A stretch of 64,000 nucleotides of DNA from Bryoerythrophyllum caledonicum (taxonomy: Eukaryota; Streptophyta; Bryopsida; Pottiales; Pottiaceae), in contig OZ020524.1 of NCBI GenBank assembly GCA_963971425.1, positions 22,559,022 through 22,623,021 on the forward strand, given 5' to 3'. The notes under the pieces were generated by a model. It was not told the DNA's origin, ran no database searches, and worked only from the letters and a program-made list of their open reading frames with translations. Below are positions 1-64,000 of the stretch, piece after piece. Positions within the stretch are counted from its first letter, which is position 1, and each line of letters starts with the position of its first letter. A program made the position numbers and the translations under genes.

Positions 1-1854
1 GCTCTAAACACCAAGGATCCTAGACAATTTAAAAGAATCATGACAAAGGTTTTGTGTCACAAATTCAAGGTCTATGGTAGCTTCATTGTGGAAGAATTGT
101 CTCATAGAATACAAGCTACTATACCTATTGGTAAGCATGGAGCATACTAGGATATTTTGCACATCAAAGCAGCTCTTATGTGGTTGAATGTGAGGGCTTC
201 CCGGCAAAAGATTGCAAGGTCAATGCATATATTATCATGTTTCATCAAACATGTTGAAATTGTAAATGATTTGGTTTTTCTATACCCAATGGAATTCGGT
301 ATAGTAATTTATTACTTTGATTCTTCTGTTAAAGACTCACTCTTAGATGCCGTTGAGGGTAGTGCCATTAGCAACGATGCTATCTTGTGAGCGGTGGGCG
401 ATGAGCAATTTTTTTTTGAAAACGGGAAAAAAACGTAATTCTTTTTGTTTAAAAATTTGATTTTGAAGAAAGTTAATGGTATAACTGTAAAAATTTGCAC
501 AAAATGTTTTTTTCTAAATTTAAAAAGTACCCTACAGCCAAAGATACATTGACAGGTTTTTTTAATTTCCCTTTCTTCACATGTCCACAAATTGTAATGT
601 ACGGTTTTATTTATTTTCTCTGAAAGGTTACATTTATAAGGGCCCCATCTACACGAAATGAAAAATTTTAAATCTTAGAATGAAAATGATGTGCTAAAGT
701 AGTGGATGTGGAGTAAGATAATTTATTTGTCAAAGCAACATGACAACATGTTTTTACTAATATGTCAAGTTGAGCACGTTTTTTTGCCCAATATTCATTT
801 AGATTAGGCAATATAGAAATAAAAATTTTAAAATAAACTTAGCCATATTGAATAGTGTTTACACTTCATAGAATCATATTGAGTGATTTTTATGTACAAC
901 GGTTGTGTTGAACCGAAATATTTATCTTGCTCACCATTAAAAGGCTTTCTTGATTGTGGCTATTGTGTATATAAGGGTTTCCATTGGGCACTTCTAACCT
1001 TTAATTTTCAAGAAAACTACGCAAGGTTGAACTTTATTGTTTTACACTATAATAGAGAAAAGTGAGCAACACTGCCTTGAATACAATTCAACCCTATTTG
1101 CACCACCATAACCCTCGAACAACAAATCCTACGATCATGGCATTGGTCCCAATTTCATTCTAATGTGTTCTCTAACTTTTTATTAAATACAAGTGGGATT
1201 ATTCAATATCATTTTTTAGAAATGAAATCACCTGTCTTTTACATGTCACTAAATGTCACATTTTTTGTAATTGGAAGATATTGTGTTTTTTTGAGGAAAA
1301 AAGTTTAGAAAATTCATATCAAATACAAATAATGATTAAAAATTCTTTAAAAATATTCCATAAAAGGTATACATCACAGTGCCAAAACTTGTGTAAATGA
1401 AACTAAAGTAAGAGTATCTGTTAATCGTGGTTATAGGCCAGAAGTTCTATTTGCAATAACTTATTCAGCTTTATGTACATTTTAAATTTTCAAATTGGAA
1501 TGGAAACTAGACTTTATAAGCTTCATTTCAATAGTGGACTCAGTTTCAAAATATATTATTTTAATGGCTTGAATTTGGATTTAGAGCAAAAGCTAGAAGT
1601 CTATACAATTCACTTAGAAATTGCTCCTATCACAAATATTTTCTTCTTTGGACAAAACATGATTGAGGCAAGTTTCATCAACTCTAATGCTTAAACATTC
1701 AATGAACTCTTCAAGAAGAATTGGATGAAAAGCAATTGTTTACATTGATCATCATCCTCAATGCCATCCGAGAAGACACTTTCTGGGATATGAACGGTGG
1801 AGATTTTCCCACCTCCGACATGGTCCCCACAACAATCAAGCACTCCTATTACAC
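1..1854. other. gene-poor AT-rich stretch
   Basis: No gene is recognised. The first ~390 bases read on the plus strand as a nearly open frame with one stop (near 150), which looks like a decayed coding fragment, but I cannot name its family. The rest is AT-rich with many stops in all frames. Confidence 0.5.
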
Positions 1855-1857
1855 TTA

Positions 1858-2199
1858 AGGCCGCTTCACACCAAGACCAAGGTCGAGAGGCCGTTGAATT
1901 TTACCAATGAGAGTGCCATAATGGCCAAAGTTTGGCCTCTCGGCCTTCACACCAAAGGCCGAAGTTCAAATGCCATCGCCCTCCATTGAGCCTACATGGC
2001 AACACTTTTAGAGAATTTTAGCGCTAAAGCGACCGCCTCGCAAGTGGAAACTTGGGTTGCTGTTTTTAGACTACCAAAACCTCCTTTGAAAGGTAGTCAA
2101 CTTCCTTCAATGTATATAATTTAATGTATCATTTAATCCAAAGTTTGGGTTGAAGTTTTGAGTATCGGCCTCTTGACTTGGTATGGTGTAAAGCGGCCT
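1858..2199. mobile_element. MITE, PIF/Harbinger-like (family C, copy 1)
   Basis: The element starts AGGCCGCTTCACACC and ends GGTGTAAAGCGGCCT, an imperfect terminal inverted repeat, and is flanked by a TTA duplication (1855-1857 and 2200-2202). A 3-bp TTA/TAA target duplication is the hallmark of PIF/Harbinger elements. The interior has no transposase ORF. It shares its ends and internal stretches (for example CATGGCAACACTTTT) with the second copy at 6272-6781. It abuts the A-family element that follows and seems to have inserted in the TTAA at that element's end. Confidence 0.75.
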
Positions 2200-2432
2200 T
2201 TAACCCTAAAACATCAATCCGGAACTATATATATGCATGTATTTTTTCTCTATAGAATACAAAGAGTGTACTTAATTTTAGCAAGACTTACACCTTTCAA
2301 TTGAAGACTTTTTAACTGAAATGCTTCATCTCGAGGTCATTGCAATATCTGAACTGGCACATGTCCAAATACAATACCATACATGTAGAATATTGTGGCG
2401 ACAAGTGGCACCTTTTGATGTTTATGGGTTAA
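2200..2432. mobile_element. MITE family A, copy 1
   Basis: This 233-bp element has 18-bp inverted ends: TTAACCCTAAAACATCAA at 2200-2217 and the complement of TTAACCCATAAACATCAA at 2415-2432 (16 of 18 match). It carries the family core GCAAGACTTACACCTTT. Related copies lie at 16290-16846, 20955-21188, 21278-21677 and 43069-43270. It has no coding capacity and the superfamily is not assigned. Confidence 0.6.
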
Positions 2433-2859
2433 GCCTTTTGAGTTTGTCTATAGTTCCACTCTGACACATGTTTATTAAATCACTAGTATTAGTACAACGT
2501 GGCTGCACTCTAATTTTAGTTTGTATATTGGCGTGAACTCATCTACCAAATATTGCTATTGGTCTCTGTATTTTCATCTTAGTTTGCTTTTTTGGACTTG
2601 CAAACTTGTAGTCTACCCTCTATGAAGGTTCAAGCCGACGCACGACGTCTCATCCCATGTATATGGTAGTGCATGTTGTTGGACTCAATACTCATTTGTT
2701 GAATGATATATGATCCAACAACTTGAAAACTAAATTTATGTTTGTTTGCTTAGCTAGAATTGTTGTTCACGTCTAATTATTCATACACCTTAGAAAGAAT
2801 TACAAATGAAGAGTGGTAGCAGGCTAGAGTTCGGATTCAAAATTAAAAAATTAGCAACG
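2433..2859. other. intergenic, nothing recognised
   Basis: AT-rich DNA with no ORF that resembles a known protein and no clear repeat boundary. It may hold the former promoter of the lectin-like pseudogene that follows. Confidence 0.4.
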
Positions 2860-3333
2860 ATGACCACACGAGGGCATCATCATGTGTTCCTGCTCATCAT
2901 CCTCGCATGTGACTTCATCTTTGGCGCCGTTGACGGCAACTTCATCATGCCTACTCCACAAATTCACCTGCCTCGAACAATGCAAGTTCAACGCAAAGAA
3001 CAAGACTTTGATCTTGATCAACAAGGATGTGTTCTGCACCCATACAAGCGCAAGGTGCCATAGGCGTCGCCTACCACAACACACCCGTGCGCATGAAGGA
3101 CTTAGCAACAAAGATTGTAGCGTCCTTCAACACCAGTTTCACCTCTCGATAGGAGCCCGAGGTCTACAACGCGTCAGACAACAACGTGAACAATACGTGG
3201 AAACGAGGCAACGGCTTTACCTTCATGATGTCCAGCTCAAACAACCATTCAGACAAATCCTCCAGATGCTTTGGCATCTCCAATATGTTTCTTCCAAAAC
3301 GGACAGACGCAACGTTATGGAATCATGTCCCTA
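2860..3333 (+). pseudogene. L-type (legume) lectin domain pseudogene
   Basis: The ATG at 2860 opens a frame whose first ~25 residues look like a signal peptide (basic start, then FLLIILACDFIFG). Further on, in another frame, comes GAIGVAYHNTPVRM-KDLATKIVASFNTSFTS (about 3050-3150), and then, after a TAG, EVYNASDNNVNNTWKRGNGF-TFMMSSSNN. The pattern G-x-x-x-Y-x-x-P-V-R, followed by V-A-S-F-x-T-S-F and a GF-F block, is that of the legume-lectin beta sandwich found in lectin receptor kinases. At least one frameshift and one stop break it. No kinase domain follows. The family call rests on short motifs and is moderate; the broken state is clear. Confidence 0.45.
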
Positions 3334-4649
3334 AGATCACAAGACCTTAATTAAGGGATTGATCTTCAACTACAATTGAATCTAGAGAAAGGCTTCTATT
3401 TACGTTTTCTCTCAAAATACTAGATCATTTTATAACAACTACCACAATCATTTGTACATGCTAGAAGGATGGTTTACTAACTGACAAATGGCACCATTAA
3501 TGTGGACTTGTGATAAACATTTGTCAACTTTAGTCTTGATGGAGAAAATTGGACTAAAAAGGTGGAGAAGAAGTTAGAGAGCATCATTTGGTGTCACTTA
3601 TTCAAGTATAGAGAGGTAATTGGCAAGACATTAAGAGAAGGGCTATATTTAGCAACAATATATTTTAGGACTAAAAAAGAAGGTTTCAAAAATGAAGTTG
3701 TTCTACTTACCTCAAGGATCTTAAGAACTGTCCTAGTTGTCACAAGATGTGGCGTCGAGGACCGTATGTGTGCGTATAGTAGCACGTACGCAACTGACTT
3801 GACCTCTTTGTCAAGTCAAGCCTTGTCAGTGTTTAATGAGTTTCCTTTGCTTGTAAGTGATGATTTATCATTAATAAAGGCTCCGCATTCTCTAGTTCCG
3901 CTTGCACTCGTTGATTCTCCCCTTGTAGAGTGCAAGACGCTTGACTACTCTTGTGATTCACAACATTCTCACTTGGCAAGGACCCTCCTATATATCCGTC
4001 TTTAGTTATCAAATTTGAACTTAGGTGGGTAGAATTTTTTGTGGGTACTTAGATTGATGGCGTAGAGCGCGATTAGACGATGGCAATGCAATTTTGGATA
4101 ATTTTTGCAAATTCTACTCTAATTTTTAGTTTAGAAGTTAAGCTGTTAGTAGCGTCGTTGTTGAAGGGAGATTTCACCTCAAGTTCAAGTGAAAAAAAAA
4201 TCTACTCTACGCTCATTCAAACTGAAGTTTCAGGGTAGTAAGACAAATGTCCGGAACCGGACTTTTACTAGATCTAAAACTCCAGATTTAATCTAGATCT
4301 GAATCTAGAGTTAGTTGGAACTTTGTTTCCGTTGTTTTCCTTGGGTTTAACTCACAGATCTAGAGTTTTTATACTAGATTACAACAAAACAGATTATGTC
4401 CACAACAAATCGGGACGAATTATAACTCTAATCTACTAGTAGTGTGTAGGGTTTAGTAGATTGGGCTAGATCTATCTCAGATCTAGTGTATTCAAGCCGG
4501 ATTTACGATACCCACAACCAAGTTTCCCCGCAAATGCTCTTTTAACAACAAGATCTACTCACACCTTTACAACATAACACAAATACACAATAGAGAGTAA
4601 CAAGTCTTGTTTTTCTTCTTCAAACTTCCATATACCACTTCCATACTCA
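3334..4649. other. gene-poor stretch
   Basis: An unassigned 147-codon plus-strand frame (3562-4005) resembles nothing I know. The stretch 4250-4510 is rich in AGATCT/CTAGAT words, a local low-complexity pattern. No gene is supported. Confidence 0.4.
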
Positions 4650-4781
4650 TATATGTAAAGAACGCCGGTTCTCGAAAGGGGACCGACGTGAATAAAGTGT
4701 CTGTTCGTTCCACTACTAAGACCTTGCCCACCGGACATGGAAGAGTAAACTGGAACTACTTCCCCCTTTTGAGGGTAGACC
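4650..4781 (-). mobile_element. LINE tail (Dualen-like family), 5'-truncated to ~130 bp
   Basis: The sequence matches the last ~130 bp of the full LINE at 31108-41332: GAACGCCGG start, diverged hairpin, GTGAATAAAGTGTCTGTTCG, then GCCCACCGGACA and CTTCCCCCTTT-GAGGGTAGAC. It is flanked by TTCCATACTCA (4639-4649) and TTCCATGCTCA (4782-4792), an 11-bp target duplication with one mismatch. The element lies on the minus strand, with its 3' end at the low coordinate. Confidence 0.8.
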
Positions 4782-4792
4782 TTCCATGCTCA

Positions 4793-5700
4793 CTACAACT
4801 CAAGATCCACACAATACCTTCACTTTCTAGCTCTCTAACCACACCTACACACTCTAAGTTGCTGTACAAGAAGAGAAGAGAAAAAAAGAGAGCTCCAAAG
4901 TCCAAGAGGGTGGCTCTCTACCCCCTCCAAACCCTAATCCTCCACAATGGATGAGAGATGTCCGGACGGATGACATCCATGTCCGAACAGTTTCATCCAA
5001 AGTCCAGACTGGGAAGTTTCATCCACTGTCAGTCCGGACAGTCTCCTCCACTATCCACATTCATCCACAGTTCTACTTTTTACCCATAACTACTTTAGTA
5101 ACTTCAAAAAATTGCTACCTGGACCTTAGAATAAGCTCAAATCTCTGGTTAACAGTCGTACAATTTCAATTTGCAATTTTATCTCTACTGCGATTTGTCA
5201 TCCAATTTGCAATTTTCATGTGAGCGTGCATTTTCAATCCGGAAGCGACATAAATTATGGACCAGAGTATTTCGAAATACATGTTCTAATTCCAATATAC
5301 GTAAATTACATTGGTCCACGTCAATTCCCAATCCACATCAAATCATGTACCTCATAAAATAGTTTGGGATGTTTCAAAATTATTGACACAAAAGTAATGT
5401 GGATTCATGGAGAGGTGGCCGTGATCGGTGGGGAGCAGAAGATATTTGGTAGTGGGTGGCGGTAAGGTGATAGTGAGCAGCGTGACACATGTTGAAATGT
5501 GTCCACATTAATTCTATTTGAAAACCAATATTAATGTGATTGTGGGCATAATTTTTCACCCACATTACTAATGCATCCACACTATATTCAAAGGATGACA
5601 TAGTCTTTCTAAACTTAATTCTATGTTTAGTATAGTGGTACTTTATGATTTGTGAGCGCTACACTTTTGATGAAGATTTTTACTCCATGGTATCTTTCAC
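4793..5700. other. gene-poor stretch with a decayed MITE (family D)
   Basis: From about 5290 to 5605 the words ATTGGTCCACGTCAATT, CCACATCAAATCATGT and ACTATATTCA recur; they are shared with 30376-31010. This marks a decayed copy of the D family. The stretch 4950-5070 is rich in TCCGGAC and CATCCA words of unknown origin. No gene is seen. Confidence 0.45.
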
Positions 5701-5716
5701 AACACCCCATCAAAAA

Positions 5717-6882
5717 GTATGGTCCCACCATGGATACTTCCATGTTCATGTGGAATACAAAGATGCCATTGTAACACTAGATTTAAACGAGATGTATTAT
5801 GTGTCCGCAACATACCGTACAACCACCTTTTGCTAGAAGCCCCCAACCTAAAGATCACCATACAATTCATAGAATTCACATATTGCAACAATAGAGTCTC
5901 ACTAGACACAATTTATAAAAAAAAAAATATCATCCTCTTAATAACAAAATTAGCGCACTAGGCTTGAAACTTGATCCACTCATAGTAACTCCGGCTGGAG
6001 CTAGACCCACCACCTATATCCCCTTAATGAAATCTACAGAAGACACATTCAAAATCCCAAACACCTCCATTAAAAACACATTCAAAAATATCAACACCAT
6101 CGCTATCCAATACGCCATGTCTATTCTTCTCCATAAAAGAAGACCAGAAAACAACCAAACTCTACCCGATTCACTTAACACATAAAAATGACTCTTAAAA
6201 ATGGCTCTCTGTTGAGCTTCTTATTCTATAGTGCCTATCCTCGAGAGGGGGAAGTAGTTCCATACTACTAAGGGCCGCTTCACACTTGGTGGCCAAGTCG
6301 AGTGGCCGTCGATTTCCACCAATGAGATTGATAGAATGGCCAAAGTCCGGACTTTGGGCCTCCACACTTGTGTCCAAACTCCAAAGGCCGTCATCCTACA
6401 TGGCAACACTTTTGGGTTGTTTTGGCGCCAAAGTGACGGCCTCTCGAGCAAAACTTGGTTCGCCAATTATTGCGGATCCAAACTACAATCAAGAGTCCGT
6501 CGAATTTTTTAATAAAATAATTAAAAACTGACAAGATCTGGACCATTAGATGAAAGAGGCCAAATCTTTCGACTGATTTTTTAGGGCTGATTTTTTTGGG
6601 CATAATGATATGGGGTTTGGACTTTGGACTTGGCCTTTGGAGCTTCACACCACGACCGGCCAAACCTTCAATCTATATTATTTAATATATTTTTTTGGCA
6701 AAAAAATTTGACCTCTCGCCATAGTTTGGCCACTCATTTTGACGGACGGTCACTCGACTTGGGCATAGTGTGAAGCGGCCCTAATCCTTTATCCAATGGG
6801 CATTGTCTTTAGCAATGCAACGAAAAGACACTTTATTCACGCCGGTCTCCTCCAATGGCCGGTGTTCTTCTTCTTCTTCTTA
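5717..6882 (+). mobile_element. 5'-truncated LINE copy (Dualen-like family), split by a MITE
   Basis: Plus-strand frames encode the C-terminal nuclease domain of the family in pieces: CSCGIQRCHCNTRFKRDVLC, TIQFIEFTYCNNR, then after frameshifts LDPLIVTPAGAR and NTIAIQYAMSILLHKRR. They align to 31375-31850 of the full copy. The 3' UTR follows, with CGAGAGGGGGAAGTAGTTCC, then GGGCATTGTCTTTAGCAATG, the hairpin CGCCGG...CCGGTG and a TTC repeat (about 6864-6881). A 510-bp MITE (6272-6781) with a TAA duplication lies inside the UTR. The coding part is broken. The 5' boundary is approximate, and no clean target duplication was found. Confidence 0.85.
6272..6781. mobile_element. MITE, PIF/Harbinger-like (family C, copy 2)
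   Basis: The ends are GGGCCGCTTCACACT and AGTGTGAAGCGGCCC, a perfect 15-bp inverted repeat, with TAA on both sides (6269-6271 and 6782-6784). Removing it restores the LINE 3' UTR, which proves an insertion. It has no transposase. Confidence 0.9.
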
Positions 6883-7253
6883 AATTTAGCTTGATGGAAG
6901 CATGGTATTTTTTTTAGCAATCCATAGGTTGGAGGGTGGTGAGGGGAACGCCGGGGAACGCCGGGTCAGCAGTTCCCCTCACACTGGGATTTGCCGTAAT
7001 TAAAAGTACACAAATTACAGTGGCCCACAAAATAGTGCAGAAGTGTGAAAAGGGGGGGCATCTCAACTGCGACGCGGTGCCTTGCTTCCGTCACCACTTG
7101 CTTGCCTTGCTTCCTCTTTGAGAAGAAAGAGCGCGATTCTCGTCTTCGTAAGCGAAAGAAGAGGTTGTTACAGTCTAGACATCCTCACACTCTCTCCCTC
7201 TCTCTTTGGTTTGGTGGTGTGTTTTCTGCAAGAGAGAGGGTTGGTTGGGGGAG

Positions 7254-7424
7254 ATGGCGGTGGGCAAGAGCGACAAGGTGGCCATCGCGGTGGGGTTCCT
7301 CGGCGCGGCGTTCACGCTGCTGGCGTACGAGCAGACCTTCATGACCACCACGCACAGCATCCTGCTCGGCTTCGTCGTCTCGCTCGTCGCCCTCGGCATC
7401 AAGGAGTTCGACCTCATGACCTGA
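7254..7424 (+). CDS. small two-helix membrane protein, 56 aa
   Basis: A single-exon frame begins at the ATG at 7254 in the context GGGGAGATGGCG, and ends at the TGA at 7422-7424. The protein has a short basic N-terminus (MAVGKSDK), a hydrophobic helix (about residues 9-25), a short loop (TFMTTTHS) and a second helix (about 31-48), ending in KEFDLMT. The codons are strongly GC-rich, unlike the flanking DNA. That fits a real gene, and the upstream 200 bases look like a plant 5' leader with CT repeats. An in-frame upstream ATG at 7206 would add 16 residues, but the GC bias and protein-like start favour 7254. I do not recognise the family; a small organelle or ER membrane protein is possible. It is convergent with the carboxypeptidase gene 446 bp downstream. 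Confidence 0.7.
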   Translation: MAVGKSDKVAIAVGFLGAAFTLLAYEQTFMTTTHSILLGFVVSLVALGIKEFDLMT

Positions 7425-7869
7425 CCATCTCATCAACTCTTCCAGGTTTTGCTTCACCACGAGGGGTGTTAGTTCAACCTGAAATACGATCCTCACTTTC
7501 TAGGTTTGTCTCTCTTGACTTGGAGGTTTGAATGGAGGTGAAGCTAAGATGGGTATTATGTGGTCATACCCTTTTTAGTTCAGTTTGGAGGATTTTGTAG
7601 AAGTGCCTCTAGAAATGGGGGACCGGCTCTGATGAGTTTGTAACATTTGTCACATAATTTGATTATAGAATGTGAGCTGGAAGGTGCTCATTTTTGCACT
7701 TTGGAGTCCGACTTTTTGTTTGTGATTTTGCGGCATTTAAATATTCCAATAAAATATTAAAATATGTTGAGCGAAACATAATGTTTTGGAAAGTTTGAGC
7801 TCTACACAAACTAGGCGTGCATCTACTACATCTTTGGTCTAAGTTATGACATGTTTAGTAGTAAGGGGG

Positions 7870-10317
7870 TCAAGCTGGTTGAGAGTAGGAAGCTTCTATG
7901 CTTGCAATTTCCTTGATGATGGCTGGCTTGTCACCGAGTGGCTTTCCTCGTGTCCAGCGGTAGAGCATTTCAAGCGAGTTCTTGGGCTGGTCCATGGGCA
8001 CCATATGGCCGGCATCGTGTACCTGATCACACACAAATGTTTTTTAGACCAAAATGTCAAATTGTAACGAACGAAAGCCGCAACAGAGTTTGCTTATTGA
8101 GCAGCAGAAGATTACCTTGAGGAATTGCAGAGATCCATAGCCTTTTGTAAGACCAGCTTGTTCACCATCGACTTGGAACTCTTTCCAGGCAGCTTTGGTG
8201 TACTCCGTCTGGCCTGACCATTCCATTGCTGATACCCACCTGGAATTACCTGCATTCAGAAAAATTGTTAAACAAAAGCATCAACTTACAGTGGATCCCA
8301 AAGTGGTTTGCCATTCCAAGAAACTCAAACCTGCAAACAGCGAATGGCAGTACTAACCCAACCAATTGCAGATCAAGTCATATTCTCCAGCATAGACAAG
8401 AAGCTCGATTCCGTCCTCCAAGAGCGCCGGAATTCCTTTCTCAAGGTTCTTCATCCAATCGACCAGCATGGCCCCATGCACCAAGGGACTACATTCCACA
8501 AACTTTCGGTCTCCAACGCCCAGGGCTTCTCGAGTTGACGCGTTGTTCATGAAGGTGTCCAGATTGGAAAAGTCGTAGCAAAGCGCACCCTGGCATTCCT
8601 TCCGCACATCATAATACTGCCCCCCAAAACGACAAACAAACGCAAGGTGATCAGTGCTACGAAACGAGAAACATTCACATCTCAGATAAAAGTTTGTGAG
8701 TTAAATCAACACACCTTCATCTATTCTCGTTCCAACTTGCGTTTTTCAAAAAGGTGATCCATGTGAATGAGTTAAAGACTCCTCTGGAACTCTCTGTTGG
8801 AAAAGATGAGAGAAACTTACATTGATATTACCCGTAATCAACAAAACAGAACTGAAGATGCTCTGACAGACCACGAGAGCTGCAACGCAACCGATGGTTC
8901 CCTTTGGACCTAGACATCGAAAAGCAATCCACAATATCAAGTTCAGAAACCACACTGCACTGAGCACCTTCAAAGATAGTCAATGCCCCAAATCCATGAT
9001 ATCATAAAAGTGACCAACATAACAAGCACCTTGTTCCGCACATCAAGCCTTACCACAAAGTTTGATGGCTGTTACACAAGCCGGATAAAGCTTCATCAAA
9101 TTGGCGTGATCTGCAACAGTAATGAGGTTCATATCCAGGGCGTAGTCAGCATACGCTCCATACTGAATATCAGGCTGAGTTAGGCCATTTCCAATCGCAA
9201 AACCCTGCACAAAATAACAACACAAACAAGGGCCGTCTTAAAAAGTTGTAAGAGAATAAGATATGCTTGATGTTCAAGTTACATAAGAGACATGGTTACA
9301 ATCTCACCTTCAAGTTGATAGGAACACCTTCTTTCTTCTTCAGCGCCTTGTGAAGGCGTGCAGCGACCGCTGGCACGTAATGGCCGGCATAGGACTCGCC
9401 CGTGACAAAAAACTTGTTCCTCGCATACTCAGGATGCGCTTCAAAGAACGCCTGCTACCGAAACAAACGCAATAAGAACACACCAAAAAGGAAAAAAAAA
9501 CCGGTGAAGAACTCAGTCCTGGAAGACAAACCTGAAAGAAGTCGTACATGTCTTCCCCGACTCCCTCCTCGTTGTGGCGAATGTCGCGTATGTCAGTGCT
9601 GTAACTGAACCCCGTCCCCACAGGTTGGTCCACGAAGATGATGCTCGAAACCTGTTGCGTATGTCAGTCATGTTGCACCATCACAAAAGAATGCAGGAAC
9701 AGTGGCTTACCTTGTCCCAGCCATAGTCGTTCCAGACGAGCGTGAGATTGTCGGTGATCTTGAACGGGCCGTTCTCGTAGAACAACGCGAGCTCACTCGC
9801 GCAGCCGGGACCGCCCGTCATCCACAGCACCACCGGGTCGTCCGTCTTGTTCCCTCGAGACTCAAAGAAAAAGTAAAACATCCTGAAAACAATAACACCT
9901 ATCCCATTAATGGCAGAAGAAGATGAGGAAGTCTATCGATCAAATTCAGAAATCTATCCCATCTGCAGAAGAAGTAGAAGAAGATCAAACTGATGGAGAT
10001 GAGGCACAGCTTGATTACTTGGCGGCGTGCGTTCTTGCGAGCTTGAAGTAGCCCGCATACTGCCCGAGCTCTTCAGTGCTGATCCCGGCATCTCCTCTAA
10101 CGTCCAACTTGACGCGCCGCTCCTGCAACCGAGGCCCGTCGTCCAGGAACTCATCAACGCCAGCCCCAACATCTGAGGTCCCCGGAATCAGATTCAGCGC
10201 CTTGATCATGCTCTCCGCTTGGCCCAGCGGGAACCGAGAACTCATCGCCCGGCCATGAGAGAGGCCGCAAATCAGCGACAGCAAAAGCACGACGCTCCAT
10301 AGCTTCGCGCGAGCCAT
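7870..10317 (-). CDS. serine carboxypeptidase (SCPL48/49-like, family S10)
   Basis: Nine exons join to 506 codons: 10317-10019, 9882-9711, 9651-9532, 9451-9308, 9204-9054, 8909-8821, 8616-8358, 8249-8116, 8022-7870. All introns are GT-AG and phases agree. The start MARAKLWSVVLLLSLICG is a signal peptide; an ATG 18 bases upstream is possible. The family marks are GYFKLARTHAAKMFYFFFES, TGGPGCASELALFYENGPF, the nucleophile Ser ~217 in GESYAGHY, Asp ~405 in YAGEYDLICNW and His ~462 in DAGHMVPMDQP, so the catalytic triad is complete. S10 enzymes remove C-terminal residues in the vacuole or outside the cell. DQPVGTGFSYS and the overall length match the SCPL48/49 group (carboxypeptidase III type) better than the acyltransferase SCPLs. 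Nothing looks broken. Confidence 0.93.
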
Positions 10318-10810
10318 AATTTCGATCGAATTCAAGGTATCACCGCACCATCGATGGCCAATCCAGAGCTCTCAACACCACCCCGATCTCTCACCAAATT
10401 TGGAGCGAAAAGCCCACAAACTTGTGCAGGATGTTTCAGAATCGAGGGTTTCATCCGAAGTCGTGTCTCCATTCGTCGTTGTGGGGCAGTCATGTGGGTC
10501 CTTCTTTCATGTAAGTTACTCTCCTCTTTCTTACTCTGCTTATGAGTGAAGATGAGAATTGTCCGTGTCTTTTGAGAAATTTTCGTGTGCGTTAGAAGGC
10601 TCAGCGATTTGCTTATTCGCTTCGAGAGTTACAGAATAGCACCATTGAAGAGGATGGCAAACTAGAGCTAGCACGGTGACATCCTCAGAGTACTCGACCT
10701 ATAATTGTTTGTATGAAATGCTCACAATCATGAAGCGTCTTGTTCTTACAACTACCACCTGACCTAAAACATGTTACATCCTGAGAACTTCGGAGCCTAT
10801 GATCCTTGTA

Positions 10811-11398
10811 CTAGGGGCTCCAGAGGCCGAGCGACTGAACAAGCAAGGCGGACGCAGTGACCACGAGGGCGGCGAACACGGGCGGCACCGCGAAATCCAT
10901 CCCCGATTTCCTGAACATACTCGCCGGTGCGCAGAGCGCGTCGCGCGGCCCGTCCAGTGGCAGCCGGAAGCACTGGCGGCACTGCGCGGAGCCGCGGTTG
11001 CTCGGCAGCGCGCACGCCTCCGCGACTTCCATGTGCGGCGCGATGGCCGCGTTGAACCCCATCTCCAGGCTGAGCGCGGCCACCGTCACTGTGGCCGCCA
11101 GCACCACCGTCCACAGCACGGCGTAGAGCACCAGCGGCTGCGTCGCCATCTTCTGCAGAATCATAACCACCAACCTCTGATCACAAGAAACAACAAGACC
11201 AACATCAACAACAACAACATCAGCAACAACAACTACAACTGCAACATCATCAGCAACGTCAACAAGAGCGCTATCAGACTCGTTAACACACCGATTTCTA
11301 ACTGATTCAAATGAGATTACCTTGCAATTCCGTTTGAGCATGCATATAAAATTGGTCACAGCGCTGTAAAAGTTTCGGTACTTGAAGAATGATCTCAT
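10811..11398 (-). CDS. plant membrane protein of unknown function, two TM helices, ~139 aa
   Basis: The best model has two exons, 11398-11321 and 11152-10811, with a GT-AG intron, giving 139 aa. The N-terminus MRSFFKYRNFYSAVTNF is basic. From MATQPLVLYAVLWTVVLAAT a first hydrophobic helix runs, then a loop with six cysteines (EACALPS, CRQC, DALC), then a second helix (VPPVFAALVVTASALLVQSLG) near the C-terminus. The topology suggests an endomembrane or plasma-membrane protein with a Cys-rich luminal or outer loop. Alternatives: translation starts at the internal ATG at 11149 (113 aa), or the intron is retained, since it is also open in frame (GTT/GAT-rich). I do not recognise a named family. 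Confidence 0.6.
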   Translation of the reverse strand: MRSFFKYRNFYSAVTNFICMLKRNCKVISFESVRNRCVNESDSALVDVADDVAVVVVVADVVVVDVGLVVSCDQRLVVMILQKMATQPLVLYAVLWTVVLAATVTVAALSLEMGFNAAIAPHMEVAEACALPSNRGSAQCRQCFRLPLDGPRDALCAPASMFRKSGMDFAVPPVFAALVVTASALLVQSLGLWSP

Positions 11399-13268
11399 GC
11401 TGTCAACCGAAGCTCCGGAGCTGTGTTTTCCTGCAAGAACAAAAACGCTAGATTGAATGTTCCGGTGATTGATTCTGAAATGGCAGAAATCTCAACCAAT
11501 TATCTTATTCGAGTGAACCTATCCTGCAAACTTCGAATGTATATCATCTGAATTCAGGAAATGGTCGGCACATTTTGTACACTACCTTGTGAGCTTCTTG
11601 AATATGACAGAACTAGCGTTGGACCAACTTTTGCAAAGAAACAAACGACCTTTTACAAAAGAATCAACATGGTAGCCAAAGCTATTTTGTTAGGAACGAA
11701 CGATATGTAAAGAACATGTTTCATAGTAAACCATTTCGGTTATATGCAACAGCTACTACTTCAGAGAAAAGAAGCTTCGGATCAGTTACAAAAACGAGCA
11801 CGGTCATCACAAGAGAATTCACAAAACAGTACTCAAACACAAAGACTCTTCTTCTTCTTGACAGCTTCGATCCATATATCCAAGTCCTGAAATTCTTGTA
11901 TTCGAGTCCACTTAAGTTCACGTTCTCTGTTGTTTACTTTGGAGTTTCATTGAAAGGAGATAGATGTCGGAGGATTTACTATTATGGTTGAGCTGTGGTG
12001 GTTGGTGGCGAAGGCTTGAATGTGATGTAGAGAAACATGAGATTCAGATCATTCTGGCATGACGTGGTAAAGTGAAAGAGAAAGAGTCTGTATCTTGAGT
12101 CAAAAGATTCATCTATCCATATGTTGACTGGGACTTCATGTGTTGAAGTGCGAACTGGAAAGGATGTTTTGTGAATTCTCATGCTGTGTTTTCTAGTGAC
12201 ATTTATTCTCCTCATCAATATGATAAAAGTCCATATTGTTTGCATAAAAGCATCCCTATCTTCTGTTGTGTTCAGCCCCAATATAACACTAAGAGTTGAT
12301 TACAGATATTTTTACCATGTGTGTTTACCCCGGGTTTTACAGCAGTACATTTTTATCACTTACCTCATGCCATTGTCAAGTCACATTTGTTGAACAGTCA
12401 GTTATTGATGAGCAGGCAATGTTACAGGTAAACTATTTCTGTGGTTTTTGCATCGATGCTGTTCAGAGGAAAGTATTAATTTTTCTCAGTTTCCCCCAGT
12501 GATACTTGATGAGCCCATAAAGGAGACATACAATGTGATTTGTCATACCCAAAGCACATGATACTTACATGTCTGCTGAGGATGAGCCTCTTTGTAGTTA
12601 AGAGGAACAGTGGATCATGCCCGATTTACAAGACACTATAAGTGTCACCAGCCTGTCATCATAAGTCACTGCTTGTATCAATAATAAATAATATTGCAGC
12701 ATGTGCAATGATATCCTCATGTGCATTTTGCCCCAGTATGCCTTGTACTCTAATTTTGTTGTCACATAGTCCTTGCCCTACCATTTCTCTCCCACAAGTA
12801 CGGCATATTCTTAGATTATGATACATCACTTCAAGAATATAAAGAGCACTAGGCTACCAAACCAAAGCTGTAAGACTATGATGAAGAAGGTGAAATTTTT
12901 CCCCAAGAACACCCAGGGTGCTGGACAGTGTTCTCATGAATAAAGAAGTGGTACTCATCTCAAGCTGAGAGTTCCATGGTCATAATAAGGCAAACTGTTG
13001 GGAAGAATGCAGGAAACAAAAGAGAGGTTTGCAAAACTAGGTTTTAAGCTAAAAACTAGTCTCTATGAAGACAAGAGTCGACTATTATCACTAGTGATCC
13101 AGTGCAACAAAAAGTTCTCCCATAGCTAAGTTTCCACTCCTAAGTTTGTGCTACCCCAAACCAAAAGGGAACCAAAAAGAGAGAGAATACAGACAGAACT
13201 CTAGATGCTGACTTTACAAAAGAGGATTAAATGGATCATGTAAGAATTTGAATGGAAAGCATGAAGGC
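11399..13268. other. intergenic region between the membrane-protein gene and PEX7
   Basis: No coding signal or recognised repeat is seen. It must hold the membrane-protein promoter and 5' leader (to about 11450) and the PEX7 3' UTR next to 13268. Confidence 0.5.
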
Positions 13269-15841
13269 CTAGGCGCGGGGGTCCATGCCCATCTGCCAAA
13301 CAAAGGTGGTCTCATCCCAGGCCGTGCTGGCCACCAAGCCGTCCACCAACACGCTCATGTCGATCCCCACCGCGAACTCCGTGTGGTGGTTGAGGCGCGC
13401 CAGGAGCGCGTCCTCCGGCTGCTTAAAGTCCCACAAGCACACGGTCATGTCATAGGAGCAGGAGGCGAGCACACTTTCCTGGTGCGGCGAGAACTTGACG
13501 CGACGCACGGCGTACGTGTGGCCTAGCATGCGCGTGAGCTCCTGGCGCGGATGGCGCACGTCCCACACCTTGATGGACTTGTCCACAGACCCCGACGCCA
13601 GCATGAACTCGTTGTACTTGTTCCAGTCGCACGAGAGAATCTCCATCTGGTGGCCCGGGATCACGTACGTCGACCGCGGCTGACGCACGTCCCACACACG
13701 CATCGTGCAATCACCGGAAGCGGACGCGAAAATGTCCGCATGCCTCGGATTCCTGAGATGCCAAAGAAACACAAACCGCGATTCAGTTGCTCTGACGTGA
13801 ACAAGTCATGTGATTCAAGGTCCTAAGCCGCTAGCTATTCACGATAGTAAGCATCACCACCGAAAGATTCTTCACCCTATGAAAGTAGCCGCTCATCAAG
13901 CATCAATGCTTCACAAGAATTCCAAGAATTCGTAAGAAAAAGTATACTCCAACCAAGGTGACACTCGTGCTATACCCTAAGTGAGGCCCTTTGGTATTGC
14001 GCTGATGCCCTCTTTATACTTGTGTGATGTCTATGTCATACTAGAATATAAGGCAATCCATGGGGAAAGTCTAAGGTGAAGAATCTCGTGAAAAAAGTAT
14101 GACAAATTAGAGATGGTCACCGGCTTACCAGGTTGCGTTGTAGACACAGTACGTGTGCTCGGCAAAAGTTCTTATCGAATGTGGGGCATCTAATGTCCAC
14201 AACTGCACTAGAATCCAATGATTTCCAATGTTAGAGCAAACGATTTGCATGTTCTCAACGAGTTACATGCAGATATGATACAGGCCTACATTCACTCCAA
14301 CAGATGTAAAGGTTATAGTGTAGGGGGGAGTCGTAATTGGTGACATCAAGGACGAGTTATTGAGGTCCCCTCATAAGTAGGTAAATGCCTACCCGAATAG
14401 TGTCATCCCAAGAAGCACTCAAAAATGAATCCTTCCTGACCATATTCCAGTCCACAGAGGCCCTGCTCCAACACACAGTAGACTGATCAGTGCAAATCGA
14501 CTACAATCCACAGCATTGGCGTCAGTCATGAAATAAACCTTTTGCCTGAAAAAAGTGAAAGGACCAAGTCATTTCTAATACGAAAGAAAAAGACATACAC
14601 TTCATGTGCATGCTCGTGACGGTTGCTAACTGGGTTGGCCATGGGAGGGGCTGACAAATCAAAAACCTGAAAGAAACAAAAAAAAAAAACAGCATTGTGC
14701 AGGAACATTGTCAGATTTTTATCTTGTAAGCGGCATATTACAAGGCGACCACGTACAAGGCCACCCTCAAGTGAAACTATTTTCCAACAACAGATCAAGT
14801 GTGTTCTGTATAGATCAGGGTTTGAGGGTAATCAGATTAAAATTGTCTCCTAAACATGTTCAAAGCCTCCAGCCTTCTATACGAACAAGAGCTGCTAAAT
14901 GATTACCTTGATGCTGCCATCTCCACTTGCTGACACCAGCACATTTTCATTTTCCTGTTGTGCAATCCAAGTAAGTTATCAAAAAGGCAGATTCCGTTAA
15001 AAGAAACAACGCATTGCTTTCGAGCTTCAGCTACTAAAGATCTGCACATAAATAAGCACTTGATGAAAGCTTACCTCAGACCAAGCACAATCATAGAGAC
15101 CATCGGGAGTATCGAACGCAGCTATTTGCACCATGCCATTAGGAGTCACCTGCAGCACCAAAAGTAAAGAAACAGTTAAATCCCCAGAAGAAAAAAACTG
15201 GGCAGCTATCTAGTCCCACTAAACAATTCTTCAAAGTGAAAACATGCATACTTACGTCAAGAATGTGCTGCCGGCCAGTACCAACAATGCCAAAGTTCTG
15301 TGAAGTGGACACAGCCAGGCGATTCTCCAGAAACGGACTAAATTTGACCTGAAAAACTCAACAGATTCTGCACCTCAGTTTCGAAACCCACATCGAACAC
15401 CATGAGTCTTTTAAGGTGATGAGACAAGGCACCGAACCGATCTTCCGTCAACACAAAACTAGAAATCTTTTCGCTATCACGATAAACCATACCTCTCCAC
15501 ATATCAACAAGCCCCAAAACGAAAAACCTAAACTAAACCCAGGTCTGCGTTCAAAATTGAAGACTCTTCCTCCCCGAAATCCTCCCAGAAACACCGAGAT
15601 TCCCAAAACCCTTCAAATTCCGCTTCACCCCACCAAAACCCATAAATCGAATCCCTCAAAAATCCTCTAAATTAGGTCATCCACAACGAAAACCCCCAAC
15701 CAAGTCCCAGCGGGAAATCTGTCGATCCCGAGTCCTTGAAAAGAGCGATCGAGCTCATCCCGGAGCTGAATTGAAGAGAGAGAGAGAGAGAGGTGTGGGG
15801 CTTACAGAGTAGCCGTTGAAGGCGGTCTTGAACATCGGCAT
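13269..15841 (-). CDS. PEX7: peroxin 7, PTS2 receptor (WD40 protein)
   Basis: Eight exons give 315 aa: 15841-15806, 15348-15256, 15149-15075, 14954-14907, 14666-14599, 14462-14393, 14202-14129, 13752-13269. All junctions are GT-AG and the sum is exactly 316 codons, the usual PEX7 size. The start MPMFKTAFNGYSVKFSPF is diagnostic for PEX7. WD repeats follow: DGLYDCAWSE...LVSASGDGSIKVFD, SVDWN...SASWDDTIR, HTYCVYNATWNPRHADIFAS, DWNKYNEFMLASGSVDKSIK, GHTYAVRRVKFSPH, and the final STAWDETTFVWQMGMDP. PEX7 binds the N-terminal PTS2 signal of matrix proteins in the cytosol and, with PEX5 in plants, brings them to the peroxisome. A second ATG lies six bases downstream. Intron 1 holds a short GA repeat near 15776-15792. 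Confidence 0.96.
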
Positions 15842-16289
15842 GGTAGAACAATCCACCAGAGGATTGTGCACCCTACGAGACGAAGGAGGTGCAGAACTTG
15901 CAACAAGTCCCGTACTGCTGGTGCGGTGGAGTGATTGATTGATTCCAGGGGCACCCTCCCCCTCTTCCGCGCCTTGCCTCCTCCGCGCCTCGTGTCTGCG
16001 AGCTTGGTGAGGCTGCCTGCGAGCTTGGCTTGGCTAGGCTTGGGCTCGGCACCGTCACGCCCGTCAATCGGTGTCGCTGCGTTCTTGTGTGTGTTTCTCT
16101 CGGCGTGTCTCGGTGCAAGGCCTTTCCTTTGGATCACGTTAGTTTGGTAGCACGACCTTTCCAAAGCCTGCCCCTATTCTCAGTTGGGGGCTATTTTTAG
16201 CATGACGGGATCATAAGTAGAGATGCATGCCCCAAATTTGGTGGAACCCCCAAACTAAGAGGGCCACGAAAATGACCTCATGCCAGTCA
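15842..16289. promoter_or_regulatory. PEX7 5' flank
   Basis: The sequence directly upstream of the PEX7 start is GC-richer, with CT-rich and TTGATTGATT words. It contains no gene on the opposite strand, so it is taken as promoter and leader. No specific element is identified. Confidence 0.35.
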
Positions 16290-16406
16290 CCCTTAAAGGT
16301 AAGTGGGGGACCATATATACGGTCACATATTTTACTCTTAACATACAAAAAATGTATTTGAAATTAGCAAAACTTACACCTTTGGATTCAAGATTCTTCA
16401 GCTAAC

Positions 16407-16468
16407 AAGAAGAAGAAGAAGAAGAAGAAGAAGAAGAAGAAGAAGAAGAAGAAGAAGAAGAAGAAGAA
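16407..16468. repeat. AAG/TTC microsatellite (LINE 3' tail)
   Basis: About 20 uninterrupted AAG units end at the LINE hairpin. The same trinucleotide ends every copy of the family in the window, so it is the element's tail and not an independent microsatellite. Confidence 0.9.
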
Positions 16469-16560
16469 CGCCGGTCCCCGTAAGGAGGCCGGCGTGAATA
16501 AAATGTCCGTTCATTCCACTACTAAGTCCATGCCCACCGGACATGGGTTAGTAGTATGGA
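16407..16560 (-). mobile_element. LINE tail (Dualen-like family), 154 bp
   Basis: It consists of a long AAG repeat (16407-16468), the hairpin CGCCGG-TCCCC-GTAA-GGAGG-CCGGCG type stem, GTGAATAAAATGTCCGTTC and GCCCACCGGACATGG. It is flanked by perfect 11-bp duplications CTTCAGCTAAC at 16396-16406 and 16561-16571. Deleting it restores the A-family element. Confidence 0.92.
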
Positions 16561-17282
16561 CTTCAGCTAACATCTTTCATTTTGAGGGCATTTCAATATG
16601 TGAACCTTATCATGCTCAAATACGACACCATACACGTAGAATACATGACCATTTTGCAACTTCTCGAGCATGTAGTAGGTGCGATAATGGTCTAAATTAA
16701 AATTGTCATGTGTCATTGGATCACGCTTAACACTAATACAAACTTTTGTAACTATCATATACATCAATTTTTACACCTTGTATGTCAAATACACCAAAAA
16801 AAATATCATTTTGCAACCCAAATGAGGCTTCTCTGACCTTTAAGGGTTAACCCTTTGAGGACAAGAGGTCCACAGGTGGTCATTTTCAAAGTAATCTGCG
16901 AAAAGTGCATTGGCCAATTCATCGTAGCTTGTATCTGTAAATTGAGATATTTTGCGTGGATGGACGTTTGCGCTTCCAACAACTGTGGTGAGAATGTGTG
17001 CCGGAGTTTGATGAGCAAATCACGGTTGCAATACAATGTACCCTCTGTGTAGATGATGATCTATTATTCTTGTAGATTCTCTCAGGTTGCATGAAAGGGC
17101 TCTCTCATAGTCAAGGCCCACAAATTAGTCACTGGTGAGTGTCTCACTTATCTTCAAGCCTATGTTTATGCACAAACAACTCACCTCCGTTGTGAATCTC
17201 CCCGATATCTCCATCCAAAGACTATAATTGTTCATGGTGCTAGTGTGTGTCCTCAACAACAACATCATTGCACCGCTCAAGT

Positions 17283-18236
17283 TTAACCCCCAAGGTACCA
17301 AGACAGTTTAACACCAAAAACACTTCAAAATTGTTGGATTCTAGTGCAATGAATAAAGAAGGAAACAAAAACTTTTATTTTTAGGTCTGACCGTAGGATC
17401 TAAATAAAGGCTTATTAAGTAATACATGTACAAAATTTCATAAACTTTGACCGCACGGATTGAAAGATTATAGTGTTTGAAGTCAAGAAAATGGTTCATT
17501 TTCTTCCCTGCGTTTAGTAGATCAGCAGACTTTGACTTCACTTGGTGTCAAAAAAATTCACTACACAAGGTCTAAATCTATTACCATCTTTTTAAGCATG
17601 ATGTTGGATCCTTACACACCAATTTTTAGAGGTAGAGACGGGGTGTAGCATATTCAAAACAAGTGTGCAAGGAGTGGAGGCTCGAAATTTGTTGATTCAC
17701 ACATTAATTTTTTTTGAACTTAATATGTTTTTTTAATGATAATCCGAATGGTTAATAGGAAGGTTTACATTACATATTGTTGTGGAAAAAATAAAAAGTG
17801 AAAAATATAAAGATGCCTAGGTTTTATGTGGAAAAGAAGAAGTTTTTTTGGTACCTTGCCCGACAATGACTGACAATGTGTGAAAATGTTTGACTTGGGT
17901 TGGTATGCTATTTTTCACTAAAGACAAGAATTTTTTTTTTGACAATATGAAGGGAAATAATATTACTTCCAAGTACTGAAAATCTCACTTTCAATAGAGT
18001 GTCCTATCAAAAGTTTTTGGAGGTGCCCGAGGTGCCCGCCCTCCCCATTTAAAATTCAAAACCCTATAACTTTTCATCAAATGTCCGATTTAGGAAAAAA
18101 TTGTTTTCCCACTATGATCTTGGTAATGTCTTTCTATAGTAAAAATTTCAAAGAAGAATGTTGGAAACTGACACCATAGGAACTTGACCAAACTTTCAAA
18201 AAGCCCTTTTTGGACACTTGGTCCTTTAGGGGTTAA
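17283..18236. mobile_element. TIR element family B, copy 1
   Basis: The left end TTAACCCCCAAGGTACCAAG and the right end (read inverted) TTAACCCCTAAAGGACCAAG pair with 17 of 20 matches. The interior has the family core TTTGACCGCACGGATTGAAA (about 17447) and no ORF. Other copies or pieces lie at 18498-19306, 19453-20870, 52029-52490 and from 53857. Confidence 0.6.
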
Positions 18237-18501
18237 GAAATCTATCAACGAGCACTTTGACGAGCTTCTCAAGGTGTGTTGTGAGTACAAAGTGATCAAG
18301 AGGTTGGGGCCAACAAAATCCGCCAATTTGAAGTCTCATTTGACACCGGAGATTGTTGGGATTACTTACACCGGACCAATTGCTTGCTTCACTTTACCCT
18401 TTGGCAGATCCCAACAAGGATATGTGAATTACATTTGTAAACATTACAAGGAGGTCATTGAATCAGAGAGTTTCATCCCGGAAATGCATAGAGACCTCTA
18501 G
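18237..18501 (+). pseudogene. unidentified coding-like fragment between B elements
   Basis: The frame running into the TAG at 18499-18501 reads like protein: INEHFDELLKVCCEYKVIKR, then TPEIVGITYTGPIACFTLPF and QQGYVNYICKHYKEVIESE, ending MHRDL. It begins inside the right end of B copy 1 and ends at the start of B copy 2. Base use is less AT-rich than its flanks. There is no start codon of its own and no splice context. I do not recognise the family; it may be a captured host exon or a remnant of the autonomous element's protein. Confidence 0.4.
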
Positions 18502-19306
18502 AGGACCAAGACATTTTCCCCTCAAAATCACTCCAAAACTGCCATTTTCAGCGCATTCAACTCCAAATGATACAAAATGTTTTTTCTGAAAATTCAACCA
18601 TAGGATCTTGTACGAGAGTTGTATGAAAGTGTGTTGTGAAAATTTTGGTAAGTTTGACCGCACGGATTGAAAGATATCAACCTTTGAAGTGAGACATAAT
18701 CTCTTTTTGAGGTCATACGAAACACCTTCAACAAACTTTGACCACCTTCTATAGCAACTTTTTGCACTAAGGGTCGTGAATTTATTATGTTAACTTGAAA
18801 AGGATCATGTTAGGCACATGTGCACCAAATTTTAGAAGTAGAAGAGGTGTAGAAGATGTCCTAAAAAATCGTGCAATGCAACTATGTGCTGAGAATCAAC
18901 AATACACTTTATATTTTACATATATCATATCCTTCTCAAATTTTTGAAATTCACAAATTCGTACGGTAGATGCAAAGATCTCAATTTCCTTTCCAATAGG
19001 ACATTTTATTTCTTTTAGATGGACAAAAACTAGAATTTCTATTGAATTTAGAAGTTATTAAAGTTTGGTGACAATATTTATGATATGTCACACTAAACTG
19101 CTGCACTGTTTGTACATGTAAGTGAAAATAAATTGTAATTTTTGAACCGTAAGTTGGAATTCTACAAAATTTGTGTCTACGCAAAGCTAATCAAAAGTTG
19201 TCCATTTAAATAAAAATCTCAGAAAATAATGCCAAGAATTGAGAACGTGGTACCTTACCAAAACTCAAAATGTCCACCGAGGGGACTTTGGTCCTTTAAG
19301 GGTTAA
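18498..19306. mobile_element. TIR element family B, copy 2
   Basis: The right end is GACTTTGGTCCTTTAAGG-GTTAA (to 19306). The left end starts GAGGACCAAGACATTTTCCC, lacking the outermost TTAACCCCTAA. The core TTGACCGCACGGATTGAAAG is at about 18654. Non-coding. Confidence 0.5.
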
Positions 19307-19452
19307 TTCAGGTCTATTTGAAAACACTCCTCTCAAACGACTCTTTCTAGTTAAAAGTAACTTTCGGCAGCAATGTTTTGGCTCTTCATCAGAAAGTTGA
19401 ATGTTTTCGTCAATTCTGGTTCATATGTACAAAACTTTCAATTATTGCAAAT

Positions 19453-20870
19453 TTAACCCCTCAAGGTGCATATAACCCTTTTGGAAGGGGGCCAACGTTT
19501 CTCATTTTGGATAGGTTCCTAAAATTCAGAAAAATATTCTTTTTCTTTGAAATTTTTATACTAGATTGTCCTTGATAAGAGCTTTGTGGAAATTTTATTT
19601 TTATTTCTATTGGATTCATAATGTGAAAGTTATTAGCCTTCTAAGTCGAATTGGAGACTCTGGGCAACTACAAAATGTTCGCCAGAAGTTTCTTTTGACA
19701 TTGAGATTTTTCATACATATAGATAATATTACCTTCTTTGAAAATGATTCTTGTCAAAAAGGTTCTTGTCTAAATTAGTGTAATTTTTTTTGAACCCACG
19801 TCAAACATTTCACACATTTTGGTCAAGGGGAGGATTTTTTAATCTTTTCAATATAAACCTAGAAATCTCCATATTTTTCACTTTTCATTTTCTCAAAAAC
19901 GATATGTGGTTAAAACCTACTTATTGACCGTTTGGATTATCATTCTAAAACATATCAAGTTCACAAAAAAATAAAACATGAAATGGCAATTTTTGAACCT
20001 CCACTCCTTGCACACTTGTTTTAAATATGCTACACACTTGTTTTAAATATGCTACACACTTGTTTTAAATATGCTACACACTTGTTTTAAGTATGCTACA
20101 CACTTGTTTTAAATATGCTACACACTTGTTTTAAATATGCTACACACTTGTTTTAAATATGGATTGAAAGATATATGCTTTTGAAGAGGGCAAAATTGTT
20201 TTCTTCCACTGTGCCCAGACAAGGCCAACGTACTTTGACTCAAGATAATGGCATGTTTTTCCTCTACACATTGCATAAACTCAATGGATCTATGTTTTAC
20301 CTTGCGTTAGGTCATTGCATGCCAAAAATCACAAGAACTACAAGTGCTTACGATAAGAAAAATGGACCTGCAATGACTAGAGGAATAGAAAGTGGCCTTT
20401 TACATAGGAAAGCAATTTTATTTTTTAAATAGAGAAATAATTGTTGGATCTAAAATCCAAACAGTGAATAGAATTATCATGACTTATTCTAACAGTAAAA
20501 AAATATATTTAAAAAGAAAGTGAAATCTTCCATTCCTATGCGCATCTTCATGTGAAAACAACAAAGGTTGCCAAGAACTTTCCTTCACTACTACCCGCCT
20601 CAAAAAAGTGCAACTGTCAACTCTATAATCACTCTATTCATCTCTATAGTACCTTGCCCAGCTGCCAAAAGAGTTGAGCTTTTTATGTTTGAAGCACCAT
20701 AATTTTTTCCCTATAAGTCCAAAAAAATAAAAGAAAAATTCTCCGCAAAGATAACTGTTATTCCTATCCTACCAAAGAATTCAAGAAGTTATCTTCAAAA
20801 ATGGATTTTTTAGAAACCTACCCAAAATTGATTTGTACCCCGTAGGTACAAATGGTTCTTTAGGGGTTAA
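19453..20870. mobile_element. TIR element family B, copy 3, with expanded tandem repeat
   Basis: The ends are TTAACCCCTCAAGG (19453) and, inverted, TTAACCCCTAAAGAACC (20870). The part 19790-20015 is an inverted match to 17640-17900 of copy 1 (shared: CAAACATT-TCACACATT, CTCCACTCCTTGCACACTTG). It contains the 22-bp tandem array described separately. Confidence 0.5.
20013..20160. repeat. 22-bp tandem array, ~6.7 copies
   Basis: The unit CACTTGTTTTAAATATGCTA-CA is repeated almost perfectly (one A-to-G change in one unit). A single unit is present, inverted, at about 17646-17670 in B copy 1, so the array arose by expansion inside this B copy. Confidence 0.95.
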
Positions 20871-20954
20871 AGCCCATTCAATATCAATTAGTTTCTTCAA
20901 TGGCTCATTTTCACACAATACAATAGGTTGTGGCTTGGTTGCTGCAAAAAGCCA

Positions 20955-21188
20955 TTAACTTTTAAACGTCAGTTGGAAATTGTATATACGGGCACGTATT
21001 TTACTCTATAGGATACAAAAAATGTATTGAAGTTTAGCAAGACTTACACCTTTGGATAAAAAATTCTTCAACTAACATCTTTCATTTGGAGGTCATTTCA
21101 ATATGTTAATCTTATCATGTTCAAACACGACATTATACATGTAGAATATTGTATCCACCAGTAGCACCTTTTGACGTTTAAGGGTTAA
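20955..21188. mobile_element. MITE family A, copy 3
   Basis: The ends TTAACTTTTAAACGTCA and (inverted) TTAACCCTTAAACGTCA delimit 234 bp with the core GCAAGACTTACACCTTTGGA. Same size as copy 1 (233 bp). Non-coding. Confidence 0.65.
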
Positions 21189-21277
21189 AGTTTGGATGCA
21201 TAAACTTAGTAAGATACACTATCTTCAAATCATATACGTCTGAATTATTTCCTTGGTCAGAAGTTGGTGACTGTCAA

Positions 21278-21677
21278 CCCTTCAAGGTGTGAGAAGCCAG
21301 ATTTGGGTAGCAACATGATATTTTCTATTTGTAGTCAACATACAAGTTGTAAGAATTGATATATATATATATATATATGATAGTTACAAAAGTTTGTATT
21401 TGTGTTGAGCCCAATCCAATGACACATGGCATTTCAAATTTAGATTGTTATTGCACCTACTACATGTTTGAGAAGTTGCAAAATGGTCAATGTGTATTCT
21501 ATATGGATGGTGTTGTATTTGAACATGATATAATTCAAAAATTGAAATGACCTCCAAATGAGAGATGTTAGTTGAAAAATCTTCAATCTAAAGGTGTATG
21601 TCTTGCTAAAACTACATGTTTGTATTCCAAGAGTAAGATACGTGTTGTATATATGGTCCCCTACATACCTTTAACAG
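21278..21677. mobile_element. TIR element family A, long form, inverted to its neighbour
   Basis: The ends are CCCTTCAAGGT (21278) and ACCTTTAACAG (21677). The interior is the reverse complement of the 16290-16846 element. It holds an (AT)n run at about 21358-21378. It lies head-to-head with copy 3, only 90 bp away. Confidence 0.6.
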
Positions 21678-23100
21678 TTAAGGTTATACATAATCTCGAC
21701 AAGTAGCATTGGTATTACTAGCCCACAGTTTCAAGCTCCGTTGTTCCAGGGTTAAGCTGCAAGAATTTGCAGAATGAGAAACCCGAAGACCAAAAACCTC
21801 GGTACAAGTTCAATGAGATGCACGGATGATTGCTTTTTTAACCCTACATTAGCGCCTAAGAGACCTTGGCAAGGTTGTTTTTTGTGCTTTAACTCTTGTA
21901 ACTCTTTCTACAATAGTCTATTGTCTCTCGCATACTCTGAAAGCATTTTGAGCTCCTCATTAGCTTTCCCAGGGATCATTCCAATCTCTAATCCATGCAA
22001 GCATCAACAAACTATAGTGATTTCCATGAAGTGGAGTCGTAGATTTTTGCGCTGAAATGTACTCACTGTACAAATGATGTTTTGCCCAATCTACTAAGCT
22101 CGTAGATTGTCTCTGACTCTCATGGCCCACGTAGGTGCTAAGGGGTCAAACCAAACTTGAAGAACAAAACCCACACATGGATTGTACAAATTTGCACTCA
22201 CTCTAATCTCAAACCTCGCAACATTTGAGGTCAACCCTAACTTGATCTCAAATGCTTCTCAAAGACCAGATTCTCCCAAAGTGTATAACGGATACAATGG
22301 GTAAATTTGATTTTTGCCTTGTACATACGGTTATTTAACTAAGGACTACCCTTGCTCTGTTGAAACAACGATGAATCACTTATCACACAGAAAAATTGAA
22401 ATGCTTGAGTGGAATCAAAAATATATTGGTGTTCTTTCTTCGATGTACTTGTACGCCTTTTCTCCTAGACTCAAAGATTGCATCTAATCACAATTAGCAT
22501 AACCTCCTTACTATCAAATTTAAAAACCAATTTAGGTATCCCATAAAACAACCTATAAGCTACTATGAAGTCTACAAATCATCCCAATCAATTCTTCTCA
22601 AACTTTGTTCTACTTTCAAAAGTAATCCAATTTTTTTCATTATAAATCCAAGCCACATCATTCCTCAAAATTCAAAATCTCTAAGGGCACTACACTGAGA
22701 ATCCAAGCTGAACGTAGATCTAGACTCCCCGCGTTTCCAAAATCTACGTCTTGCGTAGATCAAGAATCTAGTACGTTCCAACATTTTCCAACGGACGCAT
22801 CCTCACAAACAGATGAATGAAAATCATCCGGAACCATCATCCATCATCTATCGCAAGCCAGAAAGAAGCCTGACACAAGTGATGCCAACCTCCTTCCTCA
22901 CAAGCTCTTCAGCGCAACTCGCAGCAGCGATGCTGGTGCACCTCCTCCATCGCCATGGCGCACAAGCAATGCCGCACCACCTGCTTCTAACGGATGTCTT
23001 CTCATAATCTGAGCCCCAGTAACGCCGCAGAAAAATCATGTTCCATCGCCATGGCAATCACTGATTGAGTTCTTGAGTGGGAGGTTTGAAGGGAATAATT
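21678..23100. other. intergenic region upstream of the NPSN gene
   Basis: No gene is seen. Around 22288-22350 the sequence TGGGTAAATTTGATTTTTGC and the following ~40 bases match 55665-55730, next to the copia primer-binding site, so a small copia LTR fragment lies here. The last ~300 bp (GC-richer) are taken as promoter and leader of the NPSN gene. An ATG at 22813 opens only a short upstream frame. Confidence 0.5.
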
Positions 23101-24714
23101 ATGGCGTCCGCCGACGTGCCGCCTCAGCTGGCCAGCCTCGAGCAAGAAGTCCGCGACATTTTCAAGCTTCTTTCGTGAGTATAACATATCTTTCTTTTCT
23201 TCCATCTGCATGTTATGTCTTGTAAGAATGGGTTGATAGGGTTTTGTTGATGGCAGGACTGGTTTTCAGCGATTAGACAAGATCAAGAATGTGGAGAGGC
23301 AATCCAGGCAGCTGGAGGAGCTCACTGCCAAGATGCGTGAGGCCAAAAGGTGTGCGATCATGTGTGACATTCTTCAGGTTTTTAGGCCATGTCATTGATT
23401 GGTTGTTGATCTTTTTGGCACAGGATGATCAAGGATTTTGATAGAGATATCAAGGAAGAAGAGAGAGAGCCTCAGACAATGAAGCTGCTGACTGAGAAGA
23501 AACAATCCCTAGTAAGCTGGACGCCTCAGTTTCGGATTGGGTGTAATTGAGTGAGTCTAGGGTACTTCTGACAAGCTTTTGTTTCACAGATCAAGGAGCT
23601 GAACTCGTACGTTGCCTTGAGAAAGACTTACACTAGCTCGTTTGGAAGCAAGCACGAGCTTCTTGATGGTGGCTCTTTCTCTGGATCCGTGCGTGATGTT
23701 GGCGCTCCCTCAAGTTAGTTTGTCTCCCTTGTAAATGAAAATGTCACTGGTCTCTGTCTTCTTGATGTTTCCTGCTTTTATGTTTGATTGTTACCATCAT
23801 CTTGTTCCGTGTGCAGTTGTGTCGAATCAAGAGGTCGTGGAAACTGGAAAGAAGCAGGTGGATGAAACGGATCAGACAACTGAAACGGACCAGACAACTG
23901 AAACGTCTGAAAAGGTAACTAGAACCTGCCACTGGAGAACCAAAATTGAGTGGAACTGTGGCCTTTTCGCATCACCTAATGCTAGATTTGGCTTTTTATT
24001 ATGTTAGGTCAAGGAAGACACCGTCAACATTGGTGCGGAGACAACTGTGACTTCGACAGAACAAGTATGCCTATTGTGCCTCTGTTTTTTGAATCCTGAA
24101 TGTGAAGCTCTTTGATGCAAGTTTTTGTTATGATATATATTTTGTGGATTCTTGCACGCTTAGTACGTTGGTGATAAATTCCGCAGACCGAGAAACTGAG
24201 CAAAACCAACAAGGCTTCAAAGGTGGTGAAAAAGATTGGTCGACAGGTACTCGGCTTCTCGTTTTATCCCTAGAGCCACCTCTAGAAAAGATTGTGAGTT
24301 TGTGATATGATAGAGCCTGCATATTTCATATGCAAAAGTTTTTTCGTTAGCAGATGGAGGCATGTCAGGTGGATTTTTCTGCAACTCGAGGTTGATTGCT
24401 AAATTCTTGTACTGATCATATCATGCGCTGCAGATTGCAACAGATCGATGTGTCATGTTCTTTCTGCTTCTCATCGTTGTGGGCGTCGTCGCAATCCTCG
24501 CCGTCAAAGTAAATTTTCCAATCCTTCTTAGTTTTCTTTCATGCTCAGTCCTTGGTAGCCAAAAGGCAGATTCGACTGTTACTTGCTTTCTAGAAACTCA
24601 TCAATCTCTTGATCTCTCCAGCTTGTTCATCCAAGCAGCGAAGGTGTCCAAGCTCGGGGATCAACACCCCCAGCTCCCAACCGGCGGTTGCTGCTATCCA
24701 CCTCAAAAATCTGA
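23101..24714 (+). CDS. novel plant SNARE (NPSN, Qb-SNARE), divergent SNARE motif
   Basis: Nine exons give 253 aa: 23101-23174, 23257-23349, 23424-23511, 23590-23713, 23817-23914, 24008-24064, 24187-24246, 24434-24508, 24622-24714; all GT-AG, phases consistent. The N-terminal half is typical NPSN: PPQLASLEQEVRDIFKLL, RLDKIKNVERQSRQLEELT, MREAKRMIKDFDREIKEEE, SYVALRKTYTSSFGSK. The end has the C-terminal SNARE flank KKIGRQIATDRC, a tail-anchor helix (VMFFLLLIVVGVVAILAV) and LVHPSS. NPSNs act in membrane fusion, mainly at the plasma membrane and cell plate. Between lies an unusual Thr-rich stretch with a duplicated DETDQTTETDQTTET, and about 11 residues that relatives have in the SNARE heptads (the DTIQFSL region) are absent. 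It could be a functional divergent paralogue or a decaying gene. Confidence 0.85.
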
Positions 24715-25296
24715 CCTCAAACTAGAGCTTCCACTTCCCAATTCTCTAGGCCAAAGTACATAGTATCCCACACTTCCTGGAGTGTCAAACCTAAAGACAA
24801 ACATCAACGGTGCAAAACCAACGCAGACCACTCATCCTTGCACTAGAACAAGAGATGTTATATATGCTGACCAATGTGAGGTACAGTGTTTTAGCTGAAC
24901 TTTCTAAATACTGTAACATGATCAAAGCAAAGAGCAATTCAAACTCTCCACATGAATCGGTCGGCGACACCACAGTCGTCGATGGAGCGGCATCAATCAG
25001 GGACGGAGAATAATAGATTCGATCGTGTTCGTAGAATGGAATGGCTTTCGCACGCCACCAGCAAGGATACGCCAAAAGCAAAGCGCTGGTTGTCGTGCAT
25101 GCAATTAGTCCAGGTTGGTTTGCTTGCAGATCGTCTTGGCTTTGCCCACCCGTCCCTTGCATGTGCAACTGAAGCGAGAGTTTCTCCCCAAACTGCAATT
25201 CATCGCTGGATTTGGTAAGGACCTCCAAGCTCGTGAGTGGGTTGTTCTCAGATTTCTGTTCGACATGAGCTAGAGAGAGTTCGGGGGAGTCGGAGG

Positions 25297-26719
25297 ATGG
25301 ATAGGATCAGCCCCGCCTTGCAGCTGCGGCACCCAATCGCCAAACCCTCCCACAAATTCGTCTCCTCCGTGCGCTGTGCAGCGAAACGTGACAACGCTGG
25401 GAGCAAGAAATGGCGTTCCAGGAGCGACCAAGACGGGGTCGGATTCTCGCCGAATTGTGGGCGGAGGCGCGTGTTGGCGGTCATGGCGTGGCCTCTGCTG
25501 ATTCACCATTCCGCCATGACGCTGGTAGAAATCTCGTGACCGAATGCAGGCAGCTCTTTGACCTAAAGTGTTTTGGGTTTTTCCTCAATCTCGTGACCTA
25601 CTTTTGATGTGTAGGGCAGGAACGCGGCGGACGTGACGGAGGATCCGGTGGAGATGGCCGTGGTGGCGGTCCTGGACGCGCGCGACATGATTCCCGCGCT
25701 GTCCACGTTCTTTCTTCAAGCGAAATCCAAGTTTGGACCGTCCCTCGAATGCAAATCTCGCCACAAGTAACTAGCTCGATCATCGTCTTGTCTCTTTTCG
25801 TGTTCTAGTCTAGGTTTTAGCACGTCTCGCAAATGATGGATTCTCATGACTGAGGAGACCATGTTCCTCTGATGATGAATTCTGCGTTTTCCAGGGCGTT
25901 GATACTTCTGTACAATCGCCTGAAAATCAACTTGCCGAGGTTAGTCCAAGAGCTCGAAATCAATGAAGAATTTTCGGAACAGGTATGACTCTCCTACTGC
26001 TGTGTCTTCTCTCGTCAGAAAGAAAAAAGACTGCAGTTCTTTACGAAGTTACCCGAAGTTACCAGTCTTTCTTTGTATAACACTACTCTTTCCTCACTCT
26101 TAATAGTTATTATATGTGGAAGAGCTGGTGGTGTCTTAACTGGAATCCTCCGATTAAGTATGAAGAGCTTGGGGGTCTCTAAACTCAAGTTAGTACTAAT
26201 TTTAGCCGCCTTCTTCTCCTTGAGCTGATTATAAGTATTTAGAGCTATTTAGAGTGGATTTTGGTAATGAGGAAAAGATGTCAAAACTCACGGTATTTAT
26301 GCCTGGCTTGACAAAAAAAAACCCCAATACAGAGGACCGGGTTTTTGTATCTTCTCTTGTGACAATTGCGCTCTGCTTATCAGATTTTTCTCTTTTCTGA
26401 TGTGTCACAGCTTCTGCAAGGGTTAGCTTTGGTGGAGGAGGACATGTGTGCCCCGAGCATGGTGCCAGCCGCTGGTATGATCGAAAACTCATCGATCTCC
26501 CGCGTCAACGTCGAAGGATCCCTCAAGTCGCTCAAACTTGCTCGCAGCAAAGTCGATGTGCTTCTTCAACAGGTAACTAATTCTGCACCTTTCCTGACCT
26601 CCTCAAATCTGATCTTACAGCATTTGTTACAATGTAATGTACTCATGATTTCCTTGCAGGTACCGAATGAGCTTCTGGAGCTTGCACAGTTAGCACGAGG
26701 AGTTCGACCTATGGCTTGA
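25297..26719 (+). CDS. probable thylakoid-lumen protein, 229 aa, family unknown
   Basis: Five exons: 25297-25524, 25615-25766, 25895-25982, 26411-26572, 26660-26719 (690 nt, all GT-AG). The first ~55 residues are rich in Ser, Arg and Lys and poor in acids (VSSVRCAAKRDNAGSKKWRS), like a chloroplast transit peptide. A twin-arginine segment and hydrophobic run follow (CGRRRVLAVMAWPLLIHHSA), as in bipartite, Tat-dependent lumen signals. The mature part (~150 aa) looks all-helical: VEMAVVAVLDARDMIPALST, ALILLYNRLKINLPRLVQEL, SLKSLKLARSKVDVLLQQVP, ending ELAQLARGVRPMA. A four-helix lumenal protein of the PsbQ kind is a fair comparison, but I do not recognise the family. It shares an intron repeat with the nuclease gene. 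Confidence 0.7.
26087..26300. repeat. intronic dispersed repeat E, copy 1
   Basis: This part of intron 3 of the lumen-protein gene shares TACTCTTTCCTCACTCTT, TTGAGCTGATTATA-GTATTTA and GTCAAAACTCA with introns of the S1/P1 nuclease gene (about 44500-44720 and 45690-45915). It looks like a dispersed short element; its ends are not defined. Confidence 0.5.
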
Positions 26720-27461
26720 AACTCCACAGATTATGAGAAAACTGGGTTGTCACATTTAGGGAGGACGGATTATTGGCTGTAACATAGCCGTATACGACAT
26801 TGGATTTATATGGGGGCAGGTTTGCAGGAATTGTACAGTGGAGGAACGAATCTGCTCATGTGTTGAATTTGTAAGATTTGCAGTGGTCTGTCAGTAGCAT
26901 CTGATTCTACACACTCTGTGTAATGAACATGAGATTGATGTATTGTAATTTAAAGCCATGTGCATAATTTTCTCAGCAAGAAACGATGGGTTATGAGCCT
27001 CCTTTCCTTGTGTGCTAACTTGTGACTCAGATGATATTATATATGATGTTGAGAGGCATTTGCAATGAAATGGTTGTAATTCTGTACGTTCATCCGAGTT
27101 CAAATTCTATGTTGTAGAATCTCTGATGAAGGCGATAGAGTTGACAGTTCACCTATTGTTTGAACACTTTCTACCACGCAGCAGGTGAATACGTCAAAAG
27201 GTGCATAATGAAATAGAATCTAAATGGAACGCCCTGCAACAAATATTGTGATACGAGTGACTAATATGCTCTTTACTATTACAGGAAAACACTGTACCAA
27301 AAAACAAACTTCGTCAGGACAGGGGATTATTACGGTAGTTATAGATATTCGTCAGATCAAGAGTCACCTCTGTGAACTTCAGGCCCCATTCCTATTTGCA
27401 CCGTTTGCACATTATCTGATTGCTTGCATTGACTGCATCAGCCGGAGGTTTAGCAACGGCT
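26720..27461. other. 3' regions of convergent genes
   Basis: The lumen-protein gene (+) and the MED15-like gene (-) converge here. No ORF or repeat is recognised; it should contain both 3' UTRs. Confidence 0.5.
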
Positions 27462-27990
27462 TCAATAATTTCTCTGGAACGTGTCCATGATATTCTTTAT
27501 CTGCCTTTCGAAAGCTTCCACTTTGTCCCTGTTGAATTCCGCTGGTACCCGTTCCTGGGGTACACGCAAGTACGGTATCATGCGGTGCAAAACATCCTTG
27601 TAGTGCTTCAGCTTCTGGAGTTGCTCCGCCGGCATAGGCTGCACATCGGTAAAAACCGACGTTAATATGACGGCCATTAAAAACATAAAACTCCTTCGTT
27701 GACAATCCAATATTGTCTATCCTTCCTTGGGACAGATGAATACCTGGTTGCTTCGAGCCGTGAGCGTTGCATAAAGCTGAACCATGCTATTCAGGTACGT
27801 TCTTCTCAGAGTTTGAAGCTGTCACAAAATCAACCAAACACACGACTTAGTACAAAGTTTCAGCAACATACAGCAACATCACCTGCCAAAGCAATAAACA
27901 GCACATTGAAAGCTCAAGTCAACAGCATTCTGGTACAATTAAACATACCTTGCTCCACACAAAACTCTGTTCTTCTAAAACGGCGTTCAT
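27462..27990 (-). CDS. MED15-like protein, 97 aa (C-terminal coiled region only)
   Basis: Three exons, 27990-27949, 27818-27744 and 27638-27462, give 97 aa with GT-AG introns and matching phases; an in-frame TGA lies 27 bases before the ATG. The protein reads MNAVLEEQSFVWSK, then LQTLRRTYLNSMVQLYATLT, EQLQKLKHYKDVLHRMIPYL, and KVEAFERQIKNIMDTFQ. This matches the segment of plant Mediator subunit MED15 just after the Gln-rich part (pattern EKLKQFKxxLERMIxFLxV...KxxxYEKQI). Plant MED15 proteins are usually many hundreds of residues with an N-terminal KIX domain; here KIX and Gln-rich regions are absent. It could be a stand-alone Mediator-interacting protein, or the end of a longer gene with exons I missed. 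A donor-like site (28972) suggests a 5' UTR exon near 29 kb. Confidence 0.7.
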
Positions 27991-29786
27991 TCTCCTTCCC
28001 TGTCCTTGCACATGTCAGCAAAATGAAAGACGTCAACCAAAAAACGGCAACCGAGCTAATCTCAACAAGTAAATATAGAAAATGATAGAAACGTTGTCAG
28101 AACCCCTGAGATCCACGAAAATCGGGAACATGTTCAAGAGTGTACTAGGGAAGAATTCATTGCAATCAAACTGTTCATCACAGATTATCTTAGATTTCAA
28201 ATTTCCAAGGGATGCTTGTATTGTGCCAATTAAAAAATATTGTACAATTAAAATTTCACACCTTGAAAAAATAAAAAATAAAAAATACTGAGGCACATTT
28301 TTTGTCTCAGAACGTTGTCTGCCTTCAAAGTGCGTTAGTCTTTGTTAGCCAATTATGGATGGAAAGATGGGATGGATAAACAGGATGATAAAATGGAATG
28401 AAGACGTGACAGGATTGCAGACACTGCATCTAATATGATAGATATATACTACTTGTACAAATTGGACTTTCTCAAAGCAGGATTAGGTGACGGCAATAGC
28501 AAATCTCTTGCTCTGCCATGGTTAGAAAACAACCTCCATCCTGCTTATATCGAACGCAGAAAAGCTTGTTACAATCTCACCAATCTCCTGATTCCGCTCT
28601 CGGTCTACTCATTCAACAAAATCTGCACATGCAAGGCAAACACAATCAATCGTGAACCCAATCGGAAACGCTGCAACCTCTCATCCAATACCAAAGCTAT
28701 CACAAATCAAGGTTCCCGATCTCCAGAAATCTCTTGTGAAAGTATATTCCTAACGAGACGACACAAGAGCTCTCGAGTTAACCTAACGAGTTTCCCTTCT
28801 GATCCAAAACCCTCCGCCTTCCTGTCCAGAAAACTAAATCGCTGCGTCTGAAAAATTACAAGCAAGAGCTCTCTTATTTTCCCTACCGAAAAACCTAAAC
28901 ATCACCGCACCTCGCAGACCAAAAAAAAAATCCAAGCTTCCAAAAAATAAAAGAAGCACATAAGAAGAGTACCTTGTGTGTTCCGGTTGTGAAGCAGAAG
29001 AAACTTAATCAGTCGCAGCTGCAACCTCAAGAGGTTTTAGCGAGAGTGCGTTCCGTCACACAGACAGACAAACTCAGAATACAGACTCTCTGTCAAAGCC
29101 AAATGTGTGCAGACATTACATCGCAGTGACAGACATTACGCCCCTGCCCTACGTCGTTAGTTTAATACCTGTGTGAACACAGGTATCAAGTGTCTGTACT
29201 TTCCGGGCATCACCTGTTCATACATATCGGGTATCAAGTGTTCGTACTTGTCGGGTATCAACTGCACGTGATTCTCTGGGTGTCGGCTGAATCATAGTTC
29301 ACGGGGTATTAGCTATGTTAGGGTTCTCAGGGTATCAAGTGCTTTGATTTGATTAGCTCTAAGTGCCTATGAAGCATAGTTCAATAAAGTCCAAATGAAT
29401 TATTAAAGAATTTAAGAAGGGGCCAAATTGTATACTAATGAAATGAGTTGATTTTAAATGGCCTTCCAAAGTTTCTAATCCATTTCAAGTGGTTTTGACT
29501 TTACAAAATGGTAGGGGTTTTTTTAATGGGAAGGAAAGTAAGGTAGGGTGACTCAAAAGCAGTCATTTAAGCCAAATGGGGTTTGAAATCACATTGTATG
29601 TTTAAAAGGGACAATGCATAGAGATGAAAAATTAGGAAGCAAACTCAACGAGCAATTTTAGCTCAAAGTTGTCAAATTGATATAAAACTTACAAGCACAA
29701 AACCACCCAGGCCTTAAACTATACTAGAGAATTTGTGTGTTTATCATGGACTAAGTTAGAAATTTGTGCCCGATCCTAGAAACTGG
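27991..29786. other. upstream region of the MED15-like gene
   Basis: The minus-strand 5' UTR and its intron probably run to about 29.1 kb: on the minus strand ACACAAG-GTACTC at 28973/28972 is a good donor. From 29182 to 29340 diverged direct repeats of GGTATCAAGTGT-TCGTACTT with CGGG spacers occur. The rest is AT-rich. No gene is seen. Confidence 0.4.
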
Positions 29787-30375
29787 TACACTAATGATGT
29801 TCATTAGTGTTATGGCACCAATAGTGTAACTACCCCTATGACCTGACTTTCACTAAATGTCAATTTGTTTACATTTAGTGTTTAATGTCAAAAAATTAGC
29901 CTAACAAAATTGCTCATAACTTTTGCATTACGAAGAATTAGAAGATGTACCGTATACCGGTAGAATCTCCTTGAAAAAACACATAAGCTAGTCATCTCAC
30001 TCAATAGAATTGGTGCGAATTTGATAAAGATATGCCTCCTCAAACTTTCAACAAAAACTCAAGAAATCTGCCCAAAAATATTCGCTATAACTTTTTATTT
30101 AAGACAAATTTGAAGATGGGTAAGGTGCCATTGGAAGCGTCTTTTCAAATCAGTTTAGATAGGCACCAAAAACTCTCAAATTGGACAAAAATTGCCCCCG
30201 AAATCATCATTTGAAAAACCAACCTTCAAAAAATCAGCCCAACATGGAAGGTTTGCATTTAATATGTGGCAAAATTTGGGTGACTGCAATGAATTGTTAC
30301 ATAACCAACACTAAATGCCAATATGTTAATATGTAACAAGGGCAAAATTTACAAAAAATGACAATTACACCGTTC

Positions 30376-31010
30376 CCTGAATATAGTGTAGACTAGACTA
30401 TTTGAAATTTCCTACAGTAATTTCAATAAACGCAAATTAAAGTGGTCCACTTGAATTTTCCATCCACATCAAATCATGTCCATTAGAAATAGTGTGGCTT
30501 GTTTCAAAATAAAAGACACGGGAATTGATGTGGATAAGTTTTTACAAATTGTACTCAAAACCAAAATTATAATATAATAACATAATAATAACATAATAAC
30601 ATAATATAATAATAACATAATAATATAATAACATAATAATATAATAACATAATAATATAATAACATAGTAACATAATATAACATAATAATATTATTTTAT
30701 AACATAAGAATATAACATAAGAATATTAAAATAATATTATAATATATTATAACATAAAATAATATTAACATAAGAATATAACATAATAAAATAATAAAAT
30801 AATAAAATAATAATAACATAATAATAACATATAATACTAACATATTCATATTATATACAATAACCAAAATTGATGTGGTCTACCTCAATTTTCATCCAAA
30901 ACTAGAATTGATGTGGTCCACATCAATTTTCATCCAAAACTAGAATTGATGTGGTCCACATCAATTTTCATCCACATTACCTATACCTCCAGACTATATT
31001 CAGTGAACGG
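30376..31010. repeat. D-family block with tandem palindromic units and AT-rich microsatellite
   Basis: The block is bounded by CTGAATATAGT and its inverse (ACTATATTCAG). From about 30569 to 30850 it is made of ATAACATAATA-type units. From 30868 to 30975 the palindromic word TTGATGTGGTCCACATCAA recurs (first copy diverged), joined by TTCATCCAAAACTAG. Similar words are at 5290-5605. Confidence 0.65.
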
Positions 31011-31107
31011 TGTAGTGTTTAAGTTGACATTTAATGTTGTTACATTAGTAGGATAATTTACATTTAGCGTTTAAGTTCGTAAATAGTGTTGTGAACACTA
31101 ATGAACA

Positions 31108-31250
31108 GAAGAAGAAGAAGAACGCCGGTTCCCGAAGGGAACCGGCGTGAATAAAGTGTCTGTTCGTTCCATTGCTAAGACCATGCCCACCGGACAAGGA
31201 ATTAGCGAACTGGAACTACTTCCCCCTTTCGAGGGTAGACACTATGTAAC
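31108..31250 (-). other. LINE 3' end: hairpin and TTC tail
   Basis: At 31123-31147 CGCCGGTTCCC-GAA-GGGAACCGGCG forms a perfect 11-bp stem with a 3-nt loop; on the element strand it is followed directly by the TTC repeat. The ~125 bp up to GAGGGTAGAC (31240s) are shared by all five copies in the window. Position and conservation suggest the site recognised by the element's own RT. Confidence 0.85.
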
Positions 31251-31359
31251 GAGTAGCCAGAAACCAACCAACAAAGACCAACCACGACCAAACTAACTAA
31301 ACAACAAAAAACAAAACCAAACAGGCAGCCAATCAGGAAGAGACAGAGTGGCGAAGTTC

Positions 31360-32325
31360 CTAAGGGGGGTCTTGCCTATCAGGGAGGACTTGGTTGTTTC
31401 CGATTTTGCGTTTATGCAGTAAAATAGACATGGCATGTTGAATAGCGATGGTGTTGATATTTTTAAAGGTAGTTTTAATTGTATCAATGGGTATCTTGAA
31501 GGTATCTTCGAGAGTTTTCATAGATGGGATAAAGGTGGTGGCACGAGCGCCTGATGTGATTACAATAAGGGGGTCCACATTCCAACCGAGGGCAATGATG
31601 TCGTCAATAAGGGGTTGGTATTTATCTATTTTGTTTTGTATTGTTTCCGGGGAGAATCTATCGTTGCAATATGTAAATTCGATGAATTGAATGGTGTAGT
31701 CTTGGTTGATGTTCTCGGGTGGTGGGTCGTTGTATGGTAAACCTTTGACACAAAGAATGTCCGGTTTGAGCCTAGCGTTGCAATGACATCTTTGGGTCAT
31801 ACATGAGCATGGAAGTAGCCATGGGGGGACCGTGTTTTCTTGTGGATTGCTATTAAAAGTGCCGGCGTTCATAAGTATGAAACATCTCGATTTATTGTAG
31901 GAGGTGATTAGTTTTCGGACTTCCCATACCGCTTTGTTATGTCTTTTAACAATTAGGGAGTGTATGTGGTGGTTTTGGCATTTGAGTAGCACATGAAGCC
32001 ATGTGTCGGGGTCCGTTGAGGGGCATATGGGGCATGTTATGGATGGGAATCTTTCTATTCCAAAGAAGAGTTGTTTGCGAGCGCTTCCCATGTACTGACC
32101 CGTACGGAATTTGATGAGGCACGTTATTTGTGAGTCTGAGATGATGGGGTTTTTCCAAAAGTTTGTAGAGAGTTCATTGTCTATGTCGTTATTGTTAGTC
32201 CATTTTTCTATGTTAGGAATATTTTCTGAGATTGTATCCAGGTTGTTGTAGAGGTCTTGTTTTTTGAGATATTTGCCCAAAAATCTAATTGGGCCTTTGT
32301 CGGGGTATCTTCTTTGGAGGGCCAA
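31360..32325 (-). CDS. LINE C-terminal module: CCHC knuckle and PD-(D/E)XK restriction-like endonuclease
   Basis: This frame overlaps the end of the RNase H frame by ~118 nt and is in -1 relative to it. Within the overlap the upstream frame reads TCA-AAA-AAC, the slippery heptamer A_AAA_AAC (32265-32259) in correct phase; a shift there gives a continuous protein. The module has a knuckle C-x2-C-x9-H-x4-C (CPIC...WLHVLLKC, as in R2-type elements), then KPDILCV (PD), IQFIEFTYCND (the E of E-F-T) and KIDKYQPL (K-x-x-K-Y), then PLIVITSGARATTFIPSM. This is the layout of restriction-like endonucleases of R2 and Dualen elements. It ends with the TAA/TGA region at 31360. A decayed second copy of this module is at 5717-6185. 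Confidence 0.85.
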   Translation of the reverse strand: MALQRRYPDKGPIRFLGKYLKKQDLYNNLDTISENIPNIEKWTNNNDIDNELSTNFWKNPIISDSQITCLIKFRTGQYMGSARKQLFFGIERFPSITCPICPSTDPDTWLHVLLKCQNHHIHSLIVKRHNKAVWEVRKLITSYNKSRCFILMNAGTFNSNPQENTVPPWLLPCSCMTQRCHCNARLKPDILCVKGLPYNDPPPENINQDYTIQFIEFTYCNDRFSPETIQNKIDKYQPLIDDIIALGWNVDPLIVITSGARATTFIPSMKTLEDTFKIPIDTIKTTFKNINTIAIQHAMSILLHKRKIGNNQVLPDRQDPP

Positions 32326-35300
32326 TCTTCTTTTTGAAAGTAGTATGGGGTGGCATGAGCATGTTCGTGAGGGTCTTTGGCATTTTTGTGTGTTTTTTCT
32401 CGGCCTTCTTTTGCAAGTTTGTCTGCTTGTTCGTTGCCATCAATGTTGGCATGGGCTCTGACTTTGTGAAGGGTTGTGATTTGTGTACGTTTTTGTACCA
32501 TTTGTACCATTGATGATAGTATGGTTTGGTCGGGGTGACTGTTGTGAAGGGTTGGATGTGTTATTTGAGTGTTTAGTAGGTAGAGTGCATTTATACAATC
32601 AGTGAATATATGTGCAGGTTCATTTTTGTATTTTGTTGTGATGATTTGTAGTGTTTTGTGAATGGCCATGAGTTCTGCTCTGAGGATATTTTGTAGTCCA
32701 TGGAGTCTTTTGGCTAGTTTAATTTCTTTGGTAGAATTATATATGCCATAGCCAGCTTTTTCTCTTCGCCAAGAGCCCGGGCTAATTTGTTCCGGTGGTT
32801 TAAAGGAGCCGTCGGTGTAATAACTGTATGCGGGGTTAAATTTTGGTGTGGTATGACTTGGGTAGTCTGGGAGAGGGGGAGGTATGACAGAGTAGTTTAA
32901 TGTGTTGTTGTCATAGTTTAATTTTGACCATTTTTTACTTTTGTTTACGGGGGTTTGTATGGGTGTTGGTGGGGCCGGTTTTGTGTATGGTCGTTGTATG
33001 TCTAGATTGTCTGTTATGGAGGTAAGTTCCGCAAGTTGTTCTAGGGAGCCCAGGTTTTGATTTTGATGATGGACGCATAGTATTTGTAATGTAGATGGCT
33101 CTATTCGGGGTTTTTTTAGCTCGGGTGGGATATTAGGTTCTTCGTATGGTATTGTGTCTGCTTCGAATAATGCAATGATGTGGGAATCTGGGAATGGGTT
33201 TGAATGTTGGTCGTTGTTTTGGTACCACTTGTTGTTCGGTGTGACGATGATTGTTTTTGTGTTATTTGGATCGTGTTTGGCGGCAAGTCTAGCCCAATGT
33301 ATGGCTTGTTCTATGTCTTTCTCGTTGTGGGGGTGAGCTATTCCATTTCCGATCCATTTGTGTTCAAAGGCCTTGCCTAGGGATCCAAATATTTTGTCTC
33401 TTTCGTACGGTGAGTAGAATTTATTTAGTTTGGTAGGACATGTGATCGGGGAGGAAAAGTATGAGTGTTCGATGTTAAAGGATGATATTAGTGAGTCTAA
33501 AATGGGGGTGGGTATTGTGTATTGCGCATTTTTGAGGGGGTCAGTTTTTGGTATTCGATATTTATATCTTTGGTAGAGCCATATTAGTTCGGTTTCAAAG
33601 GGTTGGGTTGTTGGTTCAATGTTTGTAGGGGTTTGTAATTTTGTATGATATTGGTTCCATAACCATTGGAGCCGGGTAATGGGTATGGTGTGTAAATGTC
33701 GGCCGTTTTCTTCGTATAGATGTGCTTGATTGTTATCTATTTGAATTGTGTTTGAGGATGTGAGGATATCATTTTTGGGGTTGCATTCTGTTGTGTAGAT
33801 GTTTAAGAGTGGGATAATTATGGGTGGCGTTACGGACCTTGAGTCTGAGGATTGTTCTTGTGGATGGTGGGCAAGGATGATATCTGAGTATATTTTGTTT
33901 TGGATCTTTTGGTAGTATTGTTTTAATTTTTCGGTGTTATGTGTGGAGGTATTGGTGTCATGCCGTGGAAAAAGGTCTCTTTGGGGGAGCCATTTATTGT
34001 ATGTATTATCATTGTGTTGCCATTGGCATAGATATTTTGTGTAGGTATTTTGTATGTTATTTGTGTCTGTGTGTTGGATATGTTTATGGTTTATGATATT
34101 ATTAATGGGGTATGTGGTAGGGTTTTTGGGGATATATGTTGGGGGGCGGGGGTGGTATGTATGTGGAGGATTAGGGGGATTGGTTGGTGTGGGAATATTT
34201 CTTGGGATGATGTTATTGTTGAGGGTGATGAACTGATCTTTAAGTGTATGAGAGTATGGATGTATGTTGCAAGGAGTATGACATAGAGTGGGGCATGTTA
34301 TGTGGCAAAATAGTTGTTTAGCAACACTTAGGGCATTCTTTATTAGTTTAGATGGGGTGAAGTGGTAGGTTTTGAAGTCCTCATTGTTCATGATGTGTGT
34401 ACCGTTAGGTAAGGTAATTTGGTTTAGTTCAAAAATATTTTTTGAGAGGAGTTTTTGTAGAAGCTTTTGGGAGAGTTGGGCATTGAGTGTGCTATGATTT
34501 AATGTTTTTTGGCTCCATAGTATTTCTAGTGTTGTAGGATTAGTGAGGAAGTTCGGGAGCGTACTTTTAAGGTGGGCTTTAGCTATATGTTTTAATAAGA
34601 AGAATGTTCGTGTTATTGGTGATCTTATGCAGTCACTTTTTTTAATTCTCGGTATGTTTTCAGTGCCACCATATTGGGCAAGGACATAGTGAGTTAATCC
34701 ATTATATATTTTCCCAAGTCTTCCTTTATCGTTTAGAGCATTTTGCAGTTGTTCGCCTATACATCGGAGGTATGCGTTTTTGAGGGAGAAAGCTTCAAGT
34801 CCAAATAGGTTATGTGGTAGTTGGGTTATTGCGTTTGACATACATTTTGGTAATCCACATATGGTTTTTTGTATGGCTATTATTTTTTTATCAAGTTTTT
34901 TGATAGCTGGCATAGAGTATGGTACACCGTAGAAACTGTATGCCACACCTGGGCGTAGTACGGTATCAATCATTTTTATTTTTTGTTTCATGGTGGCTGG
35001 GCATGTTGTTAGTTCTTTGCATTGTTTGATGAGTTTTGTCGTTGTGGTGTGGATTTGGATTTTCCATTTTAGTGAGGGAACAAGGTTTGTGCCTAAGTAT
35101 ATGTATGGTTCATTTTGGTGCAGTATGGGGATCGGTTGATTGCGGTAATTGATGTTCGAGGCTTGCATTAGGGCTTTGAAAGTGGTAGGATTCAATTTGG
35201 ATTTGTTTGGGCAACCGGTAGCGGCACATTTTGGGACACCTACGTCCATACCGGCCCATTTACAATATCTATGAATTTTGTTTAGTTGTATTTGGATTGA

Positions 35301-37820
35301 TTTGATTTTGTTAGTTATGGTGGCTAGGTCATCCGCATATGCGGCAGAGTTTATTATGACCTGTGATGTGCCAAAAGTGTATCCGTAATTTCCTCTTTCT
35401 AGCCATCTGAGTAGTGGTTCTAGAAATATAATGAATAAGTATGGGCTGAGGGTATCCCCTTGTATAGTTCCTCTTTGAATGGGTATAGGTTTTGTTTTCC
35501 CAAAGTGTTCACCGGTATAACATGTAGATGATTTAGAATAGATGTTTCCAACAAGTGTAGTTGCATCTTTTGGGTAGCCAAGGTCCATCATTATTGCTAG
35601 AAGTCGGGCATGGTCAATTGAGCCAAAGGCATTTTTGAAGTCCACGTATAGTATGTATATATCTTGGTTAGTAAACTTTGCGTCTTCTAGTGCGGCTATT
35701 ATAGTTTGTATTTGTCGTGCGGTACTTCTCTCTGCTCTAAATCCTTCTTGACTATCATGTAGGATTTTGAATTTTTCGCCGTATGAGGATAGTATGGAGG
35801 TGAGTGTACTGGTAAAGAGTTTGTATATTGTGTTAGATAGTGCAATTGGTCTATGGTTGGGTAGTATGGACGGGTCGCCTTTTTTGTACAGTAGAATTGT
35901 TGTACTCAATTTCCATGAGTTTGGTATCTGTTTTTGTTTATAGCAGTGGGAGAAGAACAGAAATAATAGCTTGTGAAATCTTGGAGGCATGTTTTTTAGT
36001 ATTGAGTTTGGTATGCGGTCTGGGCCTGGGGCTTAATTATTTCCTAGATTTTGAAGGCATGTGTCGTATGTGGCTCTGTTGAGGTATTTATGAAGTGGAA
36101 TTTCTGGTTCGTCCCGTTTGTCAAGGGTATATCCGTCCAAGTCGTGCCAAGGGTATTGGCGTATTGCACATGTGCATTCTATTGTATGTTGTGGCTGGTA
36201 ATTACATGTTGGTACTGTTGGTCTATTGGTTTTTGTTTGTTGGTTAAATATTTCATTCGCAATGTCTTCGGGGCTAGTTAGAATATTATTATATTGATCT
36301 TTAATACAATCCATTGGTGGGGATTCAAGGTTTTTAAAGACTTTTCTGTTAATTTTTTTGGGGCTGATTTCGTATAGTTGTCTGTATTTTGAGATGGCTT
36401 TTTTAATGTTTTCTTTTGTGTATTTTGTGATTATTTTCCGGGCTTGTATGTTGGCATTTTTTGCAATTATCGCGATATCTTTTATCCATGTATCGTGGGG
36501 AAGGTCCGGAGGCGGCGGGGTAGGGATTTGGGTGTGTTGTATAGTTAGTAGTTCGTTGTGTATGGGGTGGTTACGCCATTGAGGGTTGTTTTTTACAATT
36601 CTAATGGTTTTACGTATGGTATGGTATGTGGTTAAGTGTTGTTTCCAAGTTTTAGAAAGTTTGCGGGGTAGATACCCGCCTTGTTGAGAGGTTCTGTTTG
36701 TCATTTGGGGTATTGGGTGTGCTCTACAAGTTTGTTCTAGTGTATCAGAGATTTTATTGATGAGTTTGTCTAGAGAGTGGCATGCTTCTTGCCATTGTGC
36801 TTGTGTTAATTGGCTATTGTTTTCAAGAGTGTTTATGAGGGAGTCTATTTGTACAGAGTTTTCTTCGAATAATTTTGTGTTGAATTTTTCTATGTTGGTT
36901 TTTGGGATGGGGTTGAGTATGCGTATAGTGTCTTTGTTTGGGATTGTAGGAGTTCTACTAATTAGTGTGTTATTTGGGATGTGCAGTTGTACGGGTGAGT
37001 GGTCCGAATTGAGAATAATATCTTTGTTTGTTGTGGCGGTGTATTGTGTGTTGTTGTTTGTATTTATATAGAAACCATCTATTAGACTCCAATCACTATA
37101 ATTGTAGCCACCTTGTCTAGAGAATTGAGTATCGGTATTGATGTAAATGAAATTTAAGTTTTCGGTGAAGCGGCGCCATTGGTAATCAATGTTTTGAGGG
37201 GGGGTGTGGTGGTTTCCATTTTGGCGGCCAATTAGCGCTATGTCTCTATTGAAGTCTCCACATAATAGGTATGTATGATTGGGATGATTATTAATATAGG
37301 TTGTAATAGTGTTTTGTATATCTAAGAGAAATCTAGTATCTTCGGGATGAGATGGCATATACATGTGAAAGATTAACCACGGTTGTAGTGGGTGATTAGT
37401 GATTTTAATTATTTGAATGTATGGTGATATGTGCATTGGGGTAGGGATTTTGTTGATGTTGCCGGGGAATGTATATTTTTTGTGTATTAATGTAAGGAGG
37501 CCACCGCGGCCCGGTGTGTATGGTCTCCTTTGTTGCATGCATCTTGTAAGTGCATGTGTATTGTTAAAGATGAGTTTATAGTCTTGAAATATATTTTGTA
37601 TATATTTTGTAGATTTTGTGGCGGTTAGTTTTGTTTCTTGTATAACTATAAGAGCCGGTGGTGTGTCTGCGTTTGCGACTAGAGTTTGTAAGCTAGGAAG
37701 GGCAGTGTTTAGTGAGGAGGCATTCCATGTGATTATGTATGTATTTTCTTGGTTTGGTCTAATGTTTTGATTTTGGTTTTGAGGAGGGATGTAGGGAAGA
37801 GGTGGGGGTGGGTGGGTGTA
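32208..37820 (-). CDS. LINE polyprotein: APE endonuclease, reverse transcriptase, RNase H (one internal TAA)
   Basis: The frame is open after the TAA at 37823 without an early ATG. Endonuclease: YIITWNASSLN, VIQETKL (catalytic Glu), LLCGDFNRD and LNSDHSPVQL (catalytic His). A single TAA at 36035-36033 falls just before APGPDRIPN, the conserved first RT block, in the same frame. The RT then has YVDFKNAFGSIDH (first Asp), QGDTLSPYLF and AAYADDLATI (YADD), all intact. A long linker follows. RNase H is near the end: YYTDGSF, AELMAIHKTL, HIFTDCINAL and HKVRAHANIDGNEQADKLAK, so the acidic residues are complete. The frame closes at 32210-32208. Endonuclease nicks the target and RT copies the RNA onto it; RNase H is common in plant and algal LINEs. 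Confidence 0.9.
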
Positions 37821-40800
37821 TTATGGTATAGGGTCTAGACATTTTAGTGATTCACTTATGAGGTTGTTAGGGAGGTAAGGAAATTTTAGTTTTATTATAT
37901 CATTTGAGGGTGGTATGTCTTGACTATGTAAGAAGTCGTATAGTCTTTTATGTATTGAGTTCTCATGGTTTATAATATTTTGGTTGTCTACTAGGAATTC
38001 AGTATAGCGGTGTGGGGTGTAAATGTGTCGTTCTGGTGGGTTTTGTAAGGTTAGTAAGGTTTGTAGGAGTGTATTAGTCCATGTAATTGTGTTCCAATTT
38101 TGTGGGTTTAGAAGTTGGTTACATTCATCTATGTTTGGATGAGTAGTGATTATTAGTGCATATAAGATGTGGGGTGGTGGATGCGTATTTTTTTTTGTTG
38201 TATGTATTGGACAATGTTTGGGTGGGAAGTGTTTTGTATGTGGTGTAATGTATGTGTGTTTTTTAGAAATGGTGCGAAGGGTTTTGCAATGTGTTCATAT
38301 TCTGGTTGGAGTTTTATGGTATTAGGTATAAAGTAGATTTTGGCATTTTTTTTATGTGATGTAGGATGTCTTTTTAGTATATTGGGCATGGGTCCCGGGT
38401 TGGTTTCAATGTCTCCTCCTAGAAGTAGTAGAAGTTTGTGGTATATATGTTTAGTGGTGTATTTTAAAGGCTTTGTTGTGTTATTAATGACTTGTTGGTT
38501 TGGGGGTAGGTGGATGTTTGTATTTTGTGTGTGAGTTGTGGATTTATTTGTTTTTATAGTAGGTGTAGTTGTTTTCATCTTTAGTTTATTTTTTGTCCAT
38601 GTGTTTTTTGTGGTTGTTTTTGTTTTAGTAGTGTATGGATGTATGTATGATTGGTTGTATTTTATCTTGGTTGTTTTTGTCCGTGTGCATATGTAACTAT
38701 TATGTTTAAGATTATTTGTATGTGGGTTTATGTTGGTTTTTAAAGTGGCTTTTAAGTCCTTTTGTTCATATGCGGTGTTATTATATACTTTGTGGTTTGT
38801 ACAATTGTTTGTTTTGGTGTTTGTATTAGTATTTGGTATGAAATATGTTTTGGTATTCTTTTTGTGGGAAGCGGGGTGTTTTTTTTTTAATATGTTCGGC
38901 ATGGGTCTTGGGTTAGTCTCAATGTCTCCTCCGATTAATATTAGTAGTTTGTAGTAGATGGATTTTTTGTTTTGTTTTAGGGTTTTTTGTTTTTGTATGT
39001 GGCTTTGGTATTTTATTTTACGTTCTTTTGATTGTATGTATTTATCTTTGTATGTGTGTGTGCATATGTATGTATTTCGTTGGTGGTGTGTAGTTGTCTT
39101 TGTGTGTGTATATGTTTTCGTATTTGATTTTATATTAGTATTCATTCGTATGTTCGTATTAGTATATGCCTCAATATTTGTCTTGGTATTTGTATCAGTA
39201 TTTGTGTTAGTATTTGTACTACTATACATACCAGTATTCGTGTTGCTATTTGTATCAGTATTCGTATTAGTATATATATCAATATCTGTATTAATATTCG
39301 TATCAGTATTCGTACCCGTATTCGTATAAGTAGATGTACTAGTATACGTACCAGTATTCATACATGTATATATACCAGTATATGTATTAATATTCATACC
39401 CGTATATGTATCAGTATACGTACTAATATTCGTACCCGTATATGTACCAGTATACATACGAGTATAAGTGTTTTGATGTGAGAGATTATTGGGAAGGTCG
39501 CTACTAGGAGTGGGGGGTTGCTGTGGGTTTAGGTGGGTCGCTGTGGGTTTAGGGGGGTCGGTACGGGGGGTGGGGAGGTCGTTACTGGGACTATGGTAGG
39601 TCGTTATGGGAGGGGAGAGGGTAGCTAGTATGGGTTGGATGGTCGCAGTCTCGATTGGGGAGGTCGCTGGAGGCTTAGGGAGGGTCGTTGGGCTCGTTAG
39701 ATAGGTCGCTAAGGGTTTAGTGGCCGTTGGGTAGAAGGTCTCGGGGTTTGCTTCGGGCAGGGAGCAGTCGGGTCTGTTCAGCGGGGGAGGGTGTGGAGGA
39801 GTTGCTGTCTGGGAGGGTGGATCGCTGGGGTGTGGGTGGGAGGGGTTGTTCGCCTGGGGGTGGGTGGGGAGTCTCACTTCGGGAAAGGGGTGGGTGGGGA
39901 GTCTAGCTGCAGGGAGGGGGTGGGAGGGAGTTGTGGGCAGTGTGGGTAGTGGTTTTAGAGGAGAAGGGGGGTGGAGGGTGAGAGGTAGGGAGAGGGGAGG
40001 TCGGTAGAGGCAGGGAGAGGGGAGGCAAGGAGAGGGAGAGGGGGATCGAGAGGAGGAGGGGATTCGTGGGGGAAGGGAAGGTGAGTTTCGGGAGGAGGAT
40101 GGGGGAGGTTTGTTGTGTATCTCTGTCTCTGTTGCTTCAGCTGTGTGGTGTGGTGTGGGTGGCGTCTTGTATGTTCGTCTCACATGTGTTGTCTCGCTGG
40201 TTCTGTCTTGTCTTGCTGTGGATGTTGTTGTCTTCTTTGGTGTTGTCCTTGGATGTTCCCCTCGTGTTGGAGAGGGGTAACTGTACGTTTGTTTCTGTGC
40301 TCTATCTTGTGTGTTCTCCTTCTGGGTGTCGGTTCCGTCTACTTTATGTTGCTGCCTGATCAGGGTTTCTACATGTTGATAGGTTTGTGGTTTTTCTCCC
40401 TTGTTTCTACAAAGAAATTGGCAGCGCTTCCGCGCGCAAGGGGTAGATCTGGACCACGAGTTGTGGCGGGAGGTATGTGAGTAGGAGGTGGGTCTAACTC
40501 TTGAGGTGTCGTGTCTATCCAGTGGTGTGTATGAGGATGGGGTTTGTAAACTGGGGGTGGTTTTCCTACTGTAACAAAAACGAGAATGGAAATGGAGGTT
40601 GGTGAGGGACTTACCTAGATTTGGTAGAGCTGATCTGTTGGAGTGCTCGTGCAGGTCTGGTGTTTGGAGCGCGGCCCGGTTCGTGGGTGTTGTGTCTCGC
40701 GTTACTCCGGGATATGTTGCTCCTTTGTTGTAATTGATGGCAGCTCCTCTGCTGCAGCTGTTTCTGTGAATAAAGCATACACTTGTACGTATGATTTTAC

Positions 40801-40834
40801 AAATTGTGTTAGTGAAGTTTAATACAAATACCAA
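37821..40834 (-). CDS. LINE ORF1 region: Pro-rich, Thr-rich, two 2A-type motifs, -1 shift near its end
   Basis: The frame runs from the ATG at 40834 to a TAA at 38155-38153 (893 aa). Residues ~245-450 are Pro/Ser-rich. Residues ~452-580 are a degenerate Thr repeat (YTGTYTGTN, NTNTDTNTKT). At residues 637-644 lies DIETNPRP after KLLILIGG, and at 808-815 lies DIETNPGP after KLLLLLGG. The ~45 residues around each are a duplicated unit (MPNILK...SHKKN-KYFIPNT). At residue ~879, CAA-AAA-AAA-ATA forms the slippery heptamer A_AAA_AAA (38195-38189). In the -1 frame the sequence stays open and protein-like for ~120 codons (NTHPPPHILYALIITTHP ... LKFPYLPNNLISESLKC) to a TAA at 37823-37821. The role is unknown; LINE ORF1 proteins usually bind RNA, but no RNA-binding motif is seen here. 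Confidence 0.8.
38390..38440 (-). other. 2A ribosome-skipping motif (canonical)
   Basis: The codons for KLLLLLGGDIETNPGP end at 38390 and the next codon is Met. The pattern D-(V/I)-E-x-N-P-G-P after a Leu-rich run and Gly is the full 2A consensus, at which ribosomes skip the last Gly-Pro bond and release the upstream protein. It would separate ORF1 protein from the downstream enzyme polyprotein. The activity is inferred, not shown. Confidence 0.85.
38903..38953 (-). other. degenerate second 2A motif (NPRP)
   Basis: The codons for KLLILIGGDIETNPRP lie 171 codons upstream of the canonical motif. The invariant Gly is Arg here. On the plus strand CCCGGG of the intact copy corresponds to CTTGGG: two adjacent C-to-T changes. 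Gly before the final Pro is essential in known 2A sequences, so this copy is expected to be inactive. Confidence 0.8.
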
Positions 40835-41332
40835 ATAATTGCATGAGATGAGTGGGTGAGAGGAAGCCTGTAATGATGGCTTGGGGCTGCGTAGCAGCAG
40901 TAGTCGGTGCTGACTTCGTGCGATCTTGACGTTTGAGTTCCTAGGTTGGGGAAGGAGGGACTTGATGGAGAGGTTTGTAGATCATATCCCAGTACTCCAG
41001 ATCTGGGATGGATTATTGCCCGTGTGGACTAAGTGTGTGCAGATCTGACCCCAACACTAAGATCCCCGCTTCAGCACTAACTTGCTCAGATCTGTACTTG
41101 CTTAGGGCATCAACAAACTCCTCCACCTCAGATCTAGTGTATGAACCATCCAACACAAGTGCTTTGCATCTCAAATCTCACCATACCACCTCTGATCTGC
41201 ATACTACGAGGGCTCACAATAGGGCCAGCCACCTCCTATTGCTCGTTGTTTGCAGCTCACAGGCTAAGTCCCCACCTCCCCTCACCAGGAAATACGGAGC
41301 TCACACGCTAGTCATCTCTTCTCCCAGACCAT
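40835..41332 (-). other. LINE 5' UTR
   Basis: About 500 bp lie between the 5' target duplication and the ORF1 ATG. They contain several CAGATCTG/AGATCTGA words and short upstream ATGs. An internal promoter is expected here but no element is recognised. Confidence 0.5.
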
Positions 41333-42525
41333 CACTAATGAACATCATTAGTGTAGTGAAGAAAAAAGAGAAGTGATCAATACATGGGTGACCAAAAATT
41401 GCACCGACTTGTTGAAACTTCCAAAGAAGCCCACCAATGACAAGCTGACATGAGGTGGAGCAATCGATAAGTGTTGTTGAATTTTTTTAGTTATAACTAT
41501 CTGAAATTTGTATTGGCTCATTTTTTTGTCAAAGTTCATTGTTCCATATGTAATCTACAGAAGATGTTTGAGGAGGGATTCAATTTTGGGTCACTCCACT
41601 TATGCTATGAATACCCTTATGTTTGCATGTGTAGCTTGTGATAGGTTTGTTTTACTTGCACCTATTTGGTTGAATAGGTGAAAGATAGGACATGGTGGAA
41701 AATTACTTTTGTATGAGTCAATCTTCATAGCGTTTAGTGGTTGCATAAATTTTCCCTTTTGTGATGGTGGCAAACTAGGCCATAGTCGTGGTTCAATTTG
41801 GATGTACATCATCTTTATTTAAATCTTAGCAAAATAAGAGGTAATTTGAGTGAGTCCACAATATATTGCTTCCTAGCAAGGCCCTTGTCTTTCTAAAACC
41901 TTTTCTAGTTTGCTACACCATTATTGAATTTTGGACCTAGATACAACTTGTAATGATTGTTCTTTATGCATTCCACGGGGTTTTATTTTCAGTATTTACG
42001 TTTTTCAACCGATCAAAGAATAACATGTGCCAATTTATTAGTCAATTTGTATATGCTATGAGGTTATGTTGTTATGACTAAGTATATGATATAGTATGAA
42101 GGATATAACTTGATCTAGATTGTTGGACATTTGCTATTCTTGGTGCATTTACATCATTCACTATAGTAGAACTCTTTGTAATGAGAAAATGGAGAATTGA
42201 GTGACAACTTTTTGAATTTCCTTATAAGGTAGTTTTTTTTCAATATCTCTAATATGTTTGACTACGCCAATCAACATGCATAATATGGCTATTCTTGTAA
42301 TGGATAGCATTGGCGTTTATGTAAAATTAGAGTAGAAACCTAATGAATAATCTTTGAGGTGCAAATTCTTATGCAACAATCTATTAGTTGGTTTACCACT
42401 ATATAATTAGTCTAAGTACTATAGAGATTGTTAATGAGGGTTGTTAAGAACTTTGAAATTTGTTGAACTTAGTCTTGTAATGTCTCATCTTAGAAAGGCA
42501 ATTCTGGGGTGGTTTTGGAGTAACA

Positions 42526-42625
42526 AGAAGAAGAAGAACTCCAATCCCCAAAGGAGATCGATGTGAATATAGTGTTTGTTCATTCTCTTCACTATGCATA
42601 TGGCCATGGGACATAGGCTAGTGGT
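42526..42625 (-). mobile_element. LINE tail (Dualen-like family), ~100 bp, decayed
   Basis: AAGAAGAAGAAC is followed by a decayed hairpin (CCAATCCCC-AAA-GGAGATCG), GTGAATATAGTGTTTGTTC and CCATGGGACATAGG, matching the LINE 3' end. Short flanks GTAACAA (left) and GTAACAA (right) are a possible target duplication. Most changes are C-to-T or G-to-A. Confidence 0.75.
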
Positions 42626-43068
42626 GTAACAAAGTCTGTAGGAGTTAATCAATTTATAAACCTTGTTATTTACAGAAGTGGTATTGAATATCAAAAACAA
42701 AAAAACCATCAAAACTTTTAGAAATACATAGTCCTTTTATTCAACAAATACTCAAATACGTATCTCTTAAAAATTAAAAAGCAATCAAACTTGAAACTCT
42801 TGAACCATTATTTTCTGAAATTATAAGACGTTGAAAAATATCAAAAAACCATTTCAGAAAATCTAATCCATAATTAGCAGCCTCAAAAAAAGTGAATTAT
42901 CACACGACGATAGCAAGGCCCTTCATCCAAATCTCAACACGTGAAAGATGACGACTTTTATGCGACTATTGAGCGATTCTTGAACCTGATCTAAAACTCT
43001 GCCAATTTCACACAAGTTGTTGATAGAATCTGCAGTCGAAACATGAATCACGTGGACAGTGGCGTAGA

Positions 43069-43270
43069 TTAAATCTTAAACGTCAGTCGCGTATTTTACT
43101 CCTTAGAATTCAATTTTTTAAAAAAACTTTAACAAGACTTACACCTTCGGTTTGAAGATTCTTCAGCTAAGATCTTTCATTCGGAGGTCATTCCAATATC
43201 TGAACCTTATTACAACATACATGTGGAATACTGTGGCCACCAGTGGCACCTTCTGACGACGTTAAAGGTT
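43069..43270. mobile_element. MITE family A, copy 5
   Basis: The ends TTAAATCTTAAACGTCA and the inverse of CTGACGACGTTAAAGG delimit ~200 bp with CAAGACTTACACCTTCGG and GTGGCCACCAGTGGCACC. Non-coding. Confidence 0.6.
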
Positions 43271-43494
43271 ACTGTAAACGTTTATCAGACGAGAAACATC
43301 TCCCTCCAATTTCAGACAGTCTGTTTCCGCCAGAAGAAAATAGTTAATAAAGAAATATAATAATCTGCCCAGTCTTCCTCAAAACCCAAGTAAGCTGAAA
43401 GTATTTCCAGTTTTCTACTGAGTAACGTGGGGGAGTGTTGTCGGTACAAACATACATCAAGTTCGAGTTTTAGAGACACTAGAGCATCGATACT

Positions 43495-46400
43495 ATGGCT
43501 GGACATGGAGGTATTTCAGTTGCAGTTCTAGCGTTGGTGCTCACCTGTGCGGCGGCGGCGTTTCCCGGCGGTGCCGAAGCTTGGGGAACCGACGGACACC
43601 AAGCCACTTGTCTTCTCGCAGAGGTACATTCATTCACAACTTCAGAAAGGTGGACGGATCACGATTGTCTTGGGGCAATCGCAGATCTAGTATGTATGTA
43701 GGTCAAGTCATCCATCACAGGCTAGATCTGTGGAGTCAGTTCGGAGAGCAATGTTGGTGACGGTTTTTTGTGATTCGTCTATCGGTGCAGCGGTTGCTGG
43801 AGCCTGCGACGTTGGAGGCCGTGAGGTCCTTGCTGCCGGAGTATGCACATGGGAGCCTGGCCAGCCTGTGCCTTTGGCCCGACGAGATCAAGCGGACGCC
43901 GGGCTATCGTTGGACCGTTCCTCTTCATTACATCGACACTCCTGCCCACCTCTGCGGCTACGATTACGAACGTAATCTCACGTTCGACCTGTAATTTTTT
44001 GGTGCATTCTTTGTTCTATGTTGTTCCTTTTTGAACCTGAGCGCCTCATTATCGACCAGCCTCTTATCACTTAAGAAATGCATTATGGATTCCTTGTGGG
44101 ACTAGCTTGCCGCTGAGCATGGAAGAGTCACATGTTGTCAACATGTTCATAATCTTTGTTGCAGTTTGACGTACTATTATAATTCCATGTGCAGGTGACT
44201 GCTATGACGAGCATGGTAACAAGGGCTACTGTGCGTCTGGAGGTATCAACAATTTTACTGCACAGCTGACAAACTTGCACCAGCTTCAGCATGGACAGAT
44301 TTTGAGCCGCCCCCTCTTAAGAGCGTCTCATAAGGCCCACTGTACGTGCCTCTTTAGAACAAGTTATCTCAATTAATCTGGTTCGGACTTCGTTCTAGTC
44401 CTAAAGCTTGTTAGCAGTTCAAACAAAATACTCTGTGAAGTGATTTGTTCTAAACAATAGAGTTCGTTATTTGTTAAGTCACTTTTCAGGAAGATACTGG
44501 TCTTCGGTTCTACTCTTTCCTCACTCTTGATAGCTAATAGATCAATGGCACAGAGTTTGGTAGAATCTCAAGTATAATCCTTCAATAAGGTCTTGTTAGA
44601 AGTAGTTAGAAGGAAGAAGGAGAAGTCATGTTACATCATGAATCTTAGCCTTTTTCCTCTTCGAGCTGGAACAACTTAGGAATGACTTTAAGAGCGAGAA
44701 AAGAGCTCAAAACCATGTCTCACTCTACAAACAACTCTGATGGTTTCCAGATAACTTAACTGAGGCGCTTCTCTTTCTGGCGCATATTGTAGGCGATATT
44801 CACCAGGTAAATTTCTTTCAACTGCACTGTCCTACATATTTACTTTCATATCAACGTGGTTTTTTTTTGTTTTTTTTTTGTTTTTTAATGCTAAAATCAT
44901 CCTCCACGCAGCCTTTGCATGTAGGTTCCACTTCAGATGCGGGTGGAAATACCATCATAGTGGAGTGGTACACTCAAAAAGTCAGACTTCACCATGTAAG
45001 ACGCTGCACCTTCAAAACTGTAACCGTGTAGGGCCTTCATTTGTGTGTGTGACCAGCGACCAGATGAAAGTGAAATGTACAATTAGCCTAGATAATGTTT
45101 AGCACATGTAGTTTTCTATATCATCTTGGTCCCAAGTAGGTGGAATATTTCTCGGTATGTTGCATCGGGTGCCTCACCGCGTCGAAGTAGTTGTTATGTA
45201 CACTTGAGGGTGTGCTACGTGTTCACAATCATGTATGTTCTTTGCTTATTTGATGTTGGTTATGGCACTTGGTCTGTTGTGTGTACGGATCTTTATTTAA
45301 ACAACACAATCCATCTCCAATGTTTTGGCAGGTAGAGTGAAATTCATATTCTCATCCTAGTGGGCATTATGGCAGATTTGGGACGATGACATGATTCTAA
45401 GGGCGAAGGGTATGCATTACAACAACAACCTTTTGTCCATGGTGGATGCAATTATGCAAAATATCACTGTAAGTTCAACGCCTCTTACTTCTCCTCTACC
45501 TAATGCTAGATTTATTTGCGAGGCTTCCAAAGTTTGGTAGAGTTATTAGCAAGGCTTCCAAAGTTTTAATAACATACCAGAACTTCAATTCATATTACTA
45601 CTTTGTCCACACCTCTTCACCCTATAACATCAGAAAGGCCTAAATTGAGCCTCTCTCTAGAATTTCTATTGCATTAAATGGTTAATAGGTCTAAGAGCAA
45701 TGGAAGAGCTTGGATGTGTCCCAACTAGAATATTTTAATTATATGTTGCAGAGCTTGGTGGTTCTCAAAGACTAGCTTTAGCTGTGAAGAAAGAGAGTTT
45801 ATGTTGGATCATGAATCTTGGTTGCCTTTTTGCTCTTTGAGCTGATTATACGTATTTAAGTCTGTTGAGGACTGATTTTAGTAATTTTAAATGAATAAAA
45901 AAAGTCAAAACTCATAGACCCTTTGCCTCTCTTTATGAATAACTTTAGCTAGACTTCTCTTTACACTTGGAATTTCCTTTGGAAGTCAAAATGCTCTTGT
46001 AACTGACTCACATCACTTGTGTTGAAATTTTTCACAGAGGAATTGGGTTGATCAAGGGCAATTTTGGAGTGATTGCTCAAATCGAAAAATTGCTTGCCCT
46101 GACATGTAAGTTATAACTGCTTCGTAAAAAAAAACTTGCTTGCAAACAAGGTTTTGGCTTTGTTTGTCTACCATGAGCCCACTTTGCGCTAATATAATGA
46201 GAGGTTGATGAAGACATTATTCACCATGATATTTTAAAAAAAAGTGTTCTGATTAACTACCACTCATTCTAATGTCTTTTAGTTAGTGTTTTTATTTGGT
46301 CTAAGATGACCCTCAACTACTTGGGTGAGGGTGGATGATACCGAAGGTCCCTCACTGAAATTTTTTCACTCCACCTGACATGATTGTCACAAGTTGCCAA

Positions 46401-47611
46401 TGTAAGCCAAAAAAATATTAAGTGTTTCTAATCATCCCCTTTCTTTAAGACATATTTTATTTAGGATTTGGGAGAAATTCTAAGATTCAAAATTTTGGTT
46501 GAGCAGATACGCAACTGAAAGTGCCACTTTGGCTTGCCAATACGCATACAAAGACGTCCTTCCGGGATCAACTCTAGCAGGTAACTATCTTCTCTCCAAA
46601 CGTATGCAATACGTGATGTGCAAGGAGCCCCTGATTATGGATTTAATTGCATGTCTCGAAGCTTTTGTGATGGGAGGTTGTTTCTCATTACAAGAGGCTA
46701 CTTGCACATTACTGGATACATGATGTCCGTGGTTGGATCTTGTTTTGCCTTGCTCAACAATTATTAACCCATGTTTGAAAATTTTGGAATGTAGCCAGTT
46801 GAAAGATTTTGACGCCAGAATCTTTTTGCTGGCTACATTACAATATTTCCATGACCAACCAGAATTGCCCCTCCCAGTCTTAAAGGGTTAATCAAAGTGC
46901 ATAAAAGAATCTACAGGACATAAATTACGAGTAGTATTTAGATACAAATCATAATAATGGGGGAGGAAAAGTCTAGAGAAAGGGATAAGACACGCAAGAA
47001 TTCTACCACAGAAAATATACTATAATTTCTATCAAACTAGCCTTTCTTCTTGTGCTCGACTTTAGCTAAGAATGACTTACCCACCACACAATCTAATAAA
47101 TAAATTTAGTATTAACCACACTAATTTGTTTATAAATGCTATAAGTTTTTACTCTTGATGAATATTTTTAGCAACTATGTTTGCAATGATCTCCTCTGTA
47201 AGTAGTATAGATAGCTGGACTCAAAGTAAAGATCTTCTTCAAGAGTAAAAAGTTATAATATTTCAAAACAATTAGCATGGTTAAACTAAATATCAATATT
47301 AGTGCAGTGAAAACTAGTTGTTTTCACTTACTCTTTCACTTTTTTGAGTGGGTTAGTCAATTTGATCACAAAGGACTAGAATAAGAAAGTAGTAGGTGAA
47401 GAGAATCATGTTTATCCATCTACTGAATGGCATCATCACTTGAGAGCACCCCTTGATTATGAGCGATAATCGTGTCCTTCTTGTGTCTGCAGATGAGTAC
47501 TTCCTGTCTCGGTTACCGATTGTGGAGGCAAGACTTGCACAAGGAGGCGTCAGGCTTGCTGCAATTCTCAACCGCTTGTTCGGAGTCAAAACTACCTCAC
47601 ACCAAATGTAG
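43495..47611 (+). CDS. S1/P1-type zinc nuclease (ENDO/BFN family)
   Basis: Nine exons give 316 aa: 43495-43623, 43791-43971, 44195-44341, 44752-44807, 44912-44995, 45376-45468, 46038-46105, 46507-46580, 47493-47611; all GT-AG, phases consistent. A signal peptide (VAVLALVLTCAAAAFPGGAEA) is cut before WGTDGH, so Trp becomes residue 1 as the fold requires. Zinc ligands are all present: W and H of WGTDGH, H and D of LHYIDTP, H-D-H of LAHIVGDIHQPLH, and H-D of LHHIWDDD. RDCYDEHG and YNLTEALLFL are family signatures. These secreted or vacuolar enzymes degrade single-stranded DNA and RNA, often in programmed cell death and senescence. Introns are longer than in neighbouring genes and contain repeat E. 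The protein seems intact. Confidence 0.94.
44500..44720. repeat. intronic dispersed repeat E, copy 2
   Basis: Intron 3 of the nuclease gene contains CTACTCTTTCCTCACTCTTG, TTGGTAGAATCTCAAG and CATGAATCTTAGCC, shared in order with 26087-26300 and partly with 45690-45915. Confidence 0.5.
45690..45915. repeat. intronic dispersed repeat E, copy 3
   Basis: Intron 6 of the nuclease gene contains GAGCTTGGTGGTTCTC, TTTGAGCTGATTATACGTAT and AGTCAAAACTCA, matching copy 1 in the lumen-protein gene. Confidence 0.5.
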
Positions 47612-47830
47612 ATTTCTTCTAATACAGTGTTGCGTCCATTTGAAAGGACTTTAAGTGTGAAATAGTCCCCTTCAGCATGAAAATGCTTTCATGGCTCAGT
47701 GAATCAATGCCAAGCCCTGTTGGAGCTTTTTAATCAGTGCTCAATATATCACTCCTACATTGCCCACTTAGAGCCCACCACACCGCTGTGGATCGGGATC
47801 ATTCTCAAGCCTAATGTGCAATAGGGTTTT

Positions 47831-48707
47831 GAGCATCTCCACTGTGGCCCGTTGTCCCATTAGAAATGCCCAGCCTACTATGCCTGGGTCATGGTGGCTC
47901 CCACCATATGGCTTTGTCTGTTGCTTTGATTGGGTGGGACTGTGGGAATTTGCACGCGGCCCGTTAAATCTTCTCTTTTCAGCGGGCGTACAGTGGGCGG
48001 GCAGACCACTCTTGTGCAGTCATGTGGCAATGCCGAAGTGGTTATTCACTGGGAGTTAATGGGAGTTAATGCAAAGGGAACTTGTAGATGTTAGGAACTA
48101 AGGAAACATGGGAACATAGCATGGGAAGTTGGAATTTATACTAGCTACCCGAGAACTTAAGGCTACATGATGTTCTTGGGATTTTCTTCCAATAGGCGCT
48201 GAAGTTGATGCTCTTGCGGCCTGGCCATGGACCCTACATTCCACCAACGCCTCCGGCATAACATGGTCGAGTTGGCATTTGGGCATGGAGATGCTTTTAG
48301 GCTGGTCCACCCACCGGCCATGCTTGGTGCCTTGGTCGCGGGCGGGCAAATGGGGGAGGTTGACAATGAAGTGACACTTTCTTTGCCATTTCTGGGTCGT
48401 TTGTCCAAGCAACAGAATGAGATGCTAGGCCTAGCCGGCAAACCATATCCTTTCATGTGGCGTGACTAAGGGATGCATGCACGGGGCGGGGCCAACAATT
48501 TTGCACGCGAGGCAAGGCAAATATGAAGCTTGCATGTGGTGTCTGTTATGCAATACACATTCTACTGAGGTGACTCTTGGCCCATGCATGAGGACTCTGT
48601 CTCATCGTAGTGGGAAATTATCCTCTGTATCCTTAGTCCAAGGATGTCTTCCATCCACTATCTCCATGCCTAGCATAGACAAGAAGACGGTGTAGGTGGA
48701 TATGCTC
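47831..48707. mobile_element. candidate TIR DNA transposon, ~877 bp
   Basis: The left end GAGCATCTCCACTG and the right end (inverted) GAGCATATCCACCTA form an imperfect inverted repeat of a type common at the ends of plant MITE-like elements. The interior is GC-richer than its surroundings. It holds several frames of 80-100 codons on both strands, none recognised. Flanks TTT and TTA could be a decayed 3-bp duplication. Confidence 0.5.
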
Positions 48708-50186
48708 TTACACACCTTGATGTTTGTGGACATTTTGCGGAAAGTAAAGACATTTTTACGATTCAGAGCTTGGCAGCCAAAACCGGAAGTTTGGCTATGA
48801 GTTGAAAATTTTGAAGATGTTTTATACTACCGTTGCTATTGCAAATGTTTCAACACTATTTGACTTTCACATGAGGAGCAACAAACAACATCAATGTCTA
48901 TTCAATTCACTTTCAAACTATCTCATCCTTTACTTATTGAAGATATTTTTCAAGGTTAGGAATTAAGGAAGGTTAATAATTAAATTTGAGTTACAAATAT
49001 AAGGCAAATAGCACTATTTAAGGTCCATCAAAGCTACAACAATGATTGACAGTACCTTGAGACACTAAAAATGATGTTAAATAGTGTATCCACACTATAT
49101 GATTTGGAAGTGCTATAGTTTTTTACTTTTAATGACAAGTGGAACCCCCATCGTAACTGATGGGCCAAGGTAGAATTGAAGAATTGGAAAGTGATTGAAG
49201 AATTAAATTAAAAAACGAAAGCTTGTCACTTCTTATTTGCTTCATTTGTGTGTACAATGTGCCTCATTTTGTTGAGACTCATTCTTCTTCAGCAAATTAA
49301 TCAATGCGGTAATATTTTACCTGAAACATCATCTTTGTAGAATGTAATTTTTCTTTTGAATAAAAAAATTTGGTTGCATATTTAGGAAGTATATATGAAC
49401 TTCTTCATGAATAACTAAGAATTGACTTTTTGTGCACCATCTTTCCTTGCTCTGGTAAAATCTTAGTATATGATAAGAAAACCAATTTTTTAAATAGCGA
49501 GAGGGTATTACATACCCATCATGTGCAATAAATAGCCATCAATTACATCTCAAATTTCTAATGAATTTAGAGTTAATTAAAGAACTGCTACACTATTTGT
49601 TAAATGTCACACTAAATTGTTGCAATATTTGCATTTGTTCTATAAATCTCATAAAATCATGCCTAAATTTGAGATAATTTTTTTTGAGAACATGGTACCC
49701 TATCCAAACTCAAAATGTCCCCCCAAGGACATTGGGCCTTTAGGGGTTAGTAAAACGGCTATCCAAATTTTTACGAAAAGGCACACTTAAATGACTCCTT
49801 CAAAGGGCACATTTGATTTATATGTCACAATGTTCAAAAGACAAAGCGATTCCTCCGAAAGGTTTTGTCGTAACGGATGTCACCTTGGAACAATCACATG
49901 AAAATTCTTTGGTACAAAACTGGCAGATGTTTTGGACAAACACATGACAAATCATTTTCTATTATATACAGAAAGGATCTTCACCAAAAGCACAACTATC
50001 CATACTATCCAAAGAGAAGGATCATTGTAGACATAGTCGGTAAAAATATTCATCAAGAGTTAAACTTTATTGCAATTATATATCAATTAGTGTGGACACA
50101 CTAAACTTTATTTTCAGATTAAATGTGTTATCCTACTATACTTGAAACCAACAAAGAATATCAATGTCTCATCAAACTCACACCCA
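48708..50186. other. gene-poor stretch with B-family end
   Basis: At 49693-49749 CAAACTCAAAATGTCC and GGGCCTTTAGGGGTTAG match the right end of B copy 2 (19255-19306). The left end of this copy was not found. No gene is seen. Confidence 0.45.
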
Positions 50187-50400
50187 AACCCACTGCCAAA
50201 CTCACGCCCAAATCCACAGCCAAACTCCCAGCCAAACTCCCAGCCAAACCCACACTCAAACCCACAGCCAATCTCCCAGCCAAACTCGCACTCAAACCCA
50301 CAGCCAGGTCCCAGCCAAACCCACAGGCAACTCCCAGCCAAACCCACACTCAAACCCACAGCCAAACTCCCAGCCAAACTCCCAGCCGAACTCACACCCA
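50187..50400. repeat. minisatellite, ~12-bp CCAAACTCCCAG-type units
   Basis: About 17 imperfect units of CCAAACYCMCAG run without interruption. All six frames stay open through it, giving repetitive peptides that are not evidence for a gene. It ends ~440 bp before the zinc-finger gene. Confidence 0.95.
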
Positions 50401-50844
50401 CTTTGCTTTAATTAAACTGTATGAACCTAGAGACGGTTCAGAAGCCAAAGTCAGACATGTTCAGATTCATACTGATCGCAGATTCTTCAAGATAAACATT
50501 GCACAGAGATATCGTCCACAATCAGGACGAAATGAACATGCAGAAATGGACGACCACCGACGGACCGTCGGAGACGACGAGAAATGTGCACGGGACGAAC
50601 ATGATGGAGTGTCGGAGATGAACGAGACTAATTTTGTAAGCATGTGGGCCTACCGTTGCAAAAACCTAGTCAGCCATAGCCATGGTTGATCGCTAGGGTT
50701 TGCCTTGCCCGGCGACCACTTGAAGCCGCGACCGCGCCCGTCCTTCCCCGTCTTTCGCCTCTCCTCTTGCGCGGCCAGCCAGTAGTTAGAATTCGTGAGC
50801 GGGAGGCGAGCGAGAGAGACGAGCGAGCGAGGGCAGCAGCAGCC

Positions 50845-51168
50845 ATGACAGGGAAGGCGAAGCCGAAGAAACACACGGCGAAGGAGATTCAGGCGAAGAT
50901 CGATGCGGCGACGACGAACCGCGGCGGGGGCAAGGCGGGCGTGGTGGACCGCAAGGGGCTGGACAAGGGCGGGCACGCGAAGCTGGCGTGCCCGGTGTGC
51001 AAGGCCACGGCGCCCGACGTGAAGAGCATGTTCATCCACCACGAGGCGCGCCACCCGAAGCTGCCGTGGGAGGAGGACAAGCTGCTCAACCTGCACTCCT
51101 CGGCGTCCACGTCCGCCGTGCCCGAGGAGAAGCCCAAGCCCGGCGTGCGCGGCAGTCTCAAGAAGTGA
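50845..51168 (+). CDS. small C2H2 zinc-finger protein, 107 aa, plant-conserved
   Basis: A single exon begins at ATG 50845 (context CAGCAGCCATGACAGGG) and ends at TGA 51166-51168. The N-terminus MTGKAKPKKHTAKEIQAKID is basic; ATTNRGGGKAGVVDRKG-DKGGHAKL follows, then one finger C-x2-C-x12-H-x5-H (CPVCKATAPDVKSMFIHHEARHP), then PWEEDKLLNLHSS and a Ser/Pro/Lys tail. The block KHTAKE...ATTNRGGGKAG...GGHAKL...CPVCK belongs to a small protein family conserved across land plants with no firmly known role. GC3 is very high. The tail after NLH is longer than I would expect for the family. The 5' leader has GAGCGA repeats. Confidence 0.85.
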   Translation: MTGKAKPKKHTAKEIQAKIDAATTNRGGGKAGVVDRKGLDKGGHAKLACPVCKATAPDVKSMFIHHEARHPKLPWEEDKLLNLHSSASTSAVPEEKPKPGVRGSLKK

Positions 51169-52028
51169 TGACCGCCTCACACTCCAGCCATACTCACACA
51201 CAGACAGACAGAGAAGAGAAACCTATACCAACACTTCTAAGTTATAGCTAGGGTTTGGAGTCTTGCACTTTTTATGCCTTCTCCTCCATTGAAAATTGGA
51301 CTTCGTTCTGCCTGTTACCATCACTCACTACGCTAGGACCTTTCTTCTCCGCTGTCTGAAGACGCGGCGATGGTTTGTTCTGCGAGTTGTGCCTCTGTTA
51401 CAAATGAACACCCAGGAACAAATTTTGCGGATTTGTTCCAACTCTCGGAGCAATTTTGGTGTGCTCTCGAGCGAGCTTGGATTGTGACGTTATCTAGTTT
51501 GCTTAAGTTCCGAATGAAAGGCTGCCGGATGGAGTCGTTGCAAAATCACTGGCGAGGGTTTCGTCATGTGCTTGTCGAGCTCCGGTGAAAGTTTTTTGGT
51601 TGAGATACTGTTTGCTCTCGAGCGAGTCTTTGAATTACTCTGTTTTGTTTGGAAGCTTTGACCTGGTTTTCCTAAGTCACGAATGAAAGGCTCCGTTGCG
51701 AACTCACCAGCTAGGGTTTCGTGTATTGAGCTCCGATGCAGGTTTCTGTCCGATGAGCTCCGGATGTTTCTGTCTGATTGGCATGCACGGTTGAAGTTAA
51801 GTTTGCTGGAGGGGGATGATTTGGTGTTTATAAGCTCTTAGTCTGTGAGGAAATTTGCACATGAAATAAGTCTGGAGGAAGGGTTTTGGTTCTTTTGTTG
51901 AGGATTGTGTTCATGTGTAAAAAGTTCAACTCTTTGGTTGTCAATTGAGTTTTTGTATAGTTATCAAAAGTTTCAATAAAATACCTCCTCTGTTTTTTTT
52001 TATATTGTAGTACTACTATTTCCTCACT
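51169..52028. other. zinc-finger gene 3' region with a diverged ~130-bp direct duplication
   Basis: The segment 51461-51592 (TGCTCTCGAGCGAG ... GAATGAAAGGCT ... AGGGTTTCGT ... GAGCTCCGGTG) recurs diverged at 51612-51740. No ORF of interest. The 3' UTR must end in the first part. Confidence 0.55.
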
Positions 52029-52490
52029 CTCGAGTCTCAACCCCTTAACATTCTTGATAATTTCACATTAAAAATACTTCAAATGATTCTCTTGCAATGG
52101 TTAATTAAGGAAACCGAAACTTTAATCTCGAGTTTTAAGCATAGGATCTCAAGTAAGATTTCTTGAGTAGCATACTCACAACATTTCATTAACTTTGACT
52201 GCATGAATTAAAAGATTGTAGTATTTGAAGTAAAGAAAACAGTTCATTTTCTTGACTCTAACTTCACCTGGTATCGAATTTGTGCACTACATAAGGTCTA
52301 AATTCAATACCATGATGTTAAGCATGATGTCATTTCCTTTACACCAATTTTTATGAGTAGAGTAGGGGTGTAGTGTATTTACAATTCTTGAAATTTTGTA
52401 TGGAGAAGCAAGAAGACAAGGGGATGTCAACCATGGAAATGTGCCCAAGGTTTGCAAAAGTCCACCTTTGGACTTTTGTCATTTAGGGGT
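52029..52490. mobile_element. B-family element, copy 5 (decayed)
   Basis: It runs from CAACCCCTTAACATTC to TTTAGGGGTTATT and has the core TTTGACTGCATGAATTAAAA (about 52195) and CACCAATTTTTATGAGTAGA, as in copy 1. Non-coding. Confidence 0.45.
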
Positions 52491-54614
52491 TATTAGCTAT
52501 TAGACATGAAGAAGCTTGGTGGTTCTTCCTTGTTAATTCCTTAGTGTTCAGAGATTCACTTATGGTATCAGAATTTGTGCTGATCATTTTATTTTTTAGT
52601 TCCTTTTTATGGAAATGAAATATCTTATTGTAGTCTCTATCCTACAAAAATGAATTCAATTCATGATTTAAACTTTGGGGAAATTTTGCACTACAATCAA
52701 TGGTAGATGTAATAAATTATAGTGTTTGAAGTTAATATATACCATGTTCAAAGGTCAAATTTAGCACTATAATGTCGAGTAATAACATCTCTTTAGTAAT
52801 AGATATTCAACAAAAAGAATATTCCTGGATATGTTTTTCATGGAGAAAATTAAATCTTTTGATTAATGATTTTCAAAAAAATTGGCAATCATTTAAAAAA
52901 ATATGTACAGTCAAATCCAACCTTTGCATATTGTATTGGTAGTGCAAATTGTAGATTTTGGTGGATGTACAAATTTACCAATAAACATTATCTTATAAGA
53001 ATATCTCACCTTTCTTTTTCTCTATGTAAAAAACAGGTGGAGGTAAGTCTGGTGATGATATGTGGTATGTACTAGACGAGGACTTAATTGGGGACTTAAC
53101 CAAAAGTTAGCTGGGAGATATTTCCAAGATGAAGACGAGGACTTAACTTGGAATTGCACATGCCCTGTTGGGTCAAGGGCACCTTCGGCACTTGGACGCC
53201 AAATAATTAATTAAAGTCAAAAAAGAGGGTTCGGCTTTCTAAAAGAAATTTTAGCAGATTTCGGCAAGAGTTCACACATTGCTATAATTAGCCTATTTTG
53301 ACGGCCAAGGGGATTGAACCTAAGACCTCAAGCTCCCTACTTGGAGCTCTTTCGCACACACTTCCAAGAATCAAGGCTTTCCAAGCCATAACTCCCCATT
53401 GATGTCCTTGGTGTCCAAAGATTTTGTATATTAATATTTTCTTCAATTTCGGCATTTTCACTCAATAATTTCCCAAATAATTTGGCATGCCTTTTTTGAA
53501 TTAATTATAGCCGAAGGTACCCTTCACCTACGGTAGTATCAATACTAAAGAAAAACAGTCGGATACTTGTCTACACATAAAATGAAAAAGGTTTAGTTGT
53601 GCTCAAAACCATCCAAAGGGAGGAAAAGGGAACCCGATAGCCAAAAGGCCATAAACACCTCCAAAGAGAGGGTAAAAAAAGGAAACCTAAGGGAAAACCA
53701 ACAAAACAACTCGCACCAACTGGCAAAGTGAGAAGGTCTTGAAAAAAAAAAAAAACACAAAAACAAACAAGGAGATAAAGAATAGATTTTTCCTAAAAGT
53801 TTGAGTTTTACAGGGTGGCCACCTTGTGCCATCCAAAAAGACCAGCTGCAGTACCCTTTAACCCCTAAAAGCCCAAAGCATTTTCCCTCATGAAACACTC
53901 CAAAACTGCCATCATCAACAAGTCGCAACAAAATCTAACATTAAGTCTAAATAGAGACTTTAAGCATACAATTTTAAAATAGACATGTATATAAACTTAC
54001 AATATAAATTTGGTTGCAATCCACCGCACGGATGTGAAGATTATAGCGTTTGAAGTGCAAAGAAAAGTATTTTTCCCCCCTTGCCCGACAAGGTTAGCCT
54101 ACTTTGACTAGGCATATCTTCTAGTTTTTACATTGAAATGTGATCAAATCTTTTACCAATATGACTTATATGTTGTTAGCTATTTGTGTGCAAAATTTGA
54201 GGTCAATTCGAGGGGTAATAGATGTAGAAGTATATACTTTAGTGAAAGGGGGTACAAAATGATGACAATTACTAAATAAGCGATATGAAATTGTTTGAAA
54301 CGACTAAAATTAGTAAAATCCCTAATTTTCATGAATACATATAATAAATAAAGCATTATGGGAAAGGGCAGTGCTTGAAATTGGGTGGCCAATTCGTCCC
54401 GCTATTGACAGCCCTTGTAGTTGGACCACAAAAAAAATTTAAAAATTTAAAAAAAAATTCTCGGCGGGACTCGCTTCTAGCGCGGGACGCTGGCGGGCCA
54501 GTTGATGGTAGGTTGTTTGTTGTTTTTAAAAAATTATTTTAATGACTCTTTTTATAATTTCCAAAGCTTTTTCCACTTGGACTTCGTGCATAGATTATAC
54601 ATAGTATGAAGACT
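52491..54614. other. gene-poor stretch with B-family piece
   Basis: A B-family end (TTTAACCCCTAAAAGCCC) starts at about 53857 and the core CACCGCACGGATGTGAA is at about 54023. A short direct repeat GACGAGGACTTAA occurs at about 53077 and 53143. No gene is seen. Confidence 0.4.
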
Positions 54615-55190
54615 AATAGGTTACATAAAGCTTAGACAACCTTTAATATCTTCTAGTGTGAATAGACGCAACCTTTCTATAATAGAACCTCTAGATAATC
54701 CATTTCTATTAATATCAAAAAATGATACATTTAGTACTTTTAGAATCAAATTTTTGTTGAGGCGCTTTAGGGCGATGAACATAAGCATCACATCCAAAAA
54801 CACGAAAATAAATAACTGTTGGTTGGCGGCCACTCCATAATTCTTGTGGAGTATGAGTAGGTACCGCTTTTGTCAATAAGCTTCTGGGTATAATTGGTAG
54901 TATTAATAGCCCAACCCCAAAATTTAAAGGGAAGTAAAGCACTTTGTAACATACATTGAGTAGCTTCAACCAAAGTACGATTTTTGTGGTCTCCAACACC
55001 ATTCTGCTACAGAGTATATGGAATGGTAAATTGTTGTAGAATACCATAACCAACACAATAAATCCGAAAAGCATTAGAGGTAAATTCGGTACCATTATCG
55101 GTATGTAATATTCTAAAGTATGAACCAATCTGTTGTTTGGCCATGGATTTAAAAGCTTTAAAATATGAAAGGGCTTAACTTTTGCGCTTT
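54615..55190 (-). pseudogene. Ty1/copia integrase fragment
   Basis: The minus strand reads, across frameshifts and one TAG, integrase-core pieces: FRILHTDNGTEF (second catalytic Asp), QNGVGDHKNRTLVEA (catalytic Glu replaced or shifted), then TPQELWSGRQPTVIYFRVFG and CDAYVHRPKAP. The order is that of copia integrase. Gag, RT and LTRs are not attached. It is a decayed fragment. Confidence 0.8.
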
Positions 55191-55766
55191 AGTAAGTATA
55201 TATATGTATAAGGCTAAAGTCATCAATATAGGTGAGAAAATATTTGGCACTTGAAATTAACAATGTAATACAATGTTTATGTTAATCTACCTATAGAAAA
55301 GGCGTCAATCTATCTGTCCGCTACTCCCGATCACGTGACTTTTGGATTTGCCATTTGAATCAAATGTGCCCTTTGAATCAAATGTGCCCTTTGAATCGAA
55401 TGTGAACTTTGAAAGAATCCTCCATATGTGCCCTTTGAAGGAATCCTTTATAGTGCCCTTTTATTCAAATTTGGCTTATTGAGTTTTAAAATTGTATTAT
55501 GTATCAAAAATAGAAAAATAAAACCATAATTTCCAACATATTGAAACTACACAATATACTACCTTGGGTACATAAAATAAATGATAGTTATCTAAAGACA
55601 ATAACACGAATATGAATAAATAATGGATATTTAAAGTGAATAATAGGTATATGTAGTACATAATGCGTATATAATGGGTAAATTTGATTTTTGCATTTAC
55701 ATACGTTTATTTAACTTGGGATTGCCCCGGCCAATTGATGACAATGGGGGATGTACTAGTCTAACA

Positions 55767-56179
55767 TGGTATCAACGCCATGAAATTTGATGTGCATTCT
55801 TGTGATAAATACTGATAAGTTGTGAATTTTTTTTTTGGTGAAACTATTCATAAAGATAAAATAATAGAAAATAAAATTTCAAATGTGTGCGAAGAATTAT
55901 TATGAAATTACAATTTTTATGTGCAATCATCTCTGAAATGAAAAATTAAATGATATTCAAATAATTCTCTTGAATATTTAGATATATATGATATGAAGGA
56001 CCGGATACTTATTATGTATTCAATGATCATGTCTAATGCAAACATTCAAAATGTTAAATGTTCAAAAATGATTATATTACTTAATTTGATACATACTTTT
56101 ACATGATATCACCTATTTTTTACCAAATGGATACAACCAGGAACATTGAAAGATTATCGGGTGACAATTATACAACCCG
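55767..56179 (+). pseudogene. copia element: primer-binding site and start of gag (5' part)
   Basis: TGGTATCAACGCC at 55767 resembles the copia primer-binding site (complement of initiator tRNA-Met 3' end), just after ...TAACA, a plausible LTR end; the LTR start was not located. The gag ATG is at 56127 and reads MDTTRNIERLSGDNYTT up to the LINE insertion at 56180. The rest of gag resumes at 63763. Confidence 0.7.
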
Positions 56180-56673
56180 AGTCAGATTGAATGGAGGCTC
56201 CGATGAGGCGCGTTAGAGAGAGGTTGTGGCGTCGCAACGGTGAGGGTTAGAATCATGATTAGTTAAGAATTAACAAGGGCTCAATCCATCGTAGGAAGAG
56301 ATCTGCAAACACAGAGTATCGGTTTAGGTCTCCTTGCGAAGGGTGGAGCAGATCAGAGTAAATTAGAACATAGGACTGAAGAGATAAGATCTAATTTTTT
56401 AGGGTTTAAAATTAGGGTTGGAAAAACTGGGAAAGAAGCACGGAGTTAGCGCAAGATCAACAAAGGAGCACTAGGTAGGCAAGTAATCTCGGCGTCAAGA
56501 GGATGCAGATCGCAAAATCGGAACTAAAACCTGTAACCGATCAGATCTATAGGTGTGTAGCGCAGTACACAGTGGGGTGACTTGAATTAAAGATGGGATC
56601 AGATGGCCGAACAAATAGCAGTGCAATGGCTGATCATGCACCTTAGCCTCTACCCTCGTATCTAGAAGCGGCC

Positions 56674-57687
56674 ATGACAACAGGCGGTGAAGCTGGAGGA
56701 ACGCCGGTGACAACCCCGACCAGTTTCGTAGAAACACTTAAGGCACACATTGCATACATTGCGCCTTTCAAGCCATCTGCTGCGGAGGAAAGAAGGAAGG
56801 CGGAAGCTCTACTCAAGCATGAACTCCCGGAACCAGAAGTAATAGCTGCATTGGCACACCTCGGAAGTCATGCCAAGCTCAACCTGTCAATAGCAATCCC
56901 TGGTGAGATCCTTCCAGATTCGTTGTTTCGTAGTGGTTCAGGGTTTCTATTAAGTAAACAACCTGCCTTGTTCACGTTGGATAAGGAGAAGGTAAAGAAG
57001 GAGATGGACCACTTCCAGCGCAACACTGTGATTGCATACTTCGTAGGAGGTAGAGCGAAATGGGATCTAGCTCCAACATAGTTAACGACATTGTCTAGGG
57101 ATGCTCAAGCAGAATGCTCATTCGGACGTAACTTAGGACATGGTTTTTTTCAAATAGTAACCAAAGACGTCAGCGCCACTCAACAGTTGCTCATGCTTAC
57201 TCCTCACGTATCAAGATGGGGCACATGCATGTTGCAGCCGCGGGTAGTAGGATTTGACCCTAGCGCCCCGGTCAAAGCACAGATGCCGGTATGGATCACT
57301 CTCCAGGCGGTACGAGATGAGGTGAGAAGCAACATACACGACATCACCAGATGCATTGGCCGTGTAGTGGGTAAATACAAAGGAAATAGGTATTTGGCAG
57401 ACCAAAAGTTCTGTATTAACATTGACACGGCCAATCCTTTTATCATGGAAATCAAGGTCATGAATCCAGTTTCAAGGGAGATGGTGTCATTAGCTGTAGA
57501 CTACAACAACTTACCAATTCGATGTAGACACTGTCTAGCAACGTTCCACTTAGTCAAAGACTGTTGCGCGTTACAAAACCCGCAGGGGAGACATCAAGTA
57601 AGACAACATCAAGCAAGTCAGCATGGACTGAGAGAGTCACAACACAAGGTCGAAGGTCTCTCAGGGAAGACGACAACAGAGGAATAG
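56674..57687 (+). pseudogene. L1-type ORF1 (DUF4283-like with zinc knuckle)
   Basis: The frame begins MTTGGEAGGTPVTTPTSF and has one TAG at 57079-57081, after which it continues in the same frame. The middle (NTVIAYFVGGRAKWDLAP, GHGFFQIVTKDVSATQQLL, PRVVGFDPSAP-VKAQMPVWI) is typical of the DUF4283 domain of plant LINE and gag-like proteins. RCRHCLATFHLVKDC is a C-x2-C-x4-H-x4-C knuckle. Basic and Gln-rich residues follow to the stop at 57687. A second open stretch (57745-57999, 58075-58404) is a low-conservation linker. Confidence 0.75.
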
Positions 57688-58397
57688 TCCACAAGAGCTG
57701 AGAGGAAAAGTAACAAAAGATCGCAATACAAAACGAATGCAAGATTGGAGGGCAGCGGTCCTCAGCTGCAGACATACATGACGAAGGAGAGAGTCGATGC
57801 AGGGGTAAACTTGTTAAAGGAAGCAGACACGACTTCATCGGCAGATTCGGGAACACCGGGGCAATTACCAAACACACACGATAGCTCGCTTCTTCTCACC
57901 GGACGGAGAAACGGCGGGAGCAACAGGCCGATTCTGGAGAAGAGAGAGAAATGGTGCGATGTTGACAGGGTTGCAGGGACAAGCAGCTGCTCGAGTTGAC
58001 CGTGTGAGGATAAAGAAGAGGGATCAATCCCCACACGGTCAACTCCAACCTGGAGAGAAGGAGAGAGCTCCAGATTGTTGGGCAAAGAATCCGACGATCT
58101 TAACCTCGGCCCTATCGAAATAGGTGGTCCGCTAGAGTTCTCTGGAGGACCTAACAAGAAGAGTCGCATCCCCGCACCGGCCATTATAGGCGCGGTATAC
58201 AGACAATGGATTCGGGATCAAGGATGGGAGGACAAATTGGAGTCCAGCTCATCGAGCAAATCTCGAACCTCTAATCGACCAGCTAGAGAGCAGCATCTTG
58301 GACTCCAACAGGTCCAAGCAGGCAAGTCAGTCCGATTTGAACCACTGGTAGACACAACTAAAGGTGTGTACGCCCTGTTTGCTCCTCCTCCTCCCCG

Positions 58398-59170
58398 CCT
58401 ATAAGAGTCACAATAGTAACACACAATGTGCGGGGAATGAATGAATACACTTAGAGAGATGTTATTAGAGATTACTATTTTAGGATGTTGGGGAGGGTAG
58501 ATATCATCTATTTACAAGAGACTAAACTTAGAGGTAGCAAGTTTCAAGCACTAGACGGACTGTTTTGGCCGGGTGCCAGGTTCACAGGTCAAGAAGCTCA
58601 AGTTGCGTATAATAACGAGGGTAGAGATGAGGGAGCAGGAAGTGGGGGGCTAGGAATGTGGATAAATCCGAAGCTCTCACACGCATTATGTAGCCAAGGA
58701 CATACGCAAGGAGGTAATGCGCAATGGGTTACATTTAAGGGCCTCCCAGGCGGTGAGATTACCGTCCTGAACATATACGACCCGCATAACTGGGCAGAAA
58801 GATGTCTATTGTGGAGAGAGCTGATTCACGTGCTACCTCGCACAAGCAGATGGATCCTAACAGGAGACTGGAATTTCGTCGAAGCAAAGGAGGACAAATC
58901 AAACCGATGCGAATCATATAGATCCATAGAAGAGAAATTTATTTTCCAAGAACTCAAGGACGTGCTCGCTGTAGAAGAAGTATTCCCCAGCAAGAGTAGA
59001 ATCAAGTTCACCTAGGACAGTAGAAGGAGAGACGGGAGCCGAGTCCTGGTGCGACTGGATCGCACCTATATATTCTGAGGTGCGCTACCACAGGCCTTGT
59101 GTGAGTCCTATTATATCCTCGGAGACACCCCTCTATCAGATCACCTTCCAGTCGTGAGGGAGCTGCATCT
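58398..59170 (+). pseudogene. L1-type APE endonuclease
   Basis: VTIVTHNVRGMNEYT is followed by a TAG at 58450-58452, then DIIYLQETKLRGSKF (catalytic Glu), WILTGDWNFVEAKEDKS (Asp and Asn) and, after a TAG at ~59014, VLVRLDRTYIF and LSDHLPVVREL (His). All expected motifs are there but at least three stops break the frame. Confidence 0.85.
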
Positions 59171-59204
59171 AGAACCTCTCCAACAAAGACCGTGAGTTTA
59201 TGTC

Positions 59205-61360
59205 ATGAATGCCACACTATTGAAGAACCCCAAAGCGCAACAGGGTATCAGACAAACTTGGATGCGTTTCACACACCTGTCCTTCGGCAAACTGAGAAGA
59301 GTGGTAAGATTTTATAAAACCTTCTGCATCAACCATGCAAAGGAGCGCAAGAAGGAGGAATTAAAAACGAGAGGAGAGCTGGAAGAAGCCCACAGGAAAC
59401 TCCAGGCAAAACCTGATGATCAACCGACCGAGGAGCAACTCGAATCTCTGCCCTCGTGTCTACAAGAAATGGAGAAGAAGAAGGTAGAAGGAGAACGACT
59501 GAGAGGCAGACTTAGATGGCTGGAAGTAGGTAACAAATGTTCTAAAGAATTCTTTGCTGCACACAAAGTTAGATCTTCGGCTTCTCAAATTACGGAGTTA
59601 TTAGACGAGATGGGAAGGATGGAGTCTTCTCAGTCAGGGTTGGAGAGTATATGCCAGAACTACTACCAACGGCTCTATGAAAGGCGGCAGTCCTCCCCGG
59701 CCACAAAAGAGGCAGTTCGACTTATCCTCCCCTACTTGAACAACAGACTGGACAAGCAGATGAAAAGCATGTTGCATGAGCCAGTCATTGTCGAAGAATT
59801 GAGAGCTGCTTTAGGTGACATGCGACGTGGGAAATCTCCGGGACCTGATGGAGTAGGTGTAGAATTCTACACCACGTACTGGGACCTCATTGGCGACGAG
59901 ATCGCCTCCATGCTCCGATCCAGCACCAGCAACGGCAAACTGCCTCTAGGAATGTCGCACGGATTGTTGGCACTACTTCATAAAGGTGGGGAACGTAAGT
60001 CCTTGACGAACTGGAGACCGATCTCACTCTTGAACATATCATACAAATTTTTTGCCAAAGCCTTACAGAGACGTTTGCAACCGATTCTGATGGACATCAT
60101 CAGCCCTGAACAATCCGCCTTTCTTCCTCTTTGCTTCATCCTTGACAATTTATTACTCACCCATGAAACCATGTCATGGGCAGAACAGTCAAACCAACCT
60201 CTATTCTTCCTGAAGTTGGACTTCACTAAGGCCTACGACATGGTGGATTGGGACTACCTATTTAAAATCATGTTAGCATTCGGCTTCCCTGAAGAGTTCA
60301 TGTCGATGATTAGAATCTTGTTCCATGATGCCACATCGGCGGTCAAAGTAAATGGTAAACCAAGACCAGCGTCCAAGATCGAAAGAGGCGTACGGCAAGG
60401 ATGTCCACTGGTGTCGTACTTATTCATAATCATCGTGGAGGCTTTGAATACTATGGTGAAAAACGAAGCGCATAATGGGTGTATGGTCGGCATCAAGCTC
60501 CCGAACACAGAACAACAACAGATTCTTGCCCAACATGCAGATGATACGTCATTTACTCTACGCGGAGAGGAATAGTCTGTGAGATACCTGATACAGATTC
60601 TTAACAATTTTTGCTTGGCCTCGGGCTTGATCATCAAGTGGGTAAGTCCTGTAGATACTAGCAAGACTAAGGAGGACCGGACAGGCCTGCATGGACAAAC
60701 CATTTGGATATTACCTAGGCTGAGACCGACGACGTGAACAAACTACTGGGCTCACCATTTGGTATGGCGCTTACTACGAGCTCCGTCGACAACTTTTTGT
60801 ATGAGTGTATCTCAAAGAAGCTCACCCACTGGAGCTCCACTAAGCTCAATCCTACAGGTCGCAGTGTAGTCGCCAACAGGGTGCTCTTATCAACACCTTT
60901 ATTCTTCCTTTCAATTTTGGGGAGGCACTAAAAAGGGGATTAAGCGAGTCAAAGGACTCATCATGAATTATCTTGCTTCAGGTACGTCGAGGCGGTCTCG
61001 CACCCGTGTGAGCTGCATTCATTACTGTTAGACAAAAGCGCGTGGAGGGCTCAATCTCATTAATATCGAAGATGCAGTGACAGCGCTAATGACGAAATGG
61101 GTGCTAAAAGCCATGGAACCTGGAGTGTCTAACCTGCACTACCTCCTAAGATTCCGTCTTATCACATCTCAACCCTTCGCCAATGGCAGATGGAAAGCCA
61201 GCCTTGACTACTTCACAATGAGTAAACACCAGTCTAAAAAAGGGTCCATCGTGTGGAATAAGGTGATGTCGGCGTGGAAAAAAATGCTGTCGTCTCTGAA
61301 GTATTGCCCGCCTTCCACCATCGAAGAGCAGTTGAGTAGTAGCCTGTGGTTTTGTCCAGT
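59205..61360 (+). pseudogene. L1-type reverse transcriptase
   Basis: An open part to 60575 (456 codons) holds KSPGPDGVGVEFYTTYWDLI, NWRPISLLNISYKFFAKAL, PEQSAFL, LKLDFTKAYDMVDWDYL (first Asp), GVRQGCPLVSYLFIIIVEAL and QHADDTSF (HADD in place of the usual FADD). A TAG at 60573-60575 closes it. Thumb and linker pieces follow in other frames (SGLIIKW, MNKLLGSPFGM, KLTHWSSTKLNPTGRSVVAN) up to the foldback insertion. Inactive. Confidence 0.9.
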
Positions 61361-61414
61361 TGTGTAGGCCTTTGGCCCGGGGTTTGTCCGCTCGCGGGCA
61401 GGGTTGTTCGGTCG

Positions 61415-61560
61415 TCCGTCCGTCCGGTAGTGTCCGTCCGTCCGTCCGTCCGGTAGTGTCCGTCCGTCCGTCCGTCCGGTAGTGTCCGTCCGGTAGTGTC
61501 CGTCCGTCCGGTTGTCTGTCTGGTAGTGTCCGTCCGTCCGGCTGTCCGTCCGGTAGAGGC
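61415..61560. repeat. GTCC-rich minisatellite in the left arm
   Basis: Units of CCGTCCGTCCGTCCGGTAGT of variable length repeat about eight times; the right arm has only two or three, so the array expanded after the arms formed. Confidence 0.85.
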
Positions 61561-61724
61561 TGTTGTCCATCCGATAAGGGTCAACCCTGGTTTGACCATG
61601 AGTCGAGGTAAATCAATTTATCCACTGCCACGAAGGCGACTACGTGGCTGACACGTCGTCAACAGGGTCGCGCGTGTGCAGACAGAGGGGCGGGTGCGTA
61701 CGGAGATGGGCCGGGCGCATACTG

Positions 61725-62320
61725 AAGGGGCCGGGCGCAAACGGTTTAGGGCCGGGCGCAAACGGTTTAGGGCCGGGCGCAAACGGTTTAGGCCGGGCGC
61801 AAACGGTTTAGGGCCGGGCGCACACTAGAGGNNNNNNNNNNNNNNNNNNNNNNNNNNNNNNNNNNNNNNNNNNNNNNNNNNNNNNNNNNNNNNNNNNNNN
61901 NNNNNNNNNNNNNNNNNNNNNNNNNNNNNNNNNNNNNNNNNNNNNNNNNNNNNNNNNNNNNNNNNNNNNNNNNNNNNNNNNNNNNNNNNNNNNNNNNNNN
62001 NNNNNNNNNNNNNNNNNNNNNNNNNNNNNNNCCTCCTTGCACGCGCCCAACCCCTTACAGTACGCGCCCGGTCCACCCCTGTACGCGCCCGGTCCATCAC
62101 GGTACGCGCCCGGTCCTCCCTTGTATGCGCCCGGCCCCTTCAGTGCGCGCCCAGCCTCTCACAGTACGCGCCCGGTCCACCCCTGTATGCGCCCGGCCCA
62201 ACACGGTACGCGCCCGGTCCTCCCCTGTATGCGCCCGGCCCCTTCAGTGCGCGCCCAGCCATATCCGCACGGCCCCGGCCCCTTCAGTATGTGCCCGGCC
62301 CATCTCCGTACGCGCCCGAT
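61725..62320. repeat. GC-rich tandem units flanking the gap, inverted between arms
   Basis: The left side has four ~21-bp units of GGGCCGGGCGCAAACGGTTT. The right side has ~12 units of the type GTACGCGCCCGGTCCACCCC in reverse sense, with GTATGCGCCCGGCCCCTTCA variants. The two arrays are complementary in their GCCGGGCGC core. Confidence 0.85.
61832..62031. other. assembly gap (200 N)
   Basis: Exactly 200 N lie at the centre of the inverted arms, a placeholder of unknown true length. The palindromic GC-rich arms explain why assembly failed here. Confidence 0.98.
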
Positions 62321-62540
62321 CCCTTCACGCGCCCGCCCCCTGTCCGCGCGTGCGCGACCCTATTGACGACGTGTCAGCCACGTAGTCGCCTCGTGGCATT
62401 GGGTAAATTGATTTACCTCGAGTCATGGTCTAACTAGGGTTGACCCTTATCGGACGGACAACAGCCTCTATCGGACGGACATCCGGACGGACATCTAGAC
62501 GGATGACACTGCCGGACGGACGGACGGCCGAACAACCCTG

Positions 62541-63300
62541 AAGGTCACCGAGGGTGCCAAGAAGACCATCATTCATTTATTCTATGGAAGAAGTGACATG
62601 CTTACGTGGGATTTTGAACGTTTTAAATGGGATGGGGAAACGCCTTTCATGGAATTTTCTGCCAAAATCGGCCGCATGCTTCTGCAACGCAGGCATAGAG
62701 AGCCTTCTATCACCTGTGGTCATGAATAAATGGAATGGGATCCTGCGGGAGTCTTATAAACTCAAATGGCTCAACATTTGGGATTCGGAGAGAGCCCAGA
62801 AAGAAGCCGGTCTCATTTGGGCTATTTGGCACAAAACTATTGCGGTCAATGTCTGGAGAGGTAGGACTCATGTGGAGATTGACCAAAATTGTCCCGTTTG
62901 TGATCGTGGTACTCCTGAGAGAATTCTGCACAGGTTCTGGGAATGTAATTCCGCTAAAGATACTTGGACGTGGGGGTCCAGCCTTCTGATTCAGATGTTG
63001 CCGCGGAGGCTTGACAACCAGAGTGCCCAAAGGCACAGAAACAATAACAACTTGGACGTGATGAGAAGCCGGCTGTGGCGGCAAAGGAAAGGAGTGCCGT
63101 GAAGGAGCTCGATTCACCAACAGCCTGTCAGACAGGAAGCTCCCCCGTCCCGTGAGGACTCCTCCGGCGATACCGACAGGGAGAATAGGGAGGTCGTTGC
63201 TAATAGAGTTCGAAGTGCGGGGGACACTCATAGGGAGGCTTATAATACTTACGAGTTCAACCCCAACTGGAAACACGGAGTTTCCGGTCACAGAATCCCG
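62541..63300 (+). pseudogene. L1-type LINE C-terminal zinc-binding domain (zf-RVT)
   Basis: After the foldback element, VTEGAKKTIIHLFYG and then, in frame with 62554-63102, AGLIWAIWHKTIAVNVWRGR and CPVCDRGTPERILHRFWECN-SAKDTW follow: the C-x2-C...H-x3/4-C pattern of the zf-RVT domain of plant LINE RTs. Later pieces (IILWQLWCKRNDAAFNN at about 63345) continue the same protein in broken frames. Confidence 0.8.
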
Positions 63301-63762
63301 AAACGGTTCACGTTAGTTAGCAAGATCTAGCTGTTTATGAGAGGTATCATCCTTTGGCAGCTTTGGTGCAAAAGAAATGACGCTGCCTTCAACAACACCA
63401 AGTAGTCCAAGCAGAAACTTAGAACCAAAGTTTGGCTTGGTTTGGTTGACTACAGGCGTGCGGCGTGGACCAAAGCATAGACCAGAAGTATGTTGACACT
63501 GGAGAAGAACGCTAAGTTCACGAAGCGCTTCAAAGATATCCAGTGCTTCAAAGACGTTCTTGGGTGGACGAAAAGCCTCACTAGCACCTTTCTCCTAATT
63601 CTTTTAGAACTAACTCTAGAACTAACTTTCACACTAATGTTTAAGCCTGGCCTGGGCGGTAGTTCTCCTCGCCGGTCCTGGCGGGATTTTCCTTGGGCCT
63701 TTTGTATTTTCTCCCTCGTCTCTTTGCAGTAAAGGTTCTCTTTGCTTGTGTCAAAGAAAAAA

Positions 63763-64000
63763 ACAATTATTCAACCCGGCGTATTCAAATTTATCATTTA
63801 TTCAAATGTGAGAAGTTGTGGAACCTCATTTTGGGGACAGAAATTAAGCCGGTGTCGTGAAGGAAGTCAGTTGATGTTATAAAAGGATAGAAAAGAGGGG
63901 AAAGTGAATGGGTAGGACCGAAGGTGAAGATACAACTAGCAGATTCATCCTCAATTACGCAATCATACTTCATCAAACGGCATCCTTATCTTAGAGGATC
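63763..64000 (+). pseudogene. copia gag, continuation after the LINE
   Basis: The frame resumes after the second copy of the duplication with RRIQIYHLFKCEKLWNLI, typical of the copia gag N-terminal domain, and meets a TGA at about 63858. It joins the frame interrupted at 56179. The element continues past the window end. Confidence 0.75.

Follow-up and report, generated by a model that had tools for sequence, protein, structure and literature searches.

2A sequences have reportedly been found in non-LTR retrotransposons: the 2006 work of Heras is said to describe one in L1Tc of Trypanosoma cruzi, and that of Odon in 2013 deals, going by its title, with 2A in multicellular organisms, namely in non-LTR elements of the APE type (both as cited in PMC4981915 and PMC11512398). 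Rao et al. (Cell Rep 2025), by its title a survey of 2A sequences in eukaryotes and viruses, may include cases in plant retrotransposons or in Dualen. According to the excerpted text of another survey, the StopGo core is (D/G/C/N)(V/I)ExNPGP, several classes of L-rich hexapeptide are described upstream of it, and position 18 is almost exclusively G (PMC12846837). The same excerpt, which covers nearly 10,000 viral StopGo sequences, reports nothing to suggest that plant viruses use StopGo naturally, even though 2A is functional in plants, and puts six plant-virus hits down to host misassignment (PMC12846837). As for the Dualen/RandI elements, a table of 2015, in its excerpted form, has them in green algae only (PMC4438587).

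The window (that is, the whole stretch of 64,000 nucleotides analysed) harbors on its minus strand a non-LTR retrotransposon of 10,225 bp, located at 31108-41332, with edges uncertain by a base. The element is flanked on both sides by the 12-bp direct repeat TGTTCATTAGTG, a target-site duplication with its 5' copy at 41333-41344 and its 3' copy at 31096-31107 (minus strand); thus, the element is full length. Its 3' end (31108-31150, minus strand), as obtained from folding and repeat search, consists of the strong hairpin ACGCCGGTTCCC-TTCG-GGAACCGGCGT followed by a (TTC)n tail. The assignment to the non-LTR retrotransposons is based on a reverse transcriptase (PF00078, E 3.4e-26), the 12-bp duplication, and the lack of LTRs: the repeats listed include no LTR-like direct repeat shared by its ends. 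The strand bias of the whole 31108-41332 region is extreme, the coding strand being A- and C-rich but G-poor, with a plus-strand GC skew of up to 0.58 per 2 kb.

The open pieces of the element, all on the minus strand, were assigned by Pfam. The first (36036-37820, followed by a TAA at 36033-36035) contains an APE-type endonuclease N-terminal to the reverse transcriptase (PF03372; 27.7 bits against a cutoff of 24.5, E 2.8e-6). The second (32211-36032) carries the reverse transcriptase, a PCIF1-like domain (PF12237, E 2e-10), and an RNase H (PF00075, E 9.3e-13); in the comparison of the reverse transcriptase with the PDB, the best three of five matches are named R2. The PCIF1-like domain lies between the reverse transcriptase and the RNase H (33228-33635, minus strand), and its match to solved PCIF1 structures is weak (E 0.19). 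Human PCIF1 is a cap m6Am methyltransferase. The C-terminal piece, in a further frame (31363-32439, minus strand), was recognised by motifs only: a CCHC-type zinc motif (31978-32034), KRHN, KPD, and IEFT, motifs that we take to be those of restriction-like endonucleases. This piece has no Pfam match above the cutoff; its single-sequence structure prediction was of no use (pLDDT 33), and two PDB sequence matches, at E 1.7 and 1.8, were discarded as not credible. NCBIfam returned no match above its cutoffs, and tRNA and Rfam searches returned none in the window.

The original prediction had described a dual-endonuclease LINE. The APE-type endonuclease is borne out by its score above the Pfam cutoff; the second endonuclease is less firm, being identified by motifs only. 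The APE domain N-terminal to the reverse transcriptase, the RNase H, and a 3' tail made of a simple repeat instead of poly(A) are the features of Dualen/RandI; judged on sequence, the architecture is Dualen/RandI-like, with a putative second endonuclease.

The translation of the window places the octapeptide DIETNPGP at 38390-38413 and, immediately upstream of it, the leucine-rich KLLLLLGG at 38414-38437, both on the minus strand. The span first proposed for the motif (38390-38440) is therefore correct, and the strand, which had not been given, is the minus one. DIETNPGP fits the core definition of StopGo, and, together with KLLLLLGG, it confirms the exact 2A core in a leucine-rich context that had been reported from the letters of the sequence. 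In this copy, p12 is D, p11 is G, and the hexapeptide is of the LLLL type; compared by eye, its LLLLGG is similar to the LLLLSG-like class except for p10, which is G here and A, S, or C in the excerpted survey (PMC12846837).

The octapeptide might, in principle, be chance or unrelated sequence without a recoding role, all the more so as the frame that encodes it is of low complexity and compositionally extreme (A 0.38, C 0.33, G 0.11). However, the expected number of core matches at the frame's own composition is only about 3e-7; for the window, base composition gives 2.4e-5 and 2.7e-5 per strand, that is, about 5e-5, and D-x-E-x-N-P-G-P matches just once in the six frames of the whole window and the core never in 60 dinucleotide shuffles of it. 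The upstream context, compared by eye, also resembles a known class, and the module is duplicated and conserved as a peptide. A chance origin was thus rejected on the composition expectation, the shuffles, and the synonymous bias described below, and the whole explanation is hardly credible.

The frame bearing the 2A (38153-40981 with its stop, minus strand) has no stop codon over 942 codons, compared with 36 and 59 in the two other frames of the same strand (941 codons each), and when the region was shuffled 500 times, no open frame on this strand exceeded 210 codons; a frame of this length is unexpected by chance. It comprises a Pro/Ser/Thr-rich part, a Thr/Asn-rich part with 12-nt repeats, and two 2A modules, and its first in-frame ATG is found only at 39457. 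The repeat array of ORF1 extends over 39073-39492, encodes the Thr/Asn-rich peptide, and was listed in 25 registers. According to the frame and the domain order, the 2A does follow a Pro/Thr-rich ORF1 and precede the enzyme part of a LINE, as the original prediction held.

The second of these modules, which had escaped that prediction, lies upstream and reads KLLILIGG-DIETNPRP (KLLILIGGDIETNPRPMPNILK, core at 38903-38926, minus strand), so that the two cores are 513 nt, or 171 codons, apart. In a BLASTN search with the low-complexity filter off, the upstream copy (38814-38993) matched the downstream one (38306-38482, IYHKLLLLLGGDIETNPGPMPNILK...YFIPNT, both on the minus strand) with 73% identity and an E value of 3e-24; the next matches were far weaker (best E 9e-6), and we read them as due to low-complexity sequence. 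The alignment shows that the Gly of the downstream core is replaced by Arg in the upstream one (GGA to AGA, as written from copy 2 to copy 1), which does not fit the core definition. Since position 18 is almost exclusively G in the excerpted survey (PMC12846837), NPRP should not work, and copy 1 is predicted to be inactive. On the plus strand, copy 2 reads CCCGGG and copy 1 CTTGGG, in CG and CHG contexts. If the change ran from copy 2 to copy 1, this would be compatible with a decay of the NPRP copy through the loss of methylated cytosines. However, the observed/expected ratio of CpG in the element, 0.69, is close to the 0.72 of the remaining window.

The differences between the two modules fall mostly at synonymous sites. 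Over 58 codons defined on DNA, dS is 1.59 and dN 0.23, with 15, 11, and 27 differences at the first, second, and third codon positions, respectively (Fisher 1.4e-7; binomial for third positions 0.006). In the 43-codon module IY...PNT, whose bounds were picked by protein similarity and from which one extra codon of copy 1 was omitted, dS is 1.83 and dN 0.10 (8, 2, and 20 differences; Fisher 3.6e-10), and in the 25-codon 2A part, also bounded by protein similarity, the values are 0.92 and 0.09 (6, 0, and 9 differences; Fisher 1.7e-4). Neutral simulations, in which an equal number of changes was placed at random with A/C-rich bases and codons turned into stops were dropped, reached the observed pN/pS in none of 5000 runs for each of the 58-, 43-, and 25-codon sets; for the shortest one, the observed value (0.169) is near the lowest simulated (0.18). 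The strictest test, for which the ungapped 96-nt repeat was delimited from the DNA only, gave 8, 3, and 12 differences by codon position (p = 0.048). From this predominance of synonymous differences, we conclude that both 2A modules appear to have lived long as a translated, selected peptide. Conservation of the motif under purifying selection among genomic copies had been put forward as a check; the paralogous pair within the window, a small version of such a survey with one pair only, shows purifying selection.

As regards the junction with the enzyme, the present copy of the element is dead: it has a TAA at 37821-37823 and another at 36033-36035, and its frame is broken within 38153-38294 and within 32208-32439. 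The open piece of the enzyme frame at 37824-38294 (minus strand), which ends at the first of these stops, contains no in-frame ATG, and the region scanned (38500-37300) offers a first ATG in this frame only at 37538, by which point the APE match has run for about 65 codons. An ATG directly follows the 2A core in both copies (at 38389 in copy 2). Since there is no enzyme-frame ATG upstream of the APE domain, translation of the enzyme appears either to have run on from the preceding frame or to have begun at the ATG immediately following NPGP. The direct fusion of the 2A to the polyprotein that the original prediction assumed is less firm; in the present copy, the two frames differ by one base and overlap by 142 nt (38153-38294, minus strand), and we infer the fusion for intact relatives. 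We read this break as decay and rank a -1 frameshift site below a lesion.

The same junction allows another scenario, in which the 2A core is a relic, once working and already unused by the family, the enzyme being obtained through re-initiation at the AUG after NPGP or through a -1 frameshift in the 142-nt overlap. The ATG after both cores would suit it, as would the NPRP of one core out of two and the -1 register of the overlap, within which the heptamers A_AAA_AAC (38264) and C_CCA_AAC (38222) are in phase. However, such a heptamer is unsurprising in a sequence with A at half and C at a quarter of its positions, and the 104 nt folded downstream of either one show no strong stimulating structure (-0.9 kcal/mol after A_AAA_AAC and -5.8 after C_CCA_AAC). 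Moreover, the second break, with an overlap at 32208-32439, is of the same sense and fits plain decay, and the peptide was kept by selection up to and beyond NPGP. We consider the relic unlikely. A more elaborate arrangement, in which two tandem 2A sites would yield ORF1p, a middle peptide of about 171 residues, and the enzyme, with a -1 frameshift at A_AAA_AAC after the second 2A setting the enzyme dose, is quite improbable; if true, it would be, to our knowledge, the first natural StopGo in plants and the first StopGo followed by a frameshift in a retroelement.

The reading we favor, and in which we have good confidence, is that a Dualen/RandI-like LINE probably carried, in its living ancestor, a working StopGo at the boundary of ORF1 and the enzyme polyprotein, which it would separate. 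On translating the Pro/Thr-rich ORF1, a ribosome would reach ...KLLLLLGGDIETNPG and free ORF1p with a 2A tail; translation would resume at the next proline (P-MPNILK...), producing an enzyme with the order APE, reverse transcriptase, PCIF1-like domain, RNase H, and putative restriction-like endonuclease, which would lack an in-frame start codon of its own before the APE domain. The module would have been duplicated in tandem, both copies being kept under selection at the protein level, with the upstream one coming to read NPRP in the dead genomic copy considered here. The excerpted text of one study has 2A separating proteins in N. benthamiana cells (PMC4981915); thus, the plant ribosome is capable of skipping.

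Whether the host is a plant depends on the rest of the window. BLAST found the same 3' end at four other places (4658-4780, 6228-6262 with 6781-6880, 16453-16546, and 42525-42585), and folding predicted a hairpin in each of five such ends, at -23.8 kcal/mol for the element and between -10.9 and -19.3 kcal/mol for the rest. The fragments sharing the hairpin mostly share the tail too, and the one at 6.2-6.9 kb is broken by an insertion. A piece at 5689-6170, belonging to the fragment at 5689-6262, encodes part of the C-terminal domain in two stretches, 58 and 70% identical and in different frames, and reads KRD where the element has KPD. Given the four additional copies of the 3' end, the family is, as far as these matches go, resident in this genome, and neither a stray insertion nor a chimeric contig is likely. 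Just past the 3' end of the LINE, at 30366-31014, imperfect 27-bp inverted repeats (89%) flank AT-rich 8-nt repeats in a MITE-like arrangement. The plus strand carries a second LINE, of the L1 type (58455-63099), whose APE domain (PF03372), reverse transcriptase (PF00078), and zf-RVT (PF13966) sit in separate pieces, the last two being set apart by tandem repeats and a gap of 200 N.

The host might instead be a green alga or another eukaryote, or the contig a contaminant, as the 2015 table with Dualen/RandI in green algae only would suggest. Nor does a carboxypeptidase fragment (8356-8700) suggest a plant, since among solved structures it matches carboxypeptidase Y entries only, those of the yeast enzyme. 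Against this stand the zf-RVT L1-type LINE, a fragment with an SH3_retrovirus domain that we take to be Copia-like, genes of the window that resemble a land-plant SCPL carboxypeptidase and PEX7, and the resident family itself. A host other than a land plant is in our opinion distinctly unlikely; the plant host of the original prediction is nevertheless less firm than the motif, leaning as it does on the zf-RVT LINE, the Copia-like fragment, and the gene resemblance. Scans of viral_contigs with 411 residues of the reverse transcriptase, the 58-residue 2A module, and the C-terminal endonuclease-like piece, and of genome_contigs with the same 411 residues, retrieved no close relative, nor did a degenerate 2A DNA pattern match in viral_contigs; as the sequences scanned are viral and prokaryotic and such scans pick up only close relatives, the outcome is uninformative on plants.

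In comparison with known systems, LINEs with a 2A have been described, as have the Dualen elements of green algae; among the open-licence literature matches listed, no report combines the two, none places a 2A in Dualen or in any retrotransposon of plants, and none describes plants as using 2A naturally. Going by the citing sources, the 2A of L1Tc and of the APE-type LINEs is, like the present one, a D(V/I)ExNPGP in frame within the element; in contrast to the APE-type LINEs of Odon (2013, by title), this element adds an R2-like reverse transcriptase and an end resembling a second endonuclease. If a 2A did work in such an element, 2A sequences in LINEs would be older than thought or would have arisen more than once. 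The green-algal Dualen/RandI elements, in the excerpts at hand, share with it the APE endonuclease, the RNase H, and a simple-repeat 3' tail, and have a restriction-like endonuclease that is putative here (PMC4640811, PMC3747384), whereas their tails are (ATT)n or (CTATTT)n instead of (TTC)n, and the present element has two 2A modules. The viral L-rich StopGo motifs 2 and 6 of the excerpted survey likewise place an L-rich hexapeptide with a final G ahead of D(V/I)ExNPGP, differing in the p10 residue noted above (PMC12846837). Should a plant genome indeed harbor a LINE whose 2A was kept by selection, plants would have a native 2A and, with it, a setting in which to ask why 2A is otherwise unused there. 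Lastly, some picornaviruses, according to the excerpted text, carry several 2A-NPGP sites in a row, spaced by about 50-150 residues (PMC11512398); here, the tandem lies in a retroelement, the cores are 171 residues apart, and the upstream site reads NPRP, so that the two modules provide a natural comparison between an intact and a changed core.
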